From positions 1-36,664 of IMG/VR virus record IMGVR_UViG_3300037882_000572: DNA of 36,664 nt; one strand, 5' to 3'. The position numbers were made by a program, and so were the translations under genes. Position 1 is the first letter of the stretch, and every line of letters begins with the position of its first letter. Shown here one piece after another: positions 1 to 36,664 of the stretch. This stretch comes from a virus. Under the pieces are notes generated by a model. The model did not search any database, was not told the DNA's origin, and worked only from the letters and a program-made list of their open reading frames with translations.

Positions 1-94
1 CGCGGTGCAGACCTACGCGGTGCAGACCTACGCGGTGCAGACCTACGCGGTGCAGACCTACGCGGTGCAGACCTACGCGGTGCAGACCTACGCG
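1..94. repeat. 94-bp terminal direct repeat, left copy
   Basis: Bases 1-94 are identical to 36571-36664: six copies of the 15-mer CGCGGTGCAGACCTA plus CGCG. Joining the two ends preserves the reading frame of the pentapeptide gene. This indicates a circular assembly or terminal redundancy. Because the overlap is itself a tandem repeat, it may be an assembly artefact rather than a biological end. Confidence 0.9.
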
Positions 95-210
95 GTGCAA
101 ACCTATACGGTGCAGACCTACGCAGTGCAGACCTACGCGGTGCAAACCTATACGGTGCAAACCTATACGGTGCAGACCTATACGGTGCAGACCTACGCGG
201 TGCAAAGAAC
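1..210 (+). repeat. 15-bp tandem repeat (minisatellite) coding pentapeptides
   Basis: There are fourteen 15-base units. The first six are identical (CGCGGTGCAGACCTA). Later ones differ by CGC/TAC (Arg/Tyr), GAC/AAC (Asp/Asn) and one GGT/AGT (Gly/Ser) change. The last unit, 196-210, breaks down into unique sequence. Homogeneity at the 5' side and divergence at the 3' side fit recent expansion from one end. Confidence 0.9.
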
Positions 211-573
211 TCGGCATATGCCGAAGCTCAAACTGTGATAGCACCAGAGGGTTCATTGATCGGCTGGAAGATGGCATGGTCAAACGGTGAAAAAGTGATC
301 GTTAAATTACGTATCCCAGAGGAAGCTAAACGATTAAACGCTAGCGGTCGTAAGTGTCGTGCTGAATTTGCGGAAGTACTCGCGGTATACCCTAAAGGTA
401 AGAAACGTGCGATGGCAAAAGCGACCGAAGTATATAGCGATCACGACCGAAGCTTCAAATACAAAACTGGTGACAAGCTAGTCCCTACTAACGGGTTTAG
501 CCTTGATCGTTGGGACGAATGCGCGCCTGGTATCCATTTCTTTATTACCAGAGAAGAAGCGGAAAACTACTAA
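1..573 (+). CDS. Pentapeptide-repeat protein with DUF5758-like C-terminus (3' part, continues from window end)
   Basis: Read in frame 1, the first 210 bases encode back-to-back A(D/N)LRG/A(D/N)LYG pentapeptides, a right-handed quadrilateral beta-helix. About 120 residues follow, running from an [10 protein letters not shown] motif to [18 protein letters not shown] at the C-terminus. That pattern is the DUF5758 domain often found after pentapeptide repeats in phage proteins. The gene has no start here. Its N-terminus lies at 36460-36664, and removing the 94-base overlap gives a protein of at least 227 residues. Function is unknown. Some pentapeptide proteins mimic DNA and bind gyrase, but nothing here proves that. 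The first six 15-base units are identical, so the true copy number may be collapsed. The next gene starts inside the stop codon (TAATG). Confidence 0.88.
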
Positions 574-941
574 TGGCTACTTTTAAAGATGGGTTTATAG
601 CGAGACTATCAGGTAACGAAGTGATTGTCATAGGCACAAACGCAGATGGGAACCACGCTGGAGGACTTGCGTACCAGGCAAAGGTAAACGGTTGGTATCC
701 ACAAGGAACGTCAGAAGGATTATTTAATAGAGGTTTTGGCATAAACACTATGGACGGACTACTAAAGATAAAACAAGGTCTAGGTAATTTGTATAGGACA
801 GCTCGTCGACTACCCGCAGTCACATTTTACCTGACTAAGATCGGTACTGGTATCGCAGGACACCAAGAAGAAGAAATTGTAAGTATAGTCAAAGAGTTTC
901 AATGGACAGAAAACGTAATATTACCAGAGGAGTGGTTATAA
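573..941 (+). CDS. Macrodomain-like (A1S_2505-type) small phage protein
   Basis: 122 residues, starting at the ATG inside the TAATG junction with the pentapeptide gene. It shows a pattern I associate with the A1S_2505-type family: a strand ending VIVIGTNADGNHAGGLA, then QGTSEGLFNRGFGINT, then FYLTKIGTGIAGH, ending NVILPEEWL. The order (G-x-N loop, Gly-rich turn, IGTGIAG turn) resembles the ADP-ribose-binding macrodomain fold. If so it might bind or hydrolyse an ADP-ribose-type ligand, possibly against a host NAD-based defence. That is inference. The family match rests on memory of the motif and was not searched. Confidence 0.55.
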   Translation: MATFKDGFIARLSGNEVIVIGTNADGNHAGGLAYQAKVNGWYPQGTSEGLFNRGFGINTMDGLLKIKQGLGNLYRTARRLPAVTFYLTKIGTGIAGHQEEEIVSIVKEFQWTENVILPEEWL

Positions 942-1180
942 TGTCAGGAAAAAAGAATACAACATGGAAAACAAATCAACTAGCTAAAATTAAACTAGCT
1001 AACCCTGAACTATCAGACGAAGAAGTAGAAGAATACCTAAGCGACAAGATGGCTGAGATAGGTGCTAGAGGCGGTAGCAGGAAGTCACCTACTAAAGGCT
1101 TTGGTCACGAAGACGCAGATCCGTCAGCAAGTGGCAAAAAAGGCGGTAGCATTAGCCGTCGCAGGAAAGCAACACTATGA
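941..1180 (+). CDS. Small basic protein with KGG-like Gly/Lys motifs
   Basis: 79 residues from the ATG at 941, which overlaps the previous stop by one base. The N-terminal 40 residues are charged and probably helical (LANPELSDEEVEEYLSDKM). The C-terminal half carries RGGSRKSPTKGFG and SGKKGGSISRRRK, resembling the KGG repeats of small stress-type proteins and basic nucleic-acid-binding tails. No catalytic motif is visible. A DNA- or RNA-binding role is plausible from composition only. It belongs to a run of overlapping small genes up to GroEL. Confidence 0.65.
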   Translation: MSGKKNTTWKTNQLAKIKLANPELSDEEVEEYLSDKMAEIGARGGSRKSPTKGFGHEDADPSASGKKGGSISRRRKATL

Positions 1181-1371
1181 AAAAATCAGACATAGCAATC
1201 ATAGTATCAGTAACACTTGTACTAGCCCTTTATGTAGCTATAACTATATACTTCTTTGCAAAAGTAATAGAGTATCAAGTACAGGAAACAGCCCCAACCA
1301 CCTACGAAACAGGCTTATACGTTGAGTCAGAGAACATTCAAGACACTATTAGTGGAAAGGCACTGCAATGA
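1177..1371 (+). CDS. Small single-pass membrane protein
   Basis: 64 residues. A hydrophobic segment (about residues 6-29, IAIIVSVTLVLALYVAITIYFF) predicts one membrane span near the N-terminus, followed by a polar tail. It overlaps the preceding gene by four bases (ATGA). The tail ends YVESENIQDTISGKALQ, closely resembling the C-terminus of the next gene (YVESEQVQQTIDGRELQ), although the rest of the two proteins is unrelated. Function unknown. Confidence 0.65.
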   Translation: MKKSDIAIIVSVTLVLALYVAITIYFFAKVIEYQVQETAPTTYETGLYVESENIQDTISGKALQ

Positions 1372-1535
1372 GCTTACTTGTTGTATCCTGGGAGGACACC
1401 AGAGGCGTAGAATATAACGCCACCGCACTTTTTGACCCCGAAAGCGGCAGGATGTACATATGGGACGGTAAACTAGCGCGGTACGTTGAATCAGAGCAGG
1501 TACAGCAGACTATTGATGGGAGGGAATTGCAGTGA
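1368..1535 (+). CDS. Small hypothetical protein (55 aa)
   Basis: ATG at 1368 overlaps the previous TGA (ATGA), and its own stop at 1533-1535 overlaps the GTG start of the next gene. The product begins MSLLVVSWEDTRGVEY and reads as a small beta-rich domain (ALFDPESGRMYIWDGKLARY). Its last 17 residues duplicate the tail of the preceding membrane protein. Tight coupling on both sides supports real translation. Function unknown. Confidence 0.6.
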   Translation: MSLLVVSWEDTRGVEYNATALFDPESGRMYIWDGKLARYVESEQVQQTIDGRELQ

Positions 1536-1879
1536 ACGTAGCAAGCCTAGAACTAAGCAAAGAGTTATACGCAGCAAGTGGCTGGAACGACACAAGCTAT
1601 GCGTGGGGAACAGACGGTTTATTTCCTTTAACGGTTGTCGGCGCAGGCTTTCAAAAAGGTGACGTTGCACCTGCATACGACCTTGGCTACTTACTAAGAA
1701 AACTGCCCTACTGTGACCTAATTTGTTTTTCAGACGGCAAGTATACGGCAATTTGGGAAGGTGACGACACTGACTTAAAAGGCAGAAGCAACTCAAGTCC
1801 TGAAAACGCAGTGGCACGACTTTGTATAAAACTATTTGAAAGCGGTGTCCTTCAACCAGCAAGAGGAGATATGCAATGA
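1532..1879 (+). CDS. Conserved-looking phage hypothetical protein
   Basis: 115 residues from a GTG start that overlaps the previous TGA. Recognisable stretches are LELSKELYAASGWNDT, APAYDLGYLLRKLP and a C-terminal helix with SPENAVARLCIKLFESGVL. This arrangement recurs in phage proteins of unknown function from diverse hosts, as far as I recall. It is acidic and probably cytoplasmic, with no catalytic motif. It ends four bases into the next gene. Confidence 0.65.
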   Translation: MNVASLELSKELYAASGWNDTSYAWGTDGLFPLTVVGAGFQKGDVAPAYDLGYLLRKLPYCDLICFSDGKYTAIWEGDDTDLKGRSNSSPENAVARLCIKLFESGVLQPARGDMQ

Positions 1880-2055
1880 AAGTACCTGTTAAAGTATACG
1901 AAGAAGTGAAGGGCGACGATATTGCCAAAGTCCCAAGAACTCAACTTTTCTATATGAACAACTATGGTTACTGTCCAGAGGTTGAGTGGCTCGACAAAAA
2001 CGGGATAGACACACCGTACATCGTAACAACTATTAACGGAACGGAGTTGAAATGA
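1876..2055 (+). CDS. Small hypothetical protein (59 aa)
   Basis: ATG at 1876 follows AGAGGAGATATGCA, a good Shine-Dalgarno, and overlaps the previous stop (ATGA). The product begins MKVPVKVYEEVKGDDIAK and ends TINGTELK. It has no hydrophobic segment or known motif. The stop at 2053-2055 overlaps the next ATG. Placement in a strictly overlapping run supports it as a gene. Function unknown. Confidence 0.6.
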   Translation: MKVPVKVYEEVKGDDIAKVPRTQLFYMNNYGYCPEVEWLDKNGIDTPYIVTTINGTELK

Positions 2056-2276
2056 GTCCCTCAAAACTTAAATACATTGTCCACGATGGGCACGTTAAGT
2101 CAGCCGACGGCGATGTTCACTACATTAGTCACCAACAGGTGGTGAGACTTTTCAACGTAAACCCCATTGAGTGCCTACTAGTCAACAGACCCGACTGGTT
2201 TCTGGGTTACCAGCCAGAGTTTTTAGAAACGCTTAAAGTCTTAGCCCCAAAACAAAACGGAGACTACACATTGTGA
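2052..2276 (+). CDS. Small hypothetical protein (74 aa)
   Basis: ATG overlaps the preceding TGA. The product begins MSPSKLKYIVHDGHVKSADG and contains HYISHQQVVRLFNVNPIECL. That looks like the small phage family that ends in a short helix plus a Leu/Asn-rich turn, but I do not recognise a function. It overlaps the following GTG start by four bases (GTGA). Confidence 0.6.
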   Translation: MSPSKLKYIVHDGHVKSADGDVHYISHQQVVRLFNVNPIECLLVNRPDWFLGYQPEFLETLKVLAPKQNGDYTL

Positions 2277-2551
2277 CCGACCCTAAACACACTAATACAG
2301 ACCCACTAGATACAATTCTTCAAGAAATGTTCAACAGTGTTCGACCAAACGAGTCACTTAGCAAAGCCAAGCAAGCCATTAACAACTACATCCAAGCTAA
2401 TTACATATCTAAAGACAGAGTGAGGGAGGCGATAGGAGAGAATTATATATTTGACCGCCTCAAAGAAGACTACCTACCAAACACATACCACTTCTTAAAA
2501 GGCAAAAACGACCTCAGGGACGACCTTAAAACTAAGTTGGAGATAGAGTGA
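2273..2551 (+). CDS. Small helical hypothetical protein
   Basis: 92 residues, GTG start inside the previous stop. Predicted all-helical, with LDTILQEMFNSV followed by AKQAINNYIQANYISKDRVREAIGE. The spacing LDxIL...SV...AxQAIN is shared with the protein at 35178-35465, suggesting two diverged copies of one small family. No catalytic motif is seen. Confidence 0.6.
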   Translation: MTDPKHTNTDPLDTILQEMFNSVRPNESLSKAKQAINNYIQANYISKDRVREAIGENYIFDRLKEDYLPNTYHFLKGKNDLRDDLKTKLEIE

Positions 2552-2781
2552 TGTCACTAACTAACTTAACAATAAGAGAAAGACTACAGCAGTTAGGTAT
2601 TGAGTTTCTTCACGGTTTACCAGTACATTTACCAGCAGAATCCATCGACGCTATACTAACTATACTGATAGAGAGTTTGCCTGAAAAAAAAGAAGCCCCA
2701 GAGGACACACCATATGCTCAAGGCTTCTTCGACGGAAGAATACAGGTTATTGACCAAATAAAAGCAGAGTTGGGGAAGTGA
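2551..2781 (+). CDS. Small hypothetical protein (76 aa)
   Basis: The ATG at 2551 shares one base with the previous TGA. A GTG three bases upstream is a possible alternative. It begins with a short amphipathic helix (TIRERLQQLGIEF), then has AESIDAILTILIESLPEKK and a C-terminal helix YAQGFFDGRIQVIDQIKAEL. No known domain. Confidence 0.6.
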   Translation: MSLTNLTIRERLQQLGIEFLHGLPVHLPAESIDAILTILIESLPEKKEAPEDTPYAQGFFDGRIQVIDQIKAELGK

Positions 2782-2975
2782 TGACTACTGCACGAGAACT
2801 AGACGACATGTATAAACTTCAACAGGCTCAAGCGGCAAGCGCTGCAAAGAAGGTCTATGAAGACGAACTGAGAGCAAGAGAGCAAAAACGCATCGCCCAC
2901 CTCCTCTCCTTTGAACTAGGTATACCCGAAAAGGAACTGAGTTATTTAATAGAGAGAGTTGAACGTAAACCATAA
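2781..2975 (+). CDS. Small coiled-coil-like hypothetical protein
   Basis: 64 residues from the ATG at 2781, which overlaps the previous TGA. The middle is strongly helical and charged (KLQQAQAASAAKKVYEDELRA), likely a coiled coil. The C-terminus has LGIPEKELSYLIERVER. It is the last gene before the groEL promoter, whose -35/-10 region overlaps this stop codon. Confidence 0.6.
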   Translation: MTTARELDDMYKLQQAQAASAAKKVYEDELRAREQKRIAHLLSFELGIPEKELSYLIERVERKP

Positions 2976-2987
2976 CTGTGATACAAT
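2959..2987 (+). promoter_or_regulatory. groEL promoter
   Basis: TTGAAC (2959-2964), 17-base spacer, extended -10 TGATACAAT (TACAAT 2982-2987). The spacer end ACCATAACTGTGA resembles the early-promoter spacer at 31279, 33500 and 35550. The predicted start near 2994 leaves a short leader with TAGGAG six bases before the GroEL ATG. Confidence 0.75.
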
Positions 2988-3011
2988 ATCAGTAGTAAAC
3001 GTAGGAGTTCT

Positions 3012-4574
3012 ATGGGCAAAAAGATATTTTACAAAGAGGACGCACGCCAGAGACTATTTGGCGGTATAAAGATGCTATACGACGCTGTAGCAGTCACTTA
3101 CGGCCCACAAGGTGGAAATGTCGTTATAATGGATAGGTTCAATATACCGTCTATTACACACGACGGTGTTACCGTTGCTCAGTCAGTGTCAGTAGATGAG
3201 ACGGAAGAAACAGCAGGGTACAATGTTGGTATCGAACTTATTAAGGACGCAGCAAGCAAACTCAACACAGTAGTAGGAGATGGCACTACTACTGTTACAG
3301 TCCTTACTTATCACATCATTGAAGAAGCAAATAAGCTTATTGCAGACGGTGTAAAGCCTCAACAACTTCGTAAGGAACTTGAGAAAGCTTGCATTGAACT
3401 TATAAAAACTCTTGATACACTTGTAGAACCGATTAACGACCAAGATACACGTATTGCAGAAGTTGCTACAGTGAGTGCAGGAGACAGAGAGATCGGTCAA
3501 CTCATAGCCTCAATAGTAAAAGTTATCGGTAAAGACGGAGTAATCACAGTAGAACCTGGACATGGTGTCGGCTTAGAACACGAGATTGTAAAAGGTCACG
3601 CTATTAACGTTGGGTATAAAAGCCCTCTCTTTGTCACTGACCCTACAACTAAAGAAGCAATCATTGACCAGCCGTCTATTATTCTTGCTAAGAAGACCAT
3701 TGCAAGTCCTAATGATATTGTGCCTTTACTCTCAAGACTAACCGAAAAGGGTATAAAAAACATTGTTCTTTTTGCTGAATCAGTCAAGGGTGATGCACTT
3801 AATATCCTACTTGTAAATAAGATTAAAGGTGGACTAAACGTCGTAGTTGTAGAGACTGAAAAAGAAGAGATAGATGATATTGCAGTAACTACTGGTGCTA
3901 TGGTAATCAGTGAAGCAACAGGTATTACCGCAGAAAATGCAAGTCTTGATATACTTGGACACGCAGACAAAGTGATCGTCGGTGAAACAAAGACAACTAT
4001 TATATCAGGTAAAGGTATTAAAGAAGACATTGATACTTACTTAGCAGATATTAAGACTCAATCTGAAAAGCTCACAGGGTACGATAAACAACTACTAGAA
4101 AAGCGCTATGCAGATATCAGTGGTAAAGCAGCAATCATTAAAGTTGGTGGCAACAGTGAAGCAGAGATAGACGAAAAGAAGTATCGTGTTGACGACGCAG
4201 TAGCAGCTACTAAAGCAGCACTAGAGTACGGAATTGTTGCAGGTGGAGGTACAGCCCTAATTCATCTATCAAATAGCTTAGAGAGCCTTACAAACGGTCA
4301 CAAGGTACTTAAACAAGCACTACTTGAACCATTCAAACGTATCACAGACAATGCTCAACTAGACGCAGATGAATTACTAAAGAAGGTACAAAAGGCTAAG
4401 TATGGTTACGGCATAGACGTTTTATCAGACTCTACAGACCTTATTGACCTAAGAGATCACGGTGTTATAGACCCATACCAGGTAACCAAAGAGTCACTGC
4501 TTAGTTCAATCTCCATTGCCTCAACAGTTATTACCATTGGAGCTGTTATAGTGGAAGACCCAGAGAAAGCATAA
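3012..4574 (+). CDS. groEL: Phage-encoded chaperonin GroEL
   Basis: 520 residues, close to full length for the ATP-dependent 60-kDa chaperonin. The nucleotide site is intact: YGPQGGNVV (30-38), GDGTTT (89-94), the catalytic Asp in RVDDA (D395, matching E. coli D398) and VAGGG (409-413). Differences from E. coli lie in the apical domain. YxSPYF becomes YKSPLF (202-207), and the loop before DIA (280-291, VETEKEEIDDIA) is about six residues shorter and lacks PGFGDRRKAM. The C-terminal GGM tail is absent. A GroES-like protein is encoded at 17553, so a matched pair is plausible. It likely folds capsid or other virion proteins. It has its own promoter and AGGAG site and precedes the packaging genes. 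Confidence 0.95.
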   Translation: MGKKIFYKEDARQRLFGGIKMLYDAVAVTYGPQGGNVVIMDRFNIPSITHDGVTVAQSVSVDETEETAGYNVGIELIKDAASKLNTVVGDGTTTVTVLTYHIIEEANKLIADGVKPQQLRKELEKACIELIKTLDTLVEPINDQDTRIAEVATVSAGDREIGQLIASIVKVIGKDGVITVEPGHGVGLEHEIVKGHAINVGYKSPLFVTDPTTKEAIIDQPSIILAKKTIASPNDIVPLLSRLTEKGIKNIVLFAESVKGDALNILLVNKIKGGLNVVVVETEKEEIDDIAVTTGAMVISEATGITAENASLDILGHADKVIVGETKTTIISGKGIKEDIDTYLADIKTQSEKLTGYDKQLLEKRYADISGKAAIIKVGGNSEAEIDEKKYRVDDAVAATKAALEYGIVAGGGTALIHLSNSLESLTNGHKVLKQALLEPFKRITDNAQLDADELLKKVQKAKYGYGIDVLSDSTDLIDLRDHGVIDPYQVTKESLLSSISIASTVITIGAVIVEDPEKA

Positions 4575-4580
4575 AAGGAT

Positions 4581-4591
4581 TGTGATATAAT
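4581..4591 (+). promoter_or_regulatory. Extended -10 promoter of terS, probably leaderless
   Basis: TGTGATATAAT with TATAAT at 4586-4591 and no convincing -35. Only six bases separate the -10 box from the ATG at 4598, so the transcript should start at or beside the start codon. No Shine-Dalgarno is present. Confidence 0.7.
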
Positions 4592-4597
4592 ACCCTT

Positions 4598-4981
4598 ATG
4601 ACACACCCAGGCGGAAGACCTCAAATGTACACACCCGAACAGATACAAGAGATTGTAGATGACTTAACCACTTATATTGAAGAGCGAGAAGACCCTACGA
4701 TCGTTGGCTTTACTTCAAGCTATAGAAAGTATAGTGTGAATAAAGATTACATCTCTGACCACCGTGAGTTTTCCGAACTAAGAAAGCGTGCAATAGAAAA
4801 ACAAGAGGCTTATTTACTCGATGGAGTGACTAAAAATAAGCTAAACGCAACTATGGGCATCTTTAGACTTAAACAGCCACAACATGGCTTTACTGATAAA
4901 CAGCAGCAAGACGTAAGAGTAGAAAATGTAACGCCAATCTTAGGTGGAAATACCAAAGATGATATAAACGACGAAGAATAA
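4598..4981 (+). CDS. terS: Terminase small subunit
   Basis: 127 residues. It begins MTHPGGRPQMYTPEQIQEIV, the GRP...Y lead-in typical of small terminases, with a helical DNA-recognition part. Then come REFSELRKRAIEKQEAYLL and TKNKLNATMGIFRLKQPQHGF, a signature of terminase small subunits of the DNA-packaging family. It would recognise the packaging site and recruit the ATPase encoded just downstream. The acidic tail (DDINDEE) probably contacts the large subunit. It begins right behind a -10 box, so it is probably translated from a leaderless message. A 71-base gap separates it from terL. Confidence 0.85.
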   Translation: MTHPGGRPQMYTPEQIQEIVDDLTTYIEEREDPTIVGFTSSYRKYSVNKDYISDHREFSELRKRAIEKQEAYLLDGVTKNKLNATMGIFRLKQPQHGFTDKQQQDVRVENVTPILGGNTKDDINDEE

Positions 4982-5052
4982 CGTGGTAATAGTGCCAGGA
5001 ATAACGGCTCTATACAAAATAACTATATAAAAGCTTGTCATGGACGATATAA

Positions 5053-6243
5053 ATGTACACACTGACTACATCGACAAAGAAACTTATTAGACTTCGTAAA
5101 CGTATTAGGGCGGTTGCTGGTGGTACTTCTGCTGGTAAAACAATATCAATCCTTCAGCTCCTTATTGACGACGCACAAAGCGACAAGCTACCCACACTCA
5201 CAAGCATAGTAGCTGAATCTTTCCCACACCTACGACGTGGTGCAATGCGTGACTTCCTTAATATTATGAAAGACCACGGCTATTTCAAAGACGCTAGTTG
5301 GAGCAGGTCAGAGTATACATACACGTTCGAGTCAGGTAGTAGGATAGAGTTCTTTAGCGCCGACCAACCATCAAAGGTTCGTGGGCCACGTCGTGACCGT
5401 TTGTTTGTCAACGAGGGGAATAACATCGACAAGGAGTCGTGGGAGCAACTCCTTCTTCGTACCAAGGAGTATGCTTGGATTGACTGGAATCCAGTATCAG
5501 AGTTTTACATGTATGAAGAGTACATAGACAAACGACCAGACGTGGACTTCATCATCCTTACTTACCTAGATAACGAGGGACTAAGCAAAGAGATTGTATC
5601 GGAGATTGAGTCACGCAAGGAGAACAAGAACTGGTGGCGAGTATACGGTATGGGGCTTCTTGGTGAAGTTGAAAGTAGGATATACAAAGATTGGCAGATT
5701 ATTGACGAAGTACCACACACAGCGCGCCTAGAGGTTCGTGGGCTTGACTTTGGATACTCTCAAGACCCAGCGGCTATTGTTGACGTTTACTACCATGACG
5801 GTGGCTATATACTTGACGAACAGTTATACCAGAAGGGCATGACAAATGACGCTATATCAAGGTTTGTTCAGAACCTCAATAACTCAAACACACTAATCAT
5901 AGCTGATAGTGCAGAGCCTAAGAGTATCGACGAAATTAAGATGTACGGTATAAACATACTACCAACGACGAAAGGACCAGGAAGTCTTAACCAAAGAATA
6001 CAATATGTTCAAGGTAAACGTATTAGTATCACTAAAAGGAGTATCAATGGTATTAAAGAGTACAGGTCATACCTATGGAAGACAGACAGAGATGGACGTA
6101 TCCTCCCAATACCAGAGGGAGGCAACGATCACTTCTTGGATGCGGCAGGGTATGCAATATCGTCATTAGATAAGAAGTCAGATGTCCACGCATACAAGCC
6201 ACAAGCCATGGTGCAACGTAAATACAATAGAGCAAAAAATTAA
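5053..6243 (+). CDS. terL: Terminase large subunit (packaging ATPase-nuclease)
   Basis: 396 residues. The N-terminal ATPase has Walker A GGTSAGKT (23-30) and a Walker-B-like RLFVNEGN with Glu at 121. The C-terminal RNase H-type nuclease carries GLDFGYSQDPAAI (D232), IADSAEP (283-289) and NDHFLDAAGYA (358-368, D363), the three acidic positions expected for headful or cos cleavage. It pumps DNA into the procapsid through the portal encoded next. The ATG at 5053 is the first possible start because an in-frame TAA precedes it directly. No good Shine-Dalgarno is seen. Confidence 0.95.
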   Translation: MYTLTTSTKKLIRLRKRIRAVAGGTSAGKTISILQLLIDDAQSDKLPTLTSIVAESFPHLRRGAMRDFLNIMKDHGYFKDASWSRSEYTYTFESGSRIEFFSADQPSKVRGPRRDRLFVNEGNNIDKESWEQLLLRTKEYAWIDWNPVSEFYMYEEYIDKRPDVDFIILTYLDNEGLSKEIVSEIESRKENKNWWRVYGMGLLGEVESRIYKDWQIIDEVPHTARLEVRGLDFGYSQDPAAIVDVYYHDGGYILDEQLYQKGMTNDAISRFVQNLNNSNTLIIADSAEPKSIDEIKMYGINILPTTKGPGSLNQRIQYVQGKRISITKRSINGIKEYRSYLWKTDRDGRILPIPEGGNDHFLDAAGYAISSLDKKSDVHAYKPQAMVQRKYNRAKN

Positions 6244-6244
6244 C

Positions 6245-6287
6245 CTACCATAGTAGTAATACTTATGGTATAATCCAGTCAGGCTGG
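6245..6287 (+). promoter_or_regulatory. Structural promoter and AGGCTGG leader before portal gene
   Basis: CTACCA (6245-6250), 16 bases, then GGTATAAT (TATAAT 6269-6274), followed by AGGCTGG at 6281-6287 in the leader. The same CTACCA-N16-GGTATAAT spacing occurs upstream of 10232. AGGCTG-type leaders recur before 16463, 18886 and 23488. Confidence 0.65.
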
Positions 6288-6301
6288 CGGAAACAATTAC
6301 A

Positions 6302-8080
6302 TTGTCTGCTAAAAAAACTTATACCAACGAAGATAAGACCAAGAAGAAACGATCTAACCCTACACTCGATCTCGTAGTGAAAGACTTTGAAGCTTCTTGG
6401 AAATATACACAAAGCAGTTGGCATGACCGATGGGAACGTAATCACTTCCTCTATAATGGTCAACGAACTAAGCGTTCATATGAGGGTATTACCGACTCAT
6501 TCGTACCTATGACATTCTCAACAGTTGAGACTATGGTTTCAGCTTTATTTGGTGCTAAGCCAAAGTTTAACTATGACGCACCACACAACAAACCTGACCA
6601 GAAGACAGACATTCTTAATGGGCTACTAGATTACTACTGGGATAAAGACCAGTGGAGTCTTAAAGTCATTAACACAGGACGTTCAATGGTTAAGCTTGGT
6701 GTAGGTATCGACTACTTCGCATGGGATAGAGACCACCCTGTAATGATTAGCGTACCACTCAGAGACTTCTTTATTGACCCTACTGCTACAACCCTTGATA
6801 ACGCACGCTACTGTGGACGACGTTACCTCACAACCAAGGAAGAACTCGCAAGCTTTGAGATCGTAGACCTTGATGGTGAACCTGACGCAGATGGTAACTA
6901 CCCACTCAAGAAGAAGTACAAGAATATACCTACCGTACAACCTGGAGGAACAACTGAGAACACAGACCAACAGGAGAAGAACCTATGGTACGGCTCAACT
7001 ATTGAAGAACCTGAGAAAGACCAAGTTGAAGTTATTGAATACTGGACTAAAGACCGTGTTATCTCTGTAGCAAACCGTCGTACAGTCATTGAAGACACTG
7101 AGAACTATTATAAGGCTAAAGCTATTGCAAGTGGTGAAGAGTTTGCAGAGGGCATATTACCTTTTGCAGACGCACGAAACTATGTGGACGAATCACTATT
7201 TTACGCTAAGAGTGACGTTGACTTTATTGCAGATGAGCAAGAGCTACTAAACGACCTTACAAACCAATACGTTGACTCTATCACATTCAACTTGAACCCG
7301 ATGTTTGAGGTTGATCGTACTGACGCAGACAAGATCAATGAAGTAGAAAGCTTACCTGGTGCAGTCTACCCTTATCCAGTTCGTCCTATCATACAGGGTA
7401 ATACTCCGATGGACGCTTTTAACGAACGAATGAACATTAAGAGTGAGATACGCGAAACAACAGCCTCTAACGAAGTCGTGCGTGGTGGTACAAGCGACTC
7501 ATCTGCTACAGCAACAGAGATTAACGCACAGATCGCAGGTGCAGGTCAACGTATTAGCCTAAAGGTTACGCAGATTGAAAACGGTTACTTCTACCGTGTA
7601 GCTAAGATTGTATTTAGAATGGTACAGCTATACGTCACAGAACCTACTATGATTAAGATTGTCGGTAAAGACGGCGCTAAGTGGGAACAGTTCGATCCAT
7701 CTGACTTTGACGGTGAGTACGAACCACGTGTACAACTTGATATTGCACTACAGGCACAGGAGCGTGACAATGCTGCACAAGCTAAAGAGTTATTTGCTGC
7801 ACTTATGGGCGACCCAGACGTTAATCAACGTGAGCTAAAGAAGATGGTACTACACCGAGGCTTTAACCTTGACCCAGATGAAGTAGACCTACTGATGGCT
7901 GAACAACTACCACCTGAAACTGGCGCACTACCTGGCGCTTTGCCTGGAGAAATCCCTCCTGCGCTACCTATAGACCCTATGGCTCAAGTACCTCAAATGC
8001 CTATCGACCCTCTACAGCAACCAGTTACTCCTGAACAACTAGCAGAACTTGAACAATTAGCAGCGGCAGGTATGATCTAA
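6302..8080 (+). CDS. Portal protein
   Basis: 592 residues, the right length and place for a podovirus-type portal. It forms the dodecameric gate for DNA. Markers are an N-terminal helical part (SWHDRWERNHFLYNGQ), FVPMTFSTVETMVSALFGA, VPLRDFFIDPTA, a stem-like helical region NEVVRGGTSDSSATATEIN, and a Pro-rich C-terminus (PGALPGEIPPALPIDPMAQ) then a short helix. No ATG fits, so a TTG at 6302 is chosen. The lysine-rich start (SAKKTYTNEDKTKKK) suits it. The stop overlaps the next ATG by one base. Confidence 0.88.
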   Translation: MSAKKTYTNEDKTKKKRSNPTLDLVVKDFEASWKYTQSSWHDRWERNHFLYNGQRTKRSYEGITDSFVPMTFSTVETMVSALFGAKPKFNYDAPHNKPDQKTDILNGLLDYYWDKDQWSLKVINTGRSMVKLGVGIDYFAWDRDHPVMISVPLRDFFIDPTATTLDNARYCGRRYLTTKEELASFEIVDLDGEPDADGNYPLKKKYKNIPTVQPGGTTENTDQQEKNLWYGSTIEEPEKDQVEVIEYWTKDRVISVANRRTVIEDTENYYKAKAIASGEEFAEGILPFADARNYVDESLFYAKSDVDFIADEQELLNDLTNQYVDSITFNLNPMFEVDRTDADKINEVESLPGAVYPYPVRPIIQGNTPMDAFNERMNIKSEIRETTASNEVVRGGTSDSSATATEINAQIAGAGQRISLKVTQIENGYFYRVAKIVFRMVQLYVTEPTMIKIVGKDGAKWEQFDPSDFDGEYEPRVQLDIALQAQERDNAAQAKELFAALMGDPDVNQRELKKMVLHRGFNLDPDEVDLLMAEQLPPETGALPGALPGEIPPALPIDPMAQVPQMPIDPLQQPVTPEQLAELEQLAAAGMI

Positions 8081-8310
8081 TGAACCCAGAGCTAAGAAAA
8101 CAATTTGCAGACTTTATTGCAAGCCCAGCAGGTGAGGCACATGTTAAGAAGCTACAACTACTTATCAGTCTTAACCATGAAAGTGCCGAGAATAATCCTG
8201 AACTATCCCGAGACTATGTACAGCGCGCTAAGGGTATCCGAGAAGCTTTAGATGAACTTATTGCGTCTGGTGTTGAAATTAAACTGAAGGGGGTGAAGAA
8301 AAGGAAGTAG
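8080..8310 (+). CDS. Small helical protein after portal
   Basis: 76 residues, translationally coupled to the portal (TAATG). It is almost entirely helical and charged: LRKQFADFIASPAGEAHVKKL, SRDYVQRAKGIREALDELI, with a basic tail KLKGVKKRK. Small proteins between portal and scaffold are common in this type of phage, but I do not recognise a function. It may be a head-assembly accessory factor. Confidence 0.65.
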   Translation: MNPELRKQFADFIASPAGEAHVKKLQLLISLNHESAENNPELSRDYVQRAKGIREALDELIASGVEIKLKGVKKRK

Positions 8311-8324
8311 TCGCACATCTAAAA

Positions 8325-8395
8325 GAGTGAGTGATAGTACAAAATACTAACTTTTTCCAGCCTACGTTAAAAGAAAAAATACCTATCATTCACTC
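8325..8395 (+). promoter_or_regulatory. Long-range inverted repeat in portal-scaffold gap
   Basis: GAGTGAGTGATAG (8325-8337) pairs with CTATCATTCACTC (8383-8395): 13 pairs with one G-T wobble, enclosing 45 AT-rich bases. A second small stem TTGGG/CCCAA (8398-8414) follows. The strong AGAGGAGACAG ribosome site of the scaffold gene comes next. This could be an mRNA processing or stability element rather than a terminator, because no T-tract follows. Confidence 0.6.
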
Positions 8396-8431
8396 CTTTG
8401 GGCATGTGACCCAATAATAAGAGGAGACAGT

Positions 8432-9166
8432 ATGGAAGAAACCACAACTGAAGTAATCTCGCAAGACACTGGCGCTGAAACAGCACAACCAGTAGTAGCA
8501 GATACCACGACAGCGGTTACAACAACCGACGAATCAGAGCAACAAACTAATACAGAGCAGACAGAGCAAGTACAGACTCAGACAGCTACACAAGCCGACG
8601 ACGATGCACTTACTAAGTTCGCACAAGCTAAAGGTTTGGAACTCGACAGTGACAGTACACGCAAAGCCGTGAAAATGGCAATGGACGCAGAGAAGCGTAT
8701 GCATCAAGCGACTGGACGTGCTAGTGAGGTTGAGAAAACATTATCAACAATGTCAGATCAATCAGCAGTAGCAGAAGCTCAGGCAACAGGGCAAGATCCT
8801 GAATTGCTAAAAGCAGTCAGACAATTACAGGTTAATAATTCAATCCGTGATTTCTTTGACGCAAACCCTGACGCAAGAGAATACGAAGCAGAAATGTCAA
8901 AGATTGCAACCGAGTCTGGACTATATGGTACAGCGGATTCAATTCTAAAAGCATCATATGCTATCGCGCTATCTAACGATCCTAGCAAACTGGCATCTGT
9001 AAAGTCACAGGTTAAGCAGGAAACCTTGCAAAACCTAGCCCACAAGCAACAAGCCGCAGTGCCTACAGGAAATGCAACTACCCAAACAGGTGGTTCACAA
9101 GAAAAACCATTCGCAGAGTTATCAATTTCAGAGATGGAAAAGAAACTAGGGTTTGGAGTTCGATAA
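8432..9166 (+). CDS. Putative scaffolding protein
   Basis: 244 residues. The first 60 are Thr/Gln/Glu-rich and low complexity. A helical part follows (DALTKFAQAKGLELDS, AVKMAMDAEKRMHQATGRA, predicted coiled coil), then a Gln/Gly-rich linker and a short terminal helix ISEMEKKLGFGVR. This acidic-disordered plus helical plan, directly before the capsid gene, is the classic layout of a scaffolding protein. It has a strong AGGAG site seven bases from the ATG. No protease motif is seen. Confidence 0.75.
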   Translation: MEETTTEVISQDTGAETAQPVVADTTTAVTTTDESEQQTNTEQTEQVQTQTATQADDDALTKFAQAKGLELDSDSTRKAVKMAMDAEKRMHQATGRASEVEKTLSTMSDQSAVAEAQATGQDPELLKAVRQLQVNNSIRDFFDANPDAREYEAEMSKIATESGLYGTADSILKASYAIALSNDPSKLASVKSQVKQETLQNLAHKQQAAVPTGNATTQTGGSQEKPFAELSISEMEKKLGFGVR

Positions 9167-9202
9167 GTAGCGCTCGGTTATTAAATCTATAAGGATAATA
9201 AA

Positions 9203-10141
9203 ATGACCGCACAAACTACAACTGGCCTTTCACAAGAGATGTCAACATACTACGAAAAGGTATTCTTGGCTCGCGCTGAATACGAATACATCTTTTCACA
9301 AGGCGCTCAAATGCGCACACAACCTGCTAACGAAGGTAAGACTGTTGTCTTCACACGACACACCCCTCTTGCTACAGCTACAACTGCACTTACAGAGGGT
9401 ACTAACCCTGCTGAAGTGAACCTTACAGCTTCTAACGTATCTGCAACACTTGCTGAATACGGTAACACTGTTAAGATTAGCCGATTCCTAGACCTCACAT
9501 CTATTGACCGTAACAACAAAGAGAAAATTGAAGTTGTTGGTCAGAACATGGGTGAGACACTTGACGAACTAACTCGTAATGAGCTATTCACAGGTGCTAC
9601 GGCTCAGTTAGCAGGTGCTAAATCAGCTTTGACTGACGTTGCTATCACTGACGTGTTAAGCGTTACAGAGCTTCGTAAAGCTGTTCGTACACTAAAACTA
9701 GCTAAAGCTCGACGCTACCAGGATCGTATTGCTCCTTGGTTAGGTAAAGTTGGGCCAAACACTAGCTACGACCTTACAACAGACTCAACATTCCTATCTG
9801 CTGACATCTACGATAACGGAGCTGAAAAGCTTTACAACGGAGAACTCGGTAAGATCCTTGGTGTTCGTCTAATTGAAAGCCCTAACCAATACGAAGCTGT
9901 AAATGCTGGTGCATCAAGCGCTGACATCTTCAGTAACTTCATTCACGGTTCAGACGCTTTCGGTTGTATCGACCTAGTTGGTGACAAACCACAACTGTAT
10001 ATCATCCCTCACACTAAGATCGACAGCGGCAACCCTGCTGGACGATTCAGTACTGTTGCATGGGCTGCTTCATACGTCACTAAGACTTTGAACGCTTCAT
10101 GGTTGATTGATATCAAAACTGGTGCAACGGGACAGGCATAG
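9203..10141 (+). CDS. Major capsid protein, N4-gp56 family
   Basis: 312 residues. It begins MTAQTTTGLSQEMSTYYEKV, and has the family-typical stretches FLARAEYEYIFSQGAQMRT, GKTVVFTRHTPLATATTALTEG, ATLAEYGNTVKISRFLDLTSID, and a C-terminal FGCIDLVGDKPQLYII then WAASYVTKTLNASWL. These match the N4_gp56 group of HK97-fold capsid proteins. It follows the scaffold gene, with AAGGAT seven bases before the ATG. It would be the most abundant virion protein and the likeliest client of the encoded GroEL/GroES. A GC-rich hairpin follows. Confidence 0.92.
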   Translation: MTAQTTTGLSQEMSTYYEKVFLARAEYEYIFSQGAQMRTQPANEGKTVVFTRHTPLATATTALTEGTNPAEVNLTASNVSATLAEYGNTVKISRFLDLTSIDRNNKEKIEVVGQNMGETLDELTRNELFTGATAQLAGAKSALTDVAITDVLSVTELRKAVRTLKLAKARRYQDRIAPWLGKVGPNTSYDLTTDSTFLSADIYDNGAEKLYNGELGKILGVRLIESPNQYEAVNAGASSADIFSNFIHGSDAFGCIDLVGDKPQLYIIPHTKIDSGNPAGRFSTVAWAASYVTKTLNASWLIDIKTGATGQA

Positions 10142-10155
10142 TCTGATTCGCTGTT

Positions 10156-10189
10156 GGGGGGGGTGGGCAACTGCCCCCTACCACGTTTT
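10156..10189 (+). terminator. Possible terminator after capsid gene
   Basis: A run of eight G, then TGGGCAACTGCCCCCTACC, can fold (GGGC/GCCC, or GGGGG/CCCCC), followed by ACGTTTTA. The T-tract is short, so termination may be partial. The promoter for the next gene begins inside this region. Confidence 0.5.
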
Positions 10190-10225
10190 AAGCAGTAGTG
10201 GTATAATTTCATTAAAGAAAGGCTA
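10178..10225 (+). promoter_or_regulatory. Structural promoter after capsid gene
   Basis: CTACCA (10178-10183), 16 bases, GGTATAAT (TATAAT 10202-10207), then AGGCTA at 10220-10225, 12 bases before the ATG at 10232. It has the same spacing as the portal promoter, with a slightly altered AGGCTGG leader. Confidence 0.65.
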
Positions 10226-10231
10226 CACACT

Positions 10232-10465
10232 ATGGACACAACAATACAAGATAAGATCATCTCACACTACCAAAAAGGTCAAGGCTCAATACAGGATATT
10301 GCACGAGTATACAACGTATCAGTTGCCGAGGTGCTACGAGTTACAGGACAGGGCCACCTCGCAAGCGTACAGACTCAAGGTGACATGATTAGCGAAGCAG
10401 ATGCAGGCCCAGGCGCTCAAATGAACTACGGCAAAGAGTTCGTTGTCCCATTCAGTACGGACTAA
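10232..10465 (+). CDS. Small helix-turn-helix protein
   Basis: 77 residues. Residues about 6-35 (KIISHYQKGQGSIQDIARVY then NVSVAEVLRVTG) form a probable helix-turn-helix of the resolvase or sigma-region-4 type. The C-terminal part is Gly/Gln-rich and ends MNYGKEFVVPFSTD. It has its own promoter directly after the capsid gene. It could be a regulator or a minor head protein. Confidence 0.6.
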   Translation: MDTTIQDKIISHYQKGQGSIQDIARVYNVSVAEVLRVTGQGHLASVQTQGDMISEADAGPGAQMNYGKEFVVPFSTD

Positions 10466-10469
10466 TGCT

Positions 10470-10718
10470 ATGTACGGACGCGCAGGAGAGCTTGTAAGGC
10501 TTAATAAAGACAGAAACGACTATACACTCAGCAAGATTGTCAGACAGCGTGCAAACGAAGCCTACGTGAAGATCAGCCACCAACTTAAAGACAAAAAGCT
10601 TATGTCTTTACGGCTACGACTTATACGAGCTACAAAAGCGCGAGACATGACAGCAGCTGAACGTATACAACTGCAAATGCGTGACTACCTAAAGCAAGAT
10701 ATGGAAACAGGACAATGA
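10470..10718 (+). CDS. Small basic helical protein
   Basis: 82 residues from the ATG at 10470, four bases after the previous stop. A TTG at 10443 would add nine residues but lies inside the upstream gene. Arg/Lys-rich helices dominate (LVRLNKDRNDYTLSKIVRQR, LMSLRLRLIRATKARDMTAA). The stop overlaps the next ATG (ATGA). It is possibly a head or DNA-associated protein; no family recognised. Confidence 0.6.
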   Translation: MYGRAGELVRLNKDRNDYTLSKIVRQRANEAYVKISHQLKDKKLMSLRLRLIRATKARDMTAAERIQLQMRDYLKQDMETGQ

Positions 10719-11407
10719 CAGACTACATAGATATCCTAAAGGAAAAGAAAACCATAGCTCTCGAAAGGGAACAACTAAAGAGTAGTCTTCTAGTGTTGGC
10801 AAATATTCTAACAGAGGCTAATACTAAAGCGCCTCGTGACTTATCAGATACAGTCAAGCAATTAAATTCAACAATCGTGAGTGCGGTGAAAGACCTCCGT
10901 AACGATACGACAATCCCAGATAAGATAGCTAACGATTACAAACGTGTTGCAGACTACGTACTAACGGCAATTAGTGAACAGTCCAATGACCTGAAAGATA
11001 TTGCTAAAGATATCGTAAAGGCGGTAGAGGGTATAAAACTACCAGAAATGCCTACTATACCAAAGATGCCAGAGGTAAAAATACCAGCGTTTCCAAAGAT
11101 TGACATACCCGCTCCAATAGTAAACATACCTGAAAATGACTTTAGCCCAATTGCGCGCGCTATCGAGGGCTTGAAAACAGAACAGGGTATTGATCTGAGC
11201 GTATTCAGGCCACACGACATAGACGATGTTGACGATATGCAATACATCGGCTTCGTTGCCCCATCAGGGCAGTGGTATATCATCGAAAATCAAGTCAAAG
11301 AGAATAGTCTACGTTACACTTTTGGTAAAGATGATTACACTGCGGCTTTTAAAAAGGCTGGTACGTTTAAGTACAGACTACTAAGTGAGGCAATCCATGC
11401 GTTATAG
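10715..11407 (+). CDS. Coiled-coil / Pro-rich structural protein
   Basis: 230 residues. A helical N-terminal half (EKKTIALEREQLKSSLLVLA, DTVKQLNSTIVSAVKDL) leads to a Pro-rich segment at about 110-140 with repeating xIPxxP units (PEMPTIPKMPEVKIPAFPK). A compact C-terminal domain follows (YIGFVAPSGQWYIIENQV). A long helix plus an extended Pro segment suits a fibre, spike or connector part. It overlaps the next gene by 11 bases. Function inferred from location only. Confidence 0.6.
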   Translation: MTDYIDILKEKKTIALEREQLKSSLLVLANILTEANTKAPRDLSDTVKQLNSTIVSAVKDLRNDTTIPDKIANDYKRVADYVLTAISEQSNDLKDIAKDIVKAVEGIKLPEMPTIPKMPEVKIPAFPKIDIPAPIVNIPENDFSPIARAIEGLKTEQGIDLSVFRPHDIDDVDDMQYIGFVAPSGQWYIIENQVKENSLRYTFGKDDYTAAFKKAGTFKYRLLSEAIHAL

Positions 11408-11834
11408 GTTAGACCCTTTGTCGCAAACAGGGCTGTCTGTTGTTGAGCCAAAACCACTTAAAAACGCTAGTGGTGCATTCGTCAGTAGCGGCGTAGATAG
11501 CATATCAAAAGCAGGGTCGGCACAACTAAAACGTAACGTAACACTATCTGCTGGTTCAAACATTACCCTGACTCAAACTGGTCAAAATATTCAGATATCG
11601 TCAACAGGTGGATCTGGTGGCGTAACTTGGATATATCTTGCTACATCGTGGGACTCTGCCCCTACAGTTAATAAGGTAATTACAGGTGGGACAGTATTTA
11701 ACTATATCCTCAGCGCCGTAACTAAATACAGGTTTGTGCCTGACCCTTATGTATCTTCAAGTGATGCGTTTTATGAAGATTTCGACAATATAAACGACAT
11801 CTTAACCAACCTAGTTATAACGAGGGCAACATAG
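11397..11834 (+). CDS. Tail/structural protein with beta-rich repeat
   Basis: 145 residues from the ATG at 11397. It contains VTLSAGSNITLTQTGQNIQISSTGGSGG, the short beta-sheet motif common in phage tail fibre and spike proteins just before a Gly linker. The C-terminus (TKYRFVPDPYVSSSDAFYED) looks like a small globular cap. It lies between two virion-type genes, so it is probably part of the tail or a fibre adaptor. Confidence 0.6.
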   Translation: MRYRLDPLSQTGLSVVEPKPLKNASGAFVSSGVDSISKAGSAQLKRNVTLSAGSNITLTQTGQNIQISSTGGSGGVTWIYLATSWDSAPTVNKVITGGTVFNYILSAVTKYRFVPDPYVSSSDAFYEDFDNINDILTNLVITRAT

Positions 11835-11835
11835 C

Positions 11836-14397
11836 ATGGCAACATTTACAATCACGACTGCACAAAATATTGACGCACTAAGTGTTAAGGCAGGTGGCGA
11901 CCTCTATAACGTAAACGGTGGTACTCTTACTATTGACCAAGATTCACGAGTTGGTACAAACCAAACCACATCAACTACACTTGGTACGATTACTTTATCA
12001 GCATCTTTGGGTGGTACTGTAAACATAGATGGTAGTGCCATCTGGATGATTCCATATACAGGCGGTTCGGGCAACGTACCTGCATGGAATACGACTATTA
12101 CTAACGGTTCTGGTACAGGCAAACTTATTGGTGTGCATTCTGCTCTTACCGCTGCTTCTACCGCTACAGGCGCGGCAATGCCTGCGACTGGATTTATCCG
12201 AGTAAAACAGAAGTCAGGCGCATACACAGCAGGTGCGTTGACAGGTATCACTGCTACAGCGTCAGACGCAGGGCGTGTCGGTTGGATTGAAATAGTTGGT
12301 GACGAAGCGTCAACAATTAACGCTAACCGCTTAGGCACGTTCAACATCACTGGCGCATGGTATGAAGTGGGCACAACGTCAGGCGTGTCTAACCAAACAA
12401 TGCAAATACCTAACAATGGGCTTCTTAGGTATGCGGCAGGAGTCTTTATTGAAACTTCGGTAGGCTCAGGCGCATACGAGTTCTATCCAAACGCAGGAAC
12501 AACGACGACGACAGGTACAGAAGCCTCAAGAGGCAAGGTTGTTTGGATAGATAACGCTGGACTTGTACGAATAGGTAACTCAGGCGCAGCAACTAATGGC
12601 TATACTCCTGTATCGGGCTTAAAAGTAGTCATTGGTAATATCTTCTTTGAAAACGCTACCACCGCAGCCCGAACAGCAAACGTGATTCCAAACGCTACTA
12701 TTGCTACTCGTTACGACTTCACTACTACTGGTGGTGGTGTACTTGAAATAGACAAATGTAACATGGCGTGGTACTTGTCAGTCTCACAAGCATACTCATG
12801 CAACGTGTCAAACTCAGGTTTTGTAGACGCTATATCCCTATCTGAGGTTGCAGCACCGATGACCTTTACTAAGGTGGGTGTTGGGAACAAACCAACGACT
12901 GCACTCTTAGTTTCACCTCTTACAATGACCTATTGTTATGCAGGTGGTACATTTACTGACTGTGTATGGGCAAGGGTTTCACAGGCGGCTTCTGGCGCAC
13001 ATACTAACGTGCTAACAGACATAGACGGTTTCACGTTCACTAGGAACACAGTACGAGCTAACACTATCAGGGGTAACTCTACTACTTACGGCGTAATAGC
13101 TACTCGTGCCAAAAATATCACTTATGATACACCAACAATTATCCAAAGTGGGTTTGCCCTTGTAACCTGTGACAACTTTAATACCAACGATGTTAAGTTC
13201 GTGTCAGCCGTCTCAGGTACTACCGTCACAACGTATACAGATTATGTATGGAACGTATCATCAAACACGATTAACTGTAACTTTAGCGGACTTACGCTCC
13301 CTGTAACAAGTAACGCACCATATACCGCACTTCTTATTGGGGCTACTGGTTGTGCAAACATCAAACTGAGGAATATAGGGACATACGCCTCGCCACTCAA
13401 CCTAGACGCTGGCGCAAACGACACAGGACTTATTTATACGCTTGCTACGAACTGCCAAGATTTCTACTTCCAACGTATCTATGTATCAAACACTCGTACT
13501 AATACAATGACAGCCGACAACTCTTGTAAGAACATTATCGAGAAGAACGTCTTTGGTAAATACGCAGACGCACCACTTGCAGCTGTACTTAACCTCACTC
13601 GTTTAGGTGGTGGCTCTACCAACGCACTTACCGCTCAAACATCTGTGTACGGTACACACTGGATGGATTACTTCACCTCTACTACAGCAGGACGTTTAGC
13701 AATTGTAATGAACGAGCCAACTGCTGATACGACTGCACAAGTTACGCTTTCTAACGGAGCAGCCTTTACTTCAGCAGGTGGACTATACATGCCAGTCATT
13801 GGACATCAGGCTATCTTTGAAACACCTGAGTATATTATCGGGCATACGGCTTTTCAGAACTCTGCACTCATCATGGCTGGTGGTACTGCAACAAACTACA
13901 CCTACGATTATTCGATAGATAAAAACGATGGTGCAGGTTGGTCAACTATGACCACAAGCAACTACTCACCAACTACGCTAGCAACAGCCCTTAACGGACT
14001 ATCTGGTATAAGCGCAGTCAATGGGTTTAAACTGAGACTAGAAATAACGACTGGCACAACCAACGCCACTGCTATTACATCTGTCTATCTCCTTACAAGC
14101 TCAACAACGACTACACAGGCTTACCAGTATCCACTAGATACTATTACGCTGACTATGACTGGCCTACAAACAGGGTCAGATATAGTAGTGCTAGAGGCTG
14201 GCACAGAGACAGAACTTGTAAACGTAGACGCTAACGCTGGTACGACTTACGAGTTTATATACGAAACCCCACAAGACATAGATATTGGGGTATTTAAGAT
14301 TGGGTACGTTCCGTTTTATATACGAAGTTACGCACTAGGCTCTACCGATAGTAGTGTTCCTGTGGCACAAGTAGCAGATAGGAATTACCTACCATGA
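11836..14397 (+). CDS. Large beta-rich tail/surface protein
   Basis: 853 residues, the largest product here. Ser/Thr/Gly/Asn-rich throughout, with recurring short strands (TLGTITLSASLGGTVNIDG; ILNKFR-type patterns are absent). The middle, about 270-560, alternates short strands and turns as in right-handed beta-helix spikes. The C-terminal 200 residues read as Ig-like beta-sandwiches (YTYDYSIDKNDGAGWSTMTT, TITLTMTGLQTGSDIVVLEA). No catalytic residues were identified. It is a likely receptor-binding, spike or surface protein. It directly follows the previous gene with one intervening base. Confidence 0.7.
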   Translation: MATFTITTAQNIDALSVKAGGDLYNVNGGTLTIDQDSRVGTNQTTSTTLGTITLSASLGGTVNIDGSAIWMIPYTGGSGNVPAWNTTITNGSGTGKLIGVHSALTAASTATGAAMPATGFIRVKQKSGAYTAGALTGITATASDAGRVGWIEIVGDEASTINANRLGTFNITGAWYEVGTTSGVSNQTMQIPNNGLLRYAAGVFIETSVGSGAYEFYPNAGTTTTTGTEASRGKVVWIDNAGLVRIGNSGAATNGYTPVSGLKVVIGNIFFENATTAARTANVIPNATIATRYDFTTTGGGVLEIDKCNMAWYLSVSQAYSCNVSNSGFVDAISLSEVAAPMTFTKVGVGNKPTTALLVSPLTMTYCYAGGTFTDCVWARVSQAASGAHTNVLTDIDGFTFTRNTVRANTIRGNSTTYGVIATRAKNITYDTPTIIQSGFALVTCDNFNTNDVKFVSAVSGTTVTTYTDYVWNVSSNTINCNFSGLTLPVTSNAPYTALLIGATGCANIKLRNIGTYASPLNLDAGANDTGLIYTLATNCQDFYFQRIYVSNTRTNTMTADNSCKNIIEKNVFGKYADAPLAAVLNLTRLGGGSTNALTAQTSVYGTHWMDYFTSTTAGRLAIVMNEPTADTTAQVTLSNGAAFTSAGGLYMPVIGHQAIFETPEYIIGHTAFQNSALIMAGGTATNYTYDYSIDKNDGAGWSTMTTSNYSPTTLATALNGLSGISAVNGFKLRLEITTGTTNATAITSVYLLTSSTTTTQAYQYPLDTITLTMTGLQTGSDIVVLEAGTETELVNVDANAGTTYEFIYETPQDIDIGVFKIGYVPFYIRSYALGSTDSSVPVAQVADRNYLP

Positions 14398-14422
14398 TAA
14401 ATAAAATAAGAGGAGATAAATA

Positions 14423-15961
14423 ATGGCAAAGATAACAGATCCTGATGACCTAGTCGTATCCTCAAGTTCAGGTAACTTGGGTGTAGACGGAAACATTTGG
14501 CTAGACACAGCAGCGAGTACATTCACACTGGCGGTATATGGTTCATTAACATCAGCAAAAGAGGGTGTCACAATTCAGGCACTCTACTCTAAGTTTGTAG
14601 ACCTTTGGACTACCTCAGCTTACAATAAGTTTGAGTTTCCAATGTACACAATTGACGCAACCAGTGGTCAGTATCAATTTGGTACAGACGGTGCAACGTT
14701 TAGTGGTTGGGTTGCTTCAAACGACGCTACAAGGCAAATGCTTCGTGATGGTGGTTGGGCTGAATACCTAGCAAACGGTACACTAGACCGCAAGTACGTC
14801 GGTATTGTATCACTGGGTGATGTAAATACAGGCGCACAACTGTACTACCAGAAAACAGACGGTGGTACTGCAGCAGACTTTACCTTTGACGACGAAGTAA
14901 ACGAAGGTATCCTGATTTACGAAGATGGTGGTATTGACAACCAAACCTACTTTAAAGGCTATGTTCGTGAGTACGCTAAGAAGTATGACGACTCAGTTCT
15001 GTCTGACACAGGTCTTACTGCTACAGGCGCACTAAAGGTAAACTTACTACTCGCTAACGAAGATGATCTAAAGATTCAAGATACAGATGTAAACGTAGCC
15101 GCTAACGCACCGTATACTGGGATTACTGCAACGTGGATAACAGGAAACAACTTTGACACAACAAATACCTCACCTTACGCACTTGACGACGTGGTAAAAG
15201 ACGGCGCAGGTCGCTGGTACATCTGTACTACGGCAGGTACAGCAGACGCAACTGACTATTCAGACCTCTCTACAATGGGCGGTGCAGGCACAGCAGTATT
15301 CGCAAGCTACACTGGTGAGCGCCTAATCGGTACAACTTACTACGCTTTTAATATCATCATAGACGGTAACGCAGCGGTCGCAGAAGATGTCTACACTAAG
15401 GTTCAGTACCTACTACGACAAGCTGGTGATATAGACTCTGGTGCAGGTACACACAACGGTACAATCACACAGTCTCTTATGGGCTTTGTTGGTGATACTT
15501 TAATCACTACAACTGGTGTATATATTGACGACTTTGACTCTGATGACGTCAACCGCCTTACGTTTACAGACACTAGCGGAACAGCTCGTACGTTCCCTTA
15601 CACTGCTACTGGTACGTTAAGCTTCAACTCTGTACTTACATCAGGTGGTACTGGTTATTACCGTATGTACTTTACAGACTTAGCAGGTTCTAACGACTAC
15701 GGTCTAACAGGAGCAATAACAGTAGACGACGCTAGCGGTACAGACATTGCTGGTACAATATCAGGAGCATCTATTGCATTTACATTCGACTACGACGGCA
15801 ACGTTCAAGGAAGTAGAACTGCAGGAACAGACGCAGCAGTCACAGTAGTAGCTGGTAATGCAGGAAGCGCTAAACCAGTAGTGACAACGTACACAATAAC
15901 AAGAGCAACAGGACAGGGTATAACACTGACTGCTGAAACAGATAGAGCATACGTAGCCTAA
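14423..15961 (+). CDS. Virion-associated beta-rich protein
   Basis: 512 residues with a strong AGAGGAGATAAATA ribosome site. The opening MAKITDPDDLVVSSSSGNLG and IWLDTAASTFTLAVYG, then LYSKFVDLWTTSAYNKFEFP, matches proteins I recall next to structural genes of N4-gp56-type phages. YSKFVDLW...SAYNKF also echoes the LWSRWVDWWLTSDNSKY motif of the next protein, so the two may share a domain. The C-terminal half is Thr/Gly-rich beta. Probably a tail-tip or fibre component. Confidence 0.7.
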   Translation: MAKITDPDDLVVSSSSGNLGVDGNIWLDTAASTFTLAVYGSLTSAKEGVTIQALYSKFVDLWTTSAYNKFEFPMYTIDATSGQYQFGTDGATFSGWVASNDATRQMLRDGGWAEYLANGTLDRKYVGIVSLGDVNTGAQLYYQKTDGGTAADFTFDDEVNEGILIYEDGGIDNQTYFKGYVREYAKKYDDSVLSDTGLTATGALKVNLLLANEDDLKIQDTDVNVAANAPYTGITATWITGNNFDTTNTSPYALDDVVKDGAGRWYICTTAGTADATDYSDLSTMGGAGTAVFASYTGERLIGTTYYAFNIIIDGNAAVAEDVYTKVQYLLRQAGDIDSGAGTHNGTITQSLMGFVGDTLITTTGVYIDDFDSDDVNRLTFTDTSGTARTFPYTATGTLSFNSVLTSGGTGYYRMYFTDLAGSNDYGLTGAITVDDASGTDIAGTISGASIAFTFDYDGNVQGSRTAGTDAAVTVVAGNAGSAKPVVTTYTITRATGQGITLTAETDRAYVA

Positions 15962-15971
15962 AGGAGAAATC

Positions 15972-16430
15972 ATGGCACTATCATTTGACGGTACAACCAA
16001 GGTAGTCACAATCACCACCGATACTACACTTGACGTGCGTGATTTATGGTCACGCTGGGTTGACTGGTGGTTGACCTCTGACAATTCAAAGTACGGTATT
16101 GCTATGGTACAAGTGGGCGGTGACGACATTGACGTTGTAGCAGGGACTAAAATCCCTGTCTACATCTATTTGCAAGACGGCTGGAAAGTAAAGCCAAAGG
16201 AAGCATCACACACACTTGCCGTCACTAACGGTATTCTACTAACAGATGACAGCTCAGACCCATTCACAGATACGACTGGTTCGTATATTGTGCGAGTCAA
16301 CTACCAACAACCTGTGCAAGCTATTTCATTCTCTACGGGTGGCACGGTCACAGAGGCAGCACTTACAGTAATTAACGAAGGTGTCAAGCTGGCAAGTATA
16401 CTTGTACCCCACACAACTGACTTACCGTGA
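15972..16430 (+). CDS. Conserved tail-region protein
   Basis: 152 residues. It begins MALSFDGTTKVVTITTDTTL, then LWSRWVDWWLTSDNSKYGIA, IPVYIYLQDGWKVKPKEASH and a C-terminal beta part. This pattern recurs in a conserved phage virion family from varied hosts, as far as I recall, of unknown exact role. AAGGAG precedes the ATG by six bases. The stop is immediately followed by the next -10 box. Confidence 0.72.
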   Translation: MALSFDGTTKVVTITTDTTLDVRDLWSRWVDWWLTSDNSKYGIAMVQVGGDDIDVVAGTKIPVYIYLQDGWKVKPKEASHTLAVTNGILLTDDSSDPFTDTTGSYIVRVNYQQPVQAISFSTGGTVTEAALTVINEGVKLASILVPHTTDLP

Positions 16431-16458
16431 TATAATAAGATTAAACTAATGAGGCTGG
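16431..16458 (+). promoter_or_regulatory. Promoter and AGGCTGG leader of the glycosyltransferase-GroES cassette
   Basis: TGATATAAT with TATAAT at 16431-16436, next to the previous stop, then GAGGCTGG (AGGCTGG 16452-16458) five bases before the ATG at 16463. No clear -35. It should drive the four-gene cassette ending at 18832. Confidence 0.65.
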
Positions 16459-16462
16459 CATT

Positions 16463-17581
16463 ATGAAAATACTCGCAATTCACTCAATTTTTGGAGAAAA
16501 CGACAAAACTAAGTCGGCAGTTGATACGTGGCGTATCTGGCGACCACTAAGAGAACTAAAAAAACACGTTGATTGGCAAATAGATGAGCAACCTAGCCTT
16601 ATTAAAGGCATCGAGAAGTACGCAAGCGCAAAAGAGTTTACAGAAGAAGAAATGCGTAAAGCGTACATTCACCTTAGTAAGTACGATATTGTGTTTAGTT
16701 CGTACCATGCAGACCCTACAGGCTACTCTATGCTTAAAGTATTAGAAGAAAAATACGGAGTACAGTTTGTTATGGACATTGACGACGACATGTTCTCAGT
16801 CAATCCAGATAATCCGTTTTGGGTAAAGATAGACGATGAGAAGTGTTACTGGATGCAGTGTATGATTAGAGACAATACGTGGATATCTACGACTACACCA
16901 GAACTAGCAAAGGTATTCAGAGATAGGCGTGATCGACCAGAGGATAGTGTATTTATCAATCCTAACTTTATTACTGACGACTATAAACAAAACCCTTTTA
17001 ATAATGGTGACAAGATCGTTATTGGTTACTTTGGAGGGTCTTCTCACTATTCAGATATTCACGATACAGGCGTGATGGAAGCAGTACAGAAGATCATGCA
17101 TGAGCGCAAAGATGTATACTTCAAGGCTGTTGGCATGCCTGTTGATACTTACTTACCACGTAAACGCTATACTTTCGTTGATGGTAAACGATTCAATGGC
17201 TGGATGAATGAGATATACCCGAACCTTGCAATGGATATTGCACTTGCACCTTTGAAGCATGATATTTTCAATAAAGGCAAGTCAAACATTAAGTGGCAAG
17301 AGTCAACACGTGCAGGTGCTTTGTTTGTAGGCTCAAACTACGGCCCATACAGCGATTTAGACGGCAAAGCCATACTAGTAGACGAAAACACACAAGACGC
17401 ATGGTACAGCGCCTTAAAACAAGCCATAGACGATGTAGAGTTGCGCAAGGGTATGATAAAGACAGCGCAAGAAGACCTGAAAGCTAACTGGCGACTAGAA
17501 GATAACTGGAAACGGTACAAGACAATGTTTGAAACAGTATATAGGAGTAAACATGAAAACAATCCAACCATCACCAAATAA
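16463..17581 (+). CDS. Glycosyltransferase, GT-B (family 4-like)
   Basis: 372 residues. It begins MKILAIHSIFGENDKTKSAV. Landmarks are KYDIVFSSYHADP, FVMDIDDDMFSV, a second-domain start KIVIGYFGGSSHYSD, LAMDIALAPLKHD and the donor-site motif KSNIKWQESTRAGALFV, with the E-x(3)-RAGA pattern of GT-B enzymes. It would transfer a nucleotide-activated sugar to an acceptor not shown by the sequence. It sits among tail genes, so a virion protein or host surface polymer is a reasonable target. Its last 29 bases overlap the GroES gene in another frame. Confidence 0.82.
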   Translation: MKILAIHSIFGENDKTKSAVDTWRIWRPLRELKKHVDWQIDEQPSLIKGIEKYASAKEFTEEEMRKAYIHLSKYDIVFSSYHADPTGYSMLKVLEEKYGVQFVMDIDDDMFSVNPDNPFWVKIDDEKCYWMQCMIRDNTWISTTTPELAKVFRDRRDRPEDSVFINPNFITDDYKQNPFNNGDKIVIGYFGGSSHYSDIHDTGVMEAVQKIMHERKDVYFKAVGMPVDTYLPRKRYTFVDGKRFNGWMNEIYPNLAMDIALAPLKHDIFNKGKSNIKWQESTRAGALFVGSNYGPYSDLDGKAILVDENTQDAWYSALKQAIDDVELRKGMIKTAQEDLKANWRLEDNWKRYKTMFETVYRSKHENNPTITK

Positions 17582-17816
17582 CGTATTCTGTGAGCGTCAG
17601 AGACCACAAGAGTCAACACAGTCGGGTATTATTATCCCACCGTCTGCGCAAGATGAAACGCAGTTTGCCACCGTCATTGCTAGCGGTTCAGATATATACC
17701 AAAGTGGTGATGTGATCGTATACAAGGAATATACAACTACTGATATTATTCTCGACGAAAAGCCTTATTTTCTTATAGATACAGTTGACATACTAGGAAA
17801 GCTAGTTAATGATTAA
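17553..17816 (+). CDS. groES: GroES-like co-chaperonin
   Basis: 87 residues from the ATG at 17553, after TAGGAG five bases upstream; an upstream frame extension is not needed. The layout follows GroES: N-terminal IQPSPNNVFCERQRPQE, a mobile-loop region STQSGIIIPPSAQDE with the hydrophobic III at 26-28 (E. coli IVL), FATVIASG, GDVIVYKEY and C-terminal IDTVDILGKLV. It caps a GroEL ring and controls the folding cycle. Its partner is probably the GroEL at 3012, some 14.5 kb away and under another promoter. It overlaps the glycosyltransferase by 29 bases and the next gene by eight. Confidence 0.85.
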   Translation: MKTIQPSPNNVFCERQRPQESTQSGIIIPPSAQDETQFATVIASGSDIYQSGDVIVYKEYTTTDIILDEKPYFLIDTVDILGKLVND

Positions 17817-18213
17817 AGTCCTCACTATCGGTACGTTCGACACGCCACATATCGGGCATATGGTACTTTTCAAAAGATGCGAAGAACTCGGAGAGCTGAC
17901 TATAGGTGTCAATAGCGATGAGTTTGTAGAAAAGTACAAAGGTGTAAAACCATTATACTCATTTGAAGAGAGATGTAGTCTACTATCGCAGTTGGGGTAT
18001 AACATTGTACGAAACAATAGCAACGGTAGAGACCTTATACATGAAGAACAGCCTGACATATTAGTAATCGGGTCAGATTGGGCAAAAAAGGACTACTTAA
18101 AACAGATCGGCGTAACACAAGAGTACCTTGATAACTACAATATCTCTTTGATGTATGTCCCTTATACAGTCGGTATTAGTTCAACAGATATTAAGAGGCG
18201 ACTCAGTGAGTAA
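17809..18213 (+). CDS. Cytidylyltransferase-like nucleotidyltransferase (TagD-like)
   Basis: 134 residues. The HxGH motif (TPHIGH, 12-17) binds the nucleotide phosphate, and ISSTDIKRR (123-131) is the C-terminal signature of the glycerol-3-phosphate cytidylyltransferase family. Length suits TagD. It would make a CDP-activated compound such as CDP-glycerol or a related alditol, which the adjacent transferases might use. Other members of this fold use ATP, so the nucleotide is not certain. It starts eight bases before the GroES stop. Confidence 0.82.
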   Translation: MIKVLTIGTFDTPHIGHMVLFKRCEELGELTIGVNSDEFVEKYKGVKPLYSFEERCSLLSQLGYNIVRNNSNGRDLIHEEQPDILVIGSDWAKKDYLKQIGVTQEYLDNYNISLMYVPYTVGISSTDIKRRLSE

Positions 18214-18832
18214 ACTAGCGCTTATTGGTACTTTTTACGGACGATACGAGAAGTCAAGAGACTGCGTACAACGCGTGCTAGATTCTACAAGAGTGCCTGA
18301 TGAGATAATACTTATGTGCGAATCCCAGGAGGACGCAGATAACTTAAAAGACTATGCAAAGTATAGTAACGTACAAATACATATATTAAAGACACCAAAG
18401 ACTGATGACGTATACGACGTTATACCATACTCGAACAAAATAAACTGGGCGCTCGATCATACAGACGCTGATCTTATTGCTTACCTAGATAACGGCTCAA
18501 TGCCCCATATAGATAAGTATAAGATTATGTCAGAAGCCTTAGAACAGAACTCAGAGTGGGGAGCAGTATACTGTACGCAACATCGTACAGGCTTTATAAA
18601 CACCATACACAAAGCACAAGCTATCGTAACAAAGCCTCACTCAGTTATAAACTACACTCAAGGTATGCACCGTAAGACAGATAAGCGCTGGACAACTGAC
18701 ATGAAATGGGCAACACCTAGTGACTTTGCCGATGCAATGTTTTGGGAGTCCTTACAGACTACGTTTTACCCAGTTGGTAGCGAAATACTGGACGTTCACC
18801 ACATGGAGAGTTCAAAAGCAAATGGGCTATAG
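18206..18832 (+). CDS. Glycosyltransferase family 2-like, GT-A
   Basis: 208 residues from a GTG at 18206, overlapping the previous stop by eight bases. The N-terminus KLALIGTFYGRYEKSRDCVQ and STRVPDEIILMCES have the Rossmann-like GT-A start. The metal site reads DLIAYLDNGSMP, a degenerate DxD (LDN). Later come WGAVYCTQHRTGF and a His-rich end. It is shorter than most active GT2 enzymes. It may use the product of the cytidylyltransferase. It completes the cassette, and its end has no clear terminator. Confidence 0.72.
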   Translation: MSKLALIGTFYGRYEKSRDCVQRVLDSTRVPDEIILMCESQEDADNLKDYAKYSNVQIHILKTPKTDDVYDVIPYSNKINWALDHTDADLIAYLDNGSMPHIDKYKIMSEALEQNSEWGAVYCTQHRTGFINTIHKAQAIVTKPHSVINYTQGMHRKTDKRWTTDMKWATPSDFADAMFWESLQTTFYPVGSEILDVHHMESSKANGL

Positions 18833-18851
18833 AAAATAACAAAGGTTGTGC

Positions 18852-18874
18852 TATAATACGAGTAACATAGGCTG
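18852..18874 (+). promoter_or_regulatory. Promoter and AGGCTG leader of the connector gene
   Basis: Extended -10 TGTGCTATAAT (TATAAT 18852-18857), then AGGCTG (18869-18874), 12 bases before ATG 18886 with GGAT in between. No convincing -35. Confidence 0.65.
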
Positions 18875-18885
18875 TTGGATGAATA

Positions 18886-19557
18886 ATGGCTTATACACTC
18901 GGTGAAATAGTGACAAAGGTACAGCAACGTGTCAGAGACACAGGTTATTCTAGTACCGAGATAAAAAACTACATCAACGACACCCAGAACGATATCTTTA
19001 ATGAGTACCGTTTACCTTTTATGGAGGCAACGCAACCGTATACACTTACTGCTGGTGTATCTGATATTACTGATGGCGATGGACTTCCTGCTAACTACGT
19101 TCAGGCACTTGACTTGTTACTTACAACAGACGATCGGGAGAGCCGTCTTTTATATAGGGATATAAGAGACATTGACTTCAACTATCCAGATGCCGACGAC
19201 ACAGACGCATACGCTATAGGCGTACCAGACTCTTGGTATAACTATGCAGACACTATTAGAGTTTTTGCAGTCCCAGACGATGCGTACACTGTATCTCTAA
19301 GGTACTATAAAAAACCAACTGAACTATCTGGCGACGCTGATGTACCAGAAGTACCTAGTGAGTTTGGGGAGATACTTGTAGTTGGCGCAGCGTATCGAGT
19401 ATTACAGGTAAAGGACAATTATGATCAAGCAGGTATTCTACAAAACAAGTATGACGAGTTACTACAAAAACTTGTCTCTAAGTACAGCTACAAGCAAGTT
19501 GGCACTGTGCCACGTATGAGAATCAACCGTGTAAGAATCGGCAGAAGCCAATTTTAG
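18886..19557 (+). CDS. Head-tail connector / adaptor-like protein
   Basis: 223 residues. It begins MAYTLGEIVTKVQQRVRDTGYSSTEIKNYINDTQNDIFNEYR, the D-x-R-V-RD...S-x-xEI-x-NYIN pattern of adaptor proteins that join the portal to the tail in short-tailed phages. After that comes QALDLLLTTDDRESRLLY and a C-terminal helix rich in Lys and Tyr. It sits just upstream of the nozzle-like gene, where T7 gp11/P22 gp4-type adaptors often lie. The exact family was not searched. Confidence 0.68.
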   Translation: MAYTLGEIVTKVQQRVRDTGYSSTEIKNYINDTQNDIFNEYRLPFMEATQPYTLTAGVSDITDGDGLPANYVQALDLLLTTDDRESRLLYRDIRDIDFNYPDADDTDAYAIGVPDSWYNYADTIRVFAVPDDAYTVSLRYYKKPTELSGDADVPEVPSEFGEILVVGAAYRVLQVKDNYDQAGILQNKYDELLQKLVSKYSYKQVGTVPRMRINRVRIGRSQF

Positions 19558-19565
19558 GAGTACAT

Positions 19566-21551
19566 ATGCCCCTAGCTAATCGAAATAAACGATCAATACC
19601 ATCAGTAGGCAGTAGGACTTCAACCTATGAGCTAAACGACTATAGCTTAGGTTATAACTCATTTCTATCAAACGATAAATTCGACCTTAAAAATGGTGGG
19701 GTGAACCAATGGCGACTATCCCAGAACGCTAGGATAACAACACTTGGTGAGTATACTACAAGAAAAGGTTTTGACTTTCACTCAGAAGCGGCAGGGTCTA
19801 CACAAGACGATACGATTACCTCCACTACTGGTGCGTCAGATCAAGCGTTTAGCAATACGATACGTTTTGCACAGGTATTCACGTCAACTGTAACAAAAAG
19901 GCTTAATAAGGTAGAACTAAACCTTAAAAATAACGCAAGTGGTACAGGTACGGTAATTGTTGAGATATGGAGCAATGTATCAAGTGCGCCTGGGCTACTC
20001 CTCGCAAGATCATCTATTGCATCTTCGTCAATCACTGGTGCTTATCAGTATCTGACGGCAAGGTTTGCAGAAGCGCCATCTATTAGTTCATCAACAGACT
20101 ACTGGATTGTAGTGTATGTACAGGCTACTGGTCTTAACACTTATAGTTGGTCTGCTACGACAGCAGAGACGACAGCACTCACATCTACTAACTCAGGCTC
20201 AACATGGTCATCTACCTCATACGCTCTTAACTTCAAAGAACACTATTGTTCTGATAGTAGCGTTATTGGTCTTCACAGGGCGTATAAGAGTGACGGAACT
20301 AAGAAGACACTATTCGTTGAGGGTACAACTCTTTACTCAGTAGACGACGTTACAGGGGCTTTGACAACAGTTAAGTCAGGTCTTAATGCTTCAGCAACAA
20401 AGTACAGATTTGTTACGGTAAATGATATTGTCTACTACGTTAATGAGTACGATGGACTGCGTAAGTGGGACTTTACTTCAGAGTCACAAGTAAGTGCTAC
20501 AAACTATACACATATATGTGAACATAAGGGACTATTATGCTTGGTAACTGCGCTAGACCCTAATAAGGTTGTTTACTCTAACTTTGCAGACTATGAAACA
20601 TTTACCTCTACAGACTTCATTTATGTGCCATCACCAAAGACAGGAGACCCTATTACAGCACTTGAGTCTCTAAATGGGTACTTAATCATTCCAACACTTA
20701 ATAACAAGTTTATACTCTCTGGTGACGACAACGCCACATTCTCACTAGACGAAGCACCAGACCAAAAAGGAACATACACACAAGAAACAATCACGTCGGA
20801 CAGTAACTTCATATACTACTTAGCTAACGATGGTGTGTATCGTTCAAATGGTTCAGAAGCTCAAATTATGAGTGCTGATGTGTACCAAGAGATTGTCGAT
20901 ATGCCTAACAAAGATGATGCCTGTGTTGTTGTAAACCGTGGACGACTATATGTCTGGTACACACCTGCTGGAACAGTTGGAAATAGCGCTTGTTACGTAT
21001 TCTCTCTTAATTACGGTGACAGTGGGGGTACTACTGAAAGTTATGACACGAAGAGTTACGTGAGCCGAGCGGTAAGTGGCTACAGAGATAACGATCTACT
21101 CCTAGTAGGAAGTTCTAAGATAGGTCAGGCATACTGGCAAGAACAAGACTCAAATGACTATACAAACCTCGGTGGAGACATAGATTTTGAACTACGAACA
21201 CACTATATTGTAGGACTTTCACCTGCTGTACTCAAAGAAACAAGGTACTGGCAACCACGATTTGGCGCACAGAGTGGAAACTATACTATCTCTTGTGAAT
21301 ACGCATACGATCTTCGTGATAACTGGACTGTGTACTCGCTTACTAATGTGCAAGGTTCTGGTGAAACATACGGTTCTGGTGAAACATACGGTTCTGGAAT
21401 TGTGTACGGTACTACATCGGAGACTCAATCTTACCTATATGTACCAGGTGAATATCGACGTACCGCTCTACGTTATAAACACTACGCAACACGACAACCT
21501 CACTCATTCCTCGGTCACACTATTGTACAGCAGACAAGGCGCATGAGATGA
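19566..21551 (+). CDS. Tail nozzle-like large protein
   Basis: 661 residues. The start MPLANRNKRSIPSV and LNDYSLGYNSFLSNDKFDLK, NGGVNQWRLSQNARITTLGE then YTTRKGFDFH fits the common opening of nozzle/hub proteins, which list sequence-defined flow of the tail. A middle Ser/Thr-rich beta domain (120-240) may bind carbohydrate. Repeated strands with Trp/Tyr and Asp turns suggest a beta-propeller after that. Near the end there are tandem GETYGS units (bases about 21357-21400). It is coupled to the next gene by ATGA. Confidence 0.65.
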   Translation: MPLANRNKRSIPSVGSRTSTYELNDYSLGYNSFLSNDKFDLKNGGVNQWRLSQNARITTLGEYTTRKGFDFHSEAAGSTQDDTITSTTGASDQAFSNTIRFAQVFTSTVTKRLNKVELNLKNNASGTGTVIVEIWSNVSSAPGLLLARSSIASSSITGAYQYLTARFAEAPSISSSTDYWIVVYVQATGLNTYSWSATTAETTALTSTNSGSTWSSTSYALNFKEHYCSDSSVIGLHRAYKSDGTKKTLFVEGTTLYSVDDVTGALTTVKSGLNASATKYRFVTVNDIVYYVNEYDGLRKWDFTSESQVSATNYTHICEHKGLLCLVTALDPNKVVYSNFADYETFTSTDFIYVPSPKTGDPITALESLNGYLIIPTLNNKFILSGDDNATFSLDEAPDQKGTYTQETITSDSNFIYYLANDGVYRSNGSEAQIMSADVYQEIVDMPNKDDACVVVNRGRLYVWYTPAGTVGNSACYVFSLNYGDSGGTTESYDTKSYVSRAVSGYRDNDLLLVGSSKIGQAYWQEQDSNDYTNLGGDIDFELRTHYIVGLSPAVLKETRYWQPRFGAQSGNYTISCEYAYDLRDNWTVYSLTNVQGSGETYGSGETYGSGIVYGTTSETQSYLYVPGEYRRTALRYKHYATRQPHSFLGHTIVQQTRRMR

Positions 21552-21835
21552 ACCTAAGACCATTGAATACTAGTAACTCCAAAGGTCAAAACTATGGTCA
21601 GATTAACGATATGGTTCGATCTTTGAACAAAGAACAACAAGTAAAGGCTTTTAAAGGCCCTAATAGCACAACTGCTCTTGTAATAGGAAAATACGCTGAA
21701 GGTCGGTACGGACTTGTAATATCAGACAATACTGGGACGAGAAGAGTTTTGATCGGACAAGCCCCAGATGATGGTCGTCCAGGTTCATGGGTCTCTATCG
21801 ATGGGGTAGATGTAATCACAGAACTAGGAGGGTAA
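21548..21835 (+). CDS. Small virion-associated protein
   Basis: 95 residues. It begins MNLRPLNTSNSKGQNYGQIN and a helix IQNDMVRSLNKEQQ, then the beta part VIGKYAEGRYGLVISDNTGT and RRVLIGQAPDDGRPGSWVSI. The strand pattern AEGRYGLVISDxxG...RRVLIG is typical of small tail-tip or fibre-base proteins that precede fibre genes. It ends directly at the next GTG start. Role inferred from place and composition. Confidence 0.65.
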   Translation: MNLRPLNTSNSKGQNYGQINDMVRSLNKEQQVKAFKGPNSTTALVIGKYAEGRYGLVISDNTGTRRVLIGQAPDDGRPGSWVSIDGVDVITELGG

Positions 21836-22498
21836 GTGGCTGATCCTGCTAACTTCTTGCTTACTACTGACTACCCACTAGATAAAATTGTTTACCTAGT
21901 AAGTGGGTCGTTTACTATGGGTGCTACAACTACAGGGTCAGAGAACATTGCGCATGGTTTACCTTTCATACCACTTGTAGGTGGTTACTGGTCACTTACG
22001 TCTGACTTCTCAGTCAACTACGAGTTCGGTAACGGTACTTTCCCATCTGGCAGTCTCGGTGATCTGTTTCAAAGGTCTATTGGTAACATATCAGCTACTA
22101 GTAGTAATATTAAAATGGATTGGTCTAATATAAGTACCTCTGTGACAGTCTACTACCGTATATACGCTTTTGAACCGAGTGGGAGTAGTGCTACACTATC
22201 ACCGATTGCTAGTCAAGGTGATGACTTTATACTCAATACTGACTATAACTACCTAAAACTCTACGATGCAGATTCAGCGTCACCTGGGACTGCGACTACT
22301 TATACAGTGACTCACGATTTAGGATATATACCACAGGTACTAGCATGGTATGAGTATACGGCAGTATCTGGGTTTGTTTTTCCAGTTACAACAGAGTCCA
22401 CTGTAGCTTTAGAGGTTAATACAACAAGTATAGTATTCCAAAATCCATTTGGTGACGATATAGCTAACGTGTGGTGGAGAATTTACCTCGATGAGTAG
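21836..22498 (+). CDS. Tail fibre-like protein with repeated NTDY units
   Basis: 220 residues from a GTG start. Two modules are visible: FLLTTDYPLDKIVYLVSGSF at the start and FILNTDYNYLKLYDADSASP at about 131. Each is followed by beta strands of Gly/Ser/Thr type. The following gene starts with the same unit (FTLNTDFPTLKN). This suggests duplication of one small domain, probably for binding or trimerisation in a fibre. No enzymatic motif. Confidence 0.65.
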   Translation: MADPANFLLTTDYPLDKIVYLVSGSFTMGATTTGSENIAHGLPFIPLVGGYWSLTSDFSVNYEFGNGTFPSGSLGDLFQRSIGNISATSSNIKMDWSNISTSVTVYYRIYAFEPSGSSATLSPIASQGDDFILNTDYNYLKLYDADSASPGTATTYTVTHDLGYIPQVLAWYEYTAVSGFVFPVTTESTVALEVNTTSIVFQNPFGDDIANVWWRIYLDE

Positions 22499-22907
22499 AC
22501 CTAGCGAATTTACCTTGAATACTGACTTTCCAACACTAAAAAATGATGGATCTGGCGCTACTGAGGTAACTATAACAGGTTCAGCTACGATTGCTGGAAG
22601 TAGCACAGCAAGCTACACGTCTGATCTGACTATAGGCGTACAAGGATCAGTATCTAGGGCAAGGTTCAAATCAACAGTTACAGATACTACGTGGCACAGT
22701 GGTACACAAAGAGAGTTTATCCGTATGGGTACAGAGAGTGGATTTCCTGCTTTTTATAGTATGTATGCTTTTACCTATAGACTCGACGCTAACACTATAA
22801 GATGTATAGTTTATATACCGAACCCCTATGCTGGTACTCTGACATTAGACGCTACAAGCTACACTATAAGCTTCTATGTTAATACTTTCATACCTCCATT
22901 TGCTTGA
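22491..22907 (+). CDS. Tail fibre-like protein, paralogue of upstream gene
   Basis: 138 residues. It begins MSRPSEFTLNTDFPTLKNDG, a third copy of the NTDY/NTDF module in this locus. A beta-rich remainder follows (DLTIGVQGSVSRARFKSTV). It overlaps the preceding gene by eight bases. Its stop codon lies inside the -35 box of the next promoter (TTGACA). Role as for its neighbour: probable virion surface or fibre. Confidence 0.62.
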   Translation: MSRPSEFTLNTDFPTLKNDGSGATEVTITGSATIAGSSTASYTSDLTIGVQGSVSRARFKSTVTDTTWHSGTQREFIRMGTESGFPAFYSMYAFTYRLDANTIRCIVYIPNPYAGTLTLDATSYTISFYVNTFIPPFA

Positions 22908-22932
22908 CAATATACTATATCTGTGGTAGCAT
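22904..22932 (+). promoter_or_regulatory. Sigma70-type promoter, near-leaderless
   Basis: TTGACA (22904-22909), 17-base spacer, extended -10 TGGTAGCAT (TAGCAT 22927-22932). The ATG at 22941 is eight bases beyond the -10, so the leader is at most one or two bases. Confidence 0.75.
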
Positions 22933-22940
22933 AAAGCTAC

Positions 22941-23414
22941 ATGAAAAAGTTAATTATTACAGCATCCATCTTATCTCTCACTTTTGTGGGACTCTCTATT
23001 TATACTAGTAACCCAGTTAAACCTACTAAAGTGACAGCAAGCACAGTAGTAGAAAAAGAACAGACTGTAGCCCCAGTAGCACCAGAAGTTGTCGCACAAC
23101 CTGCACCAGTAGAAGAAGCTACACCTGTACAACCCCAGGTGACACAAGTAGAACAGGAAGTTACTTATAAGTGGGCTAAAGAGATGAGTGAAGCTGGTAT
23201 ATCTGAATCTGACTATGCGCTTGTCACCGAGATGTTGCTAGATGATAACGGCTGGCGTACTACTGGTGAGCGTGTATGGTATAAGTCTACTCGTACTATT
23301 GGCGCTGGGACTCTAGTAGGAAACTTGAAGTTTGCAAACGATTGGGTCATAGCAGGATATAACGGTTCGTGGTCACAAGCAAACCAACGCTTTATAAACT
23401 CTGGCAACTTCTAG
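22941..23414 (+). CDS. Secreted protein with degenerate lysozyme-like domain
   Basis: 157 residues. The N-terminal KKLIITASILSLTFVGLSIY is a signal peptide or anchor, then an Ala/Val/Pro/Glu-rich linker (70-90 residues). The C-terminal part reads AGISESDYALVTEMLLDDNGW and LKFANDWVIAGYNGSWSQAN. It lines up with the small lysozyme-like domain of aggregation-promoting-factor proteins, which have AGISESDY...SHESxW and LKWAN...YGSW. The catalytic Glu position appears to be Asp/Asn here. It may bind peptidoglycan rather than cut it, or inhibit a host wall function. That match comes from memory. It is transcribed from its own strong promoter between tail genes. Confidence 0.65.
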   Translation: MKKLIITASILSLTFVGLSIYTSNPVKPTKVTASTVVEKEQTVAPVAPEVVAQPAPVEEATPVQPQVTQVEQEVTYKWAKEMSEAGISESDYALVTEMLLDDNGWRTTGERVWYKSTRTIGAGTLVGNLKFANDWVIAGYNGSWSQANQRFINSGNF

Positions 23415-23424
23415 GATTAGACTA

Positions 23425-23473
23425 TTGTACTTTTATCAGAGTTACTGATATAATGTAGCTAAACATAGGCTGG
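23425..23473 (+). promoter_or_regulatory. Promoter and AGGCTGG leader of ejection genes
   Basis: TTGTAC (23425-23430), 18-base spacer, TGATATAAT (TATAAT 23449-23454), then AGGCTGG (23467-23473) and GGGATGAT before ATG 23488. It likely drives the internal-protein and fibre genes downstream. Confidence 0.68.
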
Positions 23474-23487
23474 CTGTATGGGATGAT

Positions 23488-24309
23488 ATGCAACCTAGAA
23501 CACTTGCTCAAATTGTAGCTGAACTTAATCCAACTTTTCAGGCTCAAACTCAGTCTTTACAGCAACAGCAACAGCTTATCCCTCAAGAGATCGCTTCTCA
23601 GGAGAGTGCGCTCAACGCTCAAAAAGATGTGGCATACGAAGACATTGTATCTGGCGCTCGTCGTCGTGGGCTAGGCTTTTCTGGTATTCCGCTAGGCGAA
23701 CAAGCTAAGTATGCAGCTACTCAATATGCCCCTGCACTCGCAGGTTTACGACAACAAGGTCAACAAAAGGCTATGAGCCTACAAGACGCTATTCTTGCTA
23801 TCAATGAACGTCGTGATACGCTAGGTCAACAAATCTACCAAACTGAGCAAGACAGGTCATTCCAAGCAAACGAAGCTGAAAAGAACCGACAAGCTAGTCT
23901 AGCGTCTGCACGTGCAAGCGCGATTAACCCTATTCCATTTAGCTCACCTAACCAAAGTACGCAGTCACAAAATGGGAGTGCTGTACCGAGAGCAGTACAA
24001 AAGTCACCTGGTAACTTCGCATTTTACGACGCACAAAATCGACCTATTACCGCAGCTCAGTATGCTCAGGCTACTCAAACAGATATTCGTGACGTTCTAT
24101 ACGATCTTGGACAGGGTGGCGATCAACAAGCAGCTAAATTCTACAACCTATTAAGAGGTATAAATAGTGAAGAGGGAGTCAATAGTACGATTGCACAAAT
24201 AGCAAAGACAGCCCCTCAAATTTTTGGTGGCTATGTGCTACCAGAGAGTTTTAGAAATAACCGAGCGGTAGTGGACTACCAAACTCAGCAAAGTGGATTG
24301 AGGTACTAA
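23488..24309 (+). CDS. Putative internal (ejection) virion protein
   Basis: 273 residues. Gln/Ala-rich helical protein: FQAQTQSLQQQQQLIPQEIA, KDVAYEDIVSGARRRGLGFS, a region of heptad-like helices, then ASARASAINPIPFSSPNQST and a compact end. The segment GARRRGLGFSGIP...EQAKYAATQYAPAL is typical of internal/ejection proteins located before a large Gly-rich membrane-active protein. It probably assembles within the capsid and is injected with DNA. Confidence 0.65.
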   Translation: MQPRTLAQIVAELNPTFQAQTQSLQQQQQLIPQEIASQESALNAQKDVAYEDIVSGARRRGLGFSGIPLGEQAKYAATQYAPALAGLRQQGQQKAMSLQDAILAINERRDTLGQQIYQTEQDRSFQANEAEKNRQASLASARASAINPIPFSSPNQSTQSQNGSAVPRAVQKSPGNFAFYDAQNRPITAAQYAQATQTDIRDVLYDLGQGGDQQAAKFYNLLRGINSEEGVNSTIAQIAKTAPQIFGGYVLPESFRNNRAVVDYQTQQSGLRY

Positions 24310-24310
24310 T

Positions 24311-26509
24311 ATGGCATGGCAAGATAGAGGCCCACTAGAAATAGGGAGTAAGACACAACAGGCTCAACAGCCTAAGAACTTCTGGACTGACCAAATATCT
24401 ACAGGTGGTGGTATTGCTGGGTCGCTAGGTGGTGCAGCGACAGGTGCAGCAATAGGTTCAATAGTCCCTGGTATCGGTACTGTTATTGGAGGACTTATTG
24501 GAGGTATTGCAGGTGGTGCGTTAGGTTCGGGAGGTGGTGAACTTGCAGAGAACGCTATCACAGGGGAAAAAGACTTATTCAAAAATGTTGGTCAAGAGGC
24601 GTTATTGGGCGGTGTATTTTCAGCTCCTCCTATTCGTTTGGCACGCGGAGTTGGTGCGTTGGCAAAATCTGGCACTGCTGCTGGTAAAGCCTCTGGTATT
24701 GGAGCAAGAAAAGCGTTTGAAGATGCATATATAGGCATTGCTAAACAATCTACAGGTAAAGGTACTGGATCACTAGCAACGTCTACGGTTCAAGAAGCTG
24801 GCAGGATGTCAACAGGCGGAAAACTAACCGACATGGGCAACAGAGCGCTTATGTCTCAGTATGGTACGATTGGCAAGCCATTTGCGAGGTCAACAGATCC
24901 TAAGGAGACTATATCCACTCTTGCAAATGCAGGTATTATAAAACCAGCTGACGCTGAGCGTGTTGCCTCAACTATAACGGGTGGTAATGGTATTATTACT
25001 GGGGCTGTTAGTAAATCAGTAGGAAATGCTGGCGGTGTTGATACAAGTACCCTGAGACAGGTATTTGACGATGGGCTAGCTAACTATGGGCTTGTCGAAA
25101 AAGACGCTGCTTCGATCAAACAGGTATTTAATGCACAAATGAATCGACTTGGCGGCGGTGCTAAAGGCTCAATATCTTCCAAAGCTAACCCCGATGAAAC
25201 TATGTCAGTTATCCGTGATTTAGAAAAACGTATTGCTAACCTCACAGGAAAAGGCGACAACTACCGCATGTCTACTCCTGAACGTGCAGATCAAGCAAGC
25301 GTACTACGACTAGTGAGAGATGAGCTAGAGGATCAACTATATGCTGGGGCTGGGGCTAATAAACAATTGACTGGCGTATTGACCCCTGAATTAAGAGAAA
25401 ACTTGGTCGCCTTAATGCCAAACAATGCTAAGTGGACAGGTTATGTAGATAATAACATTATGGGCGCGAAGACTATTGGTGATTTGCGCAGCAGTGTCGC
25501 ACCATTTGTGCGTATTGGAAAAATTATTGACGAGGGCGATCTGAACGCTATGACGTATGGGGGTCGTGTCGGAAATGCTTTTTCTGGCGGTGGCGTGAAG
25601 TCGGCTGTTGGTGAAGTGTTGACAAACGTAGTAAAAGACCCAGCCGCTAGATTGTCAGGCACTTTACTTAGGGCTACTGGCGGAAAGTTACAAGGCGCTG
25701 CTGGTGGCTCACCTATCCCTCCTGGTATAGGCGGAGCCTTTAAACCAACTAGTCAAGTAGTCAACAATGCATCAGGTCAATACGTTCGTCCATCAGCCCT
25801 ATACTCAGCACTCGGTCAAAACTCTCAGGGTACAAACTTAGGAGACGAACAACCATCTCTCGATCAAGCACTTATGCAACAAAGTGGTCTACCAGAGGGC
25901 TATACAAGTGCCTTTGGACTTGAACAACCACAACAACAAGAGCAAGCACCTCAAGAACAGTCACCATACCCTCGTGAGAACTTACTTTACGATATACAAC
26001 GTGACCCTAACAATGCAGATAAGTACATTGCATACTACCAACAACTTCAAGAAGTATTCGCACCACCTGCTGGTACTGAACTAGGCGCAACAGCTAAAAC
26101 TCAACTAGCGTCGTCTGGTAACGCATCTAGCACCCTTAGCCAACTAGAAGGTTTATTTGCAAGTGCAGGTGGCGGTAGCGGTAAAGTCGGTGGAACGGTA
26201 GGAAACTTACTTGCTGGTGCTGGCCTGAATAGTAACGCTCAAATCTATAACGAACTTTCAAACTCAAGTGTGACACAGATTGCTAGAGCGTTAAACGGTG
26301 GTGGTCAGGTAACAGACGCAGACGCAGTAGTAGTTATACAGGCTCTGCCAAAAATAACTGACTCACCAGAGGTTGCACAGGCTAAATTTAACGCTCTTAA
26401 ACAGCGTCTAGCTATTGCACAAGAGAATATATATAAATATAACGCAGGTTCACCAGACCAGACCGACTTAGCGTCAACATTACTAGCTCAACAAGGAGGA
26501 GGATTCTAG
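24311..26509 (+). CDS. Large internal/ejection protein with glycine zipper
   Basis: 732 residues. Residues about 32-80 form a Gly/Ala/Ile repeat (GIAGSLGGAATGAAIGSIVP, then GIGTVIGGLIGGIAGGALGS), a glycine zipper that could insert in a membrane. The rest is helical, with KSGTAAGKASGIGARKAFED and ANPDETMSVIRDLEKRIANL. The C-terminal third is Gln-rich. This fits podovirus ejection proteins that build a channel across the host envelope. It follows the previous gene by one base. No lytic motif seen. Confidence 0.7.
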   Translation: MAWQDRGPLEIGSKTQQAQQPKNFWTDQISTGGGIAGSLGGAATGAAIGSIVPGIGTVIGGLIGGIAGGALGSGGGELAENAITGEKDLFKNVGQEALLGGVFSAPPIRLARGVGALAKSGTAAGKASGIGARKAFEDAYIGIAKQSTGKGTGSLATSTVQEAGRMSTGGKLTDMGNRALMSQYGTIGKPFARSTDPKETISTLANAGIIKPADAERVASTITGGNGIITGAVSKSVGNAGGVDTSTLRQVFDDGLANYGLVEKDAASIKQVFNAQMNRLGGGAKGSISSKANPDETMSVIRDLEKRIANLTGKGDNYRMSTPERADQASVLRLVRDELEDQLYAGAGANKQLTGVLTPELRENLVALMPNNAKWTGYVDNNIMGAKTIGDLRSSVAPFVRIGKIIDEGDLNAMTYGGRVGNAFSGGGVKSAVGEVLTNVVKDPAARLSGTLLRATGGKLQGAAGGSPIPPGIGGAFKPTSQVVNNASGQYVRPSALYSALGQNSQGTNLGDEQPSLDQALMQQSGLPEGYTSAFGLEQPQQQEQAPQEQSPYPRENLLYDIQRDPNNADKYIAYYQQLQEVFAPPAGTELGATAKTQLASSGNASSTLSQLEGLFASAGGGSGKVGGTVGNLLAGAGLNSNAQIYNELSNSSVTQIARALNGGGQVTDADAVVVIQALPKITDSPEVAQAKFNALKQRLAIAQENIYKYNAGSPDQTDLASTLLAQQGGGF

Positions 26510-26510
26510 C

Positions 26511-27329
26511 ATGGGTACAATTTCAGTATCGTTACCGTCAGATGGTGACACTATAGATGTAGCAGACTACAACACACCGATTAATACGATTGTTACTGCG
26601 ATAAATGGTAACTTAGATAACGCAAACATCGCTTCAGCTGCGGCTATTGCAGGGACGAAGTTGGCAGATAACTCTGTAAGTGGCGCTCAGATAACCTCAA
26701 CAGACGGGTTACTCAGGACAGTGACAAACTATACAGCTTCAAACACTTGGACTAAGCCATCTGGTTTGAAGTTTATTATTGTTGAAGTTAGAGGCGGAGG
26801 CGGAGGCGGAGGCGGAGGCGGTACTACTAGCGGTACTGCTGCTGCTGGAGGTGGAGGTCAAGGAGGTTACTCAATCGCTAAGGTTGCGGCTGCTTCACTC
26901 GCTTCTACTGAAACCGTAACTGTAGGAGGAGGAGGCGCAGGTGGTGTTGCGACAGGTGGCACTGGAACAACTGGCACAACGTCATCATTTGGCGCACACT
27001 GTACTGCACTTGGGGGTATAGGTGGCGTAGGTACTGGAGCAACAGGTACTATTGGTACACTTTCTGGAGGACTTGGTGGTGCTGGCGGAACTGGTGACTT
27101 TACTTTAAGAGGGGCAGTTGGTGCTAACTCAGGAACTGACAACACAAACTACCTATCAGGTGGCGGAGGCGGTGACGGTGGTGGAGGCACAAGAGGTTCG
27201 GTAGGAACTGGTCTTGCAGCGGCGGCCAACACTGGAGGAGGCGGAGGTGGTATGGTCAAATCTGGTACTACTGGGCAAGTTGGTGGTGCGGGAGGATCTG
27301 GCTACATAATAGTGAAAGAGTACTTCTAG
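26511..27329 (+). CDS. Gly-rich tail fibre / receptor-binding protein
   Basis: 272 residues. The N-terminal part (ISVSLPSDGDTIDVADYNTP, INTIVTAINGNLDNANIASA) is the short base found in many phage fibre genes. NYTASNTWTKPSGLKFIIVE then starts a Gly-rich domain with ten consecutive Gly, GGGG-rich loops and the ending GGSGYIIVKEYF. This resembles Gly-rich distal adhesins. Five exact GAGGCG repeats (26791-26820) encode part of the run and could change length by slippage. Likely host recognition. Confidence 0.75.
   Translation: MGTISVSLPSDGDTIDVADYNTPINTIVTAINGNLDNANIASAAAIAGTKLADNSVSGAQITSTDGLLRTVTNYTASNTWTKPSGLKFIIVEVRGGGGGGGGGGTTSGTAAAGGGGQGGYSIAKVAAASLASTETVTVGGGGAGGVATGGTGTTGTTSSFGAHCTALGGIGGVGTGATGTIGTLSGGLGGAGGTGDFTLRGAVGANSGTDNTNYLSGGGGGDGGGGTRGSVGTGLAAAANTGGGGGGMVKSGTTGQVGGAGGSGYIIVKEYF
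26791..26820 (+). repeat. Hexamer repeat (GAGGCG)5 in fibre gene
   Basis: Five perfect GAGGCG units encode alternating GGC/GGA glycine codons in the Gly-rich fibre. Copy-number change would add or remove two Gly each, keeping frame. It may be a site of length variation. Confidence 0.8.
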
Positions 27330-27338
27330 GTATCTAAC

Positions 27339-27602
27339 ATGACAGCTAAAACCCCTACAACTAAAGAACAGCTAGAAATAATTGTCAGTCAACTCGAAAA
27401 GTTAAAAGTCTTAGACGATCTAGTAGGTATTGTTCCAGACATCAAGCAAATTGTTGAAGAACGGAAACAGTCCGAGGAGTTCAACAAAAGGTTTGCAAAG
27501 CTTGGACGGAGAATCATTTTGATTGCTGGCGGTATCGGTGTACTCATAGGTACTATGTGGGCTGTTATAAAACTAATTTTTACACTAGGTAACCACCAAT
27601 AA
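27339..27602 (+). CDS. Small membrane protein, holin/antiholin-like
   Basis: 87 residues. An N-terminal helical part (EQLEIIVSQLEKLKVLDDLV, PDIKQIVEERKQSEEFNKR) likely forms a coiled coil. A single C-terminal membrane span follows (IILIAGGIGVLIGTMWAVIK, about 63-82). This plan resembles XhlA-type lysis accessory proteins. It lies directly before the endolysin, so a lysis role is likely. The endolysin starts ten bases after its stop. Confidence 0.7.
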   Translation: MTAKTPTTKEQLEIIVSQLEKLKVLDDLVGIVPDIKQIVEERKQSEEFNKRFAKLGRRIILIAGGIGVLIGTMWAVIKLIFTLGNHQ

Positions 27603-27612
27603 AGGAGAAGCA

Positions 27613-28224
27613 ATGCTCACTTTAGAACAGTTTAAAGCTAAATACCCAATAGGTAGTTCAGTAGGTAACCCAGGAACTAACACGTATATAGGTGAGTGCG
27701 TATCTTACGTCAGACGCTACATAGAAGAAGTCCATGGCGTTAAAACGATTATCAACGGTAATGCCATTAACTACTACAATTCTGCTTTTATGGCGCAACA
27801 CTACGACAAAGTGCCTAGAGGTCAAGAACAAGATGGAGACATTCTGTGCTGGGGTGACGACGCTGGATCGTGGACAAGTGAGTACGGACATATAGGTATT
27901 TCATACGGTGGTAGGATATTAAATCAAAACTATAACAACTCTAGGAGAGTATCAATAAACGATTTCTTCTCTGAGGGCTACCAAGGTGCATTAAGACTAA
28001 AGGAGGTCATTGTGAAACCAACTAGAGATCAAGTATTAAAACAGTGGAGTGCATTCGGTAAAGGCACACCAAGCGAGAGCCAAATCACTTACTATACAAG
28101 TCACCCATGGAATGTACTTAACGAAGACCTACTAGTATATAATCGAGATGAGAGAGTGAGGCTAGAAAAACTAGTTCAAGCCAAACCAACGCCTCTCGCT
28201 AAAGGTATATACGAGGTTAAATAA
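27613..28224 (+). CDS. CHAP-domain endolysin
   Basis: 203 residues. The CHAP catalytic pair is visible: Cys29 in YIGECVSYVRRYIE and His93 in YGHIGISYGG. The typical N-terminus (FKAKYPIGSSVGNPGTNTYI), the NAINYYNSA helix and the QDGDILCWGD strand are also present. It is an amidase or endopeptidase cutting peptidoglycan at lysis. A C-terminal extension (about 131-203, KPTRDQVLKQWSAFGKGTPS) may bind the wall. No signal peptide, so a holin is needed. AAAGGAGAAG precedes the ATG. Confidence 0.88.
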   Translation: MLTLEQFKAKYPIGSSVGNPGTNTYIGECVSYVRRYIEEVHGVKTIINGNAINYYNSAFMAQHYDKVPRGQEQDGDILCWGDDAGSWTSEYGHIGISYGGRILNQNYNNSRRVSINDFFSEGYQGALRLKEVIVKPTRDQVLKQWSAFGKGTPSESQITYYTSHPWNVLNEDLLVYNRDERVRLEKLVQAKPTPLAKGIYEVK

Positions 28225-28317
28225 ATGAGTTGAAGCGATCCCGAGAGAGAGTATAAAAAACTCGAAACGTGGGTATTAAAGTTTATTAAAGAGAACAAAG
28301 AACAAAGGAGATTCAAA

Positions 28318-28506
28318 GTGAAATTCATTAACAAGATCAAAGCAATCGTTGAATGGTTCGACGGCAAGAAATCATACTTAACATCAGTAGTTATCGCACT
28401 TGTAGCAGTAGTAGACGCACTGGGTGTTATCGTACCAGACTGGGTATATATTTTACTTACTGCTGTACTTGGTGTATCTATTCGTTCAGCACTTCCTAAG
28501 AAGTAG
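28318..28506 (+). CDS. Small holin
   Basis: 62 residues from a GTG start with AAAGGAG six bases upstream. A short amphipathic N-terminus (KFINKIKAIVEWFDGKKSYL) is followed by two close hydrophobic helices, TSVVIALVAVVDALGVIV and WVYILLTAVLGVSI, ending in Lys/Pro. This is the plan of a class II-type phage holin, following the CHAP endolysin. The same frame runs upstream without stop to a TGA at codon 3 after an ATG at 28225. See findings. Confidence 0.75.
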   Translation: MKFINKIKAIVEWFDGKKSYLTSVVIALVAVVDALGVIVPDWVYILLTAVLGVSIRSALPKK

Positions 28507-28508
28507 TA

Positions 28509-28537
28509 TTGACAACATAAAAAGCTTATGCTAGAAT
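28509..28537 (+). promoter_or_regulatory. Promoter with consensus -35, short leader
   Basis: TTGACA (28509-28514), 17-base spacer, extended -10 TGCTAGAAT (TAGAAT 28532-28537). The ATG at 28550 is 12 bases beyond the -10, so the transcript leader is only about six bases. Confidence 0.75.
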
Positions 28538-28549
28538 GTAGCTAGAAAT

Positions 28550-28810
28550 ATGAGCGAGATAATACAAGGTCTTTCACTCGAACAACTTGAACGCATAAGA
28601 AGCGAGGCTATCCAAAACCCTGAACTAGAAGCCTCTCTAGCGCTTGTGAGCCGTGAGATAATGCGTAGGACGGTTGAGATCCAAAACAACGCTACAGGGG
28701 CTTACGATGCGTCACAGGACGAATATATCAACCCATCACACATAGACCAACACTGGCAAACAGACTTCTACCGAGACGAAGATCACATATACATAAGAGG
28801 GTCAAACTAG
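28550..28810 (+). CDS. Small hypothetical protein (86 aa)
   Basis: Starts MSEIIQGLSLEQLERIRSEA, with a helical N-terminal half (PELEASLALVSREIMRRTVE) and an acidic, aromatic C-terminal half (HIDQHWQTDFYRDEDHIYIR). It has its own consensus promoter and a terminator directly at its stop, so it is a monocistronic unit. No family recognised. Function unknown. Confidence 0.65.
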   Translation: MSEIIQGLSLEQLERIRSEAIQNPELEASLALVSREIMRRTVEIQNNATGAYDASQDEYINPSHIDQHWQTDFYRDEDHIYIRGSN

Positions 28811-28833
28811 TGGACATTAGCGTGTCCACTTTT
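28809..28833 (+). terminator. Terminator after 28550-28810
   Basis: AGTGGACA (28809-28816) and TGTCCACT (28823-28830) form a perfect 8-bp stem with a six-base loop, followed by TTTTAAT. It begins inside the stop codon of the preceding gene. The T-tract is short. Confidence 0.7.
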
Positions 28834-28855
28834 AATATGGAGGTAGCGGTGGGCT

Positions 28856-29641
28856 ATGGAAACTCGTAAACCACGTGTCTTGCTGTATGACATCGAGTCT
28901 AGCCCCCTGTTAATATGGGCTTATGGAACTTATGATACTAATGCTATCAAGATAGAGCGTCAGTCTCATATCTTCTGCTTCTCCTATAAATGGCTAGATG
29001 AGGGCAAGGTGCGGTGCGTTTCACAGTTTGACTTCCCTGCTAGATTCAAAAAAGACCCTTACGATGACTACGATGTGGTAAAAGCGCTACACGAACTTAT
29101 ATCACAGGCTGACATTACAATAGGCTATAACGTCATAGGATTTGACAATAAGGTCTCAAATACACGTTTCTTATATCATGGGCTAGATACTCCACCTCCT
29201 AATAAAGCAGTAGACCCACTGAGGACTGCACGATCAAAGTTTAAGTTCCCTAACAACAAGCTCACTACAGTATCAGAATACCTAGGTTTAGGAACGAAAA
29301 CAGAACACACTAATGGTGATCTCTGGTATCCCTGTATCCAAGGTGATAAAAAAGCGTGGAAACTCATGGCTAAATACTGTGATAACGATGTTGTACTACT
29401 AGAAGATGTATACAAGAAACTTCTCCCTTACATGACTAATCACCCTAATATAGCTATGCTTTCAGGTGATGTAGATAGTTGTCCGAGGTGTGGCGGTCAC
29501 AAAATTATTGCTAACGGCTGGCGTACTACTAATGGGTCAAAGTACCAACGGTTTGTATGTAAGGATTGCGGTGCTTCTATATCAGACAGAACTCATGCTA
29601 AAATGGAATACGAAAGGTCTACTTATGTCAACTACACCTGA
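28856..29641 (+). CDS. DEDDy 3'-5' exonuclease-like protein with C-terminal zinc ribbon
   Basis: 261 residues. RNase H-like exonuclease motifs: DIE (D12, E14) in VLLYDIESSP, GYNVIGFDNK (D97) and YCDND (Y174, D178), the DEDDy set of the DnaQ/YprB-type nucleases. A zinc ribbon follows at the C-terminus: CPRCGG (C209, C212) and CKDCGA (C235, C238), like those of transposases and transcription factors. The fusion suggests a nuclease directed to nucleic acid by the ribbon. It may degrade host DNA, process RNA or proofread recombination. It lies outside any polymerase context. Its end overlaps the next gene by 17 bases. Confidence 0.8.
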   Translation: METRKPRVLLYDIESSPLLIWAYGTYDTNAIKIERQSHIFCFSYKWLDEGKVRCVSQFDFPARFKKDPYDDYDVVKALHELISQADITIGYNVIGFDNKVSNTRFLYHGLDTPPPNKAVDPLRTARSKFKFPNNKLTTVSEYLGLGTKTEHTNGDLWYPCIQGDKKAWKLMAKYCDNDVVLLEDVYKKLLPYMTNHPNIAMLSGDVDSCPRCGGHKIIANGWRTTNGSKYQRFVCKDCGASISDRTHAKMEYERSTYVNYT

Positions 29642-29906
29642 ACAAGACTACATCGAGCAACCTAGTGAACTTGATACAATCAGGTCTGCTCATGCGGAAC
29701 TGCAACGTGTAAAAGACTACAGTAGCGAAGATTACTACCCTACAAGCCGTTTAGAAGAGCTGTATGGCTATTGGAGTGCTGAGGCGCTAAATCCTATACG
29801 AAGCGAAAGAAACCGCTCAGAAGCCGTTATATTAGCTCGACATCAACTATTTGAGATACATTATCGTGAGGGAACTTTAGACTTATTGAGGGATACAACA
29901 CCATGA
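29625..29906 (+). CDS. Small hypothetical protein (93 aa)
   Basis: The start is set at ATG 29625 (GAAAGG upstream) because the longer frame is covered by the exonuclease gene. It begins MSTTPEQDYIEQPSELDTIR and is highly helical and charged (IRSAHAELQRVKDYSSED, LNPIRSERNRSEAVILARHQ). No recognised domain. The stop overlaps the next gene by four bases (ATGA). Confidence 0.6.
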   Translation: MSTTPEQDYIEQPSELDTIRSAHAELQRVKDYSSEDYYPTSRLEELYGYWSAEALNPIRSERNRSEAVILARHQLFEIHYREGTLDLLRDTTP

Positions 29907-30214
29907 GTGAAGTATTTGCACGACTCAACTTTAACGACGGTGAGGTACTAGAAGCTCGTCAAGATAATACACGCCTCTATACCCATCTTGGAAAATATGC
30001 GGTCTTTAATCATTTATTTGTAACAGCAGACGAGGAGAGGGGCGCATACCTCTGGTGTCACATTGAGGGGTACGAAGAACTAGCCGTATTAGCAGTTGAG
30101 AACGACTGTGAGCTACATCTTAACCTACAGACAGTTGCAGACGGTGATAGAGAAGTCTATGAGAGACACGCTTTACACGACCTAGAGTCACGTCCAGATT
30201 GGCTACCAGAATGA
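29903..30214 (+). CDS. Small hypothetical protein (103 aa)
   Basis: Begins MSEVFARLNFNDGEVLEARQ. The strands RLYTHLGKYAVFNHLFVTAD and AYLWCHIEGYEELAVLAVEN alternate with acidic loops, and it ends DLESRPDWLPE. An alpha/beta small domain is likely, of unknown function. It is the last + strand gene before the 1.1-kb intergenic control region. Confidence 0.62.
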   Translation: MSEVFARLNFNDGEVLEARQDNTRLYTHLGKYAVFNHLFVTADEERGAYLWCHIEGYEELAVLAVENDCELHLNLQTVADGDREVYERHALHDLESRPDWLPE

Positions 30215-30245
30215 ACGAAGATAACGAACAATTCCCATTCTATTT

Positions 30246-30255
30246 GTGATACTAT
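30246..30255 (+). promoter_or_regulatory. Possible promoter of a short RNA
   Basis: TGTGATACTAT (TACTAT 30250-30255) is an extended -10 like the TGTGATACAAT of the early promoters, but without a good -35. With the terminator at 30294-30322 it would give an RNA of about 60 bases containing a CCTGTGG direct repeat. Confidence 0.4.
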
Positions 30256-30293
30256 GTGAGTGCCTGTGGGCGTTCCTGTGGCAGTAAGAATAG

Positions 30294-30322
30294 TCTCGTA
30301 TTAAGCGAGATATTTTCTTTTT
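30294..30322 (+). terminator. Rho-independent terminator
   Basis: TCTCG (30294-30298) pairs with CGAGA (30306-30310), with a seven-base loop, then TATTTTCTTTTT. It ends the late transcript that runs past 30214, and any short RNA from 30250. Confidence 0.75.
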
Positions 30323-30482
30323 AACCCTCGCAAGACTCGCACGTTAAGAGCGTACTAGGGTCAAGAGGAGCGTCAGGGAACTCCTCACGGTGTTTAAACT
30401 GAGCCTCTAACATAGCTTTATCAATAGCCTCTAGCTTCTCCGTCAGGGTCATATCTTCTGTGATAATAGTGTTTGCGTTCAT
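30321..30482 (-). CDS. Possible minus-strand small protein (53 aa)
   Basis: ATG at 30482 (minus strand) with TAA at 30321-30323. It begins MNANTIITEDMTLTEKLEAI and ends STLLTCESCEG, with a CxxC. The composition looks like a real small phage protein. On the minus strand TACAAT (30495-30490) lies seven bases before the ATG, the spacing of the leaderless genes here, but no -35 is seen. The stop abuts the + strand terminator, which may serve both directions. If real, it is the only minus-strand gene in this genome. Function unknown. Confidence 0.45.
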   Translation of the reverse strand: MNANTIITEDMTLTEKLEAIDKAMLEAQFKHREEFPDAPLDPSTLLTCESCEG

Positions 30483-30540
30483 TCTATCTATTGTAGTCTT
30501 TTAAGCATGAGTTAGATATTGTAGTTATTACAAGCATCAA

Positions 30541-30787
30541 GCCCCCCTATCCTGAGCTAAGAGGGGAGGTGCTGTTTAAACCTTTTACCAGTTGATACTT
30601 ATGACCGTTCCTTATCCTGAGTACTAAGTAGTATCGTCCCTTTGCTTGTAGACACCGCATAGACCAGGTTGACGTTTAGGGGGCAATTAATCAGAGCCTG
30701 GGTTTAGCGCTACTTACAAACAATGTGCCATTTTCACTTCATTTTTCAGATCGATTATCGATGAGGGGCTAATCATGGGCTTTTTTT
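30541..30787 (+). ncRNA. Candidate structured noncoding RNA, two domains with terminator
   Basis: Domain 1: GCCCCC (30541-30546) pairs with GGGGGC (30679-30684), extended by TA/TA after a one-base bulge, closing about 130 bases with internal repeats TATCCTGAG (at 30549 and 30613) and a GATAC/GTATC stem. Domain 2: AGCCTGGGTTTAG (30695-30707) pairs with CTAATCATGGGCT (30769-30781), 11 of 13 positions counting wobbles, followed directly by seven T. No open reading frame of note fits. I see no confident promoter upstream, so the start is approximate. It could be an RNA, an origin or a processing element. Confidence 0.45.
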
Positions 30788-30797
30788 GTAAAAGTAT

Positions 30798-30826
30798 TTG
30801 CATAATTTCATACCGTTTGCTATAAT
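30798..30826 (+). promoter_or_regulatory. Strong promoter in intergenic region
   Basis: TTGCAT (30798-30803), 17-base spacer, extended -10 TGCTATAAT (TATAAT 30821-30826). Expected start about 30833. The first copy of the 16-base direct repeat begins at that start site. Confidence 0.75.
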
Positions 30827-30832
30827 GAATAT

Positions 30833-30874
30833 AGTTTAGGTTAGTGAACAAGACGGCTCTCACGAGTCGTTTTT
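30833..30874 (+). ncRNA. Very short RNA or attenuator ended by terminator
   Basis: From the promoter above, a hairpin ACGGCTC (30853-30859)/GAGTCGT (30864-30870), seven pairs with one wobble and a TCAC loop, is followed by TTTTTCTTT. The product would be only about 42-46 bases, or the hairpin attenuates a longer transcript toward the recombination genes. Confidence 0.55.
30834..30849 (+). repeat. 16-base direct repeat, copy 1
   Basis: GTTTAGGTTAGTGAAC, identical to 30904-30919. It lies at the predicted start of the short RNA and has GTT...AAC ends. It may be an operator or a pairing site. Confidence 0.7.
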
Positions 30875-30903
30875 CTTTGTTCCTTATACCCCCGATCACC
30901 AAT

Positions 30904-30919
30904 GTTTAGGTTAGTGAAC
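30904..30919 (+). repeat. 16-base direct repeat, copy 2
   Basis: GTTTAGGTTAGTGAAC, 70 bases downstream of copy 1 and beyond the terminator hairpin. The placement around the terminator suggests a regulator binding both copies or an RNA-RNA contact. Confidence 0.7.
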
Positions 30920-30986
30920 GGTTACTCTCTATACTACTACATACTGTTCTTGCTTACAACACGCTATATATAGTGGATAAATAGAA

Positions 30987-31019
30987 ACTCGCCCCATAAT
31001 GTAACTTATTGGAGCGAGT
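30987..31019 (+). other. Strong stem-loop in intergenic region
   Basis: ACTCGC (30987-30992) pairs with GCGAGT (31014-31019), with an inner CCATAA/TTATTGG stem (one bulge). No T-tract follows, so it is not a standard terminator. The rest of 31020-31160 shows only a small GTTTA/TAAAC stem and no gene. Confidence 0.55.
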
Positions 31020-31167
31020 AGTAGTATTTGTTTAGACAGTATTATCCGTCAATAAAACGTAAGGTGCGTGTAGACCTGTTCTCGTTGTTTATGTAAACGC
31101 AGATCTATAACACTAACATATTAGCAGAAGCGTTATAACGTGTCAATATAAAACAGACTTACCGTCC

Positions 31168-31186
31168 AAATTAGAAAGGATTACAA
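31168..31186 (+). promoter_or_regulatory. Early leader element, copy with degenerate promoter
   Basis: AAATTAGAAAGGATTACAA, identical to 31314-31332. The sequence upstream (ATAACGTGTCAATATAAA) looks like a decayed early promoter with three bases missing from the spacer motif. It is followed by a nine-codon TTG frame (31189-31218), probably a relic or leader peptide. Confidence 0.5.
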
Positions 31187-31272
31187 GATTGCGGAGGCAA
31201 AAGAGTAAAAAACGATAAGCCTGTTTCCGATAGTATACCAAATATAGTGATATATTACAAGATACAATAGGC

Positions 31273-31332
31273 TAGACAAACATAACCACCTGTGATACAA
31301 TAGGGACAGAATCAAATTAGAAAGGATTACAA
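31273..31332 (+). promoter_or_regulatory. Early promoter and leader of the recombination operon
   Basis: TAGACA (31273-31278), 17-base spacer AACATAACCACCTGTGA, TACAAT (31296-31301). The leader AAATTAGAAAGGATTACAA (31314-31332) supplies AGAAAGGA ahead of the GTG start at 31335. The spacer motif and leader recur at 33494 and 35544. Confidence 0.8.
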
Positions 31333-31334
31333 AA

Positions 31335-31904
31335 GTGACACGAGCAAGTCAAGACGCAATGTTGCGCCAATTAAAAGAACCATTTAACCCTAGCTTTATT
31401 AAGTGGAGAGTCGGACATACTACAAAAGATGGGACAAAAGCCTCAGCACTAGCATACCTAGACGCTAGAGAGGTATATAAGCGCCTAGACGATGTTTGTG
31501 GTATCGGTGGTTGGCAAAGTAAACTTATTGAACTCGATAAAGGTTTTACCTGTGAACTATCAATACTTGTAGACGGTACGTGGGTTACTAAGTCAGACAG
31601 TGCAGACTATACAGATATTGAAGCAATAAAAGGTGGTGCTAGTTCAGCAGTAAAGCGTGCCGCAGCCGTATGGGGTATTGGTCGTTATCTTTACTACTTA
31701 CCTAGTGTATGGGTAACATACGATAGTGTTAAAAAACAACTTAAAGAGATTCCACAGTTACCTGATTGGGCGCTTCCAAACCACAACATTGAACGATGGG
31801 AAGACGTGCTAGAACTTGAACTTACAAAGCAGACAGAACTAGAGGACGACACACTCACAGTCGAAGATAAAAAAGCACAACTTAAAAAGAATTTAGAGGT
31901 TTAA
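31335..31904 (+). CDS. Rad52-family single-strand annealing protein
   Basis: 189 residues from a GTG start. The Rad52/Rad22-type core is clear: LKEPFNPSFIKWRVGHTT, ALAYLDAREVYKRLDDVCG, IGGWQSKLIE, then SADYTDIEAIKGGASSAVKR and AAAVWGIGRYLYYLPSVWV. Such proteins anneal complementary single strands in phage recombination, typically with a dedicated exonuclease, which follows directly. The C-terminal tail is acidic. It is the first gene of the early operon, under the AACATAACCACCTGTG promoter. Confidence 0.88.
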   Translation: MTRASQDAMLRQLKEPFNPSFIKWRVGHTTKDGTKASALAYLDAREVYKRLDDVCGIGGWQSKLIELDKGFTCELSILVDGTWVTKSDSADYTDIEAIKGGASSAVKRAAAVWGIGRYLYYLPSVWVTYDSVKKQLKEIPQLPDWALPNHNIERWEDVLELELTKQTELEDDTLTVEDKKAQLKKNLEV

Positions 31905-31905
31905 C

Positions 31906-32586
31906 ATGCAGATTATAAAAGTATCACAGTCAGAAGATAGAGAGAGTTGGTTAGATGGACGACGTGGAGTTATCACAGGAACAAAGGCAAAGAACGTCCA
32001 ACCACCTAAAAGAGGTAGCGGTATCCCTCAAGGCATTTACGAGTTACTTGCCGAAACAGTAGCAATCGCAAAAGACGGTGAACCTGAGAGAGATCGTGGT
32101 CTGAGACTTGAAAACGAAGGGCTAGAGCTTACTGCTAAAAAGTACAAGCTAGATCTTAACCTCGATCCTGGAATGTGGCTATCAGATGACGGTAAACTTG
32201 GTGTGTCACCTGACGCCGCCGAGAACGCAGACAAACCAACCTACGCAGCCGAGAATAAAAGCTTAGATAGTAAAAACCACTTACAGGCTATTATTAACGA
32301 CTGGACTGCTAAACAACGTCCTGACTATAACCCACTAGATAGTCTTAAAATCGCAACATCAGACTACACTCCTCAAGCTATTCAATACTTTGTACTGAAC
32401 CCTGATCTTGAGATATTATACTTTGGACTATACGACGATCGTATTGCACTAGATAACGTCGTACACTATGTTGTTGAGATCGAACGAAAAGACGTTGAAC
32501 AATATATTACCTCTCAGGAATTGTACGAACGTGACGCACTTGCTAAGGTAGATGAGTTTATTAAGATACTAAAGGAGATTAAATAA
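31906..32586 (+). CDS. YqaJ/lambda-exo-type exonuclease
   Basis: 226 residues. PD-(D/E)XK nuclease motifs of the YqaJ family: RESWLDGRRGVITGTKAKN (W15, R19), RGLRLENEG (64-72), VSPDA (SPD 101-103) and AENKSL (ENK 116-118). It degrades one strand of double-stranded DNA to create tails for the Rad52-type protein upstream. The C-terminal half has a helix-rich arm (VEIERKDVEQYITSQELYER). It lies one base after the preceding stop and is translated into the next gene by overlap. Confidence 0.85.
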   Translation: MQIIKVSQSEDRESWLDGRRGVITGTKAKNVQPPKRGSGIPQGIYELLAETVAIAKDGEPERDRGLRLENEGLELTAKKYKLDLNLDPGMWLSDDGKLGVSPDAAENADKPTYAAENKSLDSKNHLQAIINDWTAKQRPDYNPLDSLKIATSDYTPQAIQYFVLNPDLEILYFGLYDDRIALDNVVHYVVEIERKDVEQYITSQELYERDALAKVDEFIKILKEIK

Positions 32587-32924
32587 TGGAAGACCATAAA
32601 CCAAAACTATACGCACGACTAAGAGTCAAAACAGGCGAATACGAGTCGGACGGTAAGGTAAAAAGCCGATACTCAGATATTGGCGTACTATTTGCCTCAC
32701 CTCACTTTAATAACATGTATATTAACATTGATACACTACCGATAAATAAAGAGTGGGACGGACGTATCTTTGTAAACCCTATCGAAGAAAACCGCACTAT
32801 CCAAGTTGAAGATTTTAAGGACGACAAACAACTGACCCACGACTTTAATAAGAAACTTACACAGGATGTTATACTAGAAGACATCGACGACAAACCTATT
32901 AATCTATCGGAAATCCCTTTTTAA
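32586..32924 (+). CDS. SSB-like protein with acidic IPF tail
   Basis: 112 residues. The N-terminal part (LYARLRVKTGEYESDGKVKS, RYSDIGVLFASPHFNNMYIN, IDTLPINKEWDGRIFVNP) has a small beta-barrel look. The C-terminus is acidic and ends INLSEIPF. That echoes the DDIPF tip by which SSB proteins recruit partners. Context with annealing protein and exonuclease supports single-strand DNA binding. The exact family is not recognised. It overlaps the upstream stop by one base. Confidence 0.62.
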   Translation: MEDHKPKLYARLRVKTGEYESDGKVKSRYSDIGVLFASPHFNNMYINIDTLPINKEWDGRIFVNPIEENRTIQVEDFKDDKQLTHDFNKKLTQDVILEDIDDKPINLSEIPF

Positions 32925-32972
32925 TGTTCGATAGCTACTCATCAGATCAAGCTAGTGGAGAAGAACCTAGTG

Positions 32973-32978
32973 TATAAT
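32973..32978 (+). promoter_or_regulatory. -10 box of the ninG gene, leaderless
   Basis: TATAAT at 32973-32978, seven bases before ATG 32986. The message would begin at or next to the start codon. No Shine-Dalgarno lies in between. A -35 is not clear. Confidence 0.65.
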
Positions 32979-32985
32979 ACAGCTT

Positions 32986-33507
32986 ATGGCACAAACCAAT
33001 AAGATATGTGGGATCTGCGGTACGCTTGGACATAGCCAGTTTTATTGCCCTAGCAAGCCAAAGAAGCCTATATCAAAGGTTAGTAAGAAACAAAAACTAG
33101 TAAAGCCTAAAGTAAAACGTGTAACACGCTCACAGCTCGTTAAAAAGCTAGATACAGTATTTAGCCAATATATACGCCAAAGAGATTCTATAGACGGCAT
33201 GGCTACCTGTGTAACGTGTGGAGACACAAGACCGTGGGAATACCAACAGAATGGTCACTTTTACACGAGAGGACGTTATCCTACACGGTGGGACGAGGCT
33301 AACTGTAATATTCAATGCGTAAGGTGTAACGTTTTTCTTAAAGGTAACTACATTAACTATACAATGTACATGATCGACAAGTATGGGCGTGAATTTGTGG
33401 ATAACTTAGAAACAAAATCAAAGTCTAATATAAAGATCACCACTGTTGAGCTACAAGAAATGATAGATTACTACAAAAACATAACCAAAATGCTTGACAA
33501 AACATAA
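32986..33507 (+). CDS. ninG: NinG-type recombination protein
   Basis: 173 residues. A CCHC zinc knuckle near the N-terminus (CGICGTLGHSQFYCP, spacing CX2CX4HX4C), a basic linker (KVSKKQKLVKPKVKR), then the NinG/Rap domain: DTVFSQYIRQRDS, CVTCGDTRPWEYQQNGHFYT, RGRYPTRWDEANCNIQC and CVRCNVFLKGN. NinG (lambda Rap) cleaves branched DNA such as Holliday junctions. It works with the Rad52-type and exonuclease genes upstream. The zinc knuckle in front is an uncommon addition. Its stop lies within the next early promoter. Confidence 0.85.
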   Translation: MAQTNKICGICGTLGHSQFYCPSKPKKPISKVSKKQKLVKPKVKRVTRSQLVKKLDTVFSQYIRQRDSIDGMATCVTCGDTRPWEYQQNGHFYTRGRYPTRWDEANCNIQCVRCNVFLKGNYINYTMYMIDKYGREFVDNLETKSKSNIKITTVELQEMIDYYKNITKMLDKT

Positions 33508-33553
33508 CCACCTGTGCTATTATGAGTACATAACCAAATTAGAAAGGTTATAA
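33494..33553 (+). promoter_or_regulatory. Early promoter and leader
   Basis: TTGACA (33494-33499), 18-base spacer with AACATAACCACCTGTG, TATTAT (33518-33523), leader AAATTAGAAAGGTTATAA (33536-33553). It overlaps the ninG stop. The leader continues into a stem-loop before the next genes. Confidence 0.8.
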
Positions 33554-33558
33554 GAATA

Positions 33559-33638
33559 GATCAAAGGTTAAGGCAAGCAACAACATTCGGAACGCAACGA
33601 ATAGAAACAATAGCGAGAGCGACCCCTTAACCACGATC
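33559..33638 (+). promoter_or_regulatory. Inverted repeat in early leader
   Basis: GGTTAAGG (33566-33573) pairs with CCTTAACC (33625-33632), with an outer GATC/GATC pair (33559-33562, 33635-33638). It encloses about 50 bases with no gene. It may control expression of the small genes at 33670 onward. Confidence 0.55.
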
Positions 33639-33669
33639 TATGAAACTAAATATAAACAAAGGAATAGTA

Positions 33670-33747
33670 ATGAGTAAAATCTTTATTATCACAACTAACA
33701 ATGACAAAGAACGTATTAAGTTCGGAGTCGTAAACAGAAAGGCATAA
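33670..33747 (+). CDS. Tiny hypothetical protein (25 aa)
   Basis: ATG at 33670 with AAAGGA seven bases upstream. An in-frame ATG at 33640 would add ten residues but has no ribosome site. The product begins MSKIFIITTNNDKERIKFGV, a plausible small beta hairpin. The next gene starts two bases after its stop. Moderate support from ribosome site and spacing. Confidence 0.45.
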   Translation: MSKIFIITTNNDKERIKFGVVNRKA

Positions 33748-33749
33748 TT

Positions 33750-33986
33750 ATGTCAGATCAAGAAACTAAAGATAAAATCAAACTACCAGCTAAACCACTA
33801 ACACGTAACCAAAAGTGGAACGTATCCCTAGCAATTTTGCCTTGGGCTATCATTACAGCACTTGCGTTAGTATCATTTGGCGCATACGTCGGTATCACGT
33901 GGGAAAAGAATCACACAAGTGAAATCCAATCAGCTAAAGAATCAGCAGTACAAGAAGCAGTAAAAGCGTCAAAAGAGACAGAATAA
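33750..33986 (+). CDS. Membrane anchor protein; possible N-terminal part of the lysozyme
   Basis: 78 residues. A basic N-terminus (KDKIKLPAKPLTRNQKW), one membrane span (LAILPWAIITALALVSFGAYVG, about 28-50) and a helical outside tail (EIQSAKESAVQEAVKASKET). It has the look of an N-terminal anchor with stalk but lacks an enzyme domain. The lysozyme frame at 33938-34420 overlaps its end in the -1 frame and has no start of its own. The two may form one protein by frameshift, or one gene broken by an indel. Confidence 0.7.
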   Translation: MSDQETKDKIKLPAKPLTRNQKWNVSLAILPWAIITALALVSFGAYVGITWEKNHTSEIQSAKESAVQEAVKASKETE

Positions 33987-34420
33987 GTTCAACCGTCGAG
34001 CCTATTCAAAAGACAGAGACGGTAAACATAGCACCTATAAAAACAACTGAGCAAGTTATCTGGTCATACTTCATTTCTCAAGGCTTTAGTCGTGAGCAGA
34101 CAGCAGGTATAATGGGTAACTTGCAACAAGAGCATAACTTTAAGACCGATGATGTCCCTGGCGGCTTAGGCATAGCACAGTGGATAGGCGCACGGCGAGA
34201 GCAGTTGATACAGCGAGGCAACTATCTCGACCTAAACATGCAGCTTGACTACATCGTCTGGGAGCTTAACAACACGGAAACATACGCACATACTCAACTC
34301 AAAGCTCAAAGTACCGTAGAGGGCGCTACAATAGCATTTCAGAACTACTACGAGCGATGTGGAGACTGTAGACAAAGCCAACGTATACAATACGCATACG
34401 ATATATTTGGCCGTAACTAA
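33983..34420 (+). CDS. Phage-tail-lysozyme-type muramidase, start unclear
   Basis: The reading frame is open from 33938 but has no ATG, GTG or TTG until 34112. The domain clearly starts earlier: EQVIWSYFISQGFSREQTAG, IMGNLQQEHNF with the likely catalytic Glu, GGLGIAQWIGARREQLIQRG, LDYIVWELNN, and AFQNYYERCGDCRQSQRIQY. This fits the phage tail lysozyme family. A start at 34112 would remove the first helix. The 5' limit given is an ATA overlapping the previous stop, chosen only to mark coverage. Most likely it is expressed as a -1 frameshift fusion with the membrane anchor, or an indel has split the gene. Confidence 0.7.
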   Translation: MSSTVEPIQKTETVNIAPIKTTEQVIWSYFISQGFSREQTAGIMGNLQQEHNFKTDDVPGGLGIAQWIGARREQLIQRGNYLDLNMQLDYIVWELNNTETYAHTQLKAQSTVEGATIAFQNYYERCGDCRQSQRIQYAYDIFGRN

Positions 34421-34448
34421 GTACCTTAATACAATACAGATTCATAAA

Positions 34449-34518
34449 GGGGTGTCCACTACTTTTCAATAGTCACGAGGTGGATTAAATGTCTGCAATC
34501 ACAGAGGCAAGCTGCCCC
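34449..34518 (+). other. Folded element after lysozyme gene
   Basis: GGGGTG (34449-34454) pairs with TGCCCC (34513-34518) with two wobbles, and TCCAC (34455-34459) pairs with GTGGA (34480-34484). It contains a 13-codon ATG frame unlikely to be a gene. Whether it is a separate RNA or the start of a larger leader is unclear. Confidence 0.4.
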
Positions 34519-34539
34519 ATTTATAGATGAATAAAATAC

Positions 34540-34621
34540 ATTGAGTGTTTTACGCGGCACGGCGAAGTTTGAGGCTAGAACTTCTGTCCTTTCGGGGAAC
34601 GTGTCGGGTTAAGCACTCAAT
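34540..34621 (+). ncRNA. Candidate structured RNA, three-way junction, 82 bases
   Basis: P1: ATTGAGTGTTT (34540-34550) with AAGCACTCAAT (34611-34621), 11 pairs with one wobble. P2: CGGCACG (34555-34561) with CGTGTCG (34600-34606), seven pairs with one wobble. Inside are P3 GAAGTT/AACTTC (34564-34569, 34579-34584) with a nine-base loop and P4 TCCT/GGGA (34587-34590, 34595-34598) around a TTCG loop. No tRNA T-arm is present. It lies 24 bases before the next gene, so a cis-regulatory element or a free RNA are both possible. Confidence 0.6.
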
Positions 34622-34645
34622 CACTAATACATAAGGAGTAAACAC

Positions 34646-34732
34646 ATGGACGAAGAAATAGTAGAAGGAATAGCAACAGTCGGTGCAGTTATACTTGCCG
34701 CAGCAGTTATTGAAGATATTTTTGATATTTAA
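34646..34732 (+). CDS. Tiny membrane peptide (28 aa)
   Basis: ATG at 34646 with AAGGAG seven to eight bases upstream. It begins MDEEIVEGIATVGAVILAAA and ends VIEDIFDI: a single short membrane helix between acidic ends. The excellent ribosome site and the folded RNA just upstream support expression. Function unknown; it could be a membrane-acting regulator or exclusion factor. Confidence 0.6.
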   Translation: MDEEIVEGIATVGAVILAAAVIEDIFDI

Positions 34733-34756
34733 CTAATTAAAAGAAGGACGGAAGCT

Positions 34757-34948
34757 ATGAGTAAAGAATACGACGAGTTCAAGTCAGCAACTCTAAAAGC
34801 TGATACTGTTATAACTCAAGCTAAAGAAATGAACGCTGTTAGTGAAGATTTTGCTGATGGCTTTCATAAGGCGATGTGGGAAGCACGAGAGATTTATATG
34901 CGACTTGAAGATGCGGCAGAGAGAGCTGCAAGCCCCACCACTAACTAA
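34757..34948 (+). CDS. Small helical hypothetical protein (63 aa)
   Basis: It begins MSKEYDEFKSATLKADTVIT, a two-helix acidic protein with FADGFHKAMWEAREIYMRLE and a Ser/Pro/Thr tail. AAGGACGG precedes the ATG. No recognised domain. Confidence 0.6.
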   Translation: MSKEYDEFKSATLKADTVITQAKEMNAVSEDFADGFHKAMWEAREIYMRLEDAAERAASPTTN

Positions 34949-34983
34949 ATAATAACTACATAATAAAGAGAGGGGCTGGCGCA

Positions 34984-35181
34984 ATGAGCGAACAACTCAC
35001 AACACCCAAAACCTGCAAGCAGAAGCATACCTACTGGAGCGCAGAGACAGCAAGGAAAGCTAAGAAAAGACGCAACAAAGCTGCTGGGATAAACTACCTA
35101 AGGTCTTACAAGTGTAATCTAGGCGACCATTGGCACGTTACCACTCAAGTAAAAGACCCTGAAGAAAGCGAGCAACTATGA
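34984..35181 (+). CDS. Small basic zinc-finger-like protein
   Basis: 65 residues, ATG four bases after GGCGCA, with GAGAGGGGC further upstream. It contains CKQKHTYWSAETARKAKKRR, NYLRSYKCNLGDHWHVTTQ. This C...K..Y...A...R...Y.C...WH layout is common in small phage proteins, often with zinc ligands Cys/Cys/His. The second CxxC is reduced here (CNLGDHWH). It overlaps the next gene by four bases (ATGA). Confidence 0.65.
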   Translation: MSEQLTTPKTCKQKHTYWSAETARKAKKRRNKAAGINYLRSYKCNLGDHWHVTTQVKDPEESEQL

Positions 35182-35465
35182 CAAATAACATAGAACTAGA
35201 TAGAATATTGAACGATTTAATAAGCTCTGTGTATAAAGACTCAAACGGCAACAACTCAAGCGACGATATTGACGAAGCCATACAAGCCATTAACGATAAG
35301 ATTAAAAGTAAAATCTACGGCTTTCACGAATACGTTATTGGTAAAGACATAATCCAACAAGAAACAGACCAAGCGTTCAACTATGCACGTTTACACAAAG
35401 CACTGGACGCTTATATCGCTGAATCACTAAAAGCTAGTAAGGATAGTAATGAAACCACACGTTAA
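35178..35465 (+). CDS. Small helical protein, related to 2273-2551
   Basis: 95 residues. It begins MTNNIELDRILNDLISSVYK, then DEAIQAINDKIKSKIYGFHE and NYARLHKALDAYIAESLKAS. The LDxIL...SV and AxQAIN spacing is shared with the protein at 2273-2551. It is the last gene before a strong terminator. Function unknown. Confidence 0.62.
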   Translation: MTNNIELDRILNDLISSVYKDSNGNNSSDDIDEAIQAINDKIKSKIYGFHEYVIGKDIIQQETDQAFNYARLHKALDAYIAESLKASKDSNETTR

Positions 35466-35499
35466 AGATTTTTACTACTACAGATCAACGTCACATACC

Positions 35500-35529
35500 A
35501 ATAGAGACTTATCCACAGTCTCTATTTTT
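35500..35529 (+). terminator. Strong Rho-independent terminator
   Basis: AATAGAGACT (35500-35509) pairs perfectly with AGTCTCTATT (35517-35526), ten pairs, seven-base loop TATCCAC, then a T-tract to 35529. The loop region holds a perfect DnaA-box-like TTATCCACA (35509-35517). Confidence 0.85.
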
Positions 35530-35543
35530 AACCATAATCACTC

Positions 35544-35603
35544 TTGCATTAAACATAACCACGTGTTATACTGAGAGCATATCAAATTAGAAAAGGATTA
35601 CAA
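35544..35603 (+). promoter_or_regulatory. Early promoter and leader
   Basis: TTGCAT (35544-35549), 17-base spacer with AACATAACCACGTGT, TATACT (35567-35572), leader AAATTAGAAAAGGATTACAA (35584-35603). It drives the small genes and the pentapeptide gene that continues across the contig junction. Confidence 0.8.
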
Positions 35604-35608
35604 ACAAA

Positions 35609-35803
35609 ATGGACATACAAGTTTACGCAGACTCATTTAGCGCAGAAGCAGAGAACGAGGTAATCAACGTAACACTAAGGAACGTAGATCTATCGTTATT
35701 TATTGGTCAGTTTAACCCTAGAGATGTTTTAGAAGCTATTACAGCTAACGATGGATACAGTGATATTACAGACTATGTTAGTGACTCAGGAGAAGATAAA
35801 TAA
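35609..35803 (+). CDS. Small acidic hypothetical protein (64 aa)
   Basis: It begins MDIQVYADSFSAEAENEVIN, with VTLRNVDLSLFIGQFNPRDV and an acidic tail (DYVSDSGEDK). First gene of the last early operon, with AAAAGGATT in the shared leader. Acidic small early proteins may be DNA mimics or inhibitors, but nothing proves that. No known domain. Confidence 0.65.
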   Translation: MDIQVYADSFSAEAENEVINVTLRNVDLSLFIGQFNPRDVLEAITANDGYSDITDYVSDSGEDK

Positions 35804-35804
35804 T

Positions 35805-35966
35805 ATGAGTAGTATACAGTTTGACATTGCATTAGTAGAAACAGCAAGGAACGGTTATATGTGGGAAGCACTAGGTTACAACTCACTAGGTAACGAAATA
35901 GGCGAAAGATTTGATACCGAAGCAGAAGCATATGCTTGGGTAGAGAACTATAAGGTAGATGAGTAA
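35805..35966 (+). CDS. Small hypothetical protein (53 aa)
   Basis: ATG at 35805, one base after the previous stop; an alternative start at 35751 lies within that gene. It begins MSSIQFDIALVETARNGYMW and ends FDTEAEAYAWVENYKVDE. A short alpha/beta fold is likely. The stop overlaps the next ATG (TAATG). Function unknown. Confidence 0.58.
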   Translation: MSSIQFDIALVETARNGYMWEALGYNSLGNEIGERFDTEAEAYAWVENYKVDE

Positions 35967-36262
35967 TGTCACGATCAAAAGATGTTGAGCCACGAGTAGA
36001 AACTTTATTACAAGAGTCTCAAAAGTACCGTGATAGCGACAAGGAACTACTACTCGCTATATGGGCTTCTGAGGGGCTTATACTCAATCCTTATCAAATA
36101 TCTAAGTTCATGGGTACAACCCCAGCAGAGAGCATTACACGAGCTAGGAGAGCATTAAAAGACCAATACCCAGCTAGTGAGTCTGTAAATGAGTCACGAT
36201 ATAGTAACTTTGTAACCGAACAGCAAGATCACTCAGGGTTTGCACAGACGAGGTTTGTGTAA
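35966..36262 (+). CDS. Small helix-turn-helix-like phage protein
   Basis: 98 residues. The middle reads KELLLAIWASEGLILNPYQI then SKFMGTTPAESITRARRALK. This L-x-P-x-Q...PESI-x-R-x-RR pattern occurs in a widespread phage family of unknown role that looks like winged-helix DNA-binding proteins. The C-terminus is polar and probably disordered. Coupled on both sides by TAATG junctions. It may regulate early genes. Confidence 0.65.
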   Translation: MSRSKDVEPRVETLLQESQKYRDSDKELLLAIWASEGLILNPYQISKFMGTTPAESITRARRALKDQYPASESVNESRYSNFVTEQQDHSGFAQTRFV

Positions 36263-36456
36263 TGCCCCCTCAACTACTCATTGATCGGATAGACCGACTA
36301 TCATACGCAGCAAACTCAATACTGAGCAGAAAAGACAAGAACAGGGTGCTTGAACTAGTATCACAAGGTTGGACTCACCCAGAGTTAGCAGAGATGTTCA
36401 ACGTCACAGTGTGGAAGATTAAAGGAATACTAAGAAAGTATAGAAAAGAGAACTAA
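36262..36456 (+). CDS. Helix-turn-helix protein
   Basis: 64 residues. The C-terminal half is a clear helix-turn-helix: KNRVLELVSQGWTHPELAEM then FNVTVWKIKGILRKYRKEN, like the DNA-binding domains of response regulators and resolvases. The N-terminal part is short and helical. It lies just before the pentapeptide gene in the same operon. Candidate phage regulator, though target sites are not shown. Confidence 0.68.
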   Translation: MPPQLLIDRIDRLSYAANSILSRKDKNRVLELVSQGWTHPELAEMFNVTVWKIKGILRKYRKEN

Positions 36457-36459
36457 GTA

Positions 36460-36664
36460 ATGGTAAAAAAACTAGAAGTAAAGATTAAGATACTAAACTG
36501 GATGAGCGGAGATGTTCTATATGAATCAGATAAACCGACTCTGAAAGAGGCGGTCGTCGATGCAAACCTACGCGGTGCAGACCTACGCGGTGCAGACCTA
36601 CGCGGTGCAGACCTACGCGGTGCAGACCTACGCGGTGCAGACCTACGCGGTGCAGACCTACGCG
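36460..36664 (+). CDS. Pentapeptide-repeat protein, 5' part (continues at position 1)
   Basis: ATG at 36460, three bases after the previous stop. The first 37 codons give a non-repeat cap ([20 protein letters not shown], then [17 protein letters not shown]) with a typical pentapeptide entry sequence. The next units are exact ADLRG repeats until the contig ends. The reading frame continues at base 1 to the DUF5758-like end at 573. Weak ribosome site. Repeat number at the join is not reliable. Confidence 0.85.
36571..36664. repeat. 94-bp terminal direct repeat, right copy
   Basis: Six units of CGCGGTGCAGACCTA plus CGCG, identical to 1-94. If the two copies are merged, the circle is 36570 bases. 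The real array could hold more units than either end shows. Confidence 0.9.

Follow-up and report, generated by a model that had tools for sequence, protein, structure and literature searches.

A host-type GroEL and a phage-lineage GroES on one small phage contig suggest an exchange of chaperonin partners

We analyzed a linear 36,664-bp IMG/VR contig (record IMGVR_UViG_3300037882_000572), referred to below as the window, along its whole length. An earlier note on this DNA spoke of a 36.6-kb genome; because the contig is linear and opens inside an ORF, that figure is the length of a contig and not of a proven complete genome. As the same note had proposed, the window encodes both GroEL and GroES, and profile matches place the two genes 14.5 kb apart, start to start (Table 1). 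The GroES-like protein carries the proposed III mobile loop (SGIIIP) and is indeed encoded inside a sugar cassette, where groES overlaps the glycosyltransferase gene on its 5′ side and the cytidylyltransferase gene on its 3′ side, the start codon of the latter falling within the last codons of groES. The promoter match ahead of groEL is no better than in shuffled sequence, and the region holds no more such sites than its shuffled versions do.

Table 1. Features of the window, with positions counted from its first nucleotide
Feature	Positions	Strand	Basis or remark
Candidate sigma-70-like promoter TTGAAC-17-TACAAT, extended -10 TG	2959..2987	+	just 5′ of groEL; 9/12 matches
Ribosome-binding site GTAGGAG, upstream of groEL start	3001..3007	+	direct reading
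groEL, host-type (Saccharimonadia) group I chaperonin, 520 aa	3012..4574	+	profiles, trees, model
Saccharimonadia-type insertion ETAGY in GroEL, ~residues 66-70	3207..3221	+	alignment
Six-residue apical-domain deletion site in groEL	3857..3858	+	hosts KAPSFGDRRK, window VET-EKEE
Putative small terminase subunit	4598..4981	+	position right after groEL; pre-TerL homologue in L034/L035, G011
Large terminase subunit	5053..6243	+	family searches
Portal protein, SU10/P22 type	6302..8080	+	family searches
Major capsid protein, plausible chaperonin client	9203..10141	+	family searches
Glycosyltransferase GT1, cassette gene immediately 5′ of groES	16463..17581	+	phrog_7162
groES, phage-lineage co-chaperonin, 87 aa, without roof hairpin	17553..17816	+	profile, model, tree
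GroES mobile loop, residues 16-35, QRPQESTQSGIIIPPSAQDE, host-like	17598..17657	+	loop scoring, permutation
Cytidylyltransferase-like gene; follows cassette groEL in relatives	17809..18213	+	Pfam, gene order
Family 2 glycosyltransferase	18203..18832	+	slightly under Pfam cut-off

The groEL product matched the Pfam family Cpn60_TCP1 (PF00118) over residues 22 to 516 (1.1e-55; 189.7 bits, cut-off 34.3) and the NCBIfam GroEL models down to 1.8e-133; it passed the cut-off of NF000592 (445.8 bits; cut-off 397) and stayed under the stricter equivalog cut-off of TIGR02348 (439.5; cut-off 582). The groES product matched Pfam Cpn10 (PF00166) with 50.9 bits (cut-off 21.1; 1.7e-13) and fell short of the NCBIfam equivalog cut-offs. 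Judged by these matches, which lie far beyond chance, groEL and groES are real genes. Sequence matches in PHROGs and the PDB also support both. The full-length AlphaFold2 model of GroEL had a pLDDT of 87.7, and the top TM-score among the matches listed for it was 0.93, to the single-ring ADP form of human Hsp60; identity to solved bacterial GroELs was approximately 36 to 38%. For GroES (pLDDT, 83.4), all top Foldseek matches were Cpn10 proteins (TM-score of 0.79 to GroES in 1aon), so that the ORF starting at 17553 has the GroES fold expected of it by structure prediction. The roof hairpin is missing from the window GroES, likewise from the GroES of Saccharimonadia hosts.

The ATP site of GroEL was said to be intact, and the alignment bears this out: GDGTTT, VAGGG/GGG, and Asp395 (D398 in Escherichia coli) are all present, and the equivalents of T30, P33, D52, D87, S151, G415, and D495 are also kept. 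The hydrophobic apical groove is retained (Y199, F204, V234, L237, L259, L263, and V264), and the equivalent of Y203 is a leucine within the motif YKSPLF. The apical region had been described as altered by this motif and by the loss of about six residues before DIA, both of which are present, yet only the second is absent from hosts. Leucine at position 203 also occurs in several Saccharimonadia (ASALF), and we rejected YKSPLF as a mark of phage adaptation, since it is largely a host trait. The deletion falls at residues 282/283 and takes out six residues of a stretch that reads KAPSFGDRRK in hosts. Independent shortenings recur at this place in other phage GroELs, and the deletion is therefore not a GroES-specific adaptation; the proposed coevolution of apical change and mobile loop does not stand in that form, and what support there is for it is of a different kind, in that only the GroES loop is host-like (see below). 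The C terminus (...VEDPEKA) lacks the GGM tail, as reported, and so do most small-phage GroELs; the tail is common within the GroEL family, and we did not take it as essential. Of the ring-ring charges, K105, K452, and D461 are kept and E434 is absent. The equivalents of E. coli R197 and R284/R285 are lost, and the allostery of the window GroEL may therefore differ; loss of the R197-E386 pair has also been reported for the OBP chaperonin (PMC9598537). Altogether, the window probably encodes a working phage group I chaperonin.

The closest GroELs in genome contigs were those of "Candidatus Saccharibacteria" (50% identity), and among 295 genomes of the Saccharibacteria class identity reached 55% (53 to 55% for the nearest). 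Deposited phage GroELs were at most 39% identical, and the GroELs of the sugar cassettes in related contigs were 35 to 41% identical. The window GroEL nested within Saccharimonadia in a 58-row tree (support, 96/99); in a 42-row tree that left out the most divergent phages, it formed a clade with 19 Saccharimonadia (100/100), and a 98/99 branch set six cassette GroELs apart as a group. The AU test rejected a topology uniting the window GroEL with the cassette GroELs (P = 0.018), and one uniting it with the cassette GroEL of G012 alone gave a P value of 0.047. An insertion after E. coli residue ∼65 provides a mark of origin that is independent of the tree: the stretch measures 21 to 24 residues in Saccharimonadia (28/28) and 21 residues in the window, compared with 16 to 17 in the six cassette GroELs (insertion in 0/6) and 17 in 13/14 other Patescibacteria. 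The window GroEL thus looks newly captured from a host bacterium. The branches of both window proteins are long (1.2 to 1.6), and inference of origin is limited by fast-evolving proteins, moderate AU tests (P values of 0.02 to 0.05), and linear contigs. The pre-terminase GroELs of contigs L034/L035, L036, and L039 were set aside as candidates: they occupy the same slot as that of the window but belong to a distant clade.

Related contigs were gathered by capsid, terminase, GroES, and GT1 searches; among viral contigs, a single-sequence GroES query gave no matches, and an alignment query gave matches. GT1, GroES, and GroEL occur together, in several cases followed by the cytidylyltransferase, in L299, L300, L305, L312, L316, L321, and G012. 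The first six share the cassette order, of which G012 and L298 have variants, L298 with GroES-GT1 and GroEL slightly further along. Each unbroken cassette record has one GroEL, and that of L312 is split into two frames. The window has the order of L305, in which the genes overlap (GT1-GroES-GroEL-cytidylyltransferase), minus GroEL, leaving the GroEL slot empty. The two closest relatives by capsid (G002, 92%; G007, 91%) carry GroES behind GT1 but lack GroEL; L296/G559 also has GroES and no GroEL, and neither gene was seen in G009, G010, G011, and G015. G002 spans the pre-terminase region, and there is no GroEL there. As the contigs are linear, the absence of a gene in a relative can be a gap. 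In most relatives showing both genes, GroES lies 3′ of the capsid gene, and in L326 and L327 it follows immediately. A scheme with GroES as the earlier gene and two later additions of GroEL was dropped once the GT1-GroES-GroEL cassette was found in many relatives.

The history of the GroES appears to differ. In the GroES tree, the window falls within an 11-row phage clade (100/97), which persists when the mobile-loop columns are removed (98/93). With all columns, placement with the host-core GroES was not rejected (P = 0.35 by the AU test); with the loop columns removed, it was rejected (P = 0.024), and placement with all Saccharimonadia was borderline (P = 0.06). These moderate statistics suggest that the body of the window GroES has long belonged to the phage lineage. 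The loop, on the other hand, scores closer to hosts: residues 16 to 35 have a BLOSUM score of 37.6 to hosts versus 13.1 to phage relatives, and the rest of the protein has 88.5 to hosts versus 130.8 to phages. This host-like excess is greater than in random columns (P = 0.0003 by a permutation test), and the most host-like 20-residue stretch starts at residue 15. G007, which has GroES and no GroEL, shows a weaker shift with the same peak (P = 0.018), whereas that of G002 does not reach significance (P = 0.18); the peak is missing from every phage with a cassette GroEL. Because the GroES tree places G002 and G007 as sisters of the window, the pattern is suggestive and not an independent replication. 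It rests on few phages. The contact loop of the window GroES looks refitted to a host-type GroEL.

We consider it fairly probable, on this evidence from sequence, that the window encodes a hybrid chaperonin, in which an ancestral phage GroEL was lost, a Saccharibacterial GroEL was captured, and the phage GroES was kept and its loop readapted. The ancestral lineage would have carried a late-operon cassette of GT1-GroES-GroEL-cytidylyltransferase, from which the lineage of the window would have lost GroEL. The host GroEL would then have been captured and would now occupy a site ahead of the terminase genes, served by a possible promoter of its own, with the old phage GroES left in place and its mobile loop turned host-like to fit the new partner. 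By homology, rings of GroEL would bind unfolded phage proteins on the hydrophobic apical groove, ATP binding would let a GroES heptamer dock through the III loop and close the cage, and ATP hydrolysis would reset it. The likely clients are late virion proteins of the phage; the capsid protein and other late proteins are the best guess, since GroES usually lies 3′ of the capsid gene in relatives. The sequence itself shows the families, the ATP site, the gene order, the loop shift, and, with moderate statistics, the origins of the genes; the assembly, the pairing, the clients, and the order of events are what we infer from these genes. More tentatively, and with somewhat less than even confidence, the window may record a natural partner exchange in which the change to the host type, by remodeling or recombination, was confined to the lid loop, thereby singling out the part of GroES that chooses the partner.

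Of the other explanations, the best surviving, which we still regard as unlikely, is that the two proteins are not partners: the captured GroEL would act alone, like those of EL, OBP, and AR9, and the phage GroES would cap the GroEL of the host, like T4 gp31. Phage chaperonins that work independently of a lid do exist (PMC7185714, PMC9598537), GroES is kept without GroEL in G002, G007, and L296, and the loss of E434 and the R197-E386 pair and the distance between the genes fit such a division. The window GroEL is nevertheless near bacterial GroEL, unlike that of EL (22% identical to GroEL [PMC7185714]), and retains the groove hydrophobics V234, L237, L259, L263, and V264. A host-like GroES loop would suit the GroEL of the host and the host-type GroEL of the window alike, and the partner and nonpartner readings overlap to that extent. 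Slightly less probable again is a relocation of the cassette GroEL to the site ahead of the terminase, with later divergence, so that the pair would be of one origin. The cassette and window GroELs are both in or near Saccharimonadia, long branches make the placement uncertain, and the AU tests are only moderate; but the insertion, the higher identity to hosts than to cassette GroELs, and the fully supported clade with hosts all argue against relocation.

The earlier note had called the two proteins a matched pair. Capture of both from one host, with GroES overwriting the cassette copy, now seems very improbable: the host-like loop and the AU test with loop columns are compatible with it, but the trees assign the GroES body to the phage family and the GroEL to Saccharimonadia, groES occupies its cassette position behind GT1, and the genes are 14 kb apart. 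Least probable of all is a GroEL that is a decaying or nonchaperone passenger, as its long branch, apical deletion, and missing GGM tail and the split cassette GroEL of L312 might suggest, given an intact frame of 520 aa that retains all catalytic residues, a confident full-length model, and a good ribosome-binding site.

Some phages are known to carry both GroEL and GroES (PMC7185714), and many GroEL-bearing viral contigs measure ∼35 to 45 kb. Flavobacterium phage immuto (160 kb) likewise has both group I chaperonin halves, but its genes are adjacent and its genome is about four times larger, whereas the window lacks an adjacent groES-groEL operon of one origin, its two genes being distant and occupying different tree positions. 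T4 gp31 and RB49 CocO lack the roof hairpin (PMC6318259), as does the window GroES, and the roofless gp31 serves the T4 capsid protein (PMC6318259); its loop reads SGLIIG in place of SGIIIP, and T4 relies on the host GroEL, whereas the window phage also encodes a GroEL. EL, OBP, and AR9 have GroEL homologues, as the window does, but these are reported to be cochaperonin independent (PMC7185714, PMC9598537), while the window encodes a GroES; the window GroEL is also far closer to its Saccharibacterial counterparts than the EL protein is to GroEL. Saccharimonadia are the nearest GroEL relatives and share the insertion and the short roofless GroES, but in contrast to the window they have a GGM tail, a KAPxFGDRR loop, and, in most of the genomes seen, adjacent genes. 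The Manatee Spring phage MW202497 (42.9 kb) is also small, and its GroEL lacks the GGM tail, lies between glycosyltransferases, and falls near Saccharimonadia; GroES was not found in it, and its GroEL is 35% identical to that of the window. No mention of chaperonins was found in papers on Patescibacteria phages (PMC12911398, PMC13059738, and PMC10746230). Phage GroEL/GroES pairs are already known, YKSPLF is mostly a host trait, and the short GroES is common to hosts; what would be new is the partner exchange, suggested by the different origins of the two proteins and the loop-limited signal, together with a probable Saccharibacteria host.

A relative of the capsid protein occurs on contigs of 2/393 genomes of the Saccharibacteria class (42% and 26% identity), and the genes suggest that the host is probably a member of the Saccharibacteria. 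This host-gene evidence that the phage family infects Saccharibacteria is useful, as such hosts are ultrasmall and hard to culture. Close relatives exist in every state, with cassette GroES and GroEL, with GroES alone, with neither, and with GroES plus a captured host GroEL. This set of phages makes it testable which residues match a GroES to its GroEL and why small phages carry chaperonins.

The slot of the window's GroEL gene is also occupied in phages that have a related terminase, by GroELs of a distant clade with about 27-28% identity to the window protein. The GDGTTT motif is altered in some of these (GDNTTM, GDATST). In three distant relatives, the ORFs carrying a GroES-like domain encode ~190 to 210 amino acids, including an extra half.

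Chaperonin genes in compared phage contigs
Contig	Positions	Product	Location
L034	697-2196	Very divergent GroEL	Directly upstream of terminase
L035	7830-9329	Very divergent GroEL	Directly upstream of terminase
L036	2465-3955	Very divergent GroEL	Directly upstream of terminase
L039	261-1781	Very divergent GroEL	Directly upstream of terminase
L326	6803-7366	GroES-like domain	Immediately downstream of major capsid gene
L327	6803-7366	GroES-like domain	Immediately downstream of major capsid gene
L329	6011-6637	GroES-like domain	Immediately downstream of major capsid gene

Manatee Spring phage MW202497 (42.9 kb, without GroES), in which two glycosyltransferase genes flank GroEL (L106:3472-7791), is another case of chaperonin genes grouped with sugar genes. 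The cassette GroEL of the related phage L312 is broken into two frames (803-2539) beside an intact GroES, reflecting either decay or sequencing error. Upstream of the terminase of G002, a close relative by capsid, lie genes for a protein kinase domain protein (Pfam, 1.9e-23) and then a TPR-repeat protein (L118:7697-9938). The window itself starts within an ORF (1-573) whose product combines pentapeptide repeats and a DUF5758 domain.

The roof hairpin is absent from GroES of the examined Saccharimonadia (L003-L006, L144-L181), as it is from T4 gp31, and from that of a few other Patescibacteria (L182-L184). An open-topped GroES lid across one bacterial class, the Saccharimonadia, may not yet have been described.
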